55,412 nucleotides of DNA from Candidatus Schekmanbacteria bacterium (GTDB taxonomy: Bacteria > CSSED10-310 > JACPHN01). Positions 1-55,412 of the stretch are shown piece by piece. Numbering within the stretch: the first letter of the stretch is position 1; every line of letters begins with the position of its first letter. The stretch is taken from positions 1 through 55,412 of the forward strand of contig JACPHN010000046.1 in the NCBI GenBank assembly GCA_016188575.1, read 5' to 3'. The notes beneath the pieces were generated by a model that did not search any database, was not told the DNA's origin, and worked only from the letters and a program-made list of their open reading frames with translations. Position numbers and translations under genes: made by a program.

Positions 1-50
1 CACCCGGAGCGCTATAGCCAGCCCCGCCTTACCCCCGAACCCTTGCCGAT

Positions 51-296
51 TCATGAGACACGTCCTTGCCAACCGCCGTGCGCATCGGCCACTGTCACGC
101 CACCTGCAACGAAGCTCGTCTGGGGGCATGCAACGCAACAGACGCCGAAACCGCGCGTCAGAACCAGCCGGATGGCCTCCAGCACGGTTGACTTGCCGGC
201 ATTGTTCTCACCGATAAGCACCGTCAGGCCGTCAAGCGGCAGATGCAGCGAACGAACGCCACGAAAGTTCTCTATTTTGATATCGGTCAGTTTCAT
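51..296 (-). pseudogene. Truncated OLD-family/RecF-like ATPase, N-terminus only
   Basis: The 81 residues start like overcoming-lysogenization-defect (OLD) family nucleases: a short strand, 'IENFRGV', then the Walker A loop GENNAGKST at about residues 29-37 and the following helix 'VLEAIRLVLTRG'. Homology fades after about residue 50, where the family normally continues through several hundred residues of ATPase core and a TOPRIM nuclease. Here an unrelated tail runs to a stop. The ATG lies 43 bases after the end of the hsdS relic on the same strand, the order often seen in type I restriction loci. It is most likely a dead 5' fragment. A functional 81-residue protein is possible but unlikely, because Walker B and the nuclease are absent. 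Confidence 0.6.
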
Positions 297-338
297 CGGT
301 TCATGTTCCTATTGCCGCAATACGCAAAGCCATCACCT

Positions 339-860
339 TTACAATTCTCCCCGAAAGGCCTGGTCCAGCAGGGCGGGCATGAGGGCTTCGAGGGATGCCG
401 TCGCTTACTGGTGGATGGTTCCGGCGCGTTGGATGCGCCGGAGCAGCTCGCGGAACTCGCGCTGTTGTTCGATCGGCGGGAGTGGGACTTCGATGGCCTC
501 CAGTTTCTTGATGCCAAGGGTTTTGTTGCGGCCCGCCGCGCATGATTTGGAATAGGCGTTTGCTGCCCAGTTCGGAACCCTCGATGGGGTCCTTGTGGAA
601 CGTGCCCTTGCCAAAGAGCGGATGCCGAGCTCCGGATCCCAGGCGCCCGGGTCGATTACCACCGGTCGACAGACGACGGGTGCGACCTCGGCCATGGGGG
701 CTCGGGGGGCGTCCTTGCCGAGCTCGGCGACTCTCTTGAGCAGGAGCACGGTCTGTTCCTCCTCGATTTGTCCGGCCAGCCTTATCGTTTCCTCCGCACG
801 AACGGCTACCTTGCGTAAGGCCGGGGTGACGAGAACACGGCAGGTATCGGCCTCGTTCAT
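339..860 (-). pseudogene. hsdS: Type I restriction specificity subunit (HsdS) C-terminal relic
   Basis: Three reading frames together spell the second half of an HsdS subunit. The first frame holds a coiled coil with 'IEEEQTVLLLKRVAEL' and ends near 'DPELGIRS' (about 620). The next frame continues with 'FGKGTFHKDPIEGSELGSK'. The reading then returns to the first frame with 'LGIKKLEAIEVPLPPIEQQ', and the last piece, 'SLEALMPALLDQAFRGEL', ends at a TAA at 339-341. Between 'GSKRLFQI' and 'NKTLGIKK' most of the target-recognition domain is missing. At least three frame changes plus an internal deletion and a missing N-terminal half make this a clear pseudogene. It starts 26 bases after the attC site on the same strand. 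In life it would have set DNA target choice for a type I restriction-modification complex. Confidence 0.8.
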
Positions 861-885
861 TTATACTCATCCTCGATTGTCATGC

Positions 886-949
886 GCAGAACGCCCTGGT
901 TCAGCGGCGGGCCGCACAGCGGACCGTCCGCTGCAACCGGTTGTTATGC
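886..949 (-). other. Integron attC recombination site
   Basis: Read on the minus strand, a 64-base imperfect palindrome starts with GCATAAC (R'') and ends with GTTCTGC (R'), which pair at 6 of 7 positions. Inside, GGTT-G-CAGCGG pairs with CCGCTG-AACC and leaves one unpaired G, the extrahelical base expected in the L'' arm of attC sites. Length, arm order and the stop codon of the preceding gene two bases before R'' all fit a folded attC recognised by an IntI integrase. The bulge orientation places the cassette genes on the minus strand. Confidence 0.82.
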
Positions 950-950
950 A

Positions 951-1139
951 TCACTCTTTGACGTAGACAGCCAAGTACGTAGTCGTACCCTGACCAATGC
1001 CGAGACATCCGGGTTGCGTGACTTGGAACACAGAATGAAATCTGTAGCCCTCCGCCGCCCTTGACTCAAGCAGTTTCTCGAAATTGGATATCGCCTTACT
1101 CGAGAACTCAGCCCCAATAGACTCTACTTTGTACTTCAC
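951..1139 (-). CDS. DUF4177-like small protein, second gene of an integron cassette
   Basis: A 62-residue protein with the pattern of DUF4177: an opening strand 'MKYKVESIG', a helix 'AISNFEKLLESRAAEGYRF', then a strand 'HSVFQV' and a closing strand 'TTYLAVYVKE'. The function of this family is unknown. The ATG overlaps the end of the upstream yidD-like gene by four bases (ATGA), so the two are probably translationally coupled. The stop lies two bases before the attC R'' box, the usual economy of integron cassettes. The alternative is a spurious reading frame, but the fold pattern, overlap and attC position argue for a real gene. Confidence 0.65.
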   Translation of the reverse strand: MKYKVESIGAEFSSKAISNFEKLLESRAAEGYRFHSVFQVTQPGCLGIGQGTTTYLAVYVKE

Positions 1140-1483
1140 GGATTCCCTCCTTCCTCAATGAATGAATAATCGACGCTCCCATTGCCAGCCCGACAACGAA
1201 TCAGGCGGCGACCAGTCAACTTTAGGCCGCGCCAAAACCCTTGTTGCCGAAAGGCAAGCTCGCTGTAATGAGAACAACACGGTTCGAACACGCACCTGTT
1301 TCGCAATGACCGAGGCGCTGCCCGACGATAGAAACGCAGGACGATTACGGCCAGCCGGGTAAGAAACGGTCCGGAAGGAAGGGAAAGCGCAGAGATTCTA
1401 GCATCTCCTGGCGTCGTTCCAGTAAACTTGCGCTCCACTGACGGCCTAAGTGACTCATCAACGGCGAATTCGAATGTGTCCAT
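1136..1483 (-). CDS. YidD-family membrane protein insertion efficiency factor (cassette-borne)
   Basis: Residues about 42-105 match YidD: 'RLAVIVLRFYRRAAP', then the cysteine-containing core 'CVFEPCCSHYSELAF' and 'GFWRGLKLTGRRLIRC', close to the family pattern of a basic amphipathic N-terminus followed by CRF-P-CS-YA and RL-RC. YidD sits at the inner face of the cytoplasmic membrane and helps YidC insert proteins. Chromosomal yidD normally lies in the rpmH-rnpA-yidC cluster. Here it stands alone behind the cassette boundary GTTATGC (1503-1509), with AGGAG seven bases before the ATG. The 40 N-terminal residues are an extension not usual for the family. The second residue of the motif is C rather than T (PCCS), a small deviation. 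It is probably functional. Confidence 0.72.
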   Translation of the reverse strand: MDTFEFAVDESLRPSVERKFTGTTPGDARISALSLPSGPFLTRLAVIVLRFYRRAAPRSLRNRCVFEPCCSHYSELAFRQQGFWRGLKLTGRRLIRCRAGNGSVDYSFIEEGGNP

Positions 1484-1923
1484 GTTGCTCTCCTACTGTG
1501 ATGCATAACAACAATTAGACCGATCCGGATAAGCTGAAAAACCTGACATTCCTGTCGGCATGACAGGGTACCGATTCATCAGGGTAATCGCAACAACCAG
1601 GCACGCGCGTCGTGGTCTGGTCTGCGGGCCATCTTATGCGGATGCGCATAACAACCTCCTCAGTGCCGCTGCCTCTGGTGCGCGTTGGTGCAATGGCGTC
1701 AGCGGTTTGCCGTGATCCGTAGACATGTCGCGCCACGGCGCCAGCGGTTCCACGCGCGTGATTGCGAGAAATAGCTGCGGTGGCACTGGCTTCCCTGACG
1801 TCATTCTCACTTCGGAAAATGCCTGCCGGGCGTCCGCTGGCGTCATAGTTACGCTTGAGTATGCAGCGGAGCGAAGCGCCGGAGGCATTTTACGGTTTCT
1901 TGCCGACTGGGGCGCCTTACTGC
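1484..1923. other. Gene-poor stretch with two GTTATGC cassette-boundary-like boxes
   Basis: No convincing gene is seen in these 440 bases; the open frames have no recognisable protein pattern. On the minus strand TTGTTATGC occurs at 1503-1511 and again at 1647-1655. The first directly precedes the yidD-like cassette start and so behaves as an R' recombination box, although no matching left arm is clear. The second is preceded by GCGGCACTGAGGAGG, which resembles an L' arm, but its partner arm was not found within a normal attC length. The pair may bound a small gene-less cassette. Confidence 0.35.
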
Positions 1924-2439
1924 TCATCCGGCACCACGGCCGGTCGCTTCGAGCTCCGCGCTCAGCGCCGCGATGGCTTCATCCAGGCTCGCCAGCGCTG
2001 CTTTCAACACCGGCTCATGCCGTTTGCGCAATGCGTCTTCCTCGGCAAGCGACGCGAGGCGATGGAGTAGTTTGGTGCCGCGCGAGACCTGCTCCAGAAT
2101 CGGCGTGTCGATCTCGTGCTCAAGGCCCTGCGGGAGCATGCGCGCGTAGGGTTCCGCGGCTCGGTCGTTGCCCGCGGCGGCGAGCAGATCGCGGCTAATA
2201 GCCCGGACCCCGTCGTCGAATGCCTGGTTGGCGATGTCACGCGCCGCCATCCCGTCGATCTCCGCCCAGGCCGTCTCTTCCCGAGCCCGCGACGCGCTCA
2301 GCAACGCCTGTTGCGCGCCGTTGAACCGGTCGAGGAGATCCGCCAAGCCCAACCCTGACTTCGCCCTTACCCACGCGAGGTGATATCGCCCGTGTCCCAG
2401 ACGCGGCGCACTGCCGGCAGATCGTCCCATCTTGCGCAT
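1924..2439 (-). CDS. Hypothetical helical protein
   Basis: A 171-residue frame with amino-acid use typical of a real soluble helical protein from about residue 20 on: 'GLGLADLLDRFNGAQQALL', then regularly spaced charged and hydrophobic residues to 'SLDEAIAALSAELEATG'. No motif or family is recognised and there is no signal peptide or membrane segment. The N-terminal 15-20 residues look less protein-like, so the true start may be internal, or the gene may have lost its 5' end. It lies between the integron cassette and the BREX relic on the opposite strand, inside the worn accessory zone, and it may itself be a remnant. No function is proposed. Confidence 0.42.
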   Translation of the reverse strand: MRKMGRSAGSAPRLGHGRYHLAWVRAKSGLGLADLLDRFNGAQQALLSASRAREETAWAEIDGMAARDIANQAFDDGVRAISRDLLAAAGNDRAAEPYARMLPQGLEHEIDTPILEQVSRGTKLLHRLASLAEEDALRKRHEPVLKAALASLDEAIAALSAELEATGRGAG

Positions 2440-2776
2440 TCGGTGTGAACCCTCCTGATCGGCGGTATTCCGACGCCACCGGCCCCGTCACGCTGAACCG
2501 CGGCCAGGCAGGTGGGCGCGTGAACATGAAGCACATCCTGGAACGGATCGCAGGATTCTGAAACCTCGTGCGGCCCCGGGGGTGCAGCCAGCCCGCCATC
2601 AGGCAGCCTACTTTTGCCCTTTCGGGCCTTCTGAAGCGTTTCCCCTGGTCTGGGCCGCCTGGGCCGTGCTAAAGTCATGAGCTTCCGTGGAGCCTGTGGC
2701 GGACGCGCAAGCGGCAACCCCATCGCGCATTCCCGTCGTCTGCTTCGGCGACGTCCGCCGCGCCGCCGCAGCCCCA

Positions 2777-3518
2777 GACAGAAAGGAGGTCCTACCCCTC
2801 ATGCTCGACCGCGCCGCCAAGCTCGCCGGCGATGCCGATTTCCTCCAGGCCGCCGAGCTTTTCACCCAAAACCCGAGCTTCGATCTGACCCGCCTCGTGA
2901 GCGATCTGGTGACCGCCGAAGCCGTCCCCTTCCTCGCCGCCTACCGCTACCAGCCGAGCGGTCTGCGCCACCGCGAGATCTGGGAAAAGACCTGGGAGCT
3001 GCAGCGCCGAGAAGACGCGATCGACGCGTGCGCGAACCTCCCCACCGGCCTCCCCCAATACCTCACCGCGGCACAGGCCGCTGCCCGCAAGGCCACGGAA
3101 ATCGGCACCATCCCCGTTCCCCCGAAATACGGGTCCGGTGATTTCCGCAAGACCGCGTACTGGGCACTGCGCGGCAAGCTCGACGTGCCCAAGGAGCGGT
3201 TCATCGGATACCCCGGCGCCGAACGCGGCGTGGATCCCACGCCCGTCATCGGCTGGGCCGGCTGGTCTTATCTCCAAAGAGCCCAGGCCCTCGCCGGCTA
3301 CTACATCCGCATGAAGGAGCAAGAAGGGTTCTCCGCCAAAAAGCTCACGCCCCTGCTCGCCGGGCTCCGCGAGCTCGTCCTCTGGCTCCGCCAGTGGCAC
3401 AACGAGATCGATCCCGCCTATGGTGTCGGCATGGGCGGATTACTTCAACGAATTCGTCTACGAAGAGGCCCGCGGCCTCCACCTGAGCGCAGAGTCGCTG
3501 GCAAGCTGGACACCCTGA
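2777..3518 (+). pseudogene. pglX: C-terminal relic of a BREX PglX adenine methylase
   Basis: From 'DRKEVLPLMLDRAAKLAGD' onward the frame matches the C-terminal region of PglX, the adenine-specific DNA methylase of BREX phage-defence systems: 'FDLTRLVSDLV', 'PSGLRHREIWEKTWELQR', 'IPVPPKYGSGDF', 'LDVPKERFIGYPG', 'GWAGWSYLQRAQAL' and 'YYIRMKEQEG'. The methylase domain, the first several hundred residues of a protein of about 1200, is missing. At about 3437 the frame breaks, and the genuine ending 'YFNEFVYEEARGLHLSAES' continues one frame over to a TGA at 3516-3518. A short frame opens 28 bases later (ATG 3547) but collides with the end of the kinase gene; it may be the start of the next BREX gene. 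No other BREX component is visible. Non-functional. Confidence 0.75.
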
Positions 3519-3704
3519 GCGTCGTCCGGAAGAATCGAGGATCCCGATGAGCAGCGTGATACGCTTCGCCTCGGCGACATCGTCCCCGGGGGGCGACCTC
3601 TTCGACGCGATCATCACCGGCGACAGGGATCTTCGTGATGCGCTTTCTGCGCAGCCCGCAGTCGCCCGGGCGGTAGATTCAGGTGCTGCCGCCGCGCGCG
3701 CCCG

Positions 3705-5375
3705 TCAGCGATGGTGGCCTGCGGGTCCGGCCTCGAACAGCCTGTCGAGGGCGAGCCGGAGCTCCGACACCCCCAGGGGCTTGCGCAGAATGGCGACCGC
3801 CTGCTCTCCGCAGCGAGGCAAACGGCTCACGGCGAGGGCCTCATCGTATCCTGTATAGACGGCGATCCGCAGGTTTGGGTCCATGCCGACAAGCTCGCTG
3901 AACGCCTTGTCGCCGCCGAGCCCCGGCATGTGCAAGTCCAGGACCACGAGGTCGAACGGCAGCGGCGAAGTGCGAACGATGGCCACGGCCTCCTGGCCAT
4001 CGGCCGCCAGCACGCATTCGTAGCCGAGATCGTCGAGCAACTGGCCGAGAACGCCGCGTACCTCGGCGTCGTCATCCACGACCAGGATCCGCCGCCCGTG
4101 CGACGCGCGCGCGAACGCGGAAGCCGGAGCCGACGCGGGAGGGCGCGGACAGGCGGGAAACCACAGGTGCACGGTCGCCCCCGCCCGCGGCTCGCTACGG
4201 GCCTCGATCCAGCCTTCGTTTGCGCGCATGATCCCTTGCGCCGCGGCCAGGCCGAGACCGCGGCCCAGAAACTTCGTTGAGAAGAACGGCTCAAAGATGC
4301 GCTTTCTGACGCTGTCGGTCATGCCGTGACCGGCGTCGCGGACCTGCACGTGCACGTAGCTCCCCGCGGCGAGCTCGAGATCGGGATAGGCGGCCAGCCC
4401 CGTGTCGCTGACCTCGACCAACGCTGCCGAGATGCTTATCGCGTCGAGCGCCGCACCCGCCTCGACGGAGTTTCGCAGGATCTCCGCGAACACGCTGGCG
4501 GCTTGCGCCGGGTCGATGAGGATCGCGTCCAGACCGGCGGGGAGGTCGACGACGGGGGCGCCGACGGCGCTGATGCCGGCGTCACCTGACAGGCGGGCGA
4601 ACGCGACCGCGAGCACTTCGTCAAGGCGGGCCGGCCGCCGTTTCGCGCCGTTACCGCGGGCGTAGCTCAGGAGCTGATTGGTGAGCTCGGACATGCGCGT
4701 CGCCGCGCGGATAATGTGCTCCGAGAGCTTGCGTTCCCGGTCCCGATCCTGGAGCCGCACCTGGAGCAGCTCGCCCGGGCCGAGGACGCAGACGAGCAGG
4801 TTGTTGAACTCGTGAGCCAGGCCCGACGCAAACGTCAACAGGCTGTCGTGCTTTTCCTGCTGGAGTCCTCGCGACAGAAAGCTCCAGAGCTCAGTCATGT
4901 CGTAGGCGAAGACCAGGGCGCCATTCTGCTCGCGGCCATGGGCCATGGGAAGCACGTGGTAAGCCCACTTGCGGCCACTGCGTTCGACGACGTAATCGAG
5001 CAGGCGCGCTTCGCCCGAGAGCAGGATTTCCTCGAGCGCCGCCCGGTCTTCCCAAGGCAGAGAGCGCGCGCCTTCCTCGTCGCCAGACGCCGACTCGGGG
5101 TGCCGGTAGACCACGTGGCCGTATTGGTCCAGGCACACGATTTCCGCGGGCATGGCCGTCAGTGCGTCGAACAACGCGGCGCACTCCGCACACCCACACC
5201 GCTCATCCGCAGGCGACGAGGCGCCGCCGGGCGGGCGCGGAGCCGCGGGTGCCGGCACCCCAGCGGCCGCGTCTCGGAGCTCATATTGCCGCACCACGTC
5301 GCGCAGCCGCCCGACTTCGTCGCGGAGCCCCTCCAATTCGCCCGGCGCAGCCTCGGTCGCATGTCCAGCACTCAC
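3705..5375 (-). CDS. Hybrid sensor histidine kinase with C-terminal receiver domain
   Basis: A 556-residue soluble signalling protein. A short N-terminal coiled coil and a cysteine cluster (CGCAEC) lead into a PAS-like domain (about 60-180), a HisKA dimerisation helix with the phospho-accepting His in 'GLAHEFNNLL' (near 190), an HATPase domain with 'EILRNSVEAG' (N box), 'DAGHGM' (G1) and 'GRGLGLAA' (G2), and a receiver from about 428 with 'VVDDD', phospho-acceptor Asp in 'LVVLDLHMPG' (near 480) and 'LRKP'. No membrane segment is seen. I chose the GTG at 5373-5375, which has GGGAGG eight bases upstream, over the earlier ATG at 5486. It stands alone and is divergent from the Nudix gene. No partner regulator is adjacent. 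Confidence 0.88.
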   Translation of the reverse strand: MSAGHATEAAPGELEGLRDEVGRLRDVVRQYELRDAAAGVPAPAAPRPPGGASSPADERCGCAECAALFDALTAMPAEIVCLDQYGHVVYRHPESASGDEEGARSLPWEDRAALEEILLSGEARLLDYVVERSGRKWAYHVLPMAHGREQNGALVFAYDMTELWSFLSRGLQQEKHDSLLTFASGLAHEFNNLLVCVLGPGELLQVRLQDRDRERKLSEHIIRAATRMSELTNQLLSYARGNGAKRRPARLDEVLAVAFARLSGDAGISAVGAPVVDLPAGLDAILIDPAQAASVFAEILRNSVEAGAALDAISISAALVEVSDTGLAAYPDLELAAGSYVHVQVRDAGHGMTDSVRKRIFEPFFSTKFLGRGLGLAAAQGIMRANEGWIEARSEPRAGATVHLWFPACPRPPASAPASAFARASHGRRILVVDDDAEVRGVLGQLLDDLGYECVLAADGQEAVAIVRTSPLPFDLVVLDLHMPGLGGDKAFSELVGMDPNLRIAVYTGYDEALAVSRLPRCGEQAVAILRKPLGVSELRLALDRLFEAGPAGHHR

Positions 5376-5465
5376 TCGGCCCCTCCCAATTCCGGGTACG
5401 CCACGGGGGATAATGCCTGTGGCTGACGCTTCGGGACCAGAATAGGCCAAAGCAAGCGCGCGCGG

Positions 5466-5488
5466 AAGTGCAAGCAAACGTTGCACTT
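5466..5488. promoter_or_regulatory. 8-bp perfect inverted repeat between divergent genes
   Basis: AAGTGCAA (5466-5473) and TTGCACTT (5481-5488) form a perfect inverted repeat with a 7-base spacer. It lies between the divergent histidine kinase and Nudix genes and looks like a dimeric regulator site. No regulator is identified. Confidence 0.4.
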
Positions 5489-5592
5489 TGGCTTCAAATG
5501 CTTGCTCCCCTCCCTGCCGGCGCGCTTGTCAGAGCACCCGCCGCGGTGGTACCTAGAGGGGAGCGCCCTGCCGCTCCAACCGGGATTTTGCC

Positions 5593-6090
5593 ATGATCTA
5601 CCGCTTCTGCCCGAGCTGCGGAAAGCCTCTCGCCAACGTCGAACGTACCGGACGTACCCGCGCCGTGTGCAGCGATGACGCGTGCGGGTTCGTCCACTGG
5701 AACAACCCCGTACCCGTGGTGGCCGCCTTGCTGGAGCACGAGGGCGCCATCATTCTGGTGCGCGCGCGCGATTGGCCGCAGCACTGGTATGGTTTGGTTA
5801 CGGGCTTTCTGGAGGCGCACGAGGCGCCCGATCAGGCGATCGTCCGGGAAATCAAAGAACAGCTCGACGTCGACGCTACCGTCGTCTCCTTGATCGGAGT
5901 CTATGCCTTTCCAGAAATGAACCAGGCGATCATCGCCTACCATGCGCGCGCTGAGGGGGCAATCACGCTCTCCGACGAGCTCGCGGCGTATCGGTCCGTG
6001 CCACCGGACAAGCTGCGCCCGTGGGCGATGGGCACGGGCCATGCCGTCAAGGACTGGCTCGCCGCCCGTACCGCGGCAGCGGGGCGTTAA
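5593..6090 (+). CDS. Nudix hydrolase with N-terminal zinc ribbon
   Basis: 165 residues. The N-terminus 'YRFCPSCGKPL' followed by 'AVCSDDACGFVHWNNPVPV' is a four-cysteine zinc ribbon as in NudC-type NAD(H) pyrophosphatases. The Nudix helix reads G-FLEAH-E-APDQAIV-REIKEQLDV (about 74-96). It keeps the first Glu and the RE pair, but the second Glu of the EE pair is Gln and the family Gly is Asp. The first Glu after RE is still present, so a metal site is plausible though altered. The protein is about half the length of NudC and lacks its N-terminal domain. The substrate is unknown, probably a nucleoside-diphosphate derivative. It is divergent from the hybrid kinase and monocistronic. Confidence 0.85.
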   Translation: MIYRFCPSCGKPLANVERTGRTRAVCSDDACGFVHWNNPVPVVAALLEHEGAIILVRARDWPQHWYGLVTGFLEAHEAPDQAIVREIKEQLDVDATVVSLIGVYAFPEMNQAIIAYHARAEGAITLSDELAAYRSVPPDKLRPWAMGTGHAVKDWLAARTAAAGR

Positions 6091-6138
6091 GCCTCCGCTC
6101 GTGGCCGCCCATTCAGCGCTACTGTTCACCTCCTGAAG

Positions 6139-6228
6139 CCACCGCCGGTGCGACTGCACGCTGTGCGCAAAGCGCATCACGAAGACCCGCCACCTCGACC
6201 CTCCCGCGCAAGCGGTGGCAGGGGGGTG
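6139..6228 (+). repeat. Dispersed intergenic repeat, copy A
   Basis: About 90 bases opening CCACCGCCGGTGCGACTGCA and continuing through GCGCATCACGAAGACCCGCC to a GC-rich inverted repeat. It is one of four related copies in this window (others at 23990, 29981 and 34620), all intergenic and in the same orientation. Confidence 0.65.
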
Positions 6229-6236
6229 AACAGATC

Positions 6237-7733
6237 CTATTCAGCGGCGGTCGGCCCGACCAGGATCACCAGCCGGCACTGGCGGAGGAGCTCGTTGACC
6301 GCTTCGTCCCGCGCCAGGAGCTGAGCATCACCGTTGGCGATGACGATGTCGGCGTTGCCGGCCCCGGTTACCCCGCGCGCCCGCAGTCGTAGCGGATTGC
6401 GGCCATCTCGCTCAAAAACGCCGAGATCGCCAGCCTCATCGGCGGCCAGGGCGGGTGCGACCATCGCCTCGAGCAAGCGCGCGAGCAGGCCCATCAGCAT
6501 GTTTCGCGCCGGCCACAGGAGGCGGGCTCCGCCTTCGGCTCGCGACGCCAGTAGGAAGCTCGCCAGACCAACAGTGCGCAGCGAGTCCTCGGCGACCGTG
6601 TCAAAGGACGAGAGCGCATCACCCGATTCATCGACGAGCGACGGAAATAAGGAGACGCGCAGATCGGTGCCCGTGGCGTCGACCACCAGACCCGTGTAGG
6701 AACCGGCAGGCAGTGTGGCACTGGCGCTGTCAGCCACCGTGGGTGTGGGTTCAGGCGGCTGCGGCGCTGTGGTAACGCTGGGTTCCGCGGCAGGGGTGGC
6801 GGTTGGCACGGCGGACGGGCCTGCAGCCGTCGCCGGCGCGGCTGCAGTCGCAGCGGGCGTTGCCGCGGATCGCGATACCGCCGGCAGCGAGCGCAGCACT
6901 TCACGGTAGTACAGCGTGGCGAGGCCCGTGACTCCCCACAGCGGTGCGCGCACGGTAAGCGAAAACCGCCCATCCTCGCGACGCTCGCTCCCCGGAACCG
7001 CCTCCGCACCGCGGGAAAAGGCTTCGAGCCGGTACAGGAACAACTTTTCCTTGGCGTCCCCGATCCTTACCCGACCGCGCGCCCGGATTCCCTTCAGCGC
7101 TTCCAGCATGCGGCCCTGGGCGTCGGTGAAGGCGACGCGCTCGAGCGCGGCCTGCGAGATCTCACCCGTGCTCGGCGACACCGCGCGCCCGGTCGCCTCG
7201 ATCCAGCCTTCGCCCCAGTTGATCCTGGCGTCCTCGAGCTCCTGAATTACCGGCTCTCCTGCCGACGCCACGACACCCATATCCTGGCGACTGGAAATGA
7301 TTGCGCTGGGAAGCACGACATCAGCTTCCAGGAGCAGATGATACATCTTCCCTTGAGCTTCCTCGGACAGAATGCGCTGACTCACGATCTGGCTTTCCGA
7401 CGTGACGCGCACTCGGCGGTGGTCAGGCATGGACTCGACGTCGACGTAGGCGCCCGCCGCCCAGAGAACCGCGTTGCGCTTGGCGTCGTTCAGCGCAACG
7501 GTGCGGGCAACCGCAACGTTGCCACCGCGTATCGGCGCCACACCCTCCGCGACTGCGGTGGCGACCGGGGCCGGCGCCGCGTCCGCCGGGGCACTGAATC
7601 CCGCCGCCAAGGACCAGAGCAGCGCCAGCACCCATGCCCGCCGACCGCTACACACGCAGCCGGCGGCCCGCAGATAAGAGCTCCGTTTCTCGCCTACACC
7701 CAGCTTCACCGAATACCTTCGCGCCGAGCTCAT
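6237..7733 (-). CDS. Exported LPP20/FlgT-like domain protein
   Basis: 498 residues with an N-terminal export signal (hydrophobic run 'AWVLALLWSLAAGFSAPADA', about 33-52). The next segment, 'AEGVAPIRGGNVAVARTVAL' with 'NDAKRNAVLWAAGAYVDVES', matches the FlgT-N/LPP20-type fold of secreted bacterial proteins. A second alpha/beta module follows ('WIEATGRAVSP...SQAALERVAFTDAQGRML'), then a Pro/Ala/Thr-rich linker (about 295-345) and a C-terminal module with 'SYTGLVVDATGTDLRVSLFP' and 'ADIVIANGDAQLLARDEAVN'. This organisation resembles LPP20-family envelope proteins of unknown biochemical role. The start ATG overlaps the stop of the upstream oligopeptidase gene (7730-7733, ATGA), so the two are probably coupled. 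Confidence 0.7.
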   Translation of the reverse strand: MSSARRYSVKLGVGEKRSSYLRAAGCVCSGRRAWVLALLWSLAAGFSAPADAAPAPVATAVAEGVAPIRGGNVAVARTVALNDAKRNAVLWAAGAYVDVESMPDHRRVRVTSESQIVSQRILSEEAQGKMYHLLLEADVVLPSAIISSRQDMGVVASAGEPVIQELEDARINWGEGWIEATGRAVSPSTGEISQAALERVAFTDAQGRMLEALKGIRARGRVRIGDAKEKLFLYRLEAFSRGAEAVPGSERREDGRFSLTVRAPLWGVTGLATLYYREVLRSLPAVSRSAATPAATAAAPATAAGPSAVPTATPAAEPSVTTAPQPPEPTPTVADSASATLPAGSYTGLVVDATGTDLRVSLFPSLVDESGDALSSFDTVAEDSLRTVGLASFLLASRAEGGARLLWPARNMLMGLLARLLEAMVAPALAADEAGDLGVFERDGRNPLRLRARGVTGAGNADIVIANGDAQLLARDEAVNELLRQCRLVILVGPTAAE

Positions 7734-9844
7734 TGCAGCCCTCCAGCAACCTCTTCACGGAAAACCGCCCGGTCTACTGCGGGCGGCACTCCTGCCAATC
7801 CCAGCTTCCAAAGGATGAAACAGTAGTTGGCGGCCACTTCCCGAAACCGCTCATAGCGGCCGGATGCACCCATGTGTCCGGCAGCGAGCTGCGTCAGCAG
7901 AAGCACGTCCTTGCCGCTAGTCGTGTGCTCACGCAACTTGGCGGCCATTTTTGCCGGCTCCCAATAGGGGACCCGCGGATCCGTAAACCCACCCCGCAAG
8001 AGGACATGTGGGTAGTGGCGCGGTCCGACATTGTCGTACGGAGAGTAGGACATCATGTAATCGTAGAACACCTTGTCTCGCGGATCGCCCCATTCCTCCC
8101 ATTCGGTGACGGTCAACGGCAGCGTCGGATCGAGCATCGTCGTCACCAGGTCAACGAATGGCACGTCCGCGATCACGGCCTCGAACAGCGCCGGATGCTC
8201 GTTCAGGACGGCGCCGATCAAGAGGCCCCCGGCGCTCGCGCCATAGGCCGCGAGGCGGCCGGGAATGGCGCGGCCGCTATGCACCAGGTGGCGCGCGGCC
8301 GCGGCAAAATCGCCGATCGTGTTTCGCTTCCGCAGCAGCTTGCCGTCATCATACCAGGACCGCCCGAGATCGCTACCGCCGCGAACATGTGCGGAGGCGA
8401 CCACGATCCCCCTGTCCATCAGCGACACCTTCGCCTGGGAAAACGAAACCGGCAGAGGAAATCCATAGGCGCCGTAGCCTTCCAGGTAGAGCGGACGGGG
8501 AGCAGAGCCGTCTGCGAGGTCGCGCCGATAGGCCAGGGAGATGGGCACGAGCGCACCGCCGTCCGCTGGCGCCCAGACGCGCTCGGAGCGGTACGCCTCC
8601 GGCTCGTAGCCGCGAACCTCCAGAACCTTGCGCACCCACTGTTCTCGCGTGGCCATGTCGTAATCGAGAGTCGTCGGCGGCGTTATCGGAGACTCGAAGC
8701 CAAGGCGCACCGACGTCGCCTCATAGATCATGTTCGCCCCGAAGTCGACCTCGAAGACCGGCTCGGAAAACGCCACGGCGTGGAGCTCACCGCGGCGACA
8801 ATCGAGGATTTCCACGGCGGGTTGGCCATCCCGCCTGATCAACAGGGCAACGAACGCGGAAAAGGCGAGCAGGTCCATCACGTAGACCTGAGGCCGAGCC
8901 GGGATGAGCTCCCGCCACGCCGCCCAGTCCGCGTCGTGTGTGGGTGCCTGCATCACGCGGAAGTTGGGTGCGTCACGATTGGTGAGAATCAGAAAGCGAT
9001 CGCCTTGATGCTCGACGCTGTACTCCACGCCCTCGCGAGGCGGTGCCAGGACGCGCAGCCCGGACTCCGGATCATTGGCATCGACGACGGCAGCCCAGGA
9101 GGTCACCTTGCTGATCGCAGAAACGACGATGAAGCGCCCGCTCAAGCAGCGGTGCACGAACAGGAAATAGCGCTCGTCGGCCTCGGACAAGAGCCGGGTG
9201 GCGGTCGAGGCAGCGGCGCCGGCGCGGATCCGGTAGATCTCGTACGGCCGGGTCAAGGCGTCGAGGGTGGCAAAGACAACCGTTTGGCTGTCATTGGCCC
9301 ACGCTACGGAGCCGGCCTCGACAGCGGGAATGCGGCCCGGGAGGTCGGCACCCGCCTGCAGGTCGCGGAAGCGGAGCTCGTAGCGCTCATCCCCCTGCGT
9401 GTCCACGAGGTAGGCCAACAGGCGATGGTCGGGGCTGACGGCGACGTGGCCGACGTGAAAATAGTCGTGGCCTGCGGCAAGCTGATTCTCGTCGAGCAAG
9501 ATCTGCTCGCCGGCATCCAGGCTGCCGAGCTTGCGGCAGTGGATGCGGAACGCTCCGCCGGCCACGGTTCGCGTGTAGTAGAAGTAGTTACCATAGGAAT
9601 AGGGATAGCTCGAGTCGTCCTCCTTGAGGCGGGCGACCATCTCCGCGTAGAGCCCGTCGCGAAGCGCGGCAAAAGGCGCCAGCAGGTTCTCGACGTAGGC
9701 GTTTTCCGCCTCCAGGTAGCGACGCACCTCGGGATTGTCGCGATCGCGCATCCAATAATACCAGTCAACTCGCTCCCGGCCGTGCTCCCTGAAGATCTTC
9801 GCGGCTCGCTTTGCCATGGGAGGCGTCATCGGACTTCCGTTCAC
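7730..9844 (-). CDS. ptrB: Oligopeptidase B (S9A serine peptidase)
   Basis: 704 residues, the usual length of protease II, which cuts oligopeptides after Lys/Arg in the cytoplasm. An N-terminal seven-bladed propeller is followed by the alpha/beta-hydrolase domain. The nucleophile is in 'YGASAGGLL' (Ser about 537). The acidic residue lies in 'FTDPRVPYWEPAKMAAKL' and the His in 'AAGHMGASGRY'. The N-terminal 'DWYYWMRDRDNPEVRRYLEA' is characteristic of the family. The GTG at 9842-9844 is chosen because AGGAG lies seven bases upstream. The ATG at residue 6 (TPPMAKRAAK follows) is an alternative. TATAGT at 9888-9893 on the minus strand could be a -10 box. It is translationally coupled to the LPP20-like gene downstream. 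Confidence 0.93.
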   Translation of the reverse strand: MNGSPMTPPMAKRAAKIFREHGRERVDWYYWMRDRDNPEVRRYLEAENAYVENLLAPFAALRDGLYAEMVARLKEDDSSYPYSYGNYFYYTRTVAGGAFRIHCRKLGSLDAGEQILLDENQLAAGHDYFHVGHVAVSPDHRLLAYLVDTQGDERYELRFRDLQAGADLPGRIPAVEAGSVAWANDSQTVVFATLDALTRPYEIYRIRAGAAASTATRLLSEADERYFLFVHRCLSGRFIVVSAISKVTSWAAVVDANDPESGLRVLAPPREGVEYSVEHQGDRFLILTNRDAPNFRVMQAPTHDADWAAWRELIPARPQVYVMDLLAFSAFVALLIRRDGQPAVEILDCRRGELHAVAFSEPVFEVDFGANMIYEATSVRLGFESPITPPTTLDYDMATREQWVRKVLEVRGYEPEAYRSERVWAPADGGALVPISLAYRRDLADGSAPRPLYLEGYGAYGFPLPVSFSQAKVSLMDRGIVVASAHVRGGSDLGRSWYDDGKLLRKRNTIGDFAAAARHLVHSGRAIPGRLAAYGASAGGLLIGAVLNEHPALFEAVIADVPFVDLVTTMLDPTLPLTVTEWEEWGDPRDKVFYDYMMSYSPYDNVGPRHYPHVLLRGGFTDPRVPYWEPAKMAAKLREHTTSGKDVLLLTQLAAGHMGASGRYERFREVAANYCFILWKLGLAGVPPAVDRAVFREEVAGGLQ

Positions 9845-10014
9845 CTGATTCTCCTGTTCTCCGGCCTGCTTTCGGCACAAGCTTGGACTATACCACTACG
9901 GGCGACGCAGGTGCCTGCCGGCGCACGCCGACCTGCGCCCGGTGCTCGTGGCGCCGACGCCGAGCGCGCCACCAGGACGACGAGGTCGCCGGTAGGATCG
10001 CAAATCCGACATGA

Positions 10015-10239
10015 CTACGGCGCCTCCCACAAACTGACTTGGGAGCGGCGAAATGGACCGACGTGAATGGCGCCGGTGGGACAATCGATTTCACAGCAGT
10101 AGCACGTTTGACAGTCATCCGGAAAGGCAATGACGGCCACGGGTGGGTGTGTCGCGGCGAGGCGCAGGACGTCGGTAGGACAGACGCGCACACAGGCGCC
10201 GCAGCCCGTGCAGGTTCCGATTTCAATGCGTGCGATCAA
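10015..10239 (-). CDS. 2[4Fe-4S] ferredoxin, partner of the flavoprotein
   Basis: 74 residues with two cluster motifs: CTGCGACVRVCP (residues 10-21) and CQTCYCCEIDCP. Both have the CxxCxxC-xxx-CP spacing of bacterial-type 2[4Fe-4S] ferredoxins, with an extra cysteine in the second. Its ATG lies 17 bases inside the end of the flavoprotein gene, so the two products are made together. The pairing resembles AprA/AprB or a fumarate-reductase-like flavoprotein with a detached iron-sulfur subunit: the ferredoxin would pass electrons to or from the FAD subunit. No membrane anchor subunit is seen nearby. Confidence 0.85.
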   Translation of the reverse strand: MIARIEIGTCTGCGACVRVCPTDVLRLAATHPPVAVIAFPDDCQTCYCCEIDCPTGAIHVGPFRRSQVSLWEAP

Positions 10240-11959
10240 CGGACGACTCGACGGCGTCGGGGCGGTGCGAGAACAGGTGGACGGGCACGGGCTCCGTGCT
10301 CACGACAGGGCAATCGCCGGCGCCGCGGCTCAGCAGGATCCAGCGCAGCCAACGCTGATCATTGCGCGCGGGGTAGTCGAGGCGCCAGTGGTCGCAGCGG
10401 GTCTCCTCGCGCACGAGGGACGCGGAGAGGAAGAGCCGCGCCGTGAGCAGCATGTTGATCGCTTCGTGGCACTTGGCGAGCTCGTGAGGGGTCGCGGCCC
10501 ACAGGTTCAGCGCCGCAGAGCGGTCAATGGACTCGACCCGCGCGAGAGCCGCGCGCAGCCGCGGGCCGGTCTTGGCAAGGCAGACGTCGTGCGGAAACAG
10601 TGCTCGTTGCAACTGGTGTACCGCCTCGTCTGCCGTGAATGCGACCGGATTCGGGCGGGGTTGCAGAAAACGGCGGGACGCAGCAAGCCCGTCGCGCGCT
10701 GCGCGATGCGTCTCGGAGGGCACCGCCGTGCCTTCCGGCGAGCTCCCTAGAAAGCCCGCCGCCGCGCGCCCGGCGACCTCACCCGACCACATTGCATACA
10801 GGCTGGACCAGCCGTTGAACAGCCCGGGATCGAGCGCCCGCGACAACCCGGCCGCGAACAACCCATCGACATCGCTGCGCCCCCCGGCGTCGGTCCAGAC
10901 GCCGCCGCGGAGCGTCTGAATCACGGGCAGCCAGGGCTGCGGCGCCGCAAACAGGTCGGTTCCCACCGCTGCGAGGCGGCGCACATGCAGCGGCATCCAA
11001 CCACCCATCCGCGCCCCGAGCACGCCGCGCAAGATCCACTTCGCCGGCGGCCGGGACATGTCGAAGAAAATGGCCCGGGCACCGCGCTCGCGGGCACGCA
11101 CCATGTCGCGCGCCACGTATCGCACCTCGTCCCGTCCTGAAGCGACCGCGCGCCCGTTTTCGTCGACGAACTTGCCCCCCCACCGCGCCGCGATGCCGGT
11201 TCCCTCGAAGCCGAAGTGCGGCGATCCGGTGTTGATCACGAGAAACTCCATGTTCGCCAGGCGGGCGCCCGCGCTGTACGCCATCCGAAAGGCATCCCCG
11301 GTCGCCTGAGCGACGCAGGCATAGCCCCCGCGAAAGCTACAGTCGGCTGCCGCGAGCACCACGGCGTTTGCCGCAAAGACGCGGCCGCGGCCAGTGAGGC
11401 GGTCGAAGCCGACAGCACCGGCGACGCGCCCGTCCTGCACGATCAGATCGGTCACCATGACCTTGTGCACCCGGCGCACCGCCAGGCGCGTCGCCCGCTC
11501 CAGCAGCGCCCGCACCACGGCGCCGCCGCCGGTGCATCCACCCCAACTCGGATTGACCATCATCAGCACCGGGCCGAGCCCGCGCGAGCGCAAGCGGGAG
11601 CCCCGATCCGACAGCGCCCACGGCAGCCGCTCATAGCGCACGCCCCAGGATCGCAACCTGCAGTATCGCCAGTAGGAAGCGTCGAGCATCGCCGCGACAC
11701 AGCCCTGGTGGGACAGGAAGTCATTGGCCTCGGCAATGTGCCGGAGCCAGAGGTCACGGTCATCCTCGGGGAAAAGGCAGATCGTGGCGCCGGCGGACAT
11801 CCGGGACTGGCTCGACAGGCCGACGGCACCCTTGTCGACGATCGTCACGCGTTTCACGCCCTGCTCGCGCGCAGTAATCGCCGCCCACAAGCCGGCAAAA
11901 CCGCCGCCGATGACGAGCAAGTCTGACGCTTCCTCGCGCGTTGCGTCGCTCTCCGTCAC
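10223..11959 (-). CDS. FAD-dependent oxidoreductase, AprA/fumarate-reductase-like flavoprotein
   Basis: 578 residues. The N-terminus 'DLLVIGGGFAGLWAAITARE' is an FAD-binding Rossmann fold (GxGxxG type), followed by 'DKGAVGLSSQSRMSAG', a family FAD contact region. The middle has 'WGGCTGGGAVVRAL' and 'AADCSFRGGYACVAQATGDA', where FrdA/SdhA relatives have 'ATGG...TGDG'. Near the end 'LSRALDPGLFNGWSSL' contacts FAD and 'VREETRCDHWRLDYPARND' matches the C-terminal helical domain of the FrdA/AprA superfamily. The GTG start at 11957-11959 follows GAGGAAAAGC and overlaps the pectate-lyase-like stop by four bases (GTGA). The substrate is unknown. The downstream ferredoxin is the likely electron partner. 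Confidence 0.82.
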   Translation of the reverse strand: MTESDATREEASDLLVIGGGFAGLWAAITAREQGVKRVTIVDKGAVGLSSQSRMSAGATICLFPEDDRDLWLRHIAEANDFLSHQGCVAAMLDASYWRYCRLRSWGVRYERLPWALSDRGSRLRSRGLGPVLMMVNPSWGGCTGGGAVVRALLERATRLAVRRVHKVMVTDLIVQDGRVAGAVGFDRLTGRGRVFAANAVVLAAADCSFRGGYACVAQATGDAFRMAYSAGARLANMEFLVINTGSPHFGFEGTGIAARWGGKFVDENGRAVASGRDEVRYVARDMVRARERGARAIFFDMSRPPAKWILRGVLGARMGGWMPLHVRRLAAVGTDLFAAPQPWLPVIQTLRGGVWTDAGGRSDVDGLFAAGLSRALDPGLFNGWSSLYAMWSGEVAGRAAAGFLGSSPEGTAVPSETHRAARDGLAASRRFLQPRPNPVAFTADEAVHQLQRALFPHDVCLAKTGPRLRAALARVESIDRSAALNLWAATPHELAKCHEAINMLLTARLFLSASLVREETRCDHWRLDYPARNDQRWLRWILLSRGAGDCPVVSTEPVPVHLFSHRPDAVESSVDRTH

Positions 11960-13665
11960 GCGCTTTTCCTCGCACGCCGGGCGCGCGTGGCCCGCGTGCC
12001 GACCAGCAGCATGCCGATGCCTCCCGCCAGGGCCACCTGAGATGAGCCGCGAACGGGCACCCGGCTGCCGTCGGCCAGCAGGTTGAGGTAGCACTCGAGG
12101 TTTGTGTAGCCGGAGACTCCGGTCAGGAGCACGGAAAGCTGGGTACCATTGTGGTCCTGGACGTCCGGGTTCAGCCCATAGGTTTGCTCCCAGTCGTCCG
12201 GCATGCCGTCCGCATCGCGATCCGCTGGGGGCGAGGGCGGCTCGGCGGGAGAAAAATCCAGGTCGTGCGCATCGTCGGCGCCGGCCTCGCCCCAGGGCGT
12301 CGGATCGATCTCCCCCCGGCGGACCCAATCCAGGAGCCGCCGGTCCATGGGATCGCGCGGCATGGCTCCGACCGTAGAGAGCGCGTAGGCGGCGAGCGCG
12401 CCGTAGGGGGTAACGGAAATCGCCGGGAAGTCATGCCGCTCCGCCCGCACCGTGGCCGCCGGCGGCGTCTGGTTCGGGCCGTACTGCGCGAAGTCGTTGC
12501 AGCAATAGGCGAGCTGATAGTCGCTCCAGCCGGGATAGAGGGCGAGGTGGTTTCCCTCCCAGTAGAGGCTGTTTTGCGCTTCCGCCGTGACGGCGTCAAA
12601 AATCATGCCATACGGATAGTCGGGCCGCGTGATCATATAGTTTTGCACCCAGTTGAAATCGAGGTAGAAGCGCCCCGGCCCACCCGCCGGATCGATCGCG
12701 CCCGAATAGGTAAGCGGAAAGCCCGCGTCCCAGAGCAGGTTGCTGGTGATCTCCAGAGCGAGTCGATGGCCGTCACAGGAAGGGCTCTCGCAAGATATTT
12801 CCGGCATACGCTGATAGATGCGATTCCAGACATTGTGGTGCAGGGAGATGCGGGTCAGAGGCCGCTCGCGCGTGCTGTAATTGATGAGCATGCCGCCAAA
12901 CTCGTAGTGGCTGCCCACGGTCTCGGCCAGGAGCGAGCGCTGGATGGTGATGTCGGAGGCCTCGGAGACCTGCGCAACCTCGTCGACGGCATTGGCGAAC
13001 GAGCTGTGATCGATGATGACCTGGCGCGCACCGTCGAGGCGCAGGGCGTCGTCGAGCACGTCGCCCTGACCGGGGTACTGGTCGGCGGGGCGCGGCCGGG
13101 AGCGCACGTGACGCACGATGACGTTGCGGCAATCGTCGGCCTCATAATTGTCAGCGCAGAGCAAGCCGCGCACAATGATGCCACCCGGGGAGGTTTGCCC
13201 GGCAAGGGTCACGTCTCCGCGCTCGATCTCGGCGAGGCCGTCGATGACCCCGCTCACCTTGAAGAGCACATAGCGGGGTCCGGCCGTCGCCAGCGCCTCG
13301 GCGAGGGAGCCGGGTCCGTCCGGCGCCAGCGTGGTCACGTAGATCACCGCGCCGCCGCGCCCACCCGTCGCCAGGGCGCCGAACCCCTCCGCGCCCGGGA
13401 AGGCCGGGATCGCGGCCGAAGCTGATGGCGTACCGGCCGTCGTCGGCGCCGGAGTCGGCGCCGGCCCGGAAGGAGGCGGCGCCGTGTCCTGACAGGCCAG
13501 GGGTGGCACCAGCGCCACCCCCAGCAAGAAGCGCGCGACCGTTGCAAGGAGGGTTCGACGACCAACATGGATGCCGGCCTTCAGGCCCGGGTGCCGCGGC
13601 GATTCCGCCCTGAAGGTCGGGGTTTCGGACCGGCTGGCGAATGGGTGATCGCTGAAGATTTTCAC
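11956..13665 (-). CDS. Exported pectate-lyase-like beta-helix protein with C-terminal anchor
   Basis: 569 residues. GTG start with CCGGAG six bases upstream. An export signal lies at about 35-58 ('GRRTLLATVARFLLGVALVP'): the RR suggests Tat export and 'PPLAC' could be a lipobox. After a Pro/Thr-rich linker, 'FPGAEGFGALATGGRGGAVI' and 'YVTTLAPDGPGSLAEALA' open a right-handed parallel beta-helix of the pectate lyase superfamily. 'GVIDGLAEIERGDVTLAGQT' and 'VIIDHSSFANAVDEVAQVSE' follow. The C-terminus has a calcium-loop-like 'DRDADGMPDDWEQTYGLNPD' and ends in a weak hydrophobic stretch plus arginines, like a sorting or anchoring tail. Catalytic residues were not verified, so polysaccharide lyase activity is a family inference. 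Coupling to the flavoprotein and ferredoxin genes is unusual. Confidence 0.75.
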   Translation of the reverse strand: MKIFSDHPFASRSETPTFRAESPRHPGLKAGIHVGRRTLLATVARFLLGVALVPPLACQDTAPPPSGPAPTPAPTTAGTPSASAAIPAFPGAEGFGALATGGRGGAVIYVTTLAPDGPGSLAEALATAGPRYVLFKVSGVIDGLAEIERGDVTLAGQTSPGGIIVRGLLCADNYEADDCRNVIVRHVRSRPRPADQYPGQGDVLDDALRLDGARQVIIDHSSFANAVDEVAQVSEASDITIQRSLLAETVGSHYEFGGMLINYSTRERPLTRISLHHNVWNRIYQRMPEISCESPSCDGHRLALEITSNLLWDAGFPLTYSGAIDPAGGPGRFYLDFNWVQNYMITRPDYPYGMIFDAVTAEAQNSLYWEGNHLALYPGWSDYQLAYCCNDFAQYGPNQTPPAATVRAERHDFPAISVTPYGALAAYALSTVGAMPRDPMDRRLLDWVRRGEIDPTPWGEAGADDAHDLDFSPAEPPSPPADRDADGMPDDWEQTYGLNPDVQDHNGTQLSVLLTGVSGYTNLECYLNLLADGSRVPVRGSSQVALAGGIGMLLVGTRATRARRARKSA

Positions 13666-13967
13666 GGTGACTCCGGATCAGAGTGGCTAACGAGGCCGCG
13701 ATGGGCGCACCAGAGGCGAATGCTATCGCGAGGCGGTCCCGGGGTCCAGAGGTGCATGGCGAGATCGCACAGCCCTGCTCTTCTCACGCGCTTGGTAAAC
13801 GCGCCGCCCGCCAGCCTCGCCGCAAGGAGACAGCCCGACGCCAGCGCTTGCGGTTCCCACAAGCACTGGCGGTGATTCAACTCCAGGGACGACTGGTGCC
13901 AGCGCTCCGGTGACGATATCGTTGCCAACGCGTCATCGTCCGTGCGAGCTACCCCGGAGGAAGAACC
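13666..13967. other. Divergent intergenic region, nothing recognised
   Basis: 302 bases separate the divergent pectate-lyase-like gene and moeA. No reading frame, hairpin or clear promoter pair stands out. moeA is preceded by GGAGGAAGAACC seven bases before its ATG. Confidence 0.4.
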
Positions 13968-15218
13968 ATGAAAGCCCTGACCGGCGACCCTGAGCTGATC
14001 GACTTCGAGCATGCGCTCACCTCGTTGCTGGCGAGCGCTCATCGCCTTGACCGCGAACCGGCGGCGGTCCCCCTGCGCGAAGCGGCCGGGCGAGTGCTGG
14101 CGAGCGCGGTGCGCCTGGACCGGACGGAGCCGCCGGCAGCGCGTTCGGCAATGGATGGTTACGCCATCCGCAGCGCCGATGGAGCGCTGCCGCGCCGGGT
14201 CGTCGCGACGGTGTTCGCGGGGTCGGCGGCGCGCGTTGGTATCGGACCGGGGGAAACGGCGGCCGTGATGACCGGCGGCACCGTCCCGGAGGGTGCAGAC
14301 GCCGTGGTGCCCATCGAGCAGACCCGCCGCGAGGCCGCGGACAGGGGCGGCGGCGACGACGGCGAGGCGCGCATCGCGATCATCGCGCCGGTGGCACCGG
14401 GGCAACACATTCGGCCAGCGGGCGAAATGGGCGCGGCGGGGATGCTCGCGATTGCGGCCGGCACCCGGCTTGGGGCCGGTGAGCTCGCCGTCGCGGCGGC
14501 CTGCGGCGCCGACCCCGTCGAGGTGGCGGCCAAACCGTGGGTGAGCGTGTTGTCGACGGGGGACGAAGTGGTGCCGTGGACAGCGCGCCCGGCAGCGCAC
14601 CAGGTGCGCGACTCCAATCGCCTGGCGGCGCTCGCGCAGCTCGAGCGAATGGGCGCAGCGGTGGTCGAGACCGCCATCGTGCCCGACGTGCGAGCGCAGT
14701 TGCTGACAGCGGTGGAAAGCGCGCTGGATCGATCGGATCTGCTCGTAACCATCGGCGGCGTCAGCATGGGTGAACGGGACCATCTGCCGGGGGTGTTCGC
14801 GGAGCTGCGGGTGAGGTGCCTTTTTCATGGGGTCGCCATGCAGCCCGGGAAACCAGTGTGGGCAGGGCGTCGCGACGATCGCTGGGTGCTGGCGTTGCCG
14901 GGCAATCCGGTGAGCGCATTCGTGTGTCTGGAGCTGTTCGGCGGACCTTTGGTGGCGCGGCTTTCGGGAGTGTCCGCAGCGGCAGAGCGGCCGGCGGTGC
15001 GGGTGGGGATCGCCGGTGGGCCGGCGCGAGCGAAGGGGCGACCGTGCTTTCTGCCGGCGGGTTTGCGTGTGGACGCAGAGGGGCAGACGGTGGTCGTGCC
15101 GCGGGCGGGGACGGGCTCGGGCGACTGGCTGACGCTATCGGGGGCGCATGCACTGATGTTGCTTCCGGCGCACAGCAGCGTGGCGGAGGGGGAGCGAGTG
15201 CGGTATGTGGCGTGGTGA
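13968..15218 (+). CDS. moeA: Molybdopterin molybdenumtransferase MoeA
   Basis: 416 residues, full length for MoeA, which inserts molybdate into adenylated molybdopterin in the cytoplasm. Recognisable segments: 'ARSAMDGYAIRSADG' (about 59-73), 'VMTGGTVPEGADAVVPIEQT', 'VSVLSTGDEVVP', 'DSNRLAALAQLERMGA', 'LVTIGGVSMGERDHLPG' and 'MQPGKPVWAGRRDDRWVLAL' with 'LPGNPVSAFVCLELF'. The third domain is the MoaB/MogA-like fold that binds pterin. A strong GGAGGAAG ribosome site precedes the ATG. It is monocistronic and divergent from the pectate-lyase-like gene. The other molybdenum gene here, mobA, is 8 kb away on the opposite strand. Confidence 0.94.
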   Translation: MKALTGDPELIDFEHALTSLLASAHRLDREPAAVPLREAAGRVLASAVRLDRTEPPAARSAMDGYAIRSADGALPRRVVATVFAGSAARVGIGPGETAAVMTGGTVPEGADAVVPIEQTRREAADRGGGDDGEARIAIIAPVAPGQHIRPAGEMGAAGMLAIAAGTRLGAGELAVAAACGADPVEVAAKPWVSVLSTGDEVVPWTARPAAHQVRDSNRLAALAQLERMGAAVVETAIVPDVRAQLLTAVESALDRSDLLVTIGGVSMGERDHLPGVFAELRVRCLFHGVAMQPGKPVWAGRRDDRWVLALPGNPVSAFVCLELFGGPLVARLSGVSAAAERPAVRVGIAGGPARAKGRPCFLPAGLRVDAEGQTVVVPRAGTGSGDWLTLSGAHALMLLPAHSSVAEGERVRYVAW

Positions 15219-15260
15219 GAGGGGCGGGGGCGCGGTGTGCGCGCTATCGACTGCGAAAAC

Positions 15261-15289
15261 TTGACACTAATCTAGTCAGATATTATGTT
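15261..15289 (+). promoter_or_regulatory. Promoter of the hsp20 gene
   Basis: TTGACA (15261-15266), a 17-base spacer and TATGTT (15284-15289) form a good sigma-70-type promoter 55 bases before the hsp20 ATG. The -35 reads CTTGACA in context, also near the heat-shock -35 CTTGAAA, but no CCCCAT-type -10 is present. ATCT-AGTC-AGAT in the spacer is a small inverted repeat that could be an operator. Confidence 0.6.
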
Positions 15290-15343
15290 ACGAGTGGACG
15301 CAGGAAGCGTCGAAAACCACCACCTTCCAACCGGAGGTTTCCT

Positions 15344-15787
15344 ATGTCGCTCGTAAAATGGGATCCGTTCCGCGATCTCCAGACTCTCCAGCAACGCCTC
15401 AACTCCATGTTCGGCGAGTCCTTCCCAACACTGGACTTCGAGGGGCCGCTGACCGGCGCCTGGTCCCCCGCCGTCGACATCCATGAAACCAAGGACGCCG
15501 TCGTGCTCACTGCCGAGCTCCCCGGACTGTCCCGGGATGATCTCAAGATCAATATCGAAGGCCGCACGCTGTCAATCTCCGGCGAAAAGAAGCTCGACAA
15601 GGAAACAAGGAGGGAAAACTACCACCGCATCGAGCGGCGCTATGGCAGCTTCACCCGGAGCTTCACCTTGCCGGCAAACGTCGATACCGGCGCGATCGCC
15701 GCGAACCTGAAGGACGGAATGCTCACCCTGCGCCTGCCCAAGGTCGAGGCTGAGCAGGGTAAGGAAATCCCCATCCTGGCGGACTGA
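15344..15787 (+). CDS. Small heat-shock protein, Hsp20/alpha-crystallin family
   Basis: 147 residues, typical for bacterial Hsp20 chaperones, which hold unfolding proteins in large oligomers. The N-terminus 'MSLVKWDPFRDLQTLQQRLN' is the usual sequence. The alpha-crystallin domain (about 42-140) includes 'AVDIHETKDAVVLTAELPGL', 'LKINIEGRTLSISGEKK', 'YGSFTRSFTLPANVD' and the 'ANLKDGMLTLRLPK' hallmark. The final 'GKEIPILAD' lies where the I-x-I motif should be and reads IPI. GGAGG sits six bases before the ATG. A longer frame running in from moeA exists, but the Hsp20 N-terminus, ribosome site and promoter fix this start. Confidence 0.95.
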   Translation: MSLVKWDPFRDLQTLQQRLNSMFGESFPTLDFEGPLTGAWSPAVDIHETKDAVVLTAELPGLSRDDLKINIEGRTLSISGEKKLDKETRRENYHRIERRYGSFTRSFTLPANVDTGAIAANLKDGMLTLRLPKVEAEQGKEIPILAD

Positions 15788-15938
15788 GGAGGCCATGCAG
15801 AATAACGTGAACAAGTGCCCGAAGCGTTGACCTCGGGCGTCGTCTTGCCTGGTTCCCACACCAGCCAGGACGGAGCCTGCTAGCGATGCGCCCCACGCGC
15901 GGGCCCCGATCACGGTGCTGGTCACTGGAGCCTCCCAC

Positions 15939-15971
15939 CCCGCCTCCCCTCGCGTTGCGGGGGGAGGCGGG
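15939..15971. terminator. Strong 11-bp hairpin, possible terminator
   Basis: CCCGCCTCCCC (15939-15949) pairs perfectly with GGGGAGGCGGG (15961-15971) across an 11-base loop, 150 bases after hsp20. There is no T-tract, so factor-independent termination is uncertain. Confidence 0.35.
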
Positions 15972-16062
15972 CCGGCGACGCCCGACCGAAACGATGCTCG
16001 CGGCCCGACGTTGACATCCGGGTTGCGGTCGGGGTCAGAGGCAAGGCGTAGGTGTAGAAGGG

Positions 16063-16141
16063 TGAGATCAGAAACCCGGATGGGTGATATCAGAGCGCGC
16101 CGTGCTAGATGTCAGAGACCGGATTCTGCTTGATATCAGAG
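16063..16141 (+). repeat. Four short direct repeats at about 22-base spacing
   Basis: TGAGATCAGAA (16063), TGATATCAGAG (16085), AGATGTCAGAG (16107) and TGATATCAGAG (16131) repeat at 22, 22 and 24 bases, about two helical turns. A looser GGGTCAGAGG sits at 16032. Terminal repeat blocks of this kind are typical of IS21-family insertion-sequence ends, where they bind the transposase. No transposase is seen, so this may be a stranded end. Confidence 0.45.
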
Positions 16142-16406
16142 GTCCCTCTTCCACAAACGGTTGCGCACGCCGTTGCTTCTGCCACCCTCGCCGCCCAGAC
16201 GCCCGCGCTGGCGGCCAGGCAGGCGAGCTCGTGCGCCTACTGCTCCTGCAACGAGGACCAGCCGATCGCGACCGCCTTCAGCGACCTGGCGTTCGTGCGG
16301 GACGAAGGACGGCCGCGAGCTCCTGTGCCGCGACGGCCGCCCGCATCCGCACCGAATGCGGTGCCTGGCTGGACAGCTTCCTCGGCACAAAGGTAGTCGT
16401 GCGGCC

Positions 16407-16958
16407 CTAGACGAAGATCTCGTCCACCAGGCAGGCGAAGCCGGGAAGGACGTCTCCGCCCTCGAGAGTCTCGCCGATGCCGAGGACGCGAGGGACCTGG
16501 GCGAGCTGGTAGACGGTGACGGTGCGGGTGGCGGGATCGACGGTCCAGACGGCCCGAGAGCCGGCGGCGATCCACTCGTTGGCCTTGTCGCGGACCTCGC
16601 GCAGGCTGTCGTCCGGCGAGACCACCTCCACCGCCAGGTCGGGGGCGAAGGGCCAAAACTCGTCCTCGGCCGCGGCAGCCAAACGCTCCTTGCGAACGAA
16701 CAACACGTCCGGTGCACGGACCCGACCGTTGGGCAGCCTGCAACCAACTTCACCACCTCCAACCTCACCGAAGTCTTTTGCCTTTACATGACGAAGCAAG
16801 ATAGACGCTATCCAGACCTCGATCTTTCCATGTCTTCGATTTGTAGGGCTCATTTCGATGATCCGCCCGTCGATGAGCTCGGAGCGCCCGAGGCGGTGGG
16901 CCATACGCTCGAACTCGTCGGCGGTGATCGGACGTGCTTGAATCGCTGCGGTGCTCAA
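16407..16958 (-). CDS. Uma2-family (DUF820) restriction-endonuclease-fold protein
   Basis: 183 residues from the TTG at 16956-16958, which has AAAGGA six bases upstream. It begins 'STAAIQARPITADEFERMA'. Family features: 'SELIDGRIIEMSPTNRRHG' (the catalytic-fold Glu region and 'MSP'), 'APDVLFVRKERL' (PD motif), 'PDLAVEVVSPDDSLREVR' (EVxS motif), 'ANEWIAAGSRAVWTVDPATR' and the end 'LPGFACLVDEIFV'. This is a PD-(D/E)xK-fold family widely spread in cyanobacteria, Myxococcota and others. Its cellular role is unclear, possibly mobile or nuclease-related. A second, truncated copy of its 3' end lies 700 bases upstream on the same strand, so the locus has been duplicated and eroded. Confidence 0.82.
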   Translation of the reverse strand: MSTAAIQARPITADEFERMAHRLGRSELIDGRIIEMSPTNRRHGKIEVWIASILLRHVKAKDFGEVGGGEVGCRLPNGRVRAPDVLFVRKERLAAAAEDEFWPFAPDLAVEVVSPDDSLREVRDKANEWIAAGSRAVWTVDPATRTVTVYQLAQVPRVLGIGETLEGGDVLPGFACLVDEIFV

Positions 16959-17101
16959 AGTCGGGTCCTTTCGTGCGGAGTGCTGATCCGAGGATAGCAC
17001 CACTGCGGGCCTTTTTCCCGGCCACCCGAGAGCGGGCGCGAGCAAACCACATGCAGCTCCCTTCTCGATGGGCTGCTCGGCGCCAAGGTGGTCGTGCGGC
17101 C

Positions 17102-17200
17102 CTAGCCGAAGATCTCGTCCACCAGGCAAGCGAAGCCGGGCAGCACGGGGCCGCCCTCGAGGGTCTCGCCTTCGCCGAGGACGCGAAGAACCTCGGCAGA
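17102..17200 (-). pseudogene. 3' fragment of a second Uma2 gene
   Basis: The minus strand reads 'AEVLRVLGEGETLEGGPVLP' then 'GFACLVDEIFG' and a TAG stop, aligning with the last 30 residues of the intact Uma2 gene at 16407. The homology continues about 40 bases past both stops (GGTAGTCGTGCGGCCCTAG versus GGTGGTCGTGCGGCCCTAG on the plus strand). The rest of this copy is gone. It is a remnant of tandem duplication. Confidence 0.75.
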
Positions 17201-17323
17201 TCGAGCCTTGCTTCAAACGTCTCAAGTCGCTGATGAAATTGGGTCACCTTCCAAAGCGCAGCGACGCCTCCGCCCGCGCCTGGATACAAGGCAAGCTGGT
17301 GAGCTCTTGCTGCAGCGCCGCTG

Positions 17324-17352
17324 TTGCGGATGGGATCGCGCTCCGGTAGAAT
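17324..17352 (+). promoter_or_regulatory. Promoter of der
   Basis: TTGCGG (17324-17329), a 17-base spacer and TAGAAT (17347-17352) lie 44 bases before the der ATG, a reasonable sigma-70-type promoter. Confidence 0.5.
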
Positions 17353-17395
17353 CGCTCGGCGCACCGCTTCCGGTGTGCGAGGAGAATACCTGGGC

Positions 17396-18889
17396 ATGAT
17401 GTTATCAAGACGTGTCAGCGGGGCCGCCCGTCACCTGGGGCAGCCGGCCCGTCGCTCGACCACCGCAGCGCTCCCCGTGATTGCGCTCGTGGGCAGGCCG
17501 AATGTCGGCAAGTCGACGCTGTTCAACCGGTTGTCCCGGCAGCGCCTGGCAATCACCGCCGATCAGGCGGGCGTGACGCGCGATCGGCAGTTCGCGACGT
17601 GCCACATCGCCGAGCGCGTGGTGTTGCTCGTGGATACCGGCGGCTTTCTCTCGGCGACGGACGATGACCTGCTGCGCGCCGCGCTCCGGCAAACGCAGCT
17701 TGCGATCGAGGAGGCGCATCTCGTAGTGCTGCTGACCGACGCACGCCAGGGCGTGACGCCGGACGACTTCGCACTGGCCGACTTGCTGCGGCGCGCCGGC
17801 AAGCCGACCATCGCGGCCGTCAACAAGGTAGATGGTGGCCGGCACGAGAACCTCGTCTTTGACTTCTACCGACTCGGCCTCGGCGATCCGCTCGGGATCA
17901 GCGCGGAGCATGCCTATGGGATCAACGAGCTTCAGGAGCTCATCGATGAGCGACTGAGCGGGCTCGGCTTCGAGGCGCCGCGGCCGGAGGACGAGGAAGA
18001 GGAGGCTGGCGCCGACGCGCAGGGCGATGAGGCCGGCGCGGCGCCGCCCGAAGAACCGATGGTGCGCCTTGCCATCATCGGCCGGCCGAATGTCGGCAAG
18101 TCGTCGCTCGTCAATGCCCTGGTTGGAGAGGAGCGCTCGGTCGTACACGCGCTTCCGGGCACGACGCGCGATTCCATCGACTCCGAGCTGCTGCACGACG
18201 GGCGCCGCTATCTGCTGATCGACACCGCGGGGATCCGCCGCCGCGGCAAGATCGCGGACGCCGTCGAGTCCTTCAGCGTCATGCGCACGGTGGCGAGTCT
18301 TTCGCGCTGCGACGTTGCGGCCGTCCTCCTTGATGCGGTGGAGGGGCTGACCGAGCAGGATGCGCACGTCGCGGGCGCCGCCTGGGAAGGAGGGCGCGGC
18401 GTGGTGCTCGTGGTCAACAAATGGGACCTCGTCGCCGACAAGGATACCCACACCGCCGGGACTTTCGCGAAGCGGCTGATGGACGAGCTACCCTTTCTCG
18501 TGGGCGCGCCGATCGTGTTTACCTCGACAGTCACGCGCAAGAACATTTTCCGCCTGTTGCGCCACGCCGCGGAGGTTCGCGACGCCGGGGCGGTGCGTTT
18601 CGAGACGTCTGCGGTCAACCAGGTGCTCGAGCAGGCGCAGCGGGACAACCCGGCACCGTATCGCAGCGGGGGCGCGAGCCGCGGGAAAATCTTCTACGGC
18701 GCCCAGGTCGGCGTGCTGCCGCCGCGTTTCGTGCTCTTCTCGAACGTCGGCGCCGGGCAAGACCTCCACTTCTCCTACCTCCGCTTTCTGGAGAACCGGA
18801 TTCGCGACGCCTTCGGGTTCCAGGGGAACCCCGTCGTCGTATCACTGCGCAAGCGCACGCGCCCCCCGCGCGCGCGGTCGGGGCGCTGA
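17396..18889 (+). CDS. der: Ribosome biogenesis GTPase Der (EngA)
   Basis: 497 residues with the two tandem GTPase domains that define Der, a 50S subunit assembly factor. Domain 1: 'LVGRPNVGKSTLFNRLSRQR' (about 25-44), 'DTGGF' and 'NKVD'. Domain 2: 'IIGRPNVGKSSLVNALVGEE', 'DTAGIRRRGKI' and 'NKWDL'. A C-terminal KH-like domain ends 'FQGNPVVVSLRKRTRPP'. The acidic linker between domains (about 195-225, rich in Glu/Asp/Ala) is longer than usual, and a basic tail follows the KH domain. The ATG at 17396 has AGGAG eleven bases upstream; the adjacent ATG at 17399 is equally possible. The 25-residue basic N-terminus before the first G domain is an extension. Confidence 0.95.
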   Translation: MMLSRRVSGAARHLGQPARRSTTAALPVIALVGRPNVGKSTLFNRLSRQRLAITADQAGVTRDRQFATCHIAERVVLLVDTGGFLSATDDDLLRAALRQTQLAIEEAHLVVLLTDARQGVTPDDFALADLLRRAGKPTIAAVNKVDGGRHENLVFDFYRLGLGDPLGISAEHAYGINELQELIDERLSGLGFEAPRPEDEEEEAGADAQGDEAGAAPPEEPMVRLAIIGRPNVGKSSLVNALVGEERSVVHALPGTTRDSIDSELLHDGRRYLLIDTAGIRRRGKIADAVESFSVMRTVASLSRCDVAAVLLDAVEGLTEQDAHVAGAAWEGGRGVVLVVNKWDLVADKDTHTAGTFAKRLMDELPFLVGAPIVFTSTVTRKNIFRLLRHAAEVRDAGAVRFETSAVNQVLEQAQRDNPAPYRSGGASRGKIFYGAQVGVLPPRFVLFSNVGAGQDLHFSYLRFLENRIRDAFGFQGNPVVVSLRKRTRPPRARSGR

Positions 18890-18895
18890 TCGGCG

Positions 18896-18924
18896 TTGCA
18901 AGATCGCGTGGCAACGCGTATACT
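18896..18924 (+). promoter_or_regulatory. Promoter of etfBA
   Basis: TTGCAA (18896-18901), a 17-base spacer and TATACT (18919-18924) form a good sigma-70-type promoter, 92 bases before the etfB ATG. The first bases lie just after the der stop. Confidence 0.6.
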
Positions 18925-19016
18925 TGCCGCCATACAAGCTCGAAACGCCATTCGGTATTGCGGGCGGCTACGGCATGGTCCCGCCACGGTAGGCTGGAAT
19001 TGGACAGGAGCGAAGC

Positions 19017-19817
19017 ATGAAGGTAGTGATCTGTATCAAGCAAGTTGCGGACAAGGACGCGCGGCTCAAAATCAACGGCGCGGCGACGTGGATTGAGGAA
19101 AGCGAGCTGGCCTGGGCCATCAACGAGGCTGACCTCTTTGCCCTCGAAGAAGGGTTGCGGCTCAAGGAAAAGCACGGCGGCGAAGTCGTGCTCTTGTCGA
19201 TGGGACCGGCCAGAACCCAGGAAGCGCTCCGCAAGGCGCTCGCCATGGGCGCGGACCGGGCGCTGCACCTGGACGATCCCGCGTTCGAGGGTTCGGACGT
19301 GGCAACGGCGGCCAGGATCATCGCCAAGGCGATTGCCCGCGATGGGTTCGATCTGGCGCTGTTCGGCGTGCAGTCCGACGATCTCGGCAGCGCGCAGCTT
19401 GCGCCGCGCGTCGCCGAGCATCTCGGCGTACCGCATGCGGCCATCGCCATGGGCATCGCGGTTGACGCCGGGTCGGGCACGGTAACCGTGAAGCGAGAGC
19501 TCGACGCCGGAACTCTCGAGGTCGTGGCCCTGAACCTCCCGGCCGTCGTGTCCGTGCAGCTCGGCATGAACGAGGTCCGCTACGCTTCGCTCAAGGGCAT
19601 CATGGCGGCCAAGAAAAAGCCCATCGCGGCGATCAAGGCGGCCGATCTCGGGCTGTCGGCGGCGCAAGTGGGCGCCGCGGCGAGTCGAACGCAGATCCTC
19701 AAGGTCGGCTTTCCCAGCGCCGGTGAGAAAGGTAAGGCCGAGATTTTTGGTGGGCCGCCCGCGCAGGCCGTGGCCGCGCTCATCGAGAAGCTTCGCAAGG
19801 AAGCCAAGGTTCTGTAG
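19017..19817 (+). CDS. etfB: Electron transfer flavoprotein beta subunit
   Basis: 266 residues, full length. EtfB binds AMP and docks with EtfA to shuttle electrons from acyl-CoA and related dehydrogenases to the quinone pool. It begins 'MKVVICIKQVADKDARLKIN', with 'AWAINEADLFALEEGLRLKE' and 'LSMGPARTQEALRKALAMGA', the family's core. The FAD/AMP-side segment 'LFGVQSDDLGSAQLAPRVAE' and the recognition-loop region 'VSVQLGMNEVRYASLKGIMA' with following lysines ('AKKKPI') are present. AGGAGCGA lies before the ATG. etfA follows after 23 bases, so they form a two-gene operon. No dehydrogenase or ETF:quinone oxidoreductase is adjacent. Confidence 0.95.
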   Translation: MKVVICIKQVADKDARLKINGAATWIEESELAWAINEADLFALEEGLRLKEKHGGEVVLLSMGPARTQEALRKALAMGADRALHLDDPAFEGSDVATAARIIAKAIARDGFDLALFGVQSDDLGSAQLAPRVAEHLGVPHAAIAMGIAVDAGSGTVTVKRELDAGTLEVVALNLPAVVSVQLGMNEVRYASLKGIMAAKKKPIAAIKAADLGLSAAQVGAAASRTQILKVGFPSAGEKGKAEIFGGPPAQAVAALIEKLRKEAKVL

Positions 19818-19840
19818 GCCCCCGCGAGGAGAATGATGCA

Positions 19841-20821
19841 ATGCGGATCGTGGCGTTAGTAGAGCAATACAACGGAAAGCTGTCCCGCACGAGTGCCGAG
19901 GTCATCGCCTGTGCGCAACAGCTCGCTAGAAATACGGGCAAACAGGCGGTGGCGCTCGTCGCCGCGGGCGAGACGAGCGGTCTGGCCGGCAAGCTCGCCG
20001 CCTTCGACCTGGCGGAGGTCATCGCCGTTCAGCACGAGAAGCTCGCCGTCTACAACCCGGACGAGCTCGTGCCGGCGCTCGCGCAGGCGATCAAGTCCGA
20101 GAACCCGTACCTGGTCGTGGCGGTCGATTCGAGTCTGTCGTGGGACTACCTGCCGCGGCTCAGTGCGCGGCTGGAAATCCCGATGATTTCCGGCGCCACC
20201 GCGGCCCACGCCGGCGGCGACAAGCCGAGCTTCGCGCGCGCCGCCTGGGGCGGCCGCGTGGAGATGGAGATAGGTTTTCGCGGCGACCCGCCCTTCCTGG
20301 TGGCGCTGCAAGTCGGTGCCTGGAGCGGCGACGACGCAGCTCGGGGCACGACTCCGGCGCCGATCCGAACTGTCGGTGTCGAGCTGCCGGCGGCGCCAGG
20401 CGGACGGCGCTACGTGGGCACCGAGGAATCGCTGAAGGGCGGCGTCGATCTCGGCGCCGCCACGCGTATCGTCGCGGTGGGGCGCGGCTTCCAGGCGGCC
20501 GGGAACGTGCCGGTCGCCGAGGCGCTCGCCAAGGTCCTGCACGCCGAGGTCGGCGCCTCGCGGCCCGTCGTCGACAGCGGCTGGCTGCCACGCGATCGAC
20601 AGATCGGCAGCTCCGGCCAGACCGTGGAGCCGACCCTGTATTTCGCGATCGGCGTCAGCGGCGCCATCCAGCACCTCGTCGGCATGAAGACCTCCAAGTG
20701 CATCGTGGCGATCAACAAGGATCCGGACGCTCCGATTTTCGAGGTGGCGCGCTACGGCATCGTGGGCGATCTGTTCGAGATCGTCCCCGAGCTCACCAAG
20801 CAGCTCCAGGCGATCCTCTGA
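19841..20821 (+). CDS. etfA: Electron transfer flavoprotein alpha subunit
   Basis: 326 residues. The N-terminal domain begins 'MRIVALVEQYNGKLSRTSAE'. The C-terminal FAD domain has 'RIVAVGRGFQAAGNVPVAEA', 'GASRPVVDSGWLPRDRQIGS', then 'SGQTVEPTLYFAIGVSGAIQ' and 'GMKTSKCIVAINKDPDAPIF', the classic FAD-binding signature of ETF alpha, ending 'GIVGDLFEIVPELTKQL'. It acts with EtfB as the heterodimer. No ferredoxin fusion or bifurcation-type extension is visible. It ends facing the HD-hydrolase gene, with a strong hairpin between the two convergent genes. Confidence 0.96.
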   Translation: MRIVALVEQYNGKLSRTSAEVIACAQQLARNTGKQAVALVAAGETSGLAGKLAAFDLAEVIAVQHEKLAVYNPDELVPALAQAIKSENPYLVVAVDSSLSWDYLPRLSARLEIPMISGATAAHAGGDKPSFARAAWGGRVEMEIGFRGDPPFLVALQVGAWSGDDAARGTTPAPIRTVGVELPAAPGGRRYVGTEESLKGGVDLGAATRIVAVGRGFQAAGNVPVAEALAKVLHAEVGASRPVVDSGWLPRDRQIGSSGQTVEPTLYFAIGVSGAIQHLVGMKTSKCIVAINKDPDAPIFEVARYGIVGDLFEIVPELTKQLQAIL

Positions 20822-20848
20822 CGGCGGCCGCCCGGAGGACGTGAGCAC

Positions 20849-20879
20849 GGGCGCGTGGCAGCGGCGTTGCCGCGCGCCC
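20849..20879. terminator. 12-bp hairpin between convergent etfA and the HD gene
   Basis: GGGCGCGTGGCA (20849-20860) pairs with TGCCGCGCGCCC (20868-20879) across a 7-base loop, with one G-T wobble. It could end transcription from both sides, although no T-tract follows on either strand. Confidence 0.5.
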
Positions 20880-20887
20880 CACACCGC

Positions 20888-22210
20888 TCAGAACAGGGAG
20901 AGTTGCCCGCGCCGATCGAGCTCGAGCTGGTTCTTCAGCCCGAAATACCGCTCGCAGATCTCGCCCGCGCGCCCCAGGCGCGGCCCCGCGCAGCTCGGGT
21001 CGAGGAGCACCGTAAACTTCCACAGCTTTCCGTACTTCTGCTGAAGCGACGCCACCTCGGGGTTGCTCAAATCCGCGAGCGACCTTGGCGGCCCCTCGCC
21101 AAGCCGCACCAGAACCTCGGCCTCCTTGAGCTGCATGCGCGCCGGCGGACAGTAGACGATGACCTGGTGATCCTCGATGCCGAGCTCCCCGGCAATAGCA
21201 CGCTCGGCGCGATCCCTGGCCTTCCGGAAGTTCTCGTGATAGCGGCGCACCAGAGTCGCGCGATCGTCTCCGGTGATCTCGTCCGTCAGCACGTAGCAGC
21301 GGCGATAGAGCGCCCGGCGTTGGAGCTTCGCGAGCAGCTCCGCAATCGCGCGGCTGCCGCCAAATCTACTACGCAAGAGGAACAAAACCGAGTCGTCGCC
21401 AAGCTCGTAGAGATCCGTTATCGTCAACCCCTCGGCGACTGCCAGCTCGACGGCCCGGGAGATCATGACGCCAGCGGCGACCTTGGCGTGATGAAAGTAC
21501 ACGCGTTCGGTGAGATTGTAGCGAATGCGCAACAAATGGATGAGCTCGGACAGCACGTCCTGGCGCAGAAATCCCTGCTTTTCCAAATCGACCACGAGGC
21601 GGTCTCCGGCCAGGCGGAAGCTGCGAAAAATGCGATCGTCGTAGTGCTGCCGCAGCCCGCAGAAGTAGTTGTCGCGGGCGAGGTAGTCCAGCAGATCGGC
21701 GCAGATGGTGTGCGAGACGAGCTGGCTGACGAACGGACGTTCCTCTGCGAGCGGGTCCTTCACCAGCAGGAGGCGCTCGACCTCCGCAGCGATCCCGAGC
21801 GCGTCGAGGGCGGCCGCGAGGTCGGGCTGGCGCAGGAAATACCGCAGCCGCCGCACGTCGCGGTCATGGCGCGGGAACACGCGCCGTTCGTCTTCGATGG
21901 TGTGCCCAAAGGGAATGTGCGTGACGTCGTGCAGCAGGCAGGCGACCACGACGAGCTCGCGATCATGCGGATCGATACGGCGATTGCAGCTTTCTTCGAG
22001 GGCGCGAAGGATGCGCTGGGCAAGCCAGGCGGTGCCGAGGCTGTGCTCGAACCGCGTGTGGACCGCCGACGGGTAGACCAGGTTGGTCATGCCGAGTTGC
22101 TTGATGCCGCGCAGGCGCTGCACCGGCCGGGTGTCGACGACCCGCATGGCTCGGCCCGAAAGGCGGATGTCGCCGTGCACCGCGTCGCGGATGGTCTTCG
22201 CAGCGGACAT
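20888..22210 (-). CDS. HD-superfamily phosphohydrolase (COG1078-like)
   Basis: 440 residues starting 'MSAAKTIRDAVHGDIRLSGR'. The HD metal site is intact: 'VHTRFEHSLGTAWLA' (first His, about 50-60) and 'VVACLLHDVTHIPFGHTIED' (HD pair, about 95). The arrangement matches the COG1078/SAMHD1-like group of nucleotide phosphohydrolases, including 'PFVSQLVSHTICADLLDYLA' with its Asp. Members cleave dNTPs or other nucleotides; the substrate here is unknown. The C-terminal region has 'YFHHAKVAAGVMISRAVELA'. The ATG (22208-22210) follows the dapD stop by two bases, so it is probably translated from the dapD transcript. Confidence 0.85.
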   Translation of the reverse strand: MSAAKTIRDAVHGDIRLSGRAMRVVDTRPVQRLRGIKQLGMTNLVYPSAVHTRFEHSLGTAWLAQRILRALEESCNRRIDPHDRELVVVACLLHDVTHIPFGHTIEDERRVFPRHDRDVRRLRYFLRQPDLAAALDALGIAAEVERLLLVKDPLAEERPFVSQLVSHTICADLLDYLARDNYFCGLRQHYDDRIFRSFRLAGDRLVVDLEKQGFLRQDVLSELIHLLRIRYNLTERVYFHHAKVAAGVMISRAVELAVAEGLTITDLYELGDDSVLFLLRSRFGGSRAIAELLAKLQRRALYRRCYVLTDEITGDDRATLVRRYHENFRKARDRAERAIAGELGIEDHQVIVYCPPARMQLKEAEVLVRLGEGPPRSLADLSNPEVASLQQKYGKLWKFTVLLDPSCAGPRLGRAGEICERYFGLKNQLELDRRGQLSLF

Positions 22211-22212
22211 CG

Positions 22213-23058
22213 CTACACGGACACCGAGAAGTCGCGGAGCGCCTCGTTCAGCGAGGTCTTGCGGTCGGTGGAGGCCTTGCGCTGGCCGATGATGAGCGCG
22301 CACGGAACGAGATATTCGCCGGCCGGAAAGCGCTTGGGAATGGCGCCGGGAATGACAACGGAGCGCCGCGGAACGTAACCGCGCAGCGTCCTGGGCGTGT
22401 TCTCCGAAACGTCGATGATGGTCGTGGAGGCGGTCAGGACCACACCGGCGCCGATTACGGCTTCTTTCATGACCATGACGCCCTCGACGATGACCGCGCG
22501 GGAGCCGATGAAGGCTCCGTCCTCGACGATGACGGGGCGTGTTCCGGGGGGTTCGAGCACTCCGCCGAGGCCGACGCCGCCGGAGAGGTGCACGTCCCGG
22601 CCGACCTGGGCGCAACTGCCAACAGTTGCCCAGGTGTCGACCATGGTTCCGCCGCCGACGCGGGCGCCGACGTTCACATAGCTCGGCATCAGCACCGCTC
22701 CGCGCTCGATGAAGGCGCCGCGCCGCACCGTCGCCGGCGGGACGACGCGGACCCCGGCGCGATCGTGGTCGCGCTTTACCGGGAGCTTGTCGAAGTATTC
22801 GAAGGGGCCGACGGATACTTTCTCGCATTCATGCGTCGGGAAATACAGAACAATCGCTTTCTGAATCCAGCCGTGGACCTGCCAGCGCGCCGCCGGATCC
22901 TCGCTTTCCTCGTCGGCGGGCGTAGCCACGCGGAGCTCCCCGGAATCCAGCAGCTCAAGGACCGTGGCGATCGCCGCGCCGCTTTCCGCGCGGGCAAGGA
23001 GTGAACGGTCGGCAAATGCCGCTTCGATCGTGGCGCGGAGCCGGCTGATGTCGATCAT
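22213..23058 (-). CDS. dapD: Tetrahydrodipicolinate N-succinyltransferase
   Basis: 281 residues, typical for DapD, which succinylates tetrahydrodipicolinate in the lysine/diaminopimelate pathway. The N-terminal helical domain is followed by 'AARWQVHGWIQKAIVLYF' and a left-handed beta-helix of hexapeptide repeats: 'IERGAVLMPSYVNVGARVGG', 'GTMVDTWATVGSCAQVGRDV', 'HLSGGVGLGGVLEPPGTRPV', 'VEDGAFIGSRAVIVEGVMV'. These are diagnostic for the family. It signals use of the succinylase branch. The HD-hydrolase gene follows after two bases. Confidence 0.96.
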   Translation of the reverse strand: MIDISRLRATIEAAFADRSLLARAESGAAIATVLELLDSGELRVATPADEESEDPAARWQVHGWIQKAIVLYFPTHECEKVSVGPFEYFDKLPVKRDHDRAGVRVVPPATVRRGAFIERGAVLMPSYVNVGARVGGGTMVDTWATVGSCAQVGRDVHLSGGVGLGGVLEPPGTRPVIVEDGAFIGSRAVIVEGVMVMKEAVIGAGVVLTASTTIIDVSENTPRTLRGYVPRRSVVIPGAIPKRFPAGEYLVPCALIIGQRKASTDRKTSLNEALRDFSVSV

Positions 23059-23109
23059 GGTGGGATCTGCTCCTCAAGGCGGGCGCGTGGATCGTGCCCG
23101 CGCGGTGTG

Positions 23110-23760
23110 CTATTTCGCGTGTTCCGGACCCGCGAGCTGCCACTGTTCGGGGTAATTCCAGTTTGCAAATGAGCCCCGCGCCTCGGGGACGGCGGCCAGA
23201 TCGCGCTCGGTGACCGGTAGCCAGCGCAAGCCGTCGAGGGCGGCGCTGGCCTTGCGGCCGCCGCCCGCGAGGAACGCGCCGAGGTGCTCCCCGCAGGAGC
23301 GGCGGTAGGCGGCATGCAGTGGTTCAGGCCGGCCATCGAGCACAGGCACGACCGCGTCCACGCCGTCGCCGGCGGCGAACGCGAGCCCGCGTAGCAGGCG
23401 CAACACCGGGATGGAAATGAACGGCATGTCGCAGGCCACCACCAGCGCCACGTCGCATGTCGTGGACAACAGCGCGGCGTGAATTCCGGCCAGCGGCCCC
23501 ATGCCGGAATGGAGGTCCGCCACGATGCGAAAGGGGACCGCGCCCGTCAGCGGCAAGAAGCGCTCGCGGTTGCCGCCGGCCACGACAATGTCCGCGGCGA
23601 CGGCGCGGAGTGCCACGAGCGCGCGCTCGGCAACGGTCGCGGGTCCGGCGGTCGCGGGAGCGGACGGAATGGAGAGAAACGCCTTGTCGCGCCCCTGCAG
23701 CCGGCGATTGGCACCACCGGCAAGCAGAATGCCGGCGCACAGCGCGCGTTGGTCGTCCAT
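23110..23760 (-). CDS. mobA: Molybdenum cofactor guanylyltransferase MobA
   Basis: 216 residues. MobA joins GMP to Mo-molybdopterin. The nucleotide-binding start reads 'AGILLAGGANRRLQGRDKAF' (consensus LAGG-SxRMGxDKA; Gly replaces Met here as 'RRLQGRDK'). Next come 'VVAGGNRERFL', 'GPLAGIHAALLS', 'VVACDMPFISIPVLRLL' (metal-binding Asp), 'PLHAAYRRSC' and the ending 'FANWNYPEQW', corresponding to the family's F-NINTPED. It lies between dapD and the tRNA-Leu gene on the same strand, 51 bases from the dapD start. Confidence 0.9.
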   Translation of the reverse strand: MDDQRALCAGILLAGGANRRLQGRDKAFLSIPSAPATAGPATVAERALVALRAVAADIVVAGGNRERFLPLTGAVPFRIVADLHSGMGPLAGIHAALLSTTCDVALVVACDMPFISIPVLRLLRGLAFAAGDGVDAVVPVLDGRPEPLHAAYRRSCGEHLGAFLAGGGRKASAALDGLRWLPVTERDLAAVPEARGSFANWNYPEQWQLAGPEHAK

Positions 23761-23809
23761 GACTGCCTGTCGCTAAACCGAGGTGATGGCATTCGCCGCC
23801 AAGAGACCA

Positions 23810-23893
23810 TGCCGGAGGGGGGACTCGAACCCCCACGAGTTGTAGCTCACGTGATTTTGAGTCACGCGCGTATGCCTGTTTCGCCACTCCGGC
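23810..23893 (-). tRNA. tRNA-Leu (anticodon CAA)
   Basis: The 84-base cloverleaf has acceptor arms GCCGGAG/CTCCGGC plus discriminator A, a D arm in TGGCGAAACAGGCA, an anticodon stem CGTGA/TCACG with loop CTCAAAA (anticodon CAA), a long class II variable arm (GTGAGCTACAACTCGT) and the T loop TTCGAGT within GGGGGTTCGAGTCCCCC. No CCA is encoded. It reads UUG leucine codons. Confidence 0.97.
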
Positions 23894-23989
23894 GCGAAAT
23901 CCGCGCGGCCGGCAACACTACCGGCCGGCAACGACGCCCATTATAAGCTGGCGGCCGCATCCCGTCCAGAGCCCCACGGAACCCTGGAC

Positions 23990-24068
23990 CCACCGCCGGT
24001 TCGACTGCAAGCTGCGCGGAATGCACATCACGAGCCCCTCTACCTCAGCTCCCCCTTGCGGGGGTAGG
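23990..24068 (+). repeat. Dispersed intergenic repeat, copy B
   Basis: Opens CCACCGCCGGTTCGACTGCA, continues AGCTGCGCGGAATGCACATC and ends in the hairpin CTCCCCC-TTGC-GGGGGTAG. It lies between tRNA-Leu and the PAS kinase gene, in the same orientation as copies A, C and D. Confidence 0.7.
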
Positions 24069-24248
24069 ACGAATCCCCGCTCTGTGATCTCTGTCCCAAT
24101 CACACCCCTCCCCTCTTGCCCGGGCAGGGACGGAGGGGGGGCCAAATCGCGTCGGCGCCGAGCAGGCGGTGCCTTCAGCGGGAACCGCGGCTTGAAAATG
24201 CGATCCGTTGCTGTCACGTTATCGGTTCAGGTAGGTTGCACCGGCGGC

Positions 24249-25550
24249 ATGCAGGGCACGACTTTCGAGATGAGCGCAGACTGGTCATCCACGGCGAATG
24301 CTGGTCCCAATCACACGGAGATCCAGGTGCCATCGGGTCAGAGTCGCTTTTCGGACTTCGAGACGGGGCGGAGCGGCCTCCGCTCAACCCCACCTGGCCG
24401 CGCGGATGAGGCGCTGCGGGCGAGCGAGGAGCGCTTCCGCGCACTGGTCGAGCACAGCCACGATGCGGTGACCTTGCTGAAGGCGGACGGAACCGTGCTT
24501 TATGACTCTCCCGCGGTGACGCGCGTTCTCGGCTACACTCCCACGGAACGGATCGGCTGCAAGGTATTCGACTTCGTGCACCCAGAGGAGCGCGCGGCAA
24601 TGGCGCGGGGCTTTGCCGATTTCGCGATGCGCGCGGGTGCCGTCGCGTCGTCTGAGGGGCGCTTCGTCCACAAGGATGGCTCCACCCGTTGGATCGAGGG
24701 CGTACGCTCCAACCTGCTGCACGAGGCTGCCATCGGCGCCGTGGTCGTGAATTATCGGGACGTCACCGAGCGCAAGCGGGCCGAGGAGGAGCGGGTCAAG
24801 CTCGAAGACCAGTTGCGGCAAGCCGTGAAGATGGAGTCCGTCGGTCGGTTGGCCGGCGGTATCGCCCACGACTTCAACAATATGCTGGGAGTGATCCTCG
24901 GCCACACCGAGATCGCGCTGAGCCGCATCACTGCGACCGAGCCGCTCCACGTCCACCTGCAGCAGATTCAGAAGGCCGCGCAACGTTCCGCCGAGCTGAC
25001 CCGCCAGCTTCTCGCCTTTGCTCGCAAGCAGGCCATCGCCCCCAGCGTGGTCAACCTGAACGAGGCCATCGTGGGAACGCTGAGAATGCTCCAGAGACTA
25101 ATCGGCGAGCATATCCGGCTCAGGTGGCACCCCGCGGCGAATTTGTGGCCGGTCAGGGTAGACCGCTCGCAGATCGACCAGATCCTGGCGAACCTGTGCC
25201 TCAATGCGCGCGACGCCATCGCCCACGCGGGTCAGGTCGTCATCGAGACGGCAAACGTCACGCTTGACCACGAGGTCCACGGCGATCATGCCGGCTTCGC
25301 GCGGGGGGAGTTTGTGCGGCTCGCCGTCAGCGATGACGGGAGCGGCATGGAAAAGGAAACGCTGGCGCACATCTTCGAACCGTTCTTCACTACCAAGGGC
25401 ATCGGCGAAGGGACCGGCCTTGGCCTGGCGACCGTCTACGGAGCCGTGAAGCAGAACAATGGCTTCATCGACGTGCTGAGCGAGCCGGGCGCGGGGACGA
25501 CCTTCCGTATTTTTCTGCCGCGACACCTTGCCGGGGATCGTGACCGCTGA
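24249..25550 (+). CDS. PAS-domain sensor histidine kinase
   Basis: About 433 residues. After a poorly conserved N-terminus, a PAS domain ('RFRALVEHSHDAVTLLKADG' to 'GAVVVNYRDVTERKRAEEER', roughly 60-180) feeds a HisKA domain with phospho-accepting His in 'GGIAHDFNNMLGVILGHTE' (about 207), then HATPase with 'QILANLCLNARDAI' (N box), 'DDGSGM' (G1) and 'GEGTGLGLATVYG' (G2). No membrane segment and no receiver are present, so a separate regulator must exist elsewhere. The start is uncertain: ATG codons at 24198, 24249 and 24270 all lack strong ribosome sites, and the upstream part of the frame overlaps repeat copy B. The last is plausible too. Confidence 0.85.
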   Translation: MQGTTFEMSADWSSTANAGPNHTEIQVPSGQSRFSDFETGRSGLRSTPPGRADEALRASEERFRALVEHSHDAVTLLKADGTVLYDSPAVTRVLGYTPTERIGCKVFDFVHPEERAAMARGFADFAMRAGAVASSEGRFVHKDGSTRWIEGVRSNLLHEAAIGAVVVNYRDVTERKRAEEERVKLEDQLRQAVKMESVGRLAGGIAHDFNNMLGVILGHTEIALSRITATEPLHVHLQQIQKAAQRSAELTRQLLAFARKQAIAPSVVNLNEAIVGTLRMLQRLIGEHIRLRWHPAANLWPVRVDRSQIDQILANLCLNARDAIAHAGQVVIETANVTLDHEVHGDHAGFARGEFVRLAVSDDGSGMEKETLAHIFEPFFTTKGIGEGTGLGLATVYGAVKQNNGFIDVLSEPGAGTTFRIFLPRHLAGDRDR

Positions 25551-25630
25551 CGGCGAGGACTATTGCCGCCCGGATCGTGGCGTCGGTGCGGCTACGGCGG
25601 TGAGCGGCAACAAGCAGCGTGCCCGGTTTC

Positions 25631-28600
25631 TCATCGGTTGTCGCGCGCTCCAGGTAGCTCGCCATGAACCAGTAACCCGCCTGCCGCGAAGGTCATCTGG
25701 GCGGCCTCGAGCGCGGCAATCGAGGCGTTGATCGCCGCCTGCCGGGCGGCGTCAGAGTGGTGTGCCGCCGCGCTCTTCGCGGCGTCCAGGACCACGCCCG
25801 CGGTACGGCCCGCGGCGAGCTGCACGTGACCGAGCTCGCACAGGCAAAGCACGGCGGCGAGGAGGTCACCGTGTGCGAAGTTCCAGCCGGCCGCCTCCCG
25901 CAGCGCTGCCGCGAAGGTGTCAAGCGGTGCCCCAATCCGCCGTTCGAGCGCACACTGGTGCGGCAGGAGCATGGTTTCGAGCTGGCGCGCCCCGGTGCTT
26001 CGGTGCACCTGCATGGCCTGGTCAAACAGGCGCCTCGCCTCGTCCACCGTCCCTCGCTCGGCCAGCATCATTGCCAAGGAGCCGATGACGGCGGCCTCTC
26101 CGGAGCCATCCCCGATCGCCGCCCGCATTCGGCGCGCTCCTTCCAGCAGGTTCCGCGCGGCCGGCAGATCACCCAGCGACCTCTGGATCTCCGCAAGCTG
26201 CACCAGCGCTGTCGCCTGACCGGGGAGGTCGCCGATCTGCCGCCGGATCGCCAGCGCGCGCTCCCCGACCGCCAGCGCCTCCGCAGGCCGGTGCATCATG
26301 TTATTCATCATCGCCATCGATCCGAGCAAGTGCGCTTCTGCCTTTTTGTCCTCGAATTCGCGGTGAATTGTCAACGCCTCGGCGGCGATCTCGAGCGCGC
26401 GCGCACTCTCGCCCTGGTACCAATGGATCGCCACGAGATTGGACAGCACGCTCGCCACGAGCTGCCGGTTGTCGATGGCGCGCGCCCGTTCCAACGCGTG
26501 GCGCTGGATGTTGCCGGCCTGCCTGATTCTCCCCTGCGCGAACCGCGCGCCCGCGAGATTGCCCAGGGTGCGCACCTCGAGCCCAGGGTCGCCGATCCGT
26601 CGCAACAGCGTGAGCGCCTTGCATCCCGCACGCCAGGCCGCATCCTGCTGGCCGAGGCGCGACAGCACGAGGCTCCGTCCGCTCAGGGCCGCCCCGAGCG
26701 CCGCAATGTCACCGGCGGCGGTCGCCTCCGTAGCAGCGGCCCGAAGTTGTTCCAGCGCCTCCCGGAGCCGCCCAGTCCAGCGCAACACGCGATCCGCATA
26801 TTCGATGCGCACCAGCGGCGCTCCGGGAGGCACGGCCAGCGCCAGATCGAGGTACGCGCGATAGAGCGCTTCGGCATCCTCGAAGGCGTAGCGCGCCGTG
26901 GCCGTGCGCGCGCCGGCGAGGTAGTGGTGCCGCGCCTTTTCCGGATGGCCCGCGCGCTCCCAATGATGGCCGAGCTGGCCACCGAGCTCGGCGACGCGCT
27001 CGGGGAAGGCGCTCTCGATGGCGACGGCTACCAACCCGTGAAGCTCGGGGAGCCCGCGGCCGGGCAGCCTCGCGAGGATGGCCTCGCGGATCTTGTCATG
27101 TACGAAACGCACCTCGCCAGGTTCGACCGGCTCCAGAACGTCACGGGTCACCAGCACACCCAGCCCCTCGAAGAACGTCGCTTCGGGCAAGCCAGCGGCG
27201 CTCGCGAGGACCGCGACCGGATTGACCCGGCCGGCGACCGCCGCGATTTCGCTGAGCCGCGCTGCGGTCGCATCCAGTGGCGCGAGGCGCTTGCACACCA
27301 GGTCGTGCACCGTGTCGGGTTCCGGCAGGCGCTCGTAGTCGTCCACAGCGAGCTGCCAGCGCCCGTCCTTGCCGCGTGCGAGCACGCCCTCGGTAACCGC
27401 CATCCGCAGGTACTCCGCCACGAAGAATGGGTTTCCCTCCGCGTGGCGCCAAACGTATCGCATGAACGCCGCGGGCGGATCGGCCATCGCCAGCATGTCG
27501 CAGACCATGCGCAACACGTCGCTCTCCGTGAGCCTACCGAGGTCCACGAGCACTACCTCCCCACGCCTCGCCAGGCGAATGAGCGTCTCCGTGGCCTCCT
27601 CGGTGCGATAGGCGCACAACAGAATCAGCGCGGTTTCGGCCATGACGGAGCTCTCGACTGCGTGGCCGAGCCATCCGAGTGTGAGCTCGTCGGCCCACTG
27701 CAAATCGTCGAGCGTCACGAGCAGGACCCCTGTCGAAGCCGCAGTCGCAAGGACCTCGTCGAGTGCCGAGAAGAGCCGAAGTCGAGCTGCTGCCGGGGGG
27801 AGCTCGACAGCGTCTGGATAGCGGTTGGCGCCCGGCACCTCGCGGAGAGAGGGCTCGTAGGCCGCAAGCAGGCTCAGGCGGGCACCAAAGAGGCGATCCG
27901 TCTCGCCTGCGCCGCATTCCCGGCAGCGATCTCCGAGCCATCGCAGCGGCTTCAGCAGCGCTTGTAGCGGCGGCTGATGCGACCGCTCGTCACCATCTGA
28001 CCGGGCCACCGGCGGCAAACATTCACCGCTGACGACGGCAATGTCGCGACTCGCCGCCAGGCGCGCGGCCTCCAACAGAAATCGGGTCTTCCCAAGGCCG
28101 CTCTCGCCGGCCACGAAGATCGTCTTCCCCACCATCTCGAAGGCATGCTGCAGCGCCCCGTCGGCCACCGCCATGACCTCGCCGCGGCCGGCGAAAGACG
28201 GCCGGTAATGGTAGGGACGAGGCGCCGGGCTATCGGCAGGCCAGAGAGCCTCCGCGCCAAGCTCTCGGAGCACCGCAGCGGCGTCGTCGGCATAGCCGAT
28301 GCGCTCGCCTGGGGCCTTGGCGGGCAGGCGCGCGACGAGCTGCTCGAGCGCCGCCGGCACCCCGTCCACGCGACTTCCAAGTGGAGCGGGCGCTTCGGCC
28401 AGGTGACCGTGCAGTATCGCCATCGGCTCGCTGGAGGCGAAGGGTGGCGCGCCGGCGAGCGCCTCGTACAGCATGCAGCCGAGGGCGTACAGATCGGCGC
28501 GCGCGTCGACGAGCTCGCCCGCGATTTGCTCGGGAGACATGTACGCCAGGGTGCCGCCGGAAAAGACGCCATCGACGGTGAGCTCGCGGCCGACTCCTCC

Positions 28601-29257
28601 GGCGAAGCTCGCGGACAGGCCGAAGTCGACGAGGATGGGCCTGCCTGAGGTGTCGACGAGGATGTTATCGGGCTTGAGGTCCCGGTGGACGATGCCTTCG
28701 CCGTGAATGTAGCGCAGCGTCAGGCAGAGGCGGTGAAAAATGGGCAAGAGCAGCTCGAGAAAGCACCGCGGTAGAAACGCGCGCGGCATCGAGGCGTGGG
28801 GCTGGCCGACATCGCCCACGACCGGCGGCGGCGCTCCATGCGCCACCGGCCGTGCCGGGACGGCGGCGAGGACCGTCGATGTGGCCGAAGTCACCGGCCC
28901 GTGAGAGGCGTGCGGCGGCGCGGCGCGACTCGCCCACAGGCCGGCGATCGTCGCCCCGAGTGGCCGGCCTGCGATCAAGTCCATGGCGAACCATGGAATG
29001 CCGCCAGCGCTCCCCGTGTCGCGGATGCGCACCACGCCCGGATGGCGCAGACCGCTCAGCGAAGCAATCTCTCGCCGTATCGTCGGAAGCAGCTCCGCGG
29101 TCGCTGACTTGAGAAACTTGAGCGCGACGAGGCTGCCGCTGGCCGCGTGACGTGCGCGAAACACTTGCGCCATGCCACCCTGTCCCAGCAAGACCTCGAT
29201 GACGTACGGGCCGACGCGGAATCCGCGCGCCGCCTCCCTGCCGAGCGTTCGCGTCAC
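25631..29257 (-). CDS. Ser/Thr kinase - P-loop ATPase - TPR regulator (PknK-like)
   Basis: 1208 residues, three parts. Kinase (about 15-335): G-loop 'LLGQGGMAQVF', Lys in 'LVALKFLKS', 'IVHRDLKPDNIL', 'VDFGLSASF' and 'GTLAYMSPEQIAG'. An Ala/Pro-rich insert of about 60 residues sits after the hinge. ATPase (about 375-640): Walker A 'VAGESGLGKTRFLLEAA', Walker B-like 'VLLVTLDDLQWADELTL'. The rest (about 720-1190) is tetratricopeptide-type helical repeats, e.g. 'LRRIGDPGLEVRTLGNLAGA'. The plan matches mycobacterial PknK and related kinase/AAA/TPR regulators of Myxococcota. No helix-turn-helix or membrane span is seen at the C-terminus, so it is a cytosolic kinase with a STAND-type switch. Ligand and substrates are unknown. 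It is monocistronic. Confidence 0.9.
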   Translation of the reverse strand: MTRTLGREAARGFRVGPYVIEVLLGQGGMAQVFRARHAASGSLVALKFLKSATAELLPTIRREIASLSGLRHPGVVRIRDTGSAGGIPWFAMDLIAGRPLGATIAGLWASRAAPPHASHGPVTSATSTVLAAVPARPVAHGAPPPVVGDVGQPHASMPRAFLPRCFLELLLPIFHRLCLTLRYIHGEGIVHRDLKPDNILVDTSGRPILVDFGLSASFAGGVGRELTVDGVFSGGTLAYMSPEQIAGELVDARADLYALGCMLYEALAGAPPFASSEPMAILHGHLAEAPAPLGSRVDGVPAALEQLVARLPAKAPGERIGYADDAAAVLRELGAEALWPADSPAPRPYHYRPSFAGRGEVMAVADGALQHAFEMVGKTIFVAGESGLGKTRFLLEAARLAASRDIAVVSGECLPPVARSDGDERSHQPPLQALLKPLRWLGDRCRECGAGETDRLFGARLSLLAAYEPSLREVPGANRYPDAVELPPAAARLRLFSALDEVLATAASTGVLLVTLDDLQWADELTLGWLGHAVESSVMAETALILLCAYRTEEATETLIRLARRGEVVLVDLGRLTESDVLRMVCDMLAMADPPAAFMRYVWRHAEGNPFFVAEYLRMAVTEGVLARGKDGRWQLAVDDYERLPEPDTVHDLVCKRLAPLDATAARLSEIAAVAGRVNPVAVLASAAGLPEATFFEGLGVLVTRDVLEPVEPGEVRFVHDKIREAILARLPGRGLPELHGLVAVAIESAFPERVAELGGQLGHHWERAGHPEKARHHYLAGARTATARYAFEDAEALYRAYLDLALAVPPGAPLVRIEYADRVLRWTGRLREALEQLRAAATEATAAGDIAALGAALSGRSLVLSRLGQQDAAWRAGCKALTLLRRIGDPGLEVRTLGNLAGARFAQGRIRQAGNIQRHALERARAIDNRQLVASVLSNLVAIHWYQGESARALEIAAEALTIHREFEDKKAEAHLLGSMAMMNNMMHRPAEALAVGERALAIRRQIGDLPGQATALVQLAEIQRSLGDLPAARNLLEGARRMRAAIGDGSGEAAVIGSLAMMLAERGTVDEARRLFDQAMQVHRSTGARQLETMLLPHQCALERRIGAPLDTFAAALREAAGWNFAHGDLLAAVLCLCELGHVQLAAGRTAGVVLDAAKSAAAHHSDAARQAAINASIAALEAAQMTFAAGGLLVHGELPGARDNR

Positions 29258-29368
29258 CAGCCGCCGTCCTGTTCTCGTCGCGGACCTGTCATCCCCTCAC
29301 AGCAGCCGATGACGGCAGCGCGGCCCGACGACTTCGACACTGCGCCTGCCGGGCGGTTGCGCCGGCCG

Positions 29369-29869
29369 TCACGATTCGCTCGGGTCCGTGCGCCCTTCAC
29401 GGCGGCGCTTGCGGAGCTCCTCGGCGACGCGCTTGCCTTTCTCGAACTGCTCCTCGTAGTACTCGCGGTACTTGCCGAGGTTGATGTCGAAGGGGCTCCC
29501 GCCGGCATCGAAATGGCGCAGGAAGACCTTGCCGATTGCGTAGGTGGCGGCTCCTGACAGGACAGACATGGACACGCCGCCAACGAGCGACCCGATGCCT
29601 GGAATCGCCTTGATGGCGGTCGCACCGAGGCGCGCGAGGTAGCTGCCCGTCAAGGAGGTCACCCAGTACTTCCCCTCGCTTTCAGAAAACGAGTGCCCGT
29701 AGAGCCGGCACAGTTGGCGGAGCATGTCGAGCTGGATGGCCGAGATCGCCACGAAGTCGAGGATGGGAATCGGAATGAGACCGAGTCCCATCGCAAAGAG
29801 AACGTGCCGGCGGACAACTTCGTCGCCGAGCTTCAGCAGATCGCCGGGAGCGCGCGGATCGTTTGGCAT
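29369..29869 (-). CDS. DUF697-like protein
   Basis: 166 residues from the ATG at 29867-29869, preceded by GGAGG. 'VVRRHVLFAMGLGLIPIPIL' then 'DFVAISAIQLDMLRQLCRLY' resembles DUF697 (YcjF/EcsC-like) with amphipathic and glycine-rich helices. A second hydrophobic region 'AIKAIPGIGSLVGGVSMSVL' follows, with 'ATYAIGKVFLRHFDAGG' after it. The C-terminus is highly charged (KGKRVAEELRKRRREG). The family often accompanies GTPases or stress membranes and its function is unknown. Here it lies upstream of the large kinase gene on the same strand, 111 bases away. Confidence 0.75.
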   Translation of the reverse strand: MPNDPRAPGDLLKLGDEVVRRHVLFAMGLGLIPIPILDFVAISAIQLDMLRQLCRLYGHSFSESEGKYWVTSLTGSYLARLGATAIKAIPGIGSLVGGVSMSVLSGAATYAIGKVFLRHFDAGGSPFDINLGKYREYYEEQFEKGKRVAEELRKRRREGRTDPSES

Positions 29870-29980
29870 GCATTCCTCCGTCGGTTGCGGGGCCGCGACT
29901 TTTCTCGCGAGCCGCGGTCGAGCGCTCGCGAGACACGGCCGTCGTGGAAAGAGTCTTGCCCCAAGCGGCGCGCGTCGCAA

Positions 29981-30060
29981 CCGCCGGTTCGACTGCAAGC
30001 TGAACGCGAAGTGCATCACGAAGACCCCCACCTCACCTCTCCCCGCACGCGGGGAGAGGA
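29981..30060 (+). repeat. Dispersed intergenic repeat, copy C
   Basis: CCGCCGGTTCGACTGCAAGC followed by GAAGTGCATCACGAAGACCC and a closing hairpin CTCTCCCCG-CACG-CGGGGAGAG. This is the best-formed hairpin of the four copies. Confidence 0.75.
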
Positions 30061-30168
30061 CCCCGGATCGCCGCATCAATCAACCTGCGCAGCTATCCTC
30101 CTCCGGCGAGCAGGGGGAGGCCAGAGGGGGAAACGGTGGTCCTCCCCGACGGCGGGAGCTCGTTTTGG

Positions 30169-30198
30169 TTGACACGGCTGAGGGCCATGCGCTATTCT
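30169..30198 (+). promoter_or_regulatory. Promoter of the TPR/DUF6677/HD-GYP operon
   Basis: TTGACA (30169-30174), an 18-base spacer and TATTCT (30193-30198), 70 bases before the first gene of a four-gene plus-strand operon. Confidence 0.55.
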
Positions 30199-30268
30199 TA
30201 CACGCGCGGGCCATCTACTGAGGCGAGCCCGTCTTTGCGTCGATCACAACCCACACCAGACAGGCAAT

Positions 30269-30868
30269 ATGCCCATCGAAAACAGTCCCAAAGAGGCCTT
30301 GGAGGTGAGGCGGGAAGTCACCCCGGAAGAACAGAAACCCCGGCCACCGGCGTCCATCACGATCACATTCGATCCGGAGCACATCGAACGGTTCGCGGCG
30401 AACCTCGCCGACAAGGTGAAGTATTGGGTTACGCGCGGCTACGTCAACAAGGTCCGGATCAAATACAAGGGCAAGCCAGTCCTTCCCGACATTCCGATCG
30501 CCTACGCGCTGGCTCTGGAAGGTGTCGGGCTGTGGGGCGCAGGGCTTTTGCGGCTCGCGCTCGTCAATCTGGGCATCCGCACCGCGCTTGACATCGAGCT
30601 GGTAAACGACGCGGAGCTCCACCTGGAGCGCGGCAAGACGTTCTACAGTGCCGGAGACGTCGACGAAGCGCTCAACGAATACTTTCACGCCGTCAACCTG
30701 GACGAGAACTACGCCGAGGCATACTTGCACCTGGGCGTCGCGTACAAGGTCCGCGGCGATCGCGGACGCGCGATCGAAATGTTTCAGCGCGCCCTGGAAA
30801 AAGATCCCCGCGGCGAAGTCGGCGAAAAGGCCCGACTCAACCTGCACCGGCTCGGAGTCGCGACCTGA
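30269..30868 (+). CDS. TPR protein with DUF4342-like N-terminal region
   Basis: 199 residues. The first half contains 'LADKVKYWVTRGYVNKVRIK' and 'KGKPVLPDIPIAYALALEG', reminiscent of DUF4342 (a short beta segment with an 'IP' turn followed by a hydrophobic helix). The second half (about 115-195) has two to three tetratricopeptide repeats: 'AELHLERGKTFYSAGDVDEA', 'YAEAYLHLGVAYKVRGDRGR' and 'AIEMFQRALEKDPRGEVGEK'. It is likely a cytosolic scaffold; the hydrophobic helix 'ALALEGVGLWGAGLLRLAL' could associate with a membrane. First gene of an operon with three membrane or signalling genes spaced 41, 16 and 7 bases apart. No specific function is proposed. Confidence 0.75.
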   Translation: MPIENSPKEALEVRREVTPEEQKPRPPASITITFDPEHIERFAANLADKVKYWVTRGYVNKVRIKYKGKPVLPDIPIAYALALEGVGLWGAGLLRLALVNLGIRTALDIELVNDAELHLERGKTFYSAGDVDEALNEYFHAVNLDENYAEAYLHLGVAYKVRGDRGRAIEMFQRALEKDPRGEVGEKARLNLHRLGVAT

Positions 30869-30909
30869 TTGCAGGGCATCGGTCGCACGGCTATCGCGAA
30901 GAGGCTGAC

Positions 30910-31419
30910 GTGAAAAAGACGATCACGGGCGGCGCTGCCAGCGCGGATGCTCGCCCTTCGGAACTGGCGGACGTGGTGACTGACGAGGTTCAAACGAGCA
31001 AGGCGAGCGTGCTGATGGCCTGCTTGCTGGCGTGGATTTTTCCCGGAGCGGGGCACTTCTACCTGGGCAGACGGGGGCGCGCTCTGCTCATCGGCGGACT
31101 GCTCTTGCCTACCTTCCTGGCCGGTCTGAGCATGGACGCAAAGCTCTTCGTGCTCGGGCGAAAAGACCCCGTAGAGGCGCATGCCGGGCTCATCGCCTGG
31201 GGCGGCGGAGTCTTGAACCTGGCGATGGGGGTTCCCTATTTCGTTGCTGTGGGCCACAAGTGGCAGACCGGCCGATCGCTGGACGGCAACATCCGTTCCC
31301 GCCTCTACGATGTCGGCGTCACCTACACGCTGGTTGCCGGCCTGCTCAACTTGCTTGTGATTCTGGACGCCTTCGAGCTCGCCTCCGGTCGCAAACAGCG
31401 GCCGCCTGAAAGTCCTTGA
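30910..31419 (+). CDS. DUF6677-like integral membrane protein
   Basis: 169 residues. 'LMACLLAWIFPGAGHFYLGR' plus 'RGRALLIGGLLLPTFLAGL' is a TM2-like pattern (a hydrophobic helix, the 'FPGAGHFYLGR' turn, then a second helix). Two further hydrophobic segments follow ('GGVLNLAMGVPYFVAVGH' and 'YTLVAGLLNLLVILDAFELA'), giving about four spans. The pattern agrees with DUF6677, small membrane proteins of unknown function. The N-terminal 35 residues are polar and cytosolic by prediction. It is second in the operon; the 55-codon membrane gene follows after 16 bases. Confidence 0.75.
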   Translation: MKKTITGGAASADARPSELADVVTDEVQTSKASVLMACLLAWIFPGAGHFYLGRRGRALLIGGLLLPTFLAGLSMDAKLFVLGRKDPVEAHAGLIAWGGGVLNLAMGVPYFVAVGHKWQTGRSLDGNIRSRLYDVGVTYTLVAGLLNLLVILDAFELASGRKQRPPESP

Positions 31420-31435
31420 GCCGGAGGGCCGCTCC

Positions 31436-31603
31436 ATGGAGCAATTGACGTATCTCATCCTGGCCGCTGTCGTTTCGATCGTCTACAACGCAACGATTCA
31501 CGACGAGCCCCGCCTGGTCGCCAAGCGAAGCGCGATCCACTTTGCAGCCTTCGTTGTAACTCTGATCGCGGTCGGATGGCTGCTGTACCCTCTGACCTAC
31601 TGA
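31436..31603 (+). CDS. Small membrane protein, 55 residues
   Basis: A short frame with ribosome site GGAGGG seven bases before its ATG. It begins 'MEQLTYLILAAVVSIVYNAT' (first hydrophobic helix), has a polar middle 'HDEPRLVAKRSA', and a second hydrophobic helix 'IHFAAFVVTLIAVGWLLYPL' near the end, so it forms a two-span hairpin. It fills the gap between the DUF6677-like and HD-GYP genes with 16- and 7-base spacers, which supports a real gene. No family is recognised. It may be an accessory subunit of the neighbouring membrane protein. Confidence 0.7.
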   Translation: MEQLTYLILAAVVSIVYNATIHDEPRLVAKRSAIHFAAFVVTLIAVGWLLYPLTY

Positions 31604-31610
31604 GCGTGCC

Positions 31611-33050
31611 GTGCGAAAAATTCTGCTGAGCGAGCTGGCTCCGGGCACCAGCGCTGCCGCCACCTGCTACAGCCAGCATGGTTCCGCGGTCGTCTCCGGC
31701 GGCGAAATGATCACCCAGGCGCGCCTCGATGAGCTTCAGGAGCTCGGCCTCACGGCGGTCTACGAGTCCGACGATCCGGAGGATGTCGAGTTTCTACTGC
31801 GCCAGCAGGGCGTGGTCATCCTCTCGCTTGCCGAGCTCGCTCCGGGCTCGTCCTACCCGTTCCCTCTGTACGGAAGCGATGGCTCCAAGATCTTCGAAGA
31901 GGCTGAACGCGTCACCGCCGACCAGGTTGCGGTCCTCCGCCGTTTCGCCGTCGACACGCTCTTCGGATATGAGCGGGACGTCGAGGGACAGGCGGAACCT
32001 CGGGCGCCGGAGGTGCGCGAGCTGATGGCCCGGCTGGACCCGCCGATCGTCGCCGCGATTGCCGCCGAAGAGTTTCCGGAACCGATTCGGCGCTTCGGAG
32101 GCGCCATGGTCGATATGGACGCGCATCGCCGGGGCCGGCTGGCGCACGTGCAGTCGCTGTATCTGGAGACCGTGCACGCGCTGGGCACGCACTACGCGGC
32201 ACTCCGGGACGGCGCGGCGCCGCCGCCGTTTCGACGCTTCCATGCCGTGGCCGCCAATCTCTTCGAGCTGCTCGTGTCCGACTGGTCGCTTGCGCTTACG
32301 GCGCTCGACGTCAAACACGGCAGCCGCTTCCTGGAGGGTCATGCGGCCAACGTCGCGCTGCTCTCCATGGCCATTGCCGGGAGCCTCGGGTACGATGGCG
32401 CCACGGCGATCCGCGTCGGCGCCGGGGCCCTGCTCGCTGACGTCGGCATGCTCAAGGTTCCCACCCGCATTCGCGAGAAGCGGGGCACCTTGAGCAGCCG
32501 CGAGATGCGCCAGATTCGCAAGCACCTCTTTCACGGAATGAGCATCCTCCAGGAGATGGAGGGAGTTCCCGAGGAAGTCGTCCGCATCGTATACCAGGCG
32601 CACGAGCGGGAAAAGGGTCAGGGCTACCCGACGGGACGCAGCGGGATCTGGGTTCACGAGCACGCCAAGATCCTGGCGGTGGCCGACGTTTACGAATCAC
32701 TCGTGTGCCGGCGGCCATTCCGCGATCGCCGTCTCCCTCATGAGGCCATGACGCTCGTGCTGAAGCTGGCAGCGACTCAGGTGCTCGCGTCGCGAGTCGT
32801 GACGGCGCTACTCGACACGCTGTCGCTTTATCCCATCGGTAGTTGCGTCGAGCTCAGCGGCGGCGAAATCGGGCAAGTCGTCGGGGCCACGCCGGGTCGG
32901 GGCGAGCAGCCGATCGTTGCGGTGCTGTACGACAACAACGGATATCCACTCGAGGCGCCGCGGGTAGTCGACCTGGGTCAGGACCCCGCCCGGCAAATTC
33001 TCCGGCCGGTCGACGAGTTCGACATCGGCGTCGGCCTCAGCGGGGACTGA
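31611..33050 (+). CDS. Degenerate HD-GYP domain protein
   Basis: 479 residues from a GTG seven bases after the previous stop. Residues 1-200 have no clear family, with two repeated 'LAPG(T/S)S' turns (near 10 and 77). The HD-GYP region (about 240-420) is recognisable by 'GHAANVALLSMAIAGSLGYD', 'IRKHLFHGMSILQEMEG', 'GQGYPTGRSGIWVHEHAKI' and 'LAVADVYESLVCRRPFRDR'. Functional c-di-GMP phosphodiesterases carry LLHDIGK and HHExxDGxGYP. Here these read 'LLADVGMLK' and 'AHEREKGQGYP': the metal-binding HD is AD, and a His and an Asp of the second motif are Ala and Lys. It is therefore probably not an active phosphodiesterase but could still bind a nucleotide or protein partner. Last gene of the operon. 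Confidence 0.82.
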   Translation: MRKILLSELAPGTSAAATCYSQHGSAVVSGGEMITQARLDELQELGLTAVYESDDPEDVEFLLRQQGVVILSLAELAPGSSYPFPLYGSDGSKIFEEAERVTADQVAVLRRFAVDTLFGYERDVEGQAEPRAPEVRELMARLDPPIVAAIAAEEFPEPIRRFGGAMVDMDAHRRGRLAHVQSLYLETVHALGTHYAALRDGAAPPPFRRFHAVAANLFELLVSDWSLALTALDVKHGSRFLEGHAANVALLSMAIAGSLGYDGATAIRVGAGALLADVGMLKVPTRIREKRGTLSSREMRQIRKHLFHGMSILQEMEGVPEEVVRIVYQAHEREKGQGYPTGRSGIWVHEHAKILAVADVYESLVCRRPFRDRRLPHEAMTLVLKLAATQVLASRVVTALLDTLSLYPIGSCVELSGGEIGQVVGATPGRGEQPIVAVLYDNNGYPLEAPRVVDLGQDPARQILRPVDEFDIGVGLSGD

Positions 33051-33083
33051 CGCCGGTCCTCCGCCTGCGTCCGTTGCCGGTGC

Positions 33084-33449
33084 TCACACCCCGCTGGGGC
33101 GTCGAGGGACTGCGCTCTCGGCGGTCTCCTCGCTGTCGAACAGCCGAATGTGGTCGACGATCCGCGTCGTTTCCAGAACCCTGCGCACGTGTCCGTCGCC
33201 GCAAACCACGGCGAGCTCGAGCTCGGCGCGCGCCAGTTGGCGAAACGCCGTGATAATCAGCCCTAGCCCGGAAGAACAGATATTTCGGGTGTCGAGGAGG
33301 TTCAAGAGCAAATGGTTGTGGGGAGCATCCTCGAGGTAGCGCGCGAGGGGGGCGCGAAACTCCTCCAGGTGCTGATAATCGACGAATCCGGTCACGCTCA
33401 TGCAGCTCCACGCCCCGAGCCGCGACCATGATACTTGTAGACTGCTCAT
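33084..33449 (-). CDS. STAS-domain anti-sigma-factor antagonist-like protein
   Basis: 121 residues with a single STAS domain: 'LQVSWSRLGAWSCMSVTGFV', then 'NHLLLNLLDTRNICSSGLGL', where the phosphorylatable serine of SpoIIAA-type proteins (D-x...SSGLG-) is present, and 'IITAFRQLARAELELAVVCG'. Such proteins switch partners (an anti-sigma kinase or other) by serine phosphorylation. Its ATG overlaps the stop of the TPR-membrane gene upstream (33446-33449, ATGA), so it is coupled to it. No RsbW-like kinase is adjacent, but several Ser/Thr kinases are encoded within 10 kb. Confidence 0.8.
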   Translation of the reverse strand: MSSLQVSWSRLGAWSCMSVTGFVDYQHLEEFRAPLARYLEDAPHNHLLLNLLDTRNICSSGLGLIITAFRQLARAELELAVVCGDGHVRRVLETTRIVDHIRLFDSEETAESAVPRRPSGV

Positions 33450-34543
33450 GGAGTGGTCTCCGGTCCGGCGGTTTTCGGCTCCCCGATCATCGGTTCCGAC
33501 TCGAGAGCGCGGATGCGGTCCTGTGCGTCCTGGTAGCAGGCTTGCTCGCCGGTGATTCGGTGATAGGCCGCGAGCGCCTTCTCACGCTCGCCGCGTGATT
33601 CGTGAAACTGCCCGAGGCCGAAGTAGGCGTCGGCGACCTGGGCCGCCAGCCGCGTGTCCAGAGCCAGAATCTGCGGCGGAACCTGCTCGACCTCGACGTA
33701 CTCCCTGGCCCTGTTCAGGTAGTAGATGGCGGCCTGCAGAGCATCGGTGCTCTGGGTCTTGCGGATCTGCCCGGCCAGGTGGAGCAGGAGCTGAACGACC
33801 GCCTTGTCCATTGCGTGGGCGCCATGGAGCGCTTTTTCGCCCGTAATCACCTGCTTCAGCGTCGCCTCGGAGAGCTGTTCGTACCAGTCGCTCGAGGCCC
33901 CGATGCGCAGGCGGTGAACCTCCTCCTTGCCCAGGGGAAACCAGTGTCCCTGCCATACGGCGATCTCCGCCTGCCCGGGTTGATAGTAGAGCCAGAACGT
34001 GTTGCGGTTCCAGTAGCAGAGGAGTAGGTAGACGACCGGTACGAGGACCGCCCCGCCGGCGACGGCCCAGCGGGGGACGCGCTCGAAAAGCGAGCGCGGT
34101 CGCCGATTTCGGTCGAGGCTTGCGGCGAAGGCGATCTCGACGCCGGACAGATCCACAGGAGCGACACGGGGGCGGGGCGCCGCCGAGGAGGTGTCGGCGG
34201 GCGGCGTGGTGGGTGCCGGCGCCTGTCGAGCCGGGCGCGGCGCTCCTTCGCGAACCCGCTTGTAGTCAACCACGACGTCTGCCGCCGGGGATACCTCCGC
34301 TCCCCCCGGCCCGTTCTCTGCATCGGCATGAAGACTCGCGCCGCGGCGCTGCGCCTGCTCCCGCTGGAGCTCCATCTTACGATAGGCAACCGCCAGGTAT
34401 CGCTCTACCTTCGCCGCACTTGGGGCCAGGCGCAGGAGCTCCTCCCAGCGCTCGATCGCCTCCGCGTACATTTCCAGTCGAAAGAGGCGCGCTGCGTCTT
34501 GATGCAGCTTGCGAATGGTCCTGGCAAGCGACTCTTGCTCCAT
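33446..34543 (-). CDS. TPR-flanked single-span membrane protein
   Basis: 365 residues. An N-terminal TPR-like unit ('LHQDAARLFRLEMYAEAIER' with 'WEELLRLAPSAAKVERYLAV') is followed by a charged and Pro-rich linker (about 60-140), one membrane span 'WAVAGGAVLVPVVYLLLCYW' (about 158-177), an unclassified segment 'FWLYYQPGQAEIAVWQGHWF', and C-terminal helical repeats ending 'VADAYFGLGQFHESRGEREK'. Topology is probably N-terminus in the cytoplasm and repeats outside, but this is not certain. It forms a two-gene unit with the STAS gene. A strong promoter lies just upstream (34562-34590). Its role may be to scaffold signalling complexes. Confidence 0.7.
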   Translation of the reverse strand: MEQESLARTIRKLHQDAARLFRLEMYAEAIERWEELLRLAPSAAKVERYLAVAYRKMELQREQAQRRGASLHADAENGPGGAEVSPAADVVVDYKRVREGAPRPARQAPAPTTPPADTSSAAPRPRVAPVDLSGVEIAFAASLDRNRRPRSLFERVPRWAVAGGAVLVPVVYLLLCYWNRNTFWLYYQPGQAEIAVWQGHWFPLGKEEVHRLRIGASSDWYEQLSEATLKQVITGEKALHGAHAMDKAVVQLLLHLAGQIRKTQSTDALQAAIYYLNRAREYVEVEQVPPQILALDTRLAAQVADAYFGLGQFHESRGEREKALAAYHRITGEQACYQDAQDRIRALESEPMIGEPKTAGPETTP

Positions 34544-34561
34544 GCCTTCCTCCGGCCAAAC

Positions 34562-34590
34562 CTAATATGGCTACAGGGAGGTCCTGTCAA
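34562..34590 (-). promoter_or_regulatory. Promoter of the TPR-STAS operon
   Basis: Read on the minus strand: TTGACA (34590-34585), a 17-base spacer and TATTAG (34567-34562), followed by GGAGG and the ATG at 34543. It is a near-consensus sigma-70-type promoter with a short leader. Confidence 0.68.
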
Positions 34591-34619
34591 TCATTGCGGC
34601 GGCCCCAATGTCCCCCAAT

Positions 34620-34710
34620 CCACCGCGTGTTTGCCAGCAAGCTGCGCGGAAACCGCACCACCAAGGCCCCCCACCTCACCTTCCGCCGCCGCCGGCTGAG
34701 AGGAGCGGAG
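34620..34710 (+). repeat. Dispersed intergenic repeat, copy D (most diverged)
   Basis: CCACCGCGTGTTTGCCAGCA followed by AGCTGCGCGGAAACCGCACC and ACCAAGGCCCCCCACCTCAC. It shares CCACCG, GCAAGCTGCGCGGAA and CCCCCACCTCAC with the other copies but lacks a neat hairpin. Confidence 0.55.
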
Positions 34711-34820
34711 GGCAGCGCCCTCGCGTCGAAGTCGAGCCGGCGGCGGCTTCAGGTCACCGCCTCCCCAGGGCGGCGCATGGTGAGGTGGCGAGCGCCGTGG
34801 ATTCAGGTGTCATTCCGCGC

Positions 34821-34849
34821 TTGCTCGCGTAGGGTCGCGCCGGTATACT
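34821..34849 (+). promoter_or_regulatory. Promoter giving a near-leaderless GIDE transcript
   Basis: TTGCTC (34821-34826), a 17-base spacer and TATACT (34844-34849). The ATG at 34860 begins only 10 bases after the -10, so transcription should start almost at the start codon. Confidence 0.58.
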
Positions 34850-34859
34850 CGACCCCGTC

Positions 34860-35687
34860 ATGGCAGTTACCCGCGCACGAAGGAGACGCTCGATGTGGAT
34901 CGCCGGACTCGTTTTTCTGTTGGCTGGCGCCGGCCTGGGGATCGCCTTTTTCACTCAGAAGAGCAAGCTCGGGCTCATGGAGGGGACCGAGACGTCTACG
35001 GCTGCCGAGCTTCAACAGATGGCCGCTTCGGTGGGCAGCGAGATCGGCAAGGGTGCGTTCAGCCAGATGACGGAAATCAAGGGGACCGTGGTATGCGACG
35101 CCCCGCTGACCTCGGAGCTCGCGCAGGTTCCCTGCGTGCACTACGAGAACCGGGTGATTCGCGAGTACGACGAAACCTATTGGGATACGGACGCCAACGG
35201 CAACCGGATGCAGCGCACCCGGCGAGGCAGCGATACGGTTGCGCACAACGCCCGGCACGTGTTTTTCGCCGTCGACGACGGGACGGGGCGGATCACGGTG
35301 GACGCCGCGGGCGCCAAGCTGGTGACGGAGAAGGCGCTGTCGACATTCGAGCCTGGCGAGGCGCACGGCGGCGTGTTGCGGCTCGGCTCATTCAGTCTGA
35401 GCCTCGGCGGCCTCAGCTTCGGCAGCGGCCGGCGCACCCTGGGCTATCGCTACGAGGAAGATGTGATCCCGGTTGGCAGGCCGGTCTACGTGCTCGGCGA
35501 GGCCACGGATCGAAACGGCAGCCTGCGCATCTGTCGGCCTGCTGATTCAGGTAAGATGATCGTTAGCGTCAAGAGTGAAGAAGAGCTCGTGCGCGGCGCG
35601 CAGCGGACGATGACCTGGCTCATGATCAGCGCGATTGCGAGCGCGGCGCTGGGAGCGGTGCTGCTGGTGGTCGGGCTGCTCACGTAG
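34860..35687 (+). CDS. GIDE-domain (E3-ligase-like) membrane protein
   Basis: 275 residues. An N-terminal span 'MWIAGLVFLLAGAGLGIAFF' (about 12-31), an extracytoplasmic or cytoplasmic core and a C-terminal span pair 'WLMISAIASAALGAVLLVVG'. The core has 'IKGTVVCDAPLTSELAQVPC' and 'VHYENRVIREYDETYWDTD', then 'FFAVDDGTGRITVDAAGAKL', with 'FGSGRRTLGYRYEEDVIPVG' and 'RPVYVLGEATDRNG'. This is the pattern of the GIDE domain (PF12483), found in mitochondrial MULAN E3 ligases and in bacteria, where no RING finger accompanies it and the function is unknown. No RING is seen here either. Its last bases overlap the end of the convergent kinase gene by 8 bases. Confidence 0.78.
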   Translation: MAVTRARRRRSMWIAGLVFLLAGAGLGIAFFTQKSKLGLMEGTETSTAAELQQMAASVGSEIGKGAFSQMTEIKGTVVCDAPLTSELAQVPCVHYENRVIREYDETYWDTDANGNRMQRTRRGSDTVAHNARHVFFAVDDGTGRITVDAAGAKLVTEKALSTFEPGEAHGGVLRLGSFSLSLGGLSFGSGRRTLGYRYEEDVIPVGRPVYVLGEATDRNGSLRICRPADSGKMIVSVKSEEELVRGAQRTMTWLMISAIASAALGAVLLVVGLLT

Positions 35688-37239
35688 CTCGTTGGATGCG
35701 GCCGAGCACCTGCCGGGCCAGGAGCGCGATCTGCGCGTCGGGGTCGGCCAACGCCGCCTGCAGGCCGACAAGCTCCAAGTCGGGCGGATAGATCCGGAAT
35801 GCGACCAGGGCGCGCAACGCGCGCAGTCGGGCGACGCCCTTGGCCTGGCCGAGGAGGTGGGCGATGGCGGCGGCGCCGCGCGGATCACCAATGCTCGCGA
35901 GCGGCTCGATCGCGAGCGCGGCCTGGGGGGAAGATGATTCGGCCAGGGCCACGAGGCGCGGGACCGCGGCGCTCGAGGCGAGCTTTCCGAGTGCCCTGGC
36001 GGCCTCGCCGCACAGCAATGGATCGTCGAGCGCGGACTCCAGAAACGGCAGGGCGTCGGCGCTCCCGAGCGCGCCGAGCACCGGAATCGCGGCGAGGCGG
36101 GCATCGCCGCCTGCGGCAGTCAGAAACGCCAGGAGCTCCGGGAGCACGCGCTCGGCGGCAAGACTCTCCAGCGCGCGCGCTGCCTGCAGGCGACGCGTCC
36201 CAACGGCCGATTGCAACCCGGCAAGGAGCTCCTGCACGCGCCCATCGGCACCGCCAGCGACGCCTGCCGCCGCGGCCGGTTCCCGGCTGGGCAGGCAAAC
36301 CGCGTCGCTGACGGTCAGCGACGTGCGCGGCCGCGCCTCCCCGCCCGCCGGTTCCTTCCGTGGCAGCCGGCGCAACAGGTCCTGAAACCGCCGGGCGTCC
36401 AGCCGCAGCAAGTCCTCCCGGAGCTGCTCGGCACTGGCATAACGCCGATCCAGGCGCACCTCCAGACAGCGCAGAATGACGGCCTCGAGGTCCGCGGGGA
36501 AGGCCGGGATCAGCTCCGACGGCGGGTGAAATCGGCCGACGGGGCGGCTGCCGGTGAAGGCCGCATACATCACGGCACCGAGGCTGTACAGATCCGTTCG
36601 ATGGTCGATGTGCTTGGCGTCCATTTGCTGCTCGGGGCTCATGTAAGAAAGCGTGCCCATCGACTGGCCGGACCGCGTCAGCTCCTCACCGTGCTCGAAC
36701 GTCAGCCGGCTGATGCCGAAGTCGGTGAGGTACACGAACGGCCCGTAGGGGGGTGCGGGCGCCCGGCCGATCAGCAGGTTGGACGGCTTGATGTCGCGAT
36801 GGATGACGCCGTAGTGGTGCGCGTAGGAGAGCGCCTCACACGTCTGCGCGAAAACCTCCATGAGCCCCGCCGGGCGGGCGGCGCGACTGGCCATATACCG
36901 GCTCAGGTCGCCGTCCTCCACGTAGGGAAGCACCAGATACGGGAATCCCTGGACGACACCCTCCGCGAGCAACGGGAGGATGTGCGGGTGGTTCAGTTGC
37001 TTCATGATTCTGGCTTCGCGCCGAAACCGGAGGAGGAGATCGGCGGCGGCGAGCGCTCCAGGCGTCAGCAGCTTGATGACCACCTGCTTGCCCAAGGCCG
37101 CGGCGCGGGCGAGGTAAATCTCCGACATGCCGCCGACCGCCAGCAGCCGCGTGACCTCGAAGGGCCCCAGGGCCAGTGGCGGGGTAAGCGCCGACTGGTG
37201 TGCTGTTGCCGCGTCGCCACCCAGCGGGCTGCGATTCAA
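35680..37239 (-). CDS. Ser/Thr protein kinase with C-terminal HEAT-like repeats
   Basis: 519 residues from a TTG at 37237-37239 that overlaps the aroA stop (TTGA), with GAGGAG five bases upstream. Kinase domain (about 20-300): 'LLAVGGMSEIYLARAAALGK' (G-loop, with the first Gly replaced by Ala), Lys in 'QVVIKLL', 'GVIHRDIKPSNLL', 'LTDFGISRL' and 'GTLSYMSPEQQMD'. After a linker (about 325-360), seven or so short HEAT/PBS-type repeats run to the end: 'ARLAAIPVLGALGSADALPF', 'LGKLASSAAVPRLVALAESS'. There is no membrane span, so it is a cytosolic kinase with a protein-binding tail. It is last in a four-gene operon with aroA, which invites regulation of aromatic synthesis by phosphorylation (inference). 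Confidence 0.87.
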   Translation of the reverse strand: MNRSPLGGDAATAHQSALTPPLALGPFEVTRLLAVGGMSEIYLARAAALGKQVVIKLLTPGALAAADLLLRFRREARIMKQLNHPHILPLLAEGVVQGFPYLVLPYVEDGDLSRYMASRAARPAGLMEVFAQTCEALSYAHHYGVIHRDIKPSNLLIGRAPAPPYGPFVYLTDFGISRLTFEHGEELTRSGQSMGTLSYMSPEQQMDAKHIDHRTDLYSLGAVMYAAFTGSRPVGRFHPPSELIPAFPADLEAVILRCLEVRLDRRYASAEQLREDLLRLDARRFQDLLRRLPRKEPAGGEARPRTSLTVSDAVCLPSREPAAAAGVAGGADGRVQELLAGLQSAVGTRRLQAARALESLAAERVLPELLAFLTAAGGDARLAAIPVLGALGSADALPFLESALDDPLLCGEAARALGKLASSAAVPRLVALAESSSPQAALAIEPLASIGDPRGAAAIAHLLGQAKGVARLRALRALVAFRIYPPDLELVGLQAALADPDAQIALLARQVLGRIQRAT

Positions 37240-38660
37240 CGCAGCTCCTCCAGCACCGAAAAGAAGCCGGGAAACGACACGTCGACGGCGCCAGAGTCGA
37301 CAATCGCCGTCTCGCCCTCCGCGACGAGGCCGGCAATGGCCATGCACATCGCGATGCGGTGGTCGCCAAAACTGTTGACTGCCGCCCCGGTGAGCTGCTG
37401 CGGTCCGCTGATCTCGAAGCCATCCTCGAGCTGCGTCACCTCGGCGCCGAGCGCCTCGAGCCCCGCGCTGATCGTGGCGATGCGGTCGCTCTCCTTGTAG
37501 CGAAGCTCCCGGGCACCGCGTGCCACGGTCTTGCCGTGCGCTTGCGTCGCCAGCACCGCCAGCAGTGGAATCTCGTCGATCATCGCCGCGCACTCGGCGG
37601 GCCCGAGCGCGATGCCGGCCAGGTCGGCGGCGGTAACCGCGATCGTGCCCGTGGGCTCCGAAGAGGGTCCCGTCGCCTGGTCGCAGAGCGGAGCGCTCGC
37701 GCTTTCCGGCGGCCTCGAGGTGGCGTCAGGGGTCAGAAGCACGCGCGCCCCCATCGCCGCCAGGGCGTCCGCAAACGCCGTCCGGGTGGGGTTGAGGCCG
37801 ACGCCTGCAATCTCGATCGCTGAACCCGGGACGATCGCGGCCGCCGCCATGAGGAACGCCGCCGAGGAGAAGTCCCCGGGCACCCGGATGTCAACAGGGT
37901 GCAGATGGGCCCCGGGGTAGGCGACGACCAGCGAGCCGGACCGCTCGATGCGGGCGCCCATGGGCACCAGAGCGCGCTCGGTGTGATCCCGACAGGACGC
38001 CGTCTCGGTGAGCTCGACCGGCGCGGGGGCGCACAGACCGGCCAGCAGGAGCGCGGACTTGACCTGCGCGCTGAACACCTGGTAGGGAGCGGGCAGCGGT
38101 CGAGTAAGCGGGCCGCGAATCGCCAGAGGAGGCGTGCCTCCGCCACTGGCCATCCAGGTTGCACCCATGGCCCCCAGGGGGTCGAGAACGCGGCGCATCG
38201 GCCGGCGCCGCAGCGAGGCGTCACCGGTCAAGAATGCGGCGACCGGCAGCGCCGCGAGAATTCCCAGACCGAGTCGCATCGTGGTACCCGAATTCCCGCA
38301 ATCGAGAAGATCAGCAACGGGCCCCAGGTTCCACGAGGCGTTGGCGCTGCCGGAGGCGCCGGTCTCCCGCGCTCCCTGGCCAGTGACGACGACGTCCGCG
38401 GTGGCGATCCCGGTTTCCCGGATCTCCACCGCCGCCCCCAGAGCACGCACGAATGCGACCGAGCTCAACGTATCGGCGGCCACCAGGAAATTGGCTATGC
38501 GGCTCGGCCCCTGCGCCAGCGCACCAAATAACACGGCGCGATGCGAGATGGACTTGTCCGGGGGTACCGCGAGCCGCGCTCGCACGGGTGCCCGCGCGCA
38601 GCGGACGCGCCGGGCGGCTGCAGCAGCGAGATCGGGAAACGAGTTGTCGTTGGTGGTCAT
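37236..38660 (-). CDS. aroA: 3-phosphoshikimate 1-carboxyvinyltransferase (EPSP synthase)
   Basis: 474 residues, about 45 longer than usual. AroA makes EPSP from shikimate-3-phosphate and PEP in the cytoplasm. 'VPPDKSISHRAVLFGALAQG' (PEP/S3P Lys and Arg region), 'DCGNSGTTMRLGLGILAALP' (S3P binding), 'GDASLRRRPMRRVLDPLGAM', 'SAQVKSALLLAGLCA' and 'RYKESDRIATISAGLEALGA' are all intact. An insert of about 35 residues ('TSRPPESASAPLCDQATGPS') sits before the conserved 'IDEIPLLAVLATQA'. ATG 38658-38660; the AroF-like gene ends 10 bases upstream. It is coupled to the kinase gene downstream by a TTGA overlap. Confidence 0.95.
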   Translation of the reverse strand: MTTNDNSFPDLAAAAARRVRCARAPVRARLAVPPDKSISHRAVLFGALAQGPSRIANFLVAADTLSSVAFVRALGAAVEIRETGIATADVVVTGQGARETGASGSANASWNLGPVADLLDCGNSGTTMRLGLGILAALPVAAFLTGDASLRRRPMRRVLDPLGAMGATWMASGGGTPPLAIRGPLTRPLPAPYQVFSAQVKSALLLAGLCAPAPVELTETASCRDHTERALVPMGARIERSGSLVVAYPGAHLHPVDIRVPGDFSSAAFLMAAAAIVPGSAIEIAGVGLNPTRTAFADALAAMGARVLLTPDATSRPPESASAPLCDQATGPSSEPTGTIAVTAADLAGIALGPAECAAMIDEIPLLAVLATQAHGKTVARGARELRYKESDRIATISAGLEALGAEVTQLEDGFEISGPQQLTGAAVNSFGDHRIAMCMAIAGLVAEGETAIVDSGAVDVSFPGFFSVLEELR

Positions 38661-38670
38661 GGCAGGCCGC

Positions 38671-39687
38671 CTATGCCGAAGATTCGTTGGTGATCGCGGC
38701 AATCCGATGAAGTTGTCCCACCAGCCGGTAGAGCTCTGCCGGGATAAGTGATACAGCGCCGTCCATGGCCGCGCGGTCGGGATCGGGGTGCACTTCCAGG
38801 ACGACACCCTGCGCACCGGCGGCAACCGCGGCCCGGGCAAGCACGGGGACGCGATCTCGCCGCCCCGCGGACGGACCCACGTCGACCAAGATCGGCAGAT
38901 GGGTCAGGGCTCTCGCCGCGGGGAGGCACGAGATGTCGAGCGCGAGTCGGTCGGGGCCGCCGTAGCCCCGCACGCCGGCCTCGCACAGAATGACTTTTTC
39001 GTTGCCCGCCGCCAGCACGTTCTCGGCAGCCAGCAGCCACTCTTCGATCGTGCTCCCGGGATGCCGCCGCAGAATGACGGGTCGGCCGGACTTGCCAAGC
39101 GTCTCGAGCAGCGAGAAGCTCTGCATGGCGCGCGCCCCTACCTCCACGGCATCCGCGACGTCGGCCACCGCCTCGACGTGCTCGGGCGTCGCGACCTCGG
39201 CGATCAGCGCCAAACCGTGAGCGCTCGCGGCGGCGCGCAGCATCTGCAACCCCGCTTGACCCGGCCCGCGAAGCGCGTACGGCGACGGTCCCGAGCGAAA
39301 AACATCGGCGCGAATCAGGCGCATGCCGGCCGCGCTCAGTGCTTCCGCGCAGGCGCGGAGCTGACGCCCATCCTCCACGAAGCCCGGTCCAGCCACCAGT
39401 GTCAGCTCCGGACCACCTACTGGCACACCACAGATCTCCACCACCGTATCTTCCGGATGACATTCCCTGCCGGCGAGGTGGTAGGGTGAGGTGACCCGTA
39501 CCACGCGCGCGACCCCAGGCATGACGGCGATTGCATCCGGTTCCATGATGCGCGCATCGCCGATGGCGCCCAGGATGACGTGAGATTTCCCGGTCGAGCG
39601 GTGGATGTCGAAGCCGTGGCGCGTGAGGCGCTCGATGACACCCTGGATCTGCCCCTCGGCGGCCGCCTCTTGCATGACAATCAGCAC
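38671..39687 (-). CDS. DAHP-synthase-like protein lacking key catalytic residues
   Basis: 338 residues aligning end to end with type I-beta DAHP synthase, including the N-terminal ferredoxin-like regulatory domain (1-80) and the TIM barrel. Hallmarks are altered: AGPCSVE is 'AGPGFVE' (metal Cys to Gly102), RGGAYKPR is 'RADVFRSG' (PEP Lys to Arg131, Arg lost), GARN is 'GARA', LLKRG is 'ILRRH', CERG is 'CEAG', and DPSHSGGRRD is 'DVGPSAGRRD' (metal His to Pro272). Glu298 and Asp309 ('LEVHP', 'MDGAVSL') are kept. My numbering coincides with the Thermotoga enzyme as I recall it. It is unlikely to make DAHP by the known mechanism. It sits between a histidine kinase (7-base overlap) and aroA. Confidence 0.8.
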   Translation of the reverse strand: MLIVMQEAAAEGQIQGVIERLTRHGFDIHRSTGKSHVILGAIGDARIMEPDAIAVMPGVARVVRVTSPYHLAGRECHPEDTVVEICGVPVGGPELTLVAGPGFVEDGRQLRACAEALSAAGMRLIRADVFRSGPSPYALRGPGQAGLQMLRAAASAHGLALIAEVATPEHVEAVADVADAVEVGARAMQSFSLLETLGKSGRPVILRRHPGSTIEEWLLAAENVLAAGNEKVILCEAGVRGYGGPDRLALDISCLPAARALTHLPILVDVGPSAGRRDRVPVLARAAVAAGAQGVVLEVHPDPDRAAMDGAVSLIPAELYRLVGQLHRIAAITNESSA

Positions 39688-40499
39688 GGCGGACCTCCGT
39701 CAGACCGCCGCGGCAAGTGCACCACGAGCTCGGTCCCCCGCGGGTGTCGCTCGCGAGCGGCGATCGAGCCGCAGTAGGTCGAGACGACGTCGGCCGCTAC
39801 GGCGAGCCCCAGCCCCAGGTGCGGGCTCTTCTTGGTCGTGAAAAAAGGATAGAAGACGCGCTCGCGTCCGATTCGCGGCAGGCCGGCACCGCTGTCGCGC
39901 ACGTACAGCACGGCATCGCTGCCCTCGACCCGGGTTTCGAGCTCGACCCAGCGGCTTTCCGGCACTACCGTGGCCACTGCCTCGACAGCGTTGTCGACGA
40001 GCCGGCGGATCAGGTCGTGGATGGCTCCTTCATCGGCCTCGATCTCGACGGGGCGGGGATCCAGCCGGATCTCCATGGGAACGAGCACATCGGGCCGGGC
40101 CTCCACCTCTCGCGCGACCCGACGGACAGCGTCGTTCAGCGAGAAAACCGTGTTGGCATAGGTCTTGTCCGCGGTGTACTCCGAAAGGCCCCGAATAATC
40201 CCGACGATGCGCTCTGCGCTGCGCCCAAGGCCGTCGGCGATGATGGGGAGCGTCTCCAGCACGAAGTCGAGGCGTTCTCCCGCGGCACTTGTGGTGCCTG
40301 CAAGCAGACGTTCGCGCAGGAGCACCTCCACCGCCGGCAGGAAACGGGCAAGCAGGCGGACATTTCCCAGCAGCGCCGTGGCCGGATTGTTGAGCTCGTG
40401 CCGCAACCCCGAGCTGAGCCGCTCCAGCTTCGCGCGCTCGTCGTCCGCGGTGGCACGCGCCGCGTACACCGCCGGGTCGTCGTCATCTGTCGCTGTCAT
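39681..40499 (-). CDS. Soluble histidine kinase, first gene of the aro operon
   Basis: 272 residues from the ATG at 40497-40499, preceded by GAGGAG. No sensor domain or membrane span is present. It starts with a short acidic segment and goes straight to the phospho-acceptor helix 'LSSGLRHELNNPATALLGN' (His near 29), a dimerisation helix with 'ERIVGIIRGLSEYTADKTYA', and an HATPase domain: 'IRRLVDNAVEAVATV' (N box), 'DSGAGLPRIGRERVFYPFFT' (G1/F box) and 'LGLGLAVAADVVSTYCG' (G2). It must take its signal through a partner. It overlaps the AroF-like gene by 7 bases, and no receiver protein is encoded in the operon. Confidence 0.85.
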   Translation of the reverse strand: MTATDDDDPAVYAARATADDERAKLERLSSGLRHELNNPATALLGNVRLLARFLPAVEVLLRERLLAGTTSAAGERLDFVLETLPIIADGLGRSAERIVGIIRGLSEYTADKTYANTVFSLNDAVRRVAREVEARPDVLVPMEIRLDPRPVEIEADEGAIHDLIRRLVDNAVEAVATVVPESRWVELETRVEGSDAVLYVRDSGAGLPRIGRERVFYPFFTTKKSPHLGLGLAVAADVVSTYCGSIAARERHPRGTELVVHLPRRSDGGPPC

Positions 40500-40988
40500 A
40501 TACCGAGCTCCTCTCGCCTTGCGCGCTTGCACAACCGGCGCCGGAATCGTGAGACGGAAGCAGGTCGACGGCAACCAGGCGTGCATGCAGAAGCAGCTTC
40601 AGGCTATTCATCCTCAGGTCGCGTGTCAAGTCTGCACGCGCCGCCGCGGGCGCGTGCGGGAATGACGCGATTCGCCCGCGACGGCTTCTTTTGAGCTGGC
40701 GCGAGGACGTGGCGGGAGCCTCGAACCCGCGACCGAGCAGCGGTGCGCATGCATCTTGCATCCAGACTTGAAGAGAGCGCTCAGCTCGCTCGCCGGAGCC
40801 TGGCTCAACAGGCGACCATGCTGCTGTACCGAGCCCCCGGCGTCCAATTGGATGCAAAGGTCCGCCGTCGAACCGACTGAGCATCGCGTAGCCGTCTCAT
40901 GCGGAACCGCCCACACGCCGGGCCCGTATCCGTTCACCTCCGCCCCGCTTGCGGCTGTTGTTGGACGGCCTCTGGTCAATGCTCGACA
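40500..40988. other. Gene-free junction with a tRNA-like fragment and a half attC
   Basis: No gene is supportable in these 489 bases. Near 40710-40740 the minus strand reads GGTCGCGGGTTCGAGGCTCC, like the T arm of a tRNA but with a 9-base instead of 7-base loop and no cloverleaf around it. At 40960-40966 the minus strand has GTCCAAC, an R''-type box 22 bases after the stop of the next gene, without a matching R' half. Both mark this as the worn edge of an accessory segment. Confidence 0.4.
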
Positions 40989-41810
40989 TCAGACTTCTAT
41001 CTCGACGCGGCAGTGGTCGCTCGGGCCCCACTGGTCTGGTTCGTTTCGCGCACACACGCGAGCTCGCTCTGCCAGGGCCGCCGAAGCAAACACGAAATCA
41101 AGCTGTCGCGTGGCAGTTGCTGGCGACTGGTGACTCGTGTGGTACGTGGGGACGTTCGCGCTCTCAGCCGGGAGCTCGTCGGGCCACGGGTCGGCACGGC
41201 GGCCGGCTGGAGCCTGCGGCCCAACGAAGGACAGCCCCAATGAGGTCATTCGTGCGAACACGGTCGCATACCGAGATGCCCAGTAGGGGCTGCCGTGTTC
41301 CCCATAGCCGTGGAGGATGTTGAGATCACCCGCCACGAGTATGCGGTGCCCCGTCTGCTGGCCGACAGGAGCCGAAAGGTCAGAAATGAGGCGATGTACC
41401 GACCCGTCGGCGTAGATCCAGCCGCTGCCGGTTGTGGCGTGCGGCTTCTCCCACGCGGCATACATCGAAGCAACGACCGAAGGATCACCCGCGCCGGCTG
41501 TCACGATCGTGGCAGCCAAAGTACCCGGTCGGCTTACTGCGAGGTCCCCGGGCTCGGCGTCCGGCAACGGTTTCGGCTCAAGCCACTGTGCTTCAACGCG
41601 ATTCGAGAGCTTGACAACCACCGTTCGCCATGGGCGGTTCAACCCAGCGCCAGCAGTTCGCCAGGGGGCAGGATCGACCTCCAGCCGCCGCGCAACGTCA
41701 GCCGGAGGCGCGGCGGCCTCCGAGAGCAACGCGATGTCGGCGTCGGCATCAAGGAGGTAGCGCCACGCCTCAGCTCGGTGCGCAATGTTCCAGGCGATCA
41801 TCTTCACCAT
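40989..41810 (-). CDS. Endonuclease/exonuclease/phosphatase-family protein, cassette-borne
   Basis: 273 residues. Fold markers: 'MVKMIAWNIAHRAEAWRYLL' (WNI, metal Asn), 'ADIALLSEAAAPP' (where Glu of the LxExK motif stands), 'GHRILVAGDLNILHGYGEHG' (GDLN, catalytic Asp/Asn), 'RQLDFVFASAALAE' and 'WGPSDHCRVEIEV' (SDH). All residues of a Mg-dependent phosphodiesterase site are plausible. Substrate, nucleic acid or phosphoester, is unknown. No signal peptide is visible. The ATG lies 10 bases after the attC box GTTAGAC, with no strong ribosome site, typical of cassette genes. The stop is followed by a possible half attC. It lies downstream of hicBA on the same strand. Confidence 0.82.
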   Translation of the reverse strand: MVKMIAWNIAHRAEAWRYLLDADADIALLSEAAAPPADVARRLEVDPAPWRTAGAGLNRPWRTVVVKLSNRVEAQWLEPKPLPDAEPGDLAVSRPGTLAATIVTAGAGDPSVVASMYAAWEKPHATTGSGWIYADGSVHRLISDLSAPVGQQTGHRILVAGDLNILHGYGEHGSPYWASRYATVFARMTSLGLSFVGPQAPAGRRADPWPDELPAESANVPTYHTSHQSPATATRQLDFVFASAALAERARVCARNEPDQWGPSDHCRVEIEV

Positions 41811-41820
41811 GGCCTGGGCC

Positions 41821-41878
41821 GTCTAACTTCGCGCATCAGGCGCGGGTGCAGCCTGGCGCCTGTATGCGTTTGTTGGCC
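41821..41878 (-). other. Integron attC recombination site
   Basis: On the minus strand a 58-base palindrome runs from GGCCAAC (R'') to GTTAGAC (R', perfect GTTRRRY). CGCAT-A-CAGGCGC pairs with GCGCCTG-ATGCG, leaving a single extrahelical A in the L'' arm. The bulge orientation agrees with the first attC (886-949). The hicA stop lies two bases before R'' and the next gene starts 10 bases after R'. Confidence 0.85.
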
Positions 41879-41880
41879 GG

Positions 41881-42068
41881 CTACGCAATCTCCGGAACGC
41901 CCAGACGGCGACAGATCTTCTGGGCGAGCCGGTTCGATATTTCTCCATGCCGTGGCACCGCTTCGACCGCGCCATTCGCGGGATTACACCACAATGAATG
42001 GGACGCGCCCTCGCGCTTCAGGTAGCACCCGGCTTCCGCAGGTGCCGAAGGAGTTGGCCGCGCTTCAC
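41881..42068 (-). pseudogene. hicA: HicA toxin with a frameshift
   Basis: Starting at a GTG that overlaps the hicB stop (GTGA), the first frame reads 'VKRGQLLRHLR', the normal HicA N-terminus. About base 42037 the frame must shift by one to give 'EAGCYLKREGASHSLWCNP' and 'AVEAVPRHGEISNRLAQKIC', ending 'RRLGVPEIA' at a TAG. The double-stranded-RNA-binding-like fold with catalytic His in 'GASHSLW' is otherwise complete. HicA cuts mRNA when free of HicB. As written the toxin cannot be made in one frame, so it is inactivated unless this is a sequencing error or a programmed shift. The stop is two bases before the attC R'' box. Confidence 0.75.
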
Positions 42069-42280
42069 TCGACAGTGACCGTCTCGCGCTCGGCCTCGGG
42101 TGGAAGCCCGCGGAGGGCATCATCGCGCCGATCGTCGAGAATGAGGCGGATCGCGTCGGCAAGACTGGCGCGCGCTTCTTCCTTTGTACGTCCCTGGCCA
42201 TTGGCCCCCGGGACTTCAGGGCAGTACGCGACAAACCAGACGCCGTCACGCTCGAAGACGGCCGTGAACTCGTTTCGCAT
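42065..42280 (-). CDS. hicB: HicB-family antitoxin
   Basis: 71 residues: 'MRNEFTAVFERDGVWFVAYC', 'PEVPGANGQGRTKEEARASL' and 'ADAIRLILDDRRDDALRGLP'. This is the short (UPF0150) HicB fold, which blocks HicA by direct binding. The usual C-terminal DNA-binding segment is missing, so it may not autoregulate. Gene order hicB then hicA with GTGA overlap is one of the known arrangements. It is the gene nearest the integrase relic, in the first-cassette position of an integron layout. No obvious ribosome site precedes the ATG. Confidence 0.82.
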   Translation of the reverse strand: MRNEFTAVFERDGVWFVAYCPEVPGANGQGRTKEEARASLADAIRLILDDRRDDALRGLPPEAERETVTVE

Positions 42281-42321
42281 CGCCCGGTCCGCTTTCGATT
42301 CTACCGCAGTTTCTCCAATCC

Positions 42322-42476
42322 GCCCAACGGGGCGCCGGGTCAGCGGCAGCGCTCGGAGGTAGTTTACTACCGCAGGGCGCTGTCCGTTGCACCCGGTTGT
42401 TCCGCTGCGCGAGTCAGCGCGGCGGAACAACCGGGCTTTGCGCGGCGCCCCGTTCCTCCGACGCGCAGCGTCGGAG
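42322..42476. other. Nested palindrome cluster, candidate attI/attC region
   Basis: Within 155 bases: AACGGGGCGCCG (42326-42337) pairs with CGGCGCCCCGTT (42442-42453). Inside lie GGCAGCGC/GCGCTGTCC (42345-42352 and 42377-42385, one bulged base), GGTAG-TTTA-CTACC (42358-42371), and CCCGGTTGTTCCGC/GCGGAACAACCGGG (42392-42405 and 42421-42434). CCTCCGACGC-GCA-GCGTCGGAGG follows at 42454-42476. On the minus strand 42392-42322 could be an attC with R'' GTGCAAC and R' GTTGGGC (perfect GTTRRRY), its bulge on the expected side. The cluster lies between the divergent integrase relic and hicB. Confidence 0.55.
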
Positions 42477-42669
42477 GAGCTCCTTATTCTACCCACATCC
42501 CCATTGCTGGAGGGTAGCCCAAGAACCGGGAGGATCGTAGCATCGGCGGTCGGTGCCGTCAAGTGTCTGATGCGCGCGCCGCGAGCAGGTGACAGACAGC
42601 GACCCAGCGACTACCATAGCCTGGGTATCGACCTGGTTATGGCGATCCGGATAATGCGGGAGGGCAGTT

Positions 42670-43275
42670 ATGACTGAAGCGGGCGACCCCTTGCCGGCCG
42701 TTCCGGATGGACACGCCAGCATCTTCGCGAGCGGCAACTGGCTCCGCCCAAGCAGCAGTCATTCCTGGTGCGTTGGGTACGCGAGCTCCTGGGTTTCGCG
42801 CGGGAGCACCGCGGATACACCTTCGAGCAGACGCTGGATGCCTCCCTGGCCGCACTGGGCGATCGGGCCGGCACGGAGCCCTGGCAGATCCGCCAGGCCG
42901 CGGACGCGGTTTGCACCTACCGCTATCAATACCGTGCGGCGGGGGAGCCCGCGCAGCCCAGCGCTCCCAGGTTGACTGACGGAGCTGCACTGGCCGACGA
43001 CCAAAGCCTGCTCCGGCGCCTGCGCGAAGTGATCCGGCTGCGGCACTATGCGTGGGCCACCGAGAAGCATGTCGGGATTGGTCGCGCCGTTTCTTGGAGG
43101 ATCGCCAGCAGACCGGCCTGAGCGGCCGGCCGACCACAGCCGACGTCAAGGCCTTTCTCACCCGCCTGGCGATGGTGCAGCGGGTAAGTGCTTCGACCCA
43201 GAACCAGGCGTTCAGCGCCTTGCTGCTCCTCTTCCGCGAGGTGCTGCGGACGGACTTGGCGGAGCAGGTTTCCCG
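42670..43275 (+). pseudogene. Integron-type integrase (IntI-like), N-terminal relic
   Basis: An ATG with GGGAGGG upstream opens 'MTEAGDPLPAVPDG'. One frame over it continues 'WTRQHLRERQLAPPKQQSFL' and 'VRWVRELLGFAREHRG', 'EPWQIRQAADAVCTYRYQYR', then 'LLRRLREVIRLRHYAWATEK'. After a second shift near 43070 it reads 'DWSRRFLED', 'TADVKAFLTRLAM' and 'SASTQNQAFSALLLLFREVL'. The last parts match the SAM-like core-binding domain of IntI/XerC-type tyrosine recombinases, and 'STQNQALSALLFLYREVL' is almost the family consensus. The catalytic domain with Arg-His-Arg-Tyr is absent: the relic runs into the promoter of the next gene. It is divergent from the attC-bearing cassettes, as intI is in integrons. 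Confidence 0.78.
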
Positions 43276-43280
43276 CTCAA

Positions 43281-43309
43281 TTGACAGCAGCCGAGCCCGT
43301 AACTATGCT
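43281..43309 (+). promoter_or_regulatory. Promoter of the propeller-kinase gene, near-leaderless
   Basis: TTGACA (43281-43286), a 17-base spacer and TATGCT (43304-43309). The ATG at 43316 starts six bases after the -10, where transcription itself should begin, and no ribosome site is seen. It lies inside the end of the integrase relic. Confidence 0.6.
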
Positions 43310-43315
43310 GCCGCA

Positions 43316-46300
43316 ATGCTTCAGCGTAGGATCGCTTCCCTCCTGCTCCCGGCGATGGTGTCGCTCGTCCTCGCCGGGCAACCGTCCGTGGCGCCGGTAT
43401 GCGCCGATGGGAAGCCAGCACAGTCCGAAGATCTGGCGCCCCTCGCGCGACTCCAGAGTTGGGCCCCGACCGTGTCCGAGCGCCTCACCCGAGCCGTGCG
43501 CGAGGCCGAGGGCGCCGACCTACAGGCCAGAGCCGCTCACCTCCAGCAAGTCCTCGAATCCACGACACTCTCGGCGGGCGAACGCGCCGCCGGGTTGTGG
43601 ACGCTGGCGCGATGGCATCGGCGACTGGGCGAGCTGGAAGCGGCGGTGCTGGCCTACAGGGCCGCCTTTGCCGCGATTTCCGCGGCCTCGGGGAGCCGGG
43701 AGGTGCCGGCGCGCAATGATTTCGCTCTGGCACTGCTGACCGAGACTATCGGCGTCCTTCATAGCGAGCTCGGCCGTGTCGACGACAGCATCACGCTCAT
43801 CCCGGAGGCCATGTTGCTGGCCCCGCGGAGCGGCTCGGAGACGTGGCAGGAGCGTCTGCGAGCGTGGCTGCATCAGTCTCACGAGCTCTTCGCGAGAGAA
43901 CGCGTCACCAGGCTCCGCGAACGCTTCCGCTTCTCGACCTTCACAACGACCGACGGATTGTGCGATCCCAACATCATGCGGCTCATGCTTGACCGCGCGG
44001 CGGGATTGTGGATCGGCAGCAGTCAGGGTCTGTGTCGCTTTGACGGCGTGGCGTTCACGCCAGTGCCGGTGGGCGCACAAGGGGACAGGGCGACGGTGTG
44101 GGCGCTCGCGGAAGACGCGTCGGGGAGAATCTGGGTAGGGCTGAGCTCGGGACTGCGCGTCGTCGACCGCGGGCGCGTCGTCCGAGCTCCCGGCACCGAG
44201 GCGCTCGCGAGCGCCGCAGTCCGCGCCCTGGCCGTTGCCCCTGACGGCGCGGTGTGGATCGGGAGCAAGGGCGGCATTGTCCAGGTGTACCGAGACGGGA
44301 ATCTGCAAACGCTGGCGGCTGCAGGACACGGGGAGATCGAGGCAATCCACGCCCAGGCCGACGGCGTCGTCTGGCTCGTGGCGGCGGAGGGACTCGGGCG
44401 CTGGAGTGCCGATTCCCCGCTCGAGTGGTGGTCTCCTCCTGCCTGTCCGGCGCTGCCAGGCGCGACGGCAACAGACAACAAGCTTGCGGCGGCCACGAGC
44501 GGGCCGGAAGAATCCGGCGAGCTGTGGCTGGGCACGAGCTGCGGGGTGTGGCGATTCCGCGCCGGGGCGTGGACAAGGCCGCTGTGGGCCGAGCAGCTAC
44601 CGGAAGGAGCGTCCCTCAGCGCGCTGACAGTCGATCGCGCCGGGAACCTGTGGATCGGCTACGAGGCTGCGGGGCTCTTCATGGTCGAGGGAACGCGAGT
44701 GACGCCGCTTGGCGAGGCCGAGGGCCTCGGCCGTAACAACGTGCAGTCCGTGGTCGACGATGGCCGGGGGCGCCTCTGGATCGGCACGTTCGGCGGGGGG
44801 CTGAGCCGCTATGAGCCGTCACGCGCCCGCATTTTCCGCCGCACCAGCGGGCTACCGCACGACGTCACCTATGCGGTTCGCCTCGATCGCTCGGGGCAGT
44901 TGTGGGTGGGCACATGGGGCGGCGGAGTAGCGCGCTTCGACGGCCGCGCCTTTCGCTACTATGGTCAGGAGCAGGGTCTGGCCGATAACCTCGTCTGCCG
45001 CATTCTCGAGGACCACCTCGGAAACATCTGGTTTGGGACATTCGCCGGGGGCGCCAGCCGCTTTGACGGCCGCCGCTGGGAGCATATTGACAGCAAGCGC
45101 GGGATCACGGACAACTTCGTGGCGGCGATTCATGAGGACAGGTCCGGCCGTTTCTGGTTCGGCACGTGGCGGGGGGGAGTTTGCCGCCTTGACGAGCCCG
45201 CGGGCAAGGTGGCCTGCTTTCAGCAGGAAGCGGGGCTCCTGGCCGAGCAAGTCCTGGGGATTGCCGAAGCAGAGGATCGCCGCCTGTTCTTCGCCACCGA
45301 TCACGGGATCTTCACCCTGGAGCCGACACCCGGCGCGCGCTTCACCCGACTTGGTCACGATGACGGGGTGCCGGCGGAGAGTTTCCTCGGGCTTCTTGTG
45401 GACACCGGGGGCGCGGGCGGTCAAGCCGACGACGTGTGGATGGGGAGCACGAGCAATCGCCTGTATCGCTATCGGCGCACGGCCAGGTCGGGCGAGCGCC
45501 TGGCAAGCTGGGGAAAGTCGGAGGGGATGCGTGCGCACGAGATCACTGAGATCCAGAGAGGCCCGCGCGATCTGCTTTGGGTAGCATCAGACGCGGGCGT
45601 CGGGATTTTCGATGGCGAAACGTGGTCCTGGTTGGACGAGGAAGATGGCCTCGCTCACCGGCAGACGTGGTCGCTAGCCTTCGCGCGGGCGCGGGAGCAG
45701 GCGCGGCCGGCGGCCGACGTCGCCTGGATCGCGACGTCCGGGGGACTCACCCGCATCGAGCTGCCACCGGACACCCCAAAGACCCGCATCGCTCTGGCGC
45801 CAGCGGGGGAGGAAAGCCTCACGCCGGTGACGATCAGCGATGCGGAGATCACGCTCGCGGTCGAGGCCCGCACTCCGTGGGTTCATCCCAGGCGGGACAG
45901 CTTCTGGTTTTCCGCGCGCGTCGACAGCGGTCCGTGGGGCGCGTGGCAGGCAGAGCCGAATCTGGCGCTGCCACTGCTCGCGCGCGGGCTCCACACTGTC
46001 GAGGTCCGCGCGAAGAACCGATACCTGGCGGTGGACGCCTCACCGGCGCGCATCGTGGTGGACGTCCAGCCCGCCAGGCCATACTGGCCGTGGCTCGCTG
46101 TCGTCGCGGTCGCACTGGCACTCGCGCGGCAGTATCGAGAAACGCTTCGCTTCGCGCTCGAACGGGCGCTGGTGGCGGTCCTGCGGGGGCGCCGGTTCGC
46201 GCCGGTCCCGGAGGGGCGGTTCTGGACCCGAGCGCTTCCGGCCGGTGATGCGCCGATCCTGATTCGTGGCGACGTCACCGAGACGCTGCACCGCGAGCTC

Positions 46301-48304
46301 GCGCGGTCGGCGACGGAAGGCGCGAGCCTGCTGCTGTACGGAGAGCTCGGGTGCGGCAAGAGCACGCTCCTGCGACTGCTTGCCGCGGGCCGGCTACACC
46401 CACCCGGGATGATGGTGCAACCACTGTGTGTCGACCTGTCCGCAGATCCTACAGCGGCCGCGATCCTGCAGGAGGTCCTGGAGCGCCTTTCTGGGGCTCT
46501 GGAGGAGGCGCCTCCGGAGCCCGGCGCCGCGGCCACTGCGGACGCCGAAAGCTCGTCGGCGGACTCGAGCGCGCTCCAGAGGCTCTTCATGGCCCGCTTC
46601 CAGGAGCTGCGCGGACGGCTGCCGGCCCCCGGCGGGTCGCGCGCGGTGATTCTGCTCGATGCCGCCGAGCGGTCGACGGCACTGATGGGGCCATTGCCCG
46701 GCAAGCGGTCGATCGGCGACATCGCGCCTTTCGTGGCCTGCCTGCGCGCGCTGCTCGCGGCCGGAGTGTCGCTCGTCTTCGCGTTCGACCGGCACCGGGA
46801 TGCGCTGCGGGCGGACTTCGCGGAGCTCTATTCGATCTCGACGCCGGTGCGGGTCGGATTCGTCGCGGAGCCTGAGGCTACAGACTTCTTGCTGCGCGCA
46901 ACCCATCGACATCTGGTCTGGGAAGCGAAGGCGATGCGCCTGGCCGTACAGTTGAGCGGCGGTCATGCCGGACTGCTGCAGGAGCTCGGCCAGCGAATCG
47001 CGCGCGCTCACAATCGCCTGGCGACCCCGCTGGTCCGCTATCGACAGCTCCAGAGCATCGCGGACGACCTCGCAGAAGCGCCGCCACCCCGCCTCGAGGA
47101 GCTCGGCGCCAGCCTGGCGAACCGCGAACGCGTGCTCGTGTCGCTCATCGCCGCGGCCTTGCGGCGCGCGTCGCCTGCGGCGGCCTGGGAGCCGACCGCG
47201 GCGATCCCGCTGCGAGACGTCCAGGCGGAAGCGGAAAAACACCATGTGCCGTTGCTCTATGAGGAGATCCGCAAGGTCACCCTGAGCCTGACGCAGCGAG
47301 GCTTGCTGTTCGCCGGCGCTGGCGGAGAGTCCGTCGGCGTCCGCGTCGGGCTCCTGCTCAAGTGGATGCAAACCGCCTGTCCGCCGGAACGGACGATCCA
47401 CGAGCAAAACCGCTACATCGGCAAGTACGAGCTCATGGGAGTACTTGGCAAGGGGGGAATGGGCACCGTGTATCGGGCTCGGGACCTGACGACGCTGAGC
47501 GAGGTCGCGCTCAAGGTCATGCCGCCGGAGTTCGGGGACGACCCCACCCGGCGGGCGCGCTTTATCCGCGAGGGGCGGATCGGCGTCAACCTCAGCCATC
47601 GCAACATCGTCGGCATCCGCGAGCGGGGCGAGCACGACGGGACCTACTACCTGGCCATGGAGCTCCTCGACGGGGTGACGCTGGAGGCCCTCGCGGGGTG
47701 GTATGCGCGCGAACGCAGGCGGCCCGGCACGGAGTTGCTCGCCATCGTCGGCTGCGAAGTCGCGCGCGCGTTGGCGGCCATCCACGGCCGGGGGGTCATC
47801 CATCGCGACGTGAAAGGCGAGAACGTCATGGTGACGAGTCTCGGCGAGGTGAAGCTGATGGACTTCGGGCTGGCGATCGCCAGCGACCTGGGCAAGGTTA
47901 CGACCTCAGGGGTGGCCGTGGGGACGATCGCCACGATGTCGCCGGAGCAGGCGCGAGGGGAAGAGGTTGACGGCCGCAGCGACCTGTACTCGCTGGGCGT
48001 CGTGCTGTTTCAGCTCGCAACCGGGCAACACCCGCTCGGGGATGAATCCGGCATGAAGCTGCTGCTCGCCGTGCTGCGGGCACCGGCCCGGCCGCTCGGG
48101 GAGCTGCGGGAGGATCTTCCCCAGGCGTTCACCGCGGTGATCGACCGGATGCTTTCGAAGGACAGGGAGCAGCGCCCGGCGTCGGCTGCGGCGGTGCTCC
48201 AGGAGCTCACGGCGTTTTCCCCGCAGTCGCCCGAGGGTCCGCGCCGGGAGCTTGTGGAGGCGACAGCGGCAATTGTCGCTCTGTCCGCCCGGCAGGACGG
48301 CTAG
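43316..48304 (+). CDS. Receptor kinase: periplasmic propeller, Y_Y_Y, membrane span, P-loop ATPase, Ser/Thr kinase
   Basis: 1662 residues. A signal peptide ('ASLLLPAMVSLVLAGQPSVA', about 6-25) and a helical, TPR-like region (to about 215) precede some ten two-component-regulator propeller repeats (about 220-790), such as 'LWIGTFGGGLSRYEPSRARI', 'LWVGTWGGGVARFDGRAFRY' and 'IWFGTFAGGASRFDGRRW'. A Y_Y_Y-like Ig domain (about 826-918, 'FWFSARVDSGPWGAWQAEP') and one span 'YWPWLAVVAVALALA' (about 921-937) follow. In the cytoplasm an ATPase has Walker A 'GELGCGKSTLLRLLAA' (about 1009) and B 'AVILLDAAERS'. The C-terminal kinase (about 1370-1640) has 'LGKGGMGTVYRA', 'VALKVM', 'VIHRDVKGENVM', 'MDFGLAI' and 'TMSPEQARG'. 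Propeller/Y_Y_Y sensors usually drive histidine kinases, so this Ser/Thr output is unusual. A longer frame upstream belongs to the integrase relic. Confidence 0.88.
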   Translation: MLQRRIASLLLPAMVSLVLAGQPSVAPVCADGKPAQSEDLAPLARLQSWAPTVSERLTRAVREAEGADLQARAAHLQQVLESTTLSAGERAAGLWTLARWHRRLGELEAAVLAYRAAFAAISAASGSREVPARNDFALALLTETIGVLHSELGRVDDSITLIPEAMLLAPRSGSETWQERLRAWLHQSHELFARERVTRLRERFRFSTFTTTDGLCDPNIMRLMLDRAAGLWIGSSQGLCRFDGVAFTPVPVGAQGDRATVWALAEDASGRIWVGLSSGLRVVDRGRVVRAPGTEALASAAVRALAVAPDGAVWIGSKGGIVQVYRDGNLQTLAAAGHGEIEAIHAQADGVVWLVAAEGLGRWSADSPLEWWSPPACPALPGATATDNKLAAATSGPEESGELWLGTSCGVWRFRAGAWTRPLWAEQLPEGASLSALTVDRAGNLWIGYEAAGLFMVEGTRVTPLGEAEGLGRNNVQSVVDDGRGRLWIGTFGGGLSRYEPSRARIFRRTSGLPHDVTYAVRLDRSGQLWVGTWGGGVARFDGRAFRYYGQEQGLADNLVCRILEDHLGNIWFGTFAGGASRFDGRRWEHIDSKRGITDNFVAAIHEDRSGRFWFGTWRGGVCRLDEPAGKVACFQQEAGLLAEQVLGIAEAEDRRLFFATDHGIFTLEPTPGARFTRLGHDDGVPAESFLGLLVDTGGAGGQADDVWMGSTSNRLYRYRRTARSGERLASWGKSEGMRAHEITEIQRGPRDLLWVASDAGVGIFDGETWSWLDEEDGLAHRQTWSLAFARAREQARPAADVAWIATSGGLTRIELPPDTPKTRIALAPAGEESLTPVTISDAEITLAVEARTPWVHPRRDSFWFSARVDSGPWGAWQAEPNLALPLLARGLHTVEVRAKNRYLAVDASPARIVVDVQPARPYWPWLAVVAVALALARQYRETLRFALERALVAVLRGRRFAPVPEGRFWTRALPAGDAPILIRGDVTETLHRELARSATEGASLLLYGELGCGKSTLLRLLAAGRLHPPGMMVQPLCVDLSADPTAAAILQEVLERLSGALEEAPPEPGAAATADAESSSADSSALQRLFMARFQELRGRLPAPGGSRAVILLDAAERSTALMGPLPGKRSIGDIAPFVACLRALLAAGVSLVFAFDRHRDALRADFAELYSISTPVRVGFVAEPEATDFLLRATHRHLVWEAKAMRLAVQLSGGHAGLLQELGQRIARAHNRLATPLVRYRQLQSIADDLAEAPPPRLEELGASLANRERVLVSLIAAALRRASPAAAWEPTAAIPLRDVQAEAEKHHVPLLYEEIRKVTLSLTQRGLLFAGAGGESVGVRVGLLLKWMQTACPPERTIHEQNRYIGKYELMGVLGKGGMGTVYRARDLTTLSEVALKVMPPEFGDDPTRRARFIREGRIGVNLSHRNIVGIRERGEHDGTYYLAMELLDGVTLEALAGWYARERRRPGTELLAIVGCEVARALAAIHGRGVIHRDVKGENVMVTSLGEVKLMDFGLAIASDLGKVTTSGVAVGTIATMSPEQARGEEVDGRSDLYSLGVVLFQLATGQHPLGDESGMKLLLAVLRAPARPLGELREDLPQAFTAVIDRMLSKDREQRPASAAAVLQELTAFSPQSPEGPRRELVEATAAIVALSARQDG

Positions 48305-48377
48305 ACACGCAAGCGCGCATGGCGGTTTCGAGGGAGGGAGGAGGGGCACGGAAAGTAGTGATCGACGGGGACAAGAC

Positions 48378-50861
48378 ATGAACGAGATCCGCGGCAAAGA
48401 TGCCGAGAGGAAGCGGCGCAGGCGGGCGCGCGTGGGGCGATGGGCGGTTCTCGCGCTCGTGCTCGCGCTCGCGACGGCAGCCGCGGCAGTTCGGGACGCG
48501 CGCGCTCAGCCGCCGAGCGCGCCTACGGGGCAGCCTGCGCCGGCCGCTTCTCCCGTTCCCACTGAGCGGCTGGCGGACCTTTTTCCGCAGGCCGCGGAGC
48601 TGTCGCGGTTGGCCAGCGACCTGGATCTTGCGATTGCGACCCTCACGGCCACGGCCGACTTGGGTGCAGGCATCGATCGGTTAGGCGCGCAGCTCGGCGA
48701 GCTGCAGCGGCGGGTTCGCGAGCCGGGGCCGGGGGACGCGGACGCGCTCGAGCAACTCAACGACCTGCGCGGAGAACGCGGCGCCCTCGAAACGCGCCGA
48801 AAGGAAATCGGCGCGGCGCTGGCGGCGCGCCTCGAGCGGCTCGAGGCGCTGCGTGACGAATGGCGAGAACAGCAACAGCGCTGGAAGCAGTGGGAGCGCG
48901 TCGCAGGCGAAGCGGACGCGCCTGGCGAGGCCCGGGAGGCCGTCCGCGGGGCGCGGGCTCGGATTGCTCAGAGTCTCGAGCGCATCGCCGGAGGCTACTA
49001 TCCGCTCATCGCGCTGCAAACGCGGCTCGCAGGCATCGAGGAGCTGGAAGCGGCGGTCCACCGAGAGCTCGATCGCCTGACCGCGGCAGTGCGCAGCAGC
49101 CTTTTTCAGGCGAGCTCGCCACTGCTCGTGTCCTGGGGTTTTCTCGCGGAGCTGCGGGCGTTGGACGCCAGCGCTTTGGTCGCCGGCGCGCCGGCCATCG
49201 GGGAGCTTCGGGAAGCGCTCACCCCGCCGCGCGCGCTGGTGCTCGGGGTCCAGGTGTTGCTGGCGCTCGTGCTGGCGTTGAACCTTCGTCGGCGCCGCAG
49301 GCAAGCGAGCCCAACGGCGCGCGCAGAGGGTTCCCTACGCCGGCCGCTGTCGGCGGCGACATTGCTGGTCCTGGTGGCGTTCTCTCCCCTCTACCAGACC
49401 GCTCCGGCGCCGCTGACTCTGGTGCTGTGGGCGCTGGCCATCGCGAGCTCGATGCGGCTGCTGCCGGGGCAGTTGCGCGCCGCGTGGCAGGTCCGGATTC
49501 TGGCGGGCGTCGGGGTCCTGTTCCTGGCATCGGTGCCGATGCGACTGCTCGGTCTGCCGCGCCCTCTGTTCCGCCTCTACGTCTTCGCCGCGGGGCTTGC
49601 CGGCGGCGTCGCCCTCGCGATGCTGGCGCGGCGGCTCCGCGGTGCCACCGGCTGGCGGCGGCTCCGGCCGCTGCTCGCCGCCGCTGCCGCGTCCGGGCTG
49701 CTGCTCGCGGCCGCCGCCGAGCTGTCGGGGCTCGACATCCTTGCCGTTCACGTCTTTGAAGCGTCGGCAAAAACGTGCTTCCTCTTTCTGTTTGCGCGCC
49801 TCGTGTCGGGACTGCTTCACCGGGGCCTGCACCTGCTGATGGCGAGCCGCCTCACGGAATGGAGCGCCGCCGTCGCCAGTCATCGGGCGGTCATCGCGGA
49901 GAGCATCGGTGTCGTCGGCGGCGTCGTGGTGTATGGCGTGGCGGGGCTCGTGGCGCTGCAGACGTGGGGCCTGTTCGACTCTCCCTGGCACGCGTGGCGG
50001 AGCTTGACGAGCATGGGGATCTCCGCCGGCGGTCTCGAGCTCACGACTGGCCGCCTGTTCGCGCTGGCCGCGCTCCTGCACGCCGTTCGGCTGGCCAGCC
50101 GCGCCGTCCACGCGCTGTTCGTCGACGAGATTATCCCCAAGCGCGGCATCGACCCCGGCGTGGGGCACTCCGCGGCCCGCCTCCTGCAGTACTGCCTCAT
50201 CGCCGCGGCCTCGGTCCTCGCGCTGCAAATCCTCGGAACCGATTTCCGCGGATTCGCGCTCGTGGGCGGAGCACTCGGTGTCGGCATTGGCTTCGGGCTG
50301 CAAAATATCGTCAACAACTTCGTGAGCGGGCTCATCTTGCTCGTGGAGCGACCCATCGAAGTGGGGGACGTGATTCGCGTCGGGGATCAGTGGGGGACAG
50401 TGCAGTCGCTCGGCCTGCGCGCCACCGTGCTCATGACCTTCGACCGAAGCGAGCTGATCGTGCCGAACTCCGAGCTCATCTCCGGACCCGTGGTCAACTG
50501 GACGCTCACGGACCGGACGGCGCGCCTCGCCGTCATGGTCAGCGTCGCGTACGGCAGCGACGTGGCGGCGGTGATGCGTTTGCTGCTCGAGGTGGCCCGA
50601 GACGACGTGCGCGTTGCCACCGATCCGGAGCCGACGATCGTGTTCAAGGACTTCCGGGAAAGCAGCCTCGACTTCGAGGTGCGGGTCGTCGTGCGCGACA
50701 TCGACGACCGCCTGAGCGTCGAGTCGGACCTGCGCTGCCGGCTCTACGAGCGCCTGCAGGCGGCCGGCGTCGTCATCCCGTTCCCGCGGCGCGACATTCG
50801 CATCGTGGAGGATGCGCCGCGACCGCACCAGGACCCGGATCGGGGTGGGGGTCGGCCATGA
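48378..50861 (+). CDS. Large MscS-family mechanosensitive channel
   Basis: 827 residues. Signal-like start 'RRARVGRWAVLALVLALATA', then a periplasmic coiled-coil domain (about 60-270, e.g. 'RGALETRRKEIGAALAARLE'), about ten hydrophobic segments (from 'LVLGVQVLLALVLALNL' on), the pore helix 'ALVGGALGVGIGFGLQNIVN' with 'NFVSGLILLVERPIEVGDVI', the beta domain 'RVGDQWGTVQSLGLRATVLM' and 'IVPNSELISGPVVNWTLTD', and the cytoplasmic cage to the end. This is the MscK/MscM-like layout of osmotic release channels. The ATG at 48378 lies 73 bases after the receptor-kinase stop. The last bases overlap nth (ATGA). Confidence 0.9.
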   Translation: MNEIRGKDAERKRRRRARVGRWAVLALVLALATAAAAVRDARAQPPSAPTGQPAPAASPVPTERLADLFPQAAELSRLASDLDLAIATLTATADLGAGIDRLGAQLGELQRRVREPGPGDADALEQLNDLRGERGALETRRKEIGAALAARLERLEALRDEWREQQQRWKQWERVAGEADAPGEAREAVRGARARIAQSLERIAGGYYPLIALQTRLAGIEELEAAVHRELDRLTAAVRSSLFQASSPLLVSWGFLAELRALDASALVAGAPAIGELREALTPPRALVLGVQVLLALVLALNLRRRRRQASPTARAEGSLRRPLSAATLLVLVAFSPLYQTAPAPLTLVLWALAIASSMRLLPGQLRAAWQVRILAGVGVLFLASVPMRLLGLPRPLFRLYVFAAGLAGGVALAMLARRLRGATGWRRLRPLLAAAAASGLLLAAAAELSGLDILAVHVFEASAKTCFLFLFARLVSGLLHRGLHLLMASRLTEWSAAVASHRAVIAESIGVVGGVVVYGVAGLVALQTWGLFDSPWHAWRSLTSMGISAGGLELTTGRLFALAALLHAVRLASRAVHALFVDEIIPKRGIDPGVGHSAARLLQYCLIAAASVLALQILGTDFRGFALVGGALGVGIGFGLQNIVNNFVSGLILLVERPIEVGDVIRVGDQWGTVQSLGLRATVLMTFDRSELIVPNSELISGPVVNWTLTDRTARLAVMVSVAYGSDVAAVMRLLLEVARDDVRVATDPEPTIVFKDFRESSLDFEVRVVVRDIDDRLSVESDLRCRLYERLQAAGVVIPFPRRDIRIVEDAPRPHQDPDRGGGRP

Positions 50862-51487
50862 CCCGACAGGAAAAGGCACACAGAATCGCGCGCATTCTCG
50901 CCGAGCTATACCCGGAAACACCGATTCCGCTGGCCCACCGAGATCCCTTCACGCTGCTCGTGGCGGTTCTCCTCTCGGCTCAGTGCACGGACAAGCGCGT
51001 CAACGAGGTGACGCCGCGGTTATTTGCCGCGGCGGCGACGCCGGCCGCCATGACGGAGCTGGAGCCGGAGCGGATCGAGAACCTGATCCGGCCGTGTGGG
51101 CTAGCGCCCAGCAAGGCGCGACACCTGGCTCGCCTTTCGCGACAGCTCGTGGACGCGCATGGCGGGGTGGTGCCATGCGATTGGGCGGCGCTGGAGGCGC
51201 TCCCGGGAGTGGGACACAAGACAGCGTCGGTGGTAATGAGCCAGGCATTTGGCATGCCCGCGTTTCCGGTCGATACCCACATTCACCGGCTGGCGCGCCG
51301 CTGGGGGCTGTCGGCGGGTCGCGATGTGCGTGCGACGGAGGCGGACCTCAAGGCGCTGTTCCCGCAAGGAGAGTGGCGGATGCTGCACCTGCGGATCATT
51401 TTTTTCGGGCGCGAGCACTGCCCGGCGCGGGGCCACCACCCGGCGGTGTGCCCGATCTGCTCGTGGGCCGCAGAGACGACGGCGTAG
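50858..51487 (+). CDS. nth: Endonuclease III (DNA glycosylase/AP lyase)
   Basis: 209 residues. Base-excision-repair enzyme for oxidised pyrimidines. 'DPFTLLVAVLLSAQCTDKRV' (family core), the helix-hairpin-helix 'LEALPGVGHKTASVVMSQAF' with catalytic Lys, and 'FPVDTHIHRLARRWGL' with catalytic Asp. The C-terminal iron-sulfur loop reads C-x9-C-x2-C ('CPARGHHPAVCPICSW'): the spacing is altered and the fourth Cys is absent, so a normal [4Fe-4S] cluster is doubtful. The same type of ending occurs in some other lineages' Nth proteins as I recall. The ATG overlaps the channel gene by four bases. Confidence 0.93.
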   Translation: MTRQEKAHRIARILAELYPETPIPLAHRDPFTLLVAVLLSAQCTDKRVNEVTPRLFAAAATPAAMTELEPERIENLIRPCGLAPSKARHLARLSRQLVDAHGGVVPCDWAALEALPGVGHKTASVVMSQAFGMPAFPVDTHIHRLARRWGLSAGRDVRATEADLKALFPQGEWRMLHLRIIFFGREHCPARGHHPAVCPICSWAAETTA

Positions 51488-51626
51488 GCGCGGGTCCGGC
51501 GGTGCGGCGGCGCAGGCGCGGCACCGCAGGGGCGGCGGCCCATACGCGCGCGACCGAACGCGCTACAATTGGGCGTGGCGGCTCCATGACGTATCGCCCG
51601 CCTACAAGGCACAGGGGAGGGAAGCG

Positions 51627-53501
51627 GTGAGCAACAGGAAAAGGTCGGCCCTGGGCATGGCGGTCTCCGCGGGCAGCATGCTGGCGGTGGCGGCGGTAAC
51701 GATGACGGCAACGGGCGCGGCGGCGGCCGACGACAGTTTCTATGGCTTCGTCAGTTACGACACGGACGAAACGAAACCGCTTGACGACGCCTTCGCCATC
51801 ATGCGCGCGGCGGGAGCCGGGTGGATCCAGTCCGAAGGGCCGAACACCCTTTCGAAATCCGCATCGTGGGGCGCCATTCAGCCGTTTACGCTCAGCGAGC
51901 ACGACTGGTCGAGCGTCGCGTGGGTCGGCGACGCCAGATCTCAGGGGCTGGAGGTGCTGCTCAGCGTTAACGCCGGACACGACCGCCCGACGATCGCCAA
52001 CTACTCGCCCTGGGTGGACTGTGAAGGCGCGTCGGGAGTGGGCAGTGCCACGCGGTGCCCTCCCAGGAGCTACCAACAGTGGTACGACTTCGCCGTGGCG
52101 GTGGCCAGGCACTTCGACGGCGCCCACGGGGTGCCCGAAGCACGCTACTTCATGAGCACCGGGGAAAGCGACGACTCGCCGACCTACTGGACCGCGAGCA
52201 AGGAGCGCCTCTACGGCGGCGGCGATACCGTCGAGATTACGCGCGACGCCGGCGGCACGATGACGTTGCCCGCGGCACAGATTCCCGTTCTGTATCAGGG
52301 GTTACACGACGGCAATCCCCGGGCGCGGCTGGTGATGGGGTGCTCGAGCGCCTGGCGCGGCTACGCCTGGACGCACCTCAAGGAGCTCGACGAGGGCGGC
52401 GCCGCGGACGACGACCTCGTCGCGCAGGCTCATCAGTACGCGCTCAACATCACCGCCGACTCAATTCGCTCCAGTATTGCCAACGACCCCGAGGTGGTTC
52501 GCTCCATCGAGTTTTTCGAGCAGAGCCTTCTCTACCCTCAGTTCTACGACATCTATGCGGTCCATTTCTACATCACGAGCGGCTTCACCGACGCCATGGC
52601 CTTCACGCAGGCGAAGCTGGCGGCGGCCGGCATCGCCAAGCCGATCTGGGTCACGGGCGAAGGCGCCTGGCTGCTGGGCTCCGCGGAGACCGTCGAGCGG
52701 CGCAGCGCATACCTCCATTTCCGCAGGATCGTCGAGAGCCATGCGCTCGGCCTCGCCTGGCACGACGTCTCCTTTCTCGTAGATTTTCCGTTCGTAGGCC
52801 CGGACGGCCTCTACGCGATGCCCTCCAGCGGAACCGACTACCCGCAGCGCCGGAAGCTGGCCGACTCTTTTCGCTTCCTCACGCGCCTGCTGCCCACGGC
52901 AGCCGCACGTTCCGCGGTTGCCGCGACTCCGCCCTTCACGGACACGGCGCTGCATCGCTTTGCCGTGGACCGCGGTGGCGCGGCGACGAGCGGCCAGATC
53001 GCCGCCGGCTGGTGCCAGTCCGAGTGCCCGGAAAACATCTTCTCGTGGTGCAACGAGGACTGCCCGAAGACGGCGGATGTCGCCGCGATCCTGGGTATCG
53101 GCGCGGAGGTTGGACGCGCCGTCTACGACTACCGCGGCACGCTGGTGAGCGCAAGCTGCGGGGGCACGACGGCCATGGTGACGTTTGACGAGGCGCCTGC
53201 CGCGATCGCGTGGGGGCCGGACGCGGATGGCGATTGCGTGCCGGACGCGAGCGACAACTGCCCGCTCGTCGCCAACCCGGACCAGGCCAACAGCGCGGCG
53301 GAAATCGTGGCGGGAACCGGGAACGCGGCTATTGCGGCGCCCGACGATCTCGGCGATGCGTGCGATCCGTGCCCGGACAACGGCGATCCGTCATGCCGAG
53401 CGGACGCTGTGCCGCTGGCGGCGTGGGCCGGTGGCTTGCTGGCGCTGCTGGCGGCGGGGCTGGCGCGGCGGCGCGACAGGACAGGACGCGAGCGCCGCTG
53501 A
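51627..53501 (+). CDS. Exported glycosidase-like protein with type-3 calcium repeats and C-terminal anchor
   Basis: 624 residues from a GTG (51627) with GGGAGG upstream. Signal peptide 'GMAVSAGSMLAVAAVTMTAT' then 'GAAAADDSFYGFVSYDTDET'. The body looks like a TIM-barrel glycoside hydrolase: 'WGAIQPFTLSEHDWSSVAWV' and later 'DIYAVHFYITSGFTDAMAF', 'PIWVTGEGAWLLGS' (a Glu in the place of a catalytic residue), 'GLAWHDVSFLVDFPFVGPDG'. The end has 'DADGDCVPDASDNCPLVANP', a thrombospondin type-3 calcium repeat, and 'GDACDPCPDNGDPSC'. The final 'VPLAAWAGGLLALLAAGLAR' and arginines form a C-terminal sorting anchor of the IPTL/PEP-CTERM kind. The substrate is unknown. Confidence 0.72.
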   Translation: MSNRKRSALGMAVSAGSMLAVAAVTMTATGAAAADDSFYGFVSYDTDETKPLDDAFAIMRAAGAGWIQSEGPNTLSKSASWGAIQPFTLSEHDWSSVAWVGDARSQGLEVLLSVNAGHDRPTIANYSPWVDCEGASGVGSATRCPPRSYQQWYDFAVAVARHFDGAHGVPEARYFMSTGESDDSPTYWTASKERLYGGGDTVEITRDAGGTMTLPAAQIPVLYQGLHDGNPRARLVMGCSSAWRGYAWTHLKELDEGGAADDDLVAQAHQYALNITADSIRSSIANDPEVVRSIEFFEQSLLYPQFYDIYAVHFYITSGFTDAMAFTQAKLAAAGIAKPIWVTGEGAWLLGSAETVERRSAYLHFRRIVESHALGLAWHDVSFLVDFPFVGPDGLYAMPSSGTDYPQRRKLADSFRFLTRLLPTAAARSAVAATPPFTDTALHRFAVDRGGAATSGQIAAGWCQSECPENIFSWCNEDCPKTADVAAILGIGAEVGRAVYDYRGTLVSASCGGTTAMVTFDEAPAAIAWGPDADGDCVPDASDNCPLVANPDQANSAAEIVAGTGNAAIAAPDDLGDACDPCPDNGDPSCRADAVPLAAWAGGLLALLAAGLARRRDRTGRERR

Positions 53502-53683
53502 TCCCCCAGCGTTCGTGGCGCATCGGCGCCAATAAAACGGCGCCGGCGCAACAAAGGTGACGCGGCGCGCCGAGCGGCGGCAGACTGGCGAGCGCAAAGA
53601 ACGGCGCGCCGAACATCCGCGCTGGCACGAAAAATGCTTCGGTGTATCGGCGGAAACGTCCATCGCCCACCAGGAGTACACTC

Positions 53684-55159
53684 ATGCTTCGCACGTCGAC
53701 CGTCTGCCCTGCTCTCGCATTCACAACGCCAGCAGCAACCACGATGGGCCGAGCTCGCGCGCTGGGCTCCGCCGTGGCGCCGGCACTCCTTGCCATCCTG
53801 TTGCTCCCATCTGTCGCTTGTCATCAGGTGACTGCGACAAAGCCACCGCGGGCGCTGTCCATCGCAGTCGACCACGCGCATCGACTCGGCTCGGCAACGG
53901 TCCTCGCCAACTACCTCCAAGCTCAAGGGATGGTCCGCGACGGTGCGGACTCGTTTGAGACCGCGGCGTGGCGAGATCTCGCGCCCGGCGTCGGCCTGGG
54001 CACCGAATCCATGCCCATCATCAATGACGAGTGGTACGCTGGGGAAGGCGGAATACAGGTGTTCCGCTCAAAGACCAAGGATGACGAGGCGTGGTGGGGG
54101 CCATACGGTCCGGCAAAGGACCTGCGGTTCAGCGTGGAGGAATTCGAACGTCATCGCTCCAGCATTCTGCAGCGCCTGGGGATACCCGCGGACCGCCTCG
54201 CTTACGGGATCTTTGTCATGCCGAAAACGCTGAGCTCTGCCCCGGACAGCCCGAAATGGCATGCCATGGCTCCCAACGACAGTACCGAATGGTCTGCTCT
54301 CATGGTGGCGATTGCGACCTATCTTCGCAGCATCGGTCTGGACCAGCCGCACTTGATGTTCTTTGGCGAGCCAGAGAATGGTTACTTCGGCAAGGGCCAC
54401 GACACGGCTGCGCTCCCCGAAGTGGCACGCGAATACGCCGAGCACTACTGCCTGACCCACGAAGCAATCCGGTCGGTTTTGCCCGGAGCACAGATCGCCG
54501 GAGCCGGGCACGCCACGTTCAACGAGGAGCTGACTCAAGTGCTGCAGGACAACCCGAACCAATGGGGCCTCGAGTCGACCCTGCGCGAGCTCGCCGCCAT
54601 CGATCCGGATTTCATTCCTCACAAGCTGACGGCCCTCGGCGTCCAGGGCTACCTGTTTGAAACCGGCGTGTATGGACACACGGACTTTCGCCCGGCCATG
54701 GAGCATGTGCGGGCGCTACTGAAGCAATACTCGAGTGGCGTGAACCGGCACATCCCGATTCACGTTCTCGGGTGGAATGGGACCTGGACGGTTGACATAG
54801 CTGAAATCCCCATGGACGAGCGGCCCGCGTATTTTCAGAAGCGACTGGACCAGGAGGCGGCGTTTATGGCCGCCTCCGCCATCGACTTTCTGAATCCCGG
54901 CGGCGAGCGCGGGTATGACTTTGGATACTACTACACCTGGAACCTGGATGGCACATGCCAGATGATTGCCAGCATCGTGTCGACCGTGCACCCCGAGGAC
55001 CCGGATTGGGACGCAACCACTCCCGGCTGCCATACTCCCGCCTCTGAGGTGGCATGCGTGCGCGCGCCCTATCGCGCCATGGCCATGCTAGATGAGGGTT
55101 ATCGGCTTGAGCACCCGATAACCGCATGGCTGAGCGATCTGGCACGACGAGGGGCGTAA
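53684..55159 (+). CDS. Exported (lipo)protein with glycosidase-like fold
   Basis: 491 residues from the ATG at 53684, with AGGAG seven bases upstream. The signal region is long; its hydrophobic part 'VAPALLAILLLPSVAC' (about 30-45) ends in a lipobox, so the mature protein may be a lipoprotein starting at that Cys. ATG 53744 (MGRARALG) is an alternative start. The body reads like a GH39/GHL TIM barrel: 'QPHLMFFGEPENGYFGKGHD' (acid/base Glu candidate), 'HYCLTHEAIRSVLPGAQIAG', 'IPIHVLGWNGTW', 'RGYDFGYYYTWNLDGTCQMI'. It follows the other glycosidase-like gene on the same strand after 182 bases. The two may act together on an external polymer. Confidence 0.68.
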   Translation: MLRTSTVCPALAFTTPAATTMGRARALGSAVAPALLAILLLPSVACHQVTATKPPRALSIAVDHAHRLGSATVLANYLQAQGMVRDGADSFETAAWRDLAPGVGLGTESMPIINDEWYAGEGGIQVFRSKTKDDEAWWGPYGPAKDLRFSVEEFERHRSSILQRLGIPADRLAYGIFVMPKTLSSAPDSPKWHAMAPNDSTEWSALMVAIATYLRSIGLDQPHLMFFGEPENGYFGKGHDTAALPEVAREYAEHYCLTHEAIRSVLPGAQIAGAGHATFNEELTQVLQDNPNQWGLESTLRELAAIDPDFIPHKLTALGVQGYLFETGVYGHTDFRPAMEHVRALLKQYSSGVNRHIPIHVLGWNGTWTVDIAEIPMDERPAYFQKRLDQEAAFMAASAIDFLNPGGERGYDFGYYYTWNLDGTCQMIASIVSTVHPEDPDWDATTPGCHTPASEVACVRAPYRAMAMLDEGYRLEHPITAWLSDLARRGA

Positions 55160-55241
55160 TTGGCTGTGCGCGGCACGTTGTAGAGGGTGCTCGTGACCTG
55201 CCCGAGGTGGGTGGGCGACTCTATTACACGAACAAAAGGCG

Positions 55242-55336
55242 AAAAAACGGCCCTCGGAACACGCTTTTGGGCGGTGAAGCACATGCTTCTCCCGCCCAGG
55301 TCACGGTCGCCGGTAATTCGCGGTGTGCCGAGGGCC
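55242..55336 (-). terminator. Rho-independent terminator, minus strand
   Basis: On the minus strand GGCCCTCGGCACAC (55336-55323) pairs with GTGTTCCGAGGGCC (55262-55249; one mismatch) and is followed by G-TTTTTT-C (55248-55242). A second strong hairpin, GGGCGG..GAAGCA-TG-TGCTTC..CCGCCC, lies inside. It should end transcription of the minus-strand gene entering from the right edge. Confidence 0.68.
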
Positions 55337-55351
55337 CTGCGGCCCCTCGCC

Positions 55352-55412
55352 TCAGGCCACTTTGGCGCCGGGAGCACCTCGCCGCCGGAAGAGAGCGGCG
55401 AGGATCCCGTCG
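55352..55412 (-). CDS. 3' end of a minus-strand gene running off the window
   Basis: The minus strand reads 'DGILAALFRRRGAPGAKVA' and stops at 55352-55354. A hydrophobic stretch followed by arginines recalls the C-terminal anchors of the other exported proteins here. Only 19 codons are in the window. The terminator just downstream on the same strand supports a real gene end. Confidence 0.42.
   Translation of the reverse strand, partial: DGILAALFRRRGAPGAKVA

Follow-up and report, generated by a model that had tools for sequence, protein, structure and literature searches.

The short-loop YidD proteins and their DUF4177 partners very probably constitute a rare two-gene module that is mobile as a unit, carried on integron cassettes and, in another version, by temperate phages. 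The novelty resides in this mobile module being common to integrons and phages; no earlier report of the YidD-DUF4177 pair was found in the literature searched, which consisted mostly of papers outside subscription journals. The copy described here lies in a stretch of 55,412 nucleotides from a Candidatus Schekmanbacteria bacterium (contig JACPHN010000046.1), hereafter the window, in which positions 892-1508 of the minus strand are an integron gene cassette with two genes, encoding a divergent YidD and a DUF4177-like protein. Its features are the following:

886 to 949, minus strand: attC recombination site of 64 bases (covariance model, fold, box layout)
886 to 892, minus strand: R' box GTTCTGC of attC, non-consensus; right end of the integrated cassette after the first G (sequence)
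943 to 949, minus strand: R'' box of attC, GCATAAC, which complements the cassette 5' boundary exactly
951 to 1139, minus strand: DUF4177-like gene, 62 amino acids, GTG start, motif HSVFQVTQPGCLGIGQ (Pfam, family alignment, profile match)
1136 to 1139, minus strand: GTGA, four-base overlap of the two genes (sequence)
1136 to 1483, minus strand: short-loop YidD gene, 115 amino acids, N-terminal extension of about 40 residues (Pfam, TIGR00278, alignment, clade)
1490 to 1494, minus strand: AGGAG, resembling a ribosome-binding site, ahead of the ATG at 1483 (sequence)
1503 to 1509, minus strand: GTTATGC, cassette 5' boundary, crossover after the first G (sequence)

Read along the minus strand, the order is GTTATGC, AGGAG, the YidD gene, the DUF4177-like gene and attC, and both frames are open over their full length. 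The preliminary description of this DNA had proposed a two-gene integron cassette starting just past GTTATGC, and this proposal is borne out by the attC model score, the boundary match, the attC copies found across the genome and a second copy of the pair on another contig (C117). The four-base overlap between the genes and the single extrahelical base of attC, which reads G on the gene strand and C on the folded one, are likewise as described. The 64-base length given for attC stands as well, but not the gap of two bases between the genes and the site: the stop codon of the DUF4177-like gene occupies 953-951, which leaves a single base (950) before the end of attC at 949.

The attC site was scored, as the preliminary description had suggested, with a covariance model trained on nine resistance-type cassette sites from named plasmids, none of which comes from this genome. 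Over 153,246 bases (the window and 11 loci), the stretch 886-949 is the top match, with 21.9 bits and an E value of 0.013. The runners-up reach 21.7 bits, just upstream of a YidD-DUF4177 pair in an Aeromonadales genome, and 21.0 bits in contig C117, the next match being at 12.7 bits; with the same model, cassette sites of plasmid integrons score 27-48 bits, most of them (nine) being its own training sites. The boxes are laid out 7-5-8 / 7-6-7, as in resistance cassettes (GCATAAC-AACCG-GTTGCAGC ... GCTGAAC-CAGGGC-GTTCTGC), and the folded strand reaches -23.4 kcal/mol (z -5.05), a value that none of 200 shuffles equals. Of 20,000 40-base pieces taken at random from the window, 10 contain GTTATGC. 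The right box on the outer side, GTTCTGC, departs from the GTTRRRY consensus at two positions. On the left side of the cassette, no attC was scored by the covariance model and the fold of 1503-1655 is unremarkable (z -1.61); the second GCATAAC present there, at 1646-1652 (+) and 143 bases from the cassette boundary, is perhaps a decayed site, the surrounding stretch folding at chance level.

The genome encodes two full-length integron integrases (TIGR02249, 476.7 and 424.2 bits), both on contigs other than that of the window. The 5' half of the window attC is identical to that of the attC of the C117 array, and at least 43 copies of it (up to three mismatches) are found genome-wide, in runs on several contigs, versus two for the reversed pattern. 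Taken together, the attC model match, the fold, the boundary, these copies and the two integrases show that the cassette belongs to the organism's own integron system, as a lone cassette at best. Indeed, no intI/attI array was found near 886-1509, and the one trace of intI on the same contig is a broken remnant at 43 kb. The attC-half copies on contigs C43, C56, C99 and others amount to a large cassette store. In the genome set used, the class of this organism is represented by one genome and its phylum by eight.

The integrase remnant (42640-43342, plus strand; 47 bits, model positions 20-110) runs in frame into an open frame of 1750 codons. It adjoins a region at 41821-42480 (-) that contains an attC-like site at 41821-41878, and an attC-half copy with two mismatches lies close to it at 42382-42401, as does a weak HicA match (22.4 bits, below its cut-off); this region and the remnant are a small broken integron. 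At the other end of the window, downstream of the cassette, the minus strand carries the N-terminal part of an ATPase resembling GajA/Old and a piece of a type I specificity subunit (HsdS) at 51-296 and 405-860, which point to a damaged defence locus. The assembly is fragmented (275 contigs) and the cassette lies close to a contig end.

Contig C117 of the same genome carries the same YidD-DUF4177 pair between GTTGGGC (617) and GCCCAAC (1232), and the next cassette, bounded by GTTGGAC (1401) and GTCCAAC (2020), encodes an antitoxin together with a ParE toxin. The DUF4177 protein of C117 shares 61% identity over 59 residues with that of the window and is interrupted by a TGA; its YidD neighbour has an open frame and has lost the third cysteine. 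A tree built from the concatenated pair places the window and C117 copies on opposite sides of splits supported by bootstraps of 84 and 94; from these sequences, separate arrivals would thus fit better than a recent duplication.

The YidD encoded by the cassette is recognized by Pfam YidD (PF01809, 55.2 bits, cut-off 27) and by NCBIfam TIGR00278 (61.8 bits, cut-off 40), the latter match ending at position 59 of 64, and the canonical C-terminal DPVP is absent. It also lacks the other canonical marks, namely the RC[HQN]P...GGxDPVP end and the rnpA/yidC neighbours. We built a tree over about 76 residues from 12 canonical YidDs (that of this genome, that of C. difficile and ten from host genomes of the pair) and 30 DUF4177-linked ones (13 of cassette type and 17 from phages). 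Canonical and linked proteins are split with a bootstrap of 100; the phage copies form a clade (bootstrap 87) and the cassette or integron type has no clade of its own. The residue following the third cysteine is His in nine, Gln in two and Asn in one of the canonical proteins, versus Arg in 13, Lys in 16 and Cys in one of the linked proteins, so that His is found in none of the 30 linked YidDs and is missing also from three of the 12 canonical ones. The C-terminus is mostly DPVP or DPLP in the former and D[LYFI]P in the latter. The window protein itself deviates at conserved sites (CRAGNGSVDYS for CRPxxGGxDLP, EPCCS for EPSCS), and judging from these substitutions the copy may be decaying.

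The usual yidD, for which the preliminary description had suggested looking, is present in this genome, adjoining rnpA and yidC. Furthermore, a second, canonical YidD is kept in 10 of the 11 host genomes of the pair, and a YidC neighbour is found beside six of 10 canonical copies versus none of 11 linked copies. The cassette gene therefore adds to the housekeeping gene and does not replace it. The idea that a normally fixed yidD had been made mobile thus gives way to that of a separate mobile YidD clade, defined by the bootstrap of 100 and by the tie between short loop and DUF4177. The modulation of membrane-protein insertion suggested in the preliminary description is a putative role. The predicted model of the protein is modest (pLDDT 70.7), and no solved structure matching either protein was found by sequence or by fold (Foldseek, E 0.001). 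A third type of YidD, ending in SCID[LY]P and without DUF4177 within the flanks, is present in three viral contigs (L199, L200 and L205). In the two genomes with three and four YidD matches, additional short ones occur at G009:C146, G267:C322 and G267:C65, scoring 48-50 bits over model positions 8-54.

The partner in the window scores 17.6 bits against Pfam DUF4177 (PF13783), under the cut-off of 25, and is accordingly called DUF4177-like; three phage partners reach 22.7, 23.6 and 21.0 bits against the same cut-off. In an alignment of 12 partners, HSVF...QPGCLGIG is nearly invariant and the cysteine of PGC is invariant, and a profile comparison matches the phage DUF4177 to the cassette partner over the GYxF...QPGC part (probability 85, E 6e-6). 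The predicted structure is good (pLDDT 88.2), with a strand-helix-strand-strand order. A tblastn search of plasmids with the window protein gave no match. The suggestion that DUF4177 is a partner of YidD is well founded, with the two genes paired across the relatives, in C117 and in phages.

A scan of 84,980 species genomes returned 11 loci. One of them (L034) was a chance match inside an unrelated frame without the other features of the family and was dropped before counting; all ten true relatives carry the pair in the same order, the DUF4177-like gene directly following the extended YidD. Their hosts are Aeromonadales, Ghiorsea, Halomonas, Gemmatimonadetes, Chloroploca, Acidobacteria, Burkholderiales, Tahibacter, a gammaproteobacterium and an alphaproteobacterium. 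A partner HMM run on five partly overlapping draws (398, 369, 249, 251 and 247 genomes) recovered six genomes already known and a new one, G267, again with the pair; the draw of 398 genomes, all from one phylum, thus yields one new pair. Among the eight genomes of the phylum to which the window belongs, one has the pair. From these counts, the family of extended YidD and DUF4177 is rare and patchy across distant phyla.

Clear cassette flanks, according to the boundary rule, are seen for the window, C117, L024 and L030. An attC-like start upstream of the pair was recognized by eye only at L026, where a complete Thoeris pair lies nearby. No attC was detected by the covariance model beside the pair at the remaining loci (L025, L027-L029, L031-L033 and L051), and the pair is therefore not confined to integrons. 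A hand-made attC finder recovered most resistance-cassette sites and missed those of the window and L024 at its thresholds, the covariance model left the long attC of the C117 cassette and of L030 unscored, so that both rest on box sequences only, and it gave the downstream attC of L024 itself a chance-level score (9.9 bits, E 6.2). An integron integrase above the cut-off is encoded in three of the ten host genomes, and a broken one in a fourth. Regarding the reservation made in the preliminary description, that the same pair might exist outside any integron with matching flanks, the pair does occur outside integrons and the flanks all differ by eye. At L032 (4177-5441), the pair follows an SPFH gene (Band_7, 117.6 bits), and a Bacteroides plasmid (L018) has yidD followed by an SPFH gene.

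The window YidD, used as a tblastn query, brought up the phage version, in HP1 (orf2), in phage P88, and in prophages and plasmids of Klebsiella. In the HP1, P88 and Klebsiella copies, the DUF4177 gene lies directly ahead of yidD, often with TAAATG at the junction. All 21 viral contigs found by means of the phage DUF4177 have an adjacent YidD. In the opposite direction, a viral set retrieved with a profile built from linked phage YidDs comprises 77 loci, in which DUF4177 lies within the 2-kb flanks of 58 of 59 short-loop YidDs versus none of 14 with other loop types, the short loop being defined, by a rule written after the sequences were seen, as the third cysteine, four residues and GGxD; four of the 77 loci are unclassified, two with DUF4177 and two without. 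Restricted to distinct sequences, the figures are 38 of 39 versus none of 11. The window YidD (GS for GG) and the C117 YidD (cysteine lost) fall outside the strict pattern. Both gene orders occur in the viral set, in a ratio of 35 to 3 distinct sequences. The integron type was found in IMG/VR neither with the whole DUF4177 pair alignment nor with its 32-residue core nor by extended YidD scans. The P88-type region is present in 20 of 5,426 E. coli genomes; in P88, YidD is frameshifted and DUF4177 open. Several phage copies are located at prophage ends, others immediately or a short way downstream of a CI-type repressor on the same strand (L166, L147 and HP1) or right after a tail-assembly gene (L157 and L164). 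On two Klebsiella plasmids (L013 and L014), the pair adjoins ccdAB.

Canonical YidD, encoded in the rpmH-rnpA-yidD-yidC cluster, belongs to the same family by profile, with three cysteines and a conserved core. The linked YidDs differ from it by a loop after the third cysteine that is one residue shorter, by Arg/Lys instead of His/Gln/Asn, by D[LYF]P instead of DPVP, by a DUF4177 neighbour and no YidC neighbour and, in the integron type, by the N-terminal extension of about 40 residues. The pair of P2-like and HP1-like prophages (HP1 orf3-orf2, P88, Klebsiella prophage) consists of the same adjacent families, with a YidD of the same clade and a similar PGC-type motif; it differs from the cassette pair by a mostly opposite gene order, the lack of the N-terminal extension and a longer DUF4177. 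A further parallel is the RexAB-type exclusion of phage lambda, which adjoins cI and consists of two small genes, one of them membrane-acting, in the neighbourhood of a lysogen repressor. The YidD-DUF4177 pair resembles it in having two small genes and a repressor neighbourhood, but exclusion is only proposed for the former, and we know of no sequence relation between the two systems.

Our leading explanation, which in our judgment falls just short of an even chance, is that the mobile module serves, at the inner membrane, as an accessory unit of exclusion or defence. The exclusion or defence reading is drawn from the repressor or tail-gene slots, from the prophage ends and from the Thoeris, HipA and ParE neighbours; repressor-linked and post-tail slots are usual places for lysogen-expressed extra genes. 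The neighbours of cassette loci include a complete Thoeris pair (L026, 681 and 215 bits), HipA (L030) and ParE (L003), and a GajA/Old-like fragment lies beside the window cassette, but such neighbours weigh little, since toxin-antitoxin and defence genes abound in integrons and prophages in any case, and for this reason exclusion or defence as the function of the module is put forward somewhat more cautiously still, as a possibility. No model of PADLOC 2.0.0 matches either window protein (E 0.1).

Canonical YidD is thought to sit where YidC and Sec insert proteins. In the proposed mechanism, the short-loop YidD would occupy this very place on the membrane and interfere with insertion or injection steps needed by an incoming phage, and it would depend on the DUF4177 protein as a subunit or regulator. 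A structural tie between them may lie in the cysteines, YidD trading part of its third-cysteine site (RCHP to Arg/Lys) and the partner supplying the invariant cysteine of PGC. The absence of His from linked YidDs and the invariance of this cysteine led us to propose that the two proteins share one metal or thiol site, a doubtful suggestion as it stands. In C117, the cysteine loss in YidD and the broken partner occur together. On the other hand, the change from His to Arg/Lys would not be a clean ligand swap, His being missing from some canonical YidDs too. The complete picture, that of an undescribed mobile two-gene system, borne by integron cassettes in several phyla and by temperate phages, in which a YidD paralogue with a shared cysteine site and its obligate DUF4177 partner block incoming phages or competing elements at the step of inner-membrane insertion by YidC/Sec, is as speculative as the shared site itself.

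Instead of excluding phages, the pair could boost or alter YidC/Sec-dependent insertion and be kept for tolerance to stress or inhibitors, a role as accessory insertion factor that we consider rather unlikely. It agrees with the homology to YidD, an annotated insertion factor, listed as Sec-associated after Yu et al. 2011 in PMC8082313, and with the host genomes keeping the canonical gene, but the repressor-linked and moron slots of the phage copies are unusual for a housekeeping spare, and the canonical DPVP end is gone, with the TIGR00278 match stopping at 59 of 64. A precedent exists in the accessory peptide deformylases of integron cassettes, which confer resistance to inhibitors (PMC12690207). 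Here too, cassettes have disseminated an extra form of a housekeeping gene; these are single genes encoding an enzyme with a shown role in resistance, whereas the YidD module has two genes and a putative role.

Less probable than a spare insertion factor is a toxin-antitoxin or lysis pair, in which YidD would harm the membrane and DUF4177 restrain it, stabilizing the cassette or prophage. The obligate pairing (58 of 59 short-loop viral YidDs) and the ccdAB, Hok and YafO genes adjoining some copies are in line with it, as is the lysis of cells in culture reported for YtjA, a YidD relative of B. subtilis, in PMC3573977. It accords poorly with the occurrence of both gene orders (35 to 3 distinct) and with C117, where the partner has a stop and YidD is open, although that YidD has lost a conserved cysteine and may be dead.

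The cassette of this organism could instead be genomic debris, once mobile and now dead and functionless. The window copy deviates at conserved sites, both C117 partners are damaged, the right box is non-consensus and an HsdS fragment lies nearby; since both window frames are fully open, with a plausible ribosome-binding site, and the relatives elsewhere look intact, we regard this as improbable. Finally, a chance hairpin or an assembly artefact in place of a cassette, brought to mind by the nearby contig end, the left side without a scored attC and an assembly in 275 contigs, is most improbable given the attC model match, the fold (z -5.05), the 43 attC-half copies, the boundary match and the second copy in C117.

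YidD is widespread in bacteria and its role is still called 'putative'. A natural YidD variant that is found off the yidC cluster, with a fixed partner, on both integrons and phages, is a clean handle on this role. Furthermore, with the mobile pair, membrane-insertion factors would join the few housekeeping functions of which mobile accessory versions exist.

Follow-up and report, generated by a model that had tools for sequence, protein, structure and literature searches.

The AroF-like protein encoded just upstream of aroA in the window (the whole 55,412-nucleotide stretch of DNA analysed here) is, judging from its residues, a genuine pseudoenzyme: because seven of 12 metal- and substrate-binding residues have been lost, this paralogue of type I-β DAHP synthase (DAHPS) should not make DAHP. 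By analogy with HisZ, we tentatively suggest that it acts as a non-catalytic regulatory subunit of the active DAHPS fusion encoded elsewhere in the genome, supplying aromatic amino-acid (Tyr) feedback, a reading to which we give slightly less than even weight. Control of the shikimate pathway lies mainly at DAHP synthase, through fused or added regulatory domains; if the suggestion holds, a stand-alone dead DAHPS with an intact sensing domain would be a new mode of shikimate regulation, comparable to HisZ and easily tested.

The histidine kinase (HK), AroF-like, AroA and Ser/Thr kinase (STK) genes form a single string on the minus strand (35680–40499; Table 1). HK and AroF-like overlap by 7 bp, a gap of 10 bp separates AroF-like from AroA, and AroA and STK overlap by 4 bp (TTGA); on re-reading, the coordinates, strand and spacing that the earlier note had given for the four genes matched exactly. 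GC3 lies between 0.78 and 0.84 across all four frames, and purine-rich sequences resembling ribosome sites are found 5′ of HK, AroF-like and STK. Since no internal promoter or terminator signals within the string rose above those of shuffled sequence, and since the next gene downstream of STK (34860–35687, encoding a protein with a GIDE domain of the E3 ubiquitin ligase type) is convergent, the four genes are likely carried on one transcript; the overlaps suggest translational coupling. Misassembly and contamination were ruled out by GC content and tetranucleotide use, both of which are even throughout the window and, for the most part, closer to the genome's other contigs than to foreign loci.

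Table 1 Features of the four-gene string, with positions in the window.
Feature	Position	Strand	Basis
Sensorless histidine kinase (HK), 272 aa	39681..40499	-	H-box RHELNNP, N-box DNAVEA, G1 DSGAG, G2 GLGLA
AroF-like protein, 338 aa, type I-β DAHP synthase paralogue predicted to be catalytically dead	38671..39687	-	Pfam, residues, AF2
N-terminal ferredoxin-like (FL) regulatory domain of AroF-like, aa 1-66, H29 and S31 kept	39490..39687	-	Family identity
Diverged (β/α)8 barrel of AroF-like, aa 92-321	38725..39414	-	C102G, K131R, P132S, R133G, T134P, K207R, R237A, H272P
AroA, EPSP synthase, intact, only copy in genome	37236..38660	-	TIGR01356, 45/45 columns
Ser/Thr protein kinase (STK), 519 aa, C-terminal HEAT repeats	35680..37239	-	TTG start overlaps aroA stop

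AroF-like matches the Pfam families DAHP_snth_FXD (PF18152) and DAHP_synth_1 (PF00793), and it aligns to the DAHPS of Thermotoga maritima (T. maritima) without gaps over residues 1–309, so that a common residue numbering can be used. Metal, PEP and E4P residues have been listed for a type I-β enzyme (PMC6362186), and we scored 12 catalytic residues in T. maritima numbering (C102, H272, E298 and D309; R126, K131, A185, R186, K207 and R237; R133 and T134). Five are kept in AroF-like, the seven losses being the barrel substitutions of Table 1 other than P132S; among 142 relatives compared, 140 carry all 12 and two carry 11. Of the divalent metal ligands, Cys102 and His272 are lost (C102G, H272P) and E298 and D309 are kept, while the PEP/E4P set of R126, K131, R133, T134, R186, K207 and R237 is reduced to R126 and R186. 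AroF-like preserves 63 of the 91 columns conserved at ≥90%, compared with a median of 99% and a minimum of 82% in the other members, and its losses are concentrated around the active site, affecting 16 of 33 conserved columns no more than two residues from catalytic positions versus 12 of 58 elsewhere (Fisher p = 0.006). Barrel identity to the family is 0.42, compared with 0.60 between other members, and lies below that of all 135. The protein also falls narrowly short of two NCBIfam cut-offs (PRK08673, 330.8 versus 335 bits; TIGR01361, 262.0 versus 267.75 bits). An AlphaFold2 (AF2) model has a mean pLDDT of 91, with a mean of 55 in block 131–140 (the substrate loop), and its best PDB matches are the T. 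maritima DAHPS 1rzm and the chimeric DAH7PS 4grs; this fold is a weak test, however, because the underlying alignment was made of intact DAHPSs. A KDO8P-synthase-like identity was disfavoured, as the residues do not fit and a separate homologue of that kind is encoded on contig C87.

One may postulate that the barrel has left DAHP synthesis for some other anionic ligand, which it would bind or act on. R126 and R186 remain, the K131R and K207R swaps preserve positive charge, the metal ligands E298 and D309 are still in place, and further conserved positions (E164, S135, P136, Y137 and E236) persist. We nevertheless regard such neofunctionalisation as unlikely, given that the protein has lost R237 as well as its Cys and His metal ligands, that the substrate loop is ill-defined in the AF2 model and that no family with the residue pattern of AroF-like was found.

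The FL domain of AroF-like is typical of the family: it ranks 49th of 135 in mean identity to the family, at 0.32, where the other members reach 0.33 among themselves, and drift is confined to the barrel. H29 and S31, which we take to be the Tyr contacts of the T. maritima DAHPS, are present in 78 of 137 family members, so their retention in AroF-like is weak evidence because it is common; the active fusion of the same genome has L and I at these positions. The earlier note had called AroF-like a DAHP-synthase-like pseudoenzyme and had cast it as a ligand sensor. The former description is upheld and strengthened by the retention of five of 12 catalytic residues, against 11 or 12 in the 142 relatives; the latter appears a reasonable role, since the pseudoenzyme still has its regulatory domain, with H29 and S31 in place.

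In the family tree, AroF-like falls inside a clade of 16 FL-type DAHPSs (SH-aLRT 99), on a terminal branch of 1.71 that is nearly five times the median of 0.36 and so long that its exact place is unsure. Other members of this clade include a DAHPS encoded with TyrA (L036) and three encoded with both TyrA and AroA (L129, L156 and L157). As the clade thus contains DAHPSs from aro operons with TyrA and AroA, the adjacency of a DAHPS and AroA in the window is a matter of ordinary ancestry. A search of 386 genomes and a single scan of genome contigs brought up no close homologue of AroF-like; its relatives there and in the phylum of the genome G042 were only DAHPSs at ≤47% identity, and all of these distant relatives whose residues were checked are intact. 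In seven genomes of the same phylum, the best DAHPS matches are without an FL domain. One of these genomes, G002, encodes a divergent DAHPS (L167:5002-5850; branch 1.87) that carries R133I and H300E yet keeps 11 of 12 catalytic residues. A literature search of a partial collection found no paper that combines "DAHP synthase" with "pseudoenzyme".

AroA is intact by sequence: it matches EPSP_synthase in Pfam, passes TIGR01356 (372 versus 287 bits) and keeps all 45 conserved columns in a comparison of 28 AroAs. No second EPSP synthase was found in the genome, which spans 9.2 Mb. Contig C143 carries one further PF00275 match (252 bits), presumably MurA, which scores only 20 bits against AroA. A search of the 386 genomes for close AroA relatives at E ≤ 1e-95 returned only the gene itself, at a cut-off that is probably too strict for distant AroAs. 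The intact DAHPS of the genome lies on another contig and is a 640-aa DAHPS-prephenate dehydratase-ACT (DAHPS-PDT-ACT) fusion (L126:2528-4450; G000 C30), and aro genes are also found at scattered sites, with aroK-aroB on C227 and trpD-aroC on C249. Among the loci compared, the nearest full-length relative of the fusion is in G042 (47%), where it is encoded directly 5′ of an intact FL-DAHPS from the clade of AroF-like. From these sequences we infer an ancestor with both DAHPS isoforms, of which the second would have lost catalysis in the present lineage and now sits with aroA. No recognisable AroA was found in the seven same-phylum genomes. Six of them (G002–G007) have AroC, DAHPS and one PF00275 protein each, and the three PF00275 proteins tested in the phylum (L170, L171 and L173) are all MurA; a recognisable EPSP synthase thus seems to be missing in these sister lineages. 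In the seventh, G001, neither AroA nor AroC was found.

The long branch of AroF-like, together with its redundancy with the intact fusion, also raises the possibility of slow decay, in which a functionless duplicate is kept only through its place upstream of aroA in the transcript. We consider this rather improbable: the open frame is full-length and ungapped against the T. maritima DAHPS, the FL domain is family-typical, GC3 and start context are normal for the string, and the losses cluster near the active site when decay should have spread them evenly.

The two flanking kinases appear intact in translation. HK comprises a weakly matching HisKA domain and HATPase_c, with no sensor domain and with its H, N, G1 and G2 motifs preserved, and STK comprises Pkinase, with HRD and DFG in place, and HEAT. 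Such neighbours are unremarkable in a genome with 188 Pkinase (Ser/Thr-kinase) and 130 HATPase_c matches. With a gene number taken as about 7,500 (estimated and not counted), we estimate the probability that any one two-gene unit is preceded by an HK and followed by an STK at roughly 4 in 10,000, so that about one kinase-flanked unit would be expected among some 2,000 operons. HK and STK are therefore probably ordinary, co-transcribed neighbours of the aro genes. Elsewhere in the window, a Ser/Thr kinase with AAA and TPR regions (25631–29257) adjoins an oppositely oriented PAS histidine kinase (24021–25550), and kinase neighbours are thus common in this stretch. A 1750-aa open frame at 43052–48304, whose true start may be further downstream, contains, on visual inspection, repeats that resemble beta-propeller segments; it also has a stretch like a P-loop ATPase and carries a Ser/Thr kinase at its C terminus (match 47426–48193).

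The order HK-DAHPS-AroA-STK was seen in no flanked DAHPS locus examined. It is therefore unique to this genome as far as seen, the outcome that the earlier note had named as refuting its proposal, but this uniqueness is weak evidence because the nearest genomes compared share only the phylum, with none of the same family or genus among them, and those same-phylum genomes, being without a recognisable AroA, cannot have the order. Of the earlier note's proposals on this point, the juxtaposition of kinases and aro genes is real, although not clearly above expectation given the kinase totals, and the claim of a role for the kinases in reading or setting aromatic status is unsupported in view of the same totals and of the order's absence from the loci examined. 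An aromatic-status signalling module, in which the pseudoenzyme would bind an aromatic amino acid and control HK and/or STK, or the kinases would modify AroA or the pseudoenzyme, fits the tight, possibly coupled overlaps, the HK that lacks its own sensor domain and the retained regulatory domain of AroF-like, but it is very unlikely when such neighbours are expected by chance and the arrangement recurs in none of the flanked loci.

We return to the reading of AroF-like as a regulatory subunit, for which we infer co-transcription, co-assembly, Tyr binding and regulation. AroF-like would descend from the FL-domain (Tyr/Phe-feedback) type I-β DAHPSs that often head aro operons, and the dead copy would have been retained beside aroA with catalysis left to the DAHPS-PDT-ACT fusion elsewhere. 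It may co-assemble with this fusion, whose own FL domain is without H29 and S31, and its retained FL domain would then bring Tyr feedback to the complex; HK and STK would probably be no more than co-transcribed neighbours. The full-length open frame, the family-typical FL domain and the clustering of losses near catalytic sites favour this interpretation. It must be held cautiously, however, as the long terminal branch (1.71 versus 0.36) also fits decay, and as the active fusion has an ACT domain of its own and may need no extra regulator. A bolder version, in which AroF-like is a DAHPS "prozyme", a dead Tyr-sensing paralogue that assembles with the DAHPS-PDT fusion and possibly also relays aromatic status to the HK and STK of the same transcript, seems to us decidedly improbable.

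Among known systems, the T. maritima type I-β DAHPS (PDB 1rzm/3pg9) shares with AroF-like its two-domain architecture, predicted fold and H29/S31; unlike that enzyme, AroF-like is without seven of 12 metal and substrate residues. The aroF-tyrA-aroA operons (for example L129 and L156) also place an FL-type DAHPS of the same 99-supported clade upstream of AroA, but there the DAHPS is intact and its neighbours are TyrA, AroE, AroC, AroK and AroB, whereas in the window TyrA and the other aro genes are absent and kinases flank the pair. In G042 (contig C56), the tandem of a DAHPS-PDT fusion and a stand-alone FL-DAHPS parallels the two DAHPS isoforms of the present genome; both genes are adjacent and intact in G042, whereas here the second appears dead and lies beside aroA, on a separate contig from the fusion. 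HisZ is a paralogue of HisRS and not of the enzyme that it regulates. It belongs to a different fold family and a different pathway from AroF-like, and the likeness is only in how the two would work: as the regulatory subunit of the short-form ATP phosphoribosyltransferase (PMC9734150), HisZ, itself non-catalytic, conveys amino-acid feedback to the enzyme that opens a biosynthetic pathway, which is the part that AroF-like would play for the DAHPS fusion.

Follow-up and report, generated by a model that had tools for sequence, protein, structure and literature searches.

Propeller sensors of the glycan type are mainly known to feed into histidine kinases; STAND proteins are mainly known as intracellular switches of immunity and cell death. 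In cyanobacteria, a Ser/Thr kinase and a histidine kinase are reportedly joined in one protein, HstK. The Bacteroides hybrid two-component sensors (HTCS) BT4663 and BT3049 have a periplasmic double seven-bladed Reg_prop propeller and a Y_Y_Y domain in one chain across the membrane (PMC3243724).

The window analysed here, a stretch of 55,412 nucleotides from a Candidatus Schekmanbacteria genome, encodes a receptor kinase (43316..48304, + strand) which shares with the HTCS the double seven-bladed Reg_prop propeller, the single membrane-crossing chain and, judged by fold and alignment, probably the Y_Y_Y domain, but is devoid of histidine kinase, receiver and AraC parts and has as its output a Ser/Thr kinase preceded by a STAND domain. 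It resembles PknB and StkP in its complete kinase domain and single-span receptor layout; unlike these, it has the kinase at the C-terminus and the sensor at the N-terminus, no PASTA repeats, and a STAND domain between span and kinase. With the STAND NTPases (nSTAND1/nSTAND2, NACHT) it has a P-loop with an AAA_16 match and a C-terminal helical part in common, however fused behind a membrane sensor and with no acidic residue adjacent to the Walker B Asp. In contrast to HstK it has no histidine kinase. A PknK-like protein encoded in the same window (25631-29257, - strand; Pkinase, AAA_16 and TPR repeats) also combines a Ser/Thr kinase and AAA_16 in one chain, but there the kinase comes first, and the protein is soluble, has a TPR sensor and contains neither propeller nor span. 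In the literature covered, which included few subscription journals, no paper describes a Reg_prop/Y_Y_Y sensor combined with either a Ser/Thr kinase or a STAND domain. The propeller-STAND-kinase layout recurs in distant bacteria, in one chain or as two neighbouring genes, and apparently represents an undescribed kind of receptor. We consider it probable that the protein is a ligand-gated, single-chain transmembrane Ser/Thr kinase into which a STAND relay has been fused, whose gating, signal direction and targets we infer.

The gene and the sensor half

The reading frame starts with ATG at 43316 and continues to 48304 without internal stop (1662 aa). The third-position GC content is even over its whole length (about 0.8-0.9). 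Pfam assigns Reg_prop (104.6 bits), AAA_16 (37.8 bits) and Pkinase (140.4 bits) to the protein, but neither a histidine kinase (HisKA/HATPase) nor a receiver. The order of the domains is signal peptide, helical TPR-like stretch, two seven-bladed Reg_prop propellers, Y_Y_Y-like domain, membrane span, STAND/AAA_16 domain and Ser/Thr kinase. The original prediction of a propeller sensor, one span, a P-loop ATPase-like domain and a complete Ser/Thr kinase in one chain is borne out, and the ATPase segment, which is above the Pfam cut-off, and the kinase segment indeed belong to the families named.

Directly upstream lies what is left of the N-terminal domain of a phage/integron-type integrase, broken by a frameshift (42678-43118 and 43052-43315, + strand; Phage_int_SAM_4, 45.5 bits); its second frame leads straight into the receptor gene. 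Further upstream there is a weak match to a HicA toxin, below cut-off (41881-42249, - strand). An MscK/MscS-type mechanosensitive channel is encoded 74 bp downstream (48378-50861, + strand) and is possibly co-transcribed with the receptor gene. As no channel gene was found in the examined neighbourhoods of the relatives, we do not claim a functional tie between the two.

A signal peptide (residues 1-30, 43316..43405) is predicted from hydrophobic residues 6-24 behind a basic start. It is followed by a putative helical, TPR-like stretch (residues 31-200, 43406..43915) with sub-threshold TPR matches (E 0.003). The alignment with one of the relatives described below (L186) begins inside this stretch, at residue 94, and BLASTP of the stretch against another (L184) gave no match.

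The two Reg_prop propellers (about residues 202-511, 43919..44848, and 512-820, 44849..45775) are defined by Pfam, a structural model and structural alignment. The AlphaFold model of the sensor, built with 45 relatives, reaches a mean pLDDT of 86 and comprises 14 four-stranded blades, i.e. two seven-bladed propellers instead of the about ten blades assumed before, and then a seven-stranded domain. In Foldseek and VIA-align searches BT4663, BT4673 and BT3049 rank at or near the top with their periplasmic domains, BT4663 being the best match, and the HTCS sensors 3v9f and 4a2l also rank high in a PDB sequence search with the propeller. Model residues 8-725 align to residues 28-783 of 4a2l (Z 34, VIA-align), and the match to 4a2l/4a2m (BT4663) and 3v9f (BT3049) covers almost the full length, through the Y_Y_Y-like domain. 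The assignment as HTCS-type sensor therefore holds.

The Y_Y_Y-like beta-sandwich (about residues 822-918, 45779..46069) is a less simple case, since Pfam does not recognize it even if the segment is searched alone at E up to 10. The fold of the model, the alignment with 4a2l and sequence alignments with relatives as well as with the Y_Y_Y domains which Pfam does recognize in three other proteins from this genome nevertheless suggest that the domain after blade 14 is probably of the Y_Y_Y type, as predicted. The membrane span (about residues 922-938, 46079..46129) was located by hydropathy; it is weakly hydrophobic (17-residue mean 1.31), whereas the homologues have clear spans at the same place (1.72-2.25).

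The same genome encodes three ordinary Reg_prop-Y_Y_Y-HisKA-HATPase-REC proteins on the contigs C94, C249 and C206, and an HTCS sensor was therefore available for swapping. Judged by its sequence, the receptor is an output variant of the HTCS-sensor proteins within its own genome.

The STAND domain and the kinase

Residues 950-1366 (46163..47413) comprise a STAND/AAA_16-type P-loop domain with its C-terminal helical part. The AAA_16 match covers residues 983-1119 and lies above the cut-off of 32.6 bits, and the P-loop NTPase motifs are present with the Walker A sequence GELGCGKST (residues 1009-1017, 46340..46366) and the LLD of Walker B (AVILLDAAE, residues 1110-1118, 46643..46669). Against a profile of the ATPases of gene A, a split relative described below, which was built without the receptor sequence, hhalign aligned 346 columns with a probability of 98.4% (E 4.7e-15). 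A direct comparison with nSTAND2 aligned only the P-loop (6.9%), so that the kinship to nSTAND2 runs via gene A only. A single-sequence model of the domain alone reached a pLDDT of 38.6 and was left out of the fold searches. In a search of 60 broad genomes with the P-loop domain only a short P-loop match was found outside its own gene.

The STAND-like nature of the segment thus stands, supported by AAA_16 and the homology to gene A, but that it is an active ATPase is doubtful. The acidic residue for hydrolysis beside the Walker B Asp is absent, since Ala replaces the Glu of the DEYE motif (LLDAAE in comparison to LIDEYE in gene A), and an acidic residue remains at +3. The STAND domains of the gene A type all (15/15) contain GERR/GDRR-xGK(S/T)S and DEYE. 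Five single-chain relatives from Myxococcota show GK(H/Q/R)S together with DNAE or SSAE, the Walker A Ser/Thr being replaced in each of the five. As far as the motifs tell, canonical Walker residues are lost in the fused forms, and hydrolysis is likely lost in the STAND domain of the receptor. With Walker motifs altered in the single-chain forms, ATP hydrolysis by this part is doubtful, and with Walker B altered the domain may not work as a classical nucleotide switch. In NACHT-type STANDs, however, the Walker B Asp is likewise followed by a small residue, with an acidic one further on (PMC7583971), and hence the DAAE of the receptor need not be dead.

The kinase domain (residues 1371-1626, 47426..48193) has PknB as its first PDB sequence match, and StkP is also among the best. 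Gly loop, Lys, HRD, Asn and DFG are all present, the catalytic loop HRDVKGEN (residues 1496-1503, 47801..47824) and the DFG (residues 1516-1518, 47861..47869) both in invariant columns. The domain is accordingly classified as a Hanks-type Ser/Thr kinase with predicted activity. Its position at the C-terminus and that of the STAND-like domain between span and kinase, as originally described, agree with the Pfam positions and hhalign. In the kinase tree it groups with the kinases of the five Myxococcota proteins (SH-aLRT 91; 47% identity).

Fused and split relatives

A search of 195 genomes of the Myxococcus xanthus phylum with the STAND profile revealed five ORFs, four of them about 2200 aa long and the fifth truncated by a contig end. 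In two of them (L184 and L187) Pfam found, in this order, Reg_prop, AAA_16, Pkinase, GAF, HisKA and HATPase. According to HMMER, L185 and L186 likewise combine propeller, STAND, Ser/Thr kinase, GAF and histidine kinase; L186 is matched along its length and L183 partially. At least four of the five match the receptor along sensor, STAND and kinase, and none of the six chains has lost any of the length of the STAND domain, its C-terminal part included. Residues 434-1631 of the receptor and L187 form one unbroken alignment over about 1200 residues (27% identity, E 6e-92), with identities of about 30% in the Y_Y_Y, about 25% in the STAND and 47% in the kinase part. Y_Y_Y, span, STAND and kinase align co-linearly with the single-chain relatives at 32-34% identity. 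The search for the same architecture elsewhere was thus successful, and the alignments indicate that the propeller-STAND-kinase layout is common to two phyla. At a strict cut-off, with two candidates scored per genome, neither the phylum of the source nor a set of 386 broad genomes yielded a further member.

The Myxococcota relatives have a GAF-histidine-kinase tail which is not found in the receptor. In L184-L187 a Ser/Thr kinase and a histidine kinase are both located on one receptor chain. This combination of Ser/Thr kinase, GAF and histidine kinase resembles HstK, in contrast to which the Myxococcota proteins have an extracellular propeller sensor and a kinase placed after a STAND domain.

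In genomes of the Acidobacteriota phylum the STAND segment of the receptor, used alone as query, was matched over the whole domain by ORFs of 1300-1400 aa (best E 5.7e-8). These proteins (gene A) consist of Reg_prop, Y_Y_Y, span and STAND. A second protein of 656-687 aa (gene B) contains nSTAND2 and Pkinase, the kinase being present in 10/10 gene B ORFs checked, and the STAND domains of A and B are related to each other with 99.6% probability. Gene B adjoins gene A in L153, L154 and L156 and is two genes away in L158; in L182 and L164 it is found in the vicinity of an ATPase receptor which has no propeller. Of the 15 genomes that encode A or a membrane STAND resembling it (A'), 14 have gene B, in comparison to two of 15 other genomes, one of which (G076) contains an A-like ORF of 1409 aa beside B. 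Fisher's test gave p 2e-5 for this co-occurrence (2e-6 with G076 moved), values which are only indicative for genomes that are not random and not corrected for relatedness. A strict search of 396 Acidobacteriota-phylum genomes found no single-chain forms among the two candidates scored per genome. For nSTAND2, a search of the source genome yielded no match with a tool whose controls were empty too; an alignment-based search detects nSTAND2 in other genomes.

The receptor is therefore a member of a wider family, which occurs either as two co-occurring genes or as one chain, with or without a GAF-histidine-kinase tail. A splitting of the frame in related genomes had been named as a sign of an assembly artefact. 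It is indeed split there, but the halves are the conserved, co-occurring genes A and B, which argues for a functional module.

Two variants of the split form were observed. In L162-L167 the A-like STAND is preceded by membrane segments with several spans where gene A has propellers, in L164 with an nSTAND2-kinase gene upstream. In L188 an N6 DNA methylase with a type I specificity-like domain is fused to an A-type STAND (6406-10722, - strand), and an nSTAND2-like protein follows (4814-6565, - strand). This pair is possibly a defence system with a restriction-type front end.

Propellers and Ser/Thr kinases are also joined without a STAND domain. A whole-protein scan of the named genomes, whose patterns came solely from the least conserved parts, gave no match, while a search with the sensor alignment yielded 80 named loci. 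Four ORFs among these carry a C-terminal Ser/Thr kinase: two from Blastocatellia SSF51, one from MAG-301 and one from Aminicenantes PFL21. All four contain Reg_prop, Y_Y_Y and Pkinase according to Pfam, and none an AAA domain. The view that this output of a propeller/Y_Y_Y sensor is unprecedented is hence not supported. In the kinase tree the Aminicenantes kinase is found beside the receptor group and the Blastocatellia and MAG-301 kinases elsewhere; this scatter suggests that propellers and kinases were probably joined more than once. The Blastocatellia SSF51 genome (G060) contains a large expansion of full-length propeller-Y_Y_Y-Ser/Thr kinase chains.

Proposed mode of action and alternatives

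For the ligand-gated receptor with a STAND relay, which we prefer, the following course can be proposed. The extracellular double propeller and Y_Y_Y domain would bind a ligand, which is the expected trigger in analogy to the glycan binding of the HTCS (PMC3243724, PMC3404733). A change in the Y_Y_Y pair might then pass through the single span to the P-loop domain, which may act as nucleotide-binding relay or assembly platform and, in analogy to STAND proteins, would bring the kinase domains together in the cytoplasm. The Hanks-type kinase, with its catalytic residues in place, would autophosphorylate and phosphorylate cytosolic proteins. With its drifted Walker motifs the single-chain STAND probably serves binding or structural coupling more than ATP turnover. 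As a tentative extension, the receptor STANDs of gene A could, in several phyla, recruit the kinase-linked STANDs of gene B, the two forming mixed oligomers at the membrane which would activate the kinases in the manner of an apoptosome; in the one-chain versions of the receptor and of Myxococcota the nucleotide step would have become dispensable through the fusion. The family would be a distinct bacterial route from an outside stimulus via STAND to Ser/Thr phosphorylation, in split and fused forms, and the contrast between intact Walker motifs in the former and altered ones in the latter makes the role of nucleotide turnover by STAND testable.

It is a serious possibility, if one we hold with roughly one chance in three, that the protein is an ordinary receptor Ser/Thr kinase whose P-loop domain, a pseudo-ATPase, has become a mere spacer without a part in switching, while span and Y_Y_Y pair directly set the dimerisation of the kinase, in the way of the propeller-kinases devoid of STAND. 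The Ala in Walker B of the receptor, the replaced Walker A Ser/Thr of the five Myxococcota chains and the intact propeller-Y_Y_Y-kinase proteins without any STAND all fit such a spacer; against it, 6/6 chains retain the entire domain including its C-terminal part, the Walker A motif of the receptor is canonical, and NACHT-type STANDs are similar at Walker B (PMC7583971).

An involvement in conflict or self/non-self recognition, where a foreign envelope polymer would activate a STAND-linked kinase and a defence or death response, is unlikely. In its favour, bacterial conflict systems are described in which STAND NTPases have kinases as effectors (PMC8195603), the A-type STAND behind the restriction-type methylase of L188 lies beside an nSTAND2-like protein, and the integrase remnant lies directly upstream of the receptor gene. 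However, PADLOC found no system beyond generic kinase matches, there are no effector or nuclease neighbours, and the HTCS-type sensors of known ligand sense glycans (PMC3243724, PMC3404733). The PD-T4-6 and mad6 defence-kinase matches cover the kinase domain only, and we do not assign the receptor to a defence system on this basis.

That an HTCS-like gene and an unrelated kinase gene were brought together by misassembly or by a frameshift, for which the metagenome-like draft of 275 contigs and the decayed integrase abutting the 5' end could be quoted, is rejected as highly improbable, because frame and codon bias are continuous, the layout recurs in other genomes and residues 434-1631 align without a break to L187 from another phylum.

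A further Ser/Thr kinase, followed by HEAT repeats, is encoded in the window at 35680-37593 (- strand). The source genome (9.2 Mb) yielded 172 query matches, nearly all of them kinase domains and many on frames of about 1200-1400 aa; its load of Ser/Thr kinases is extreme.
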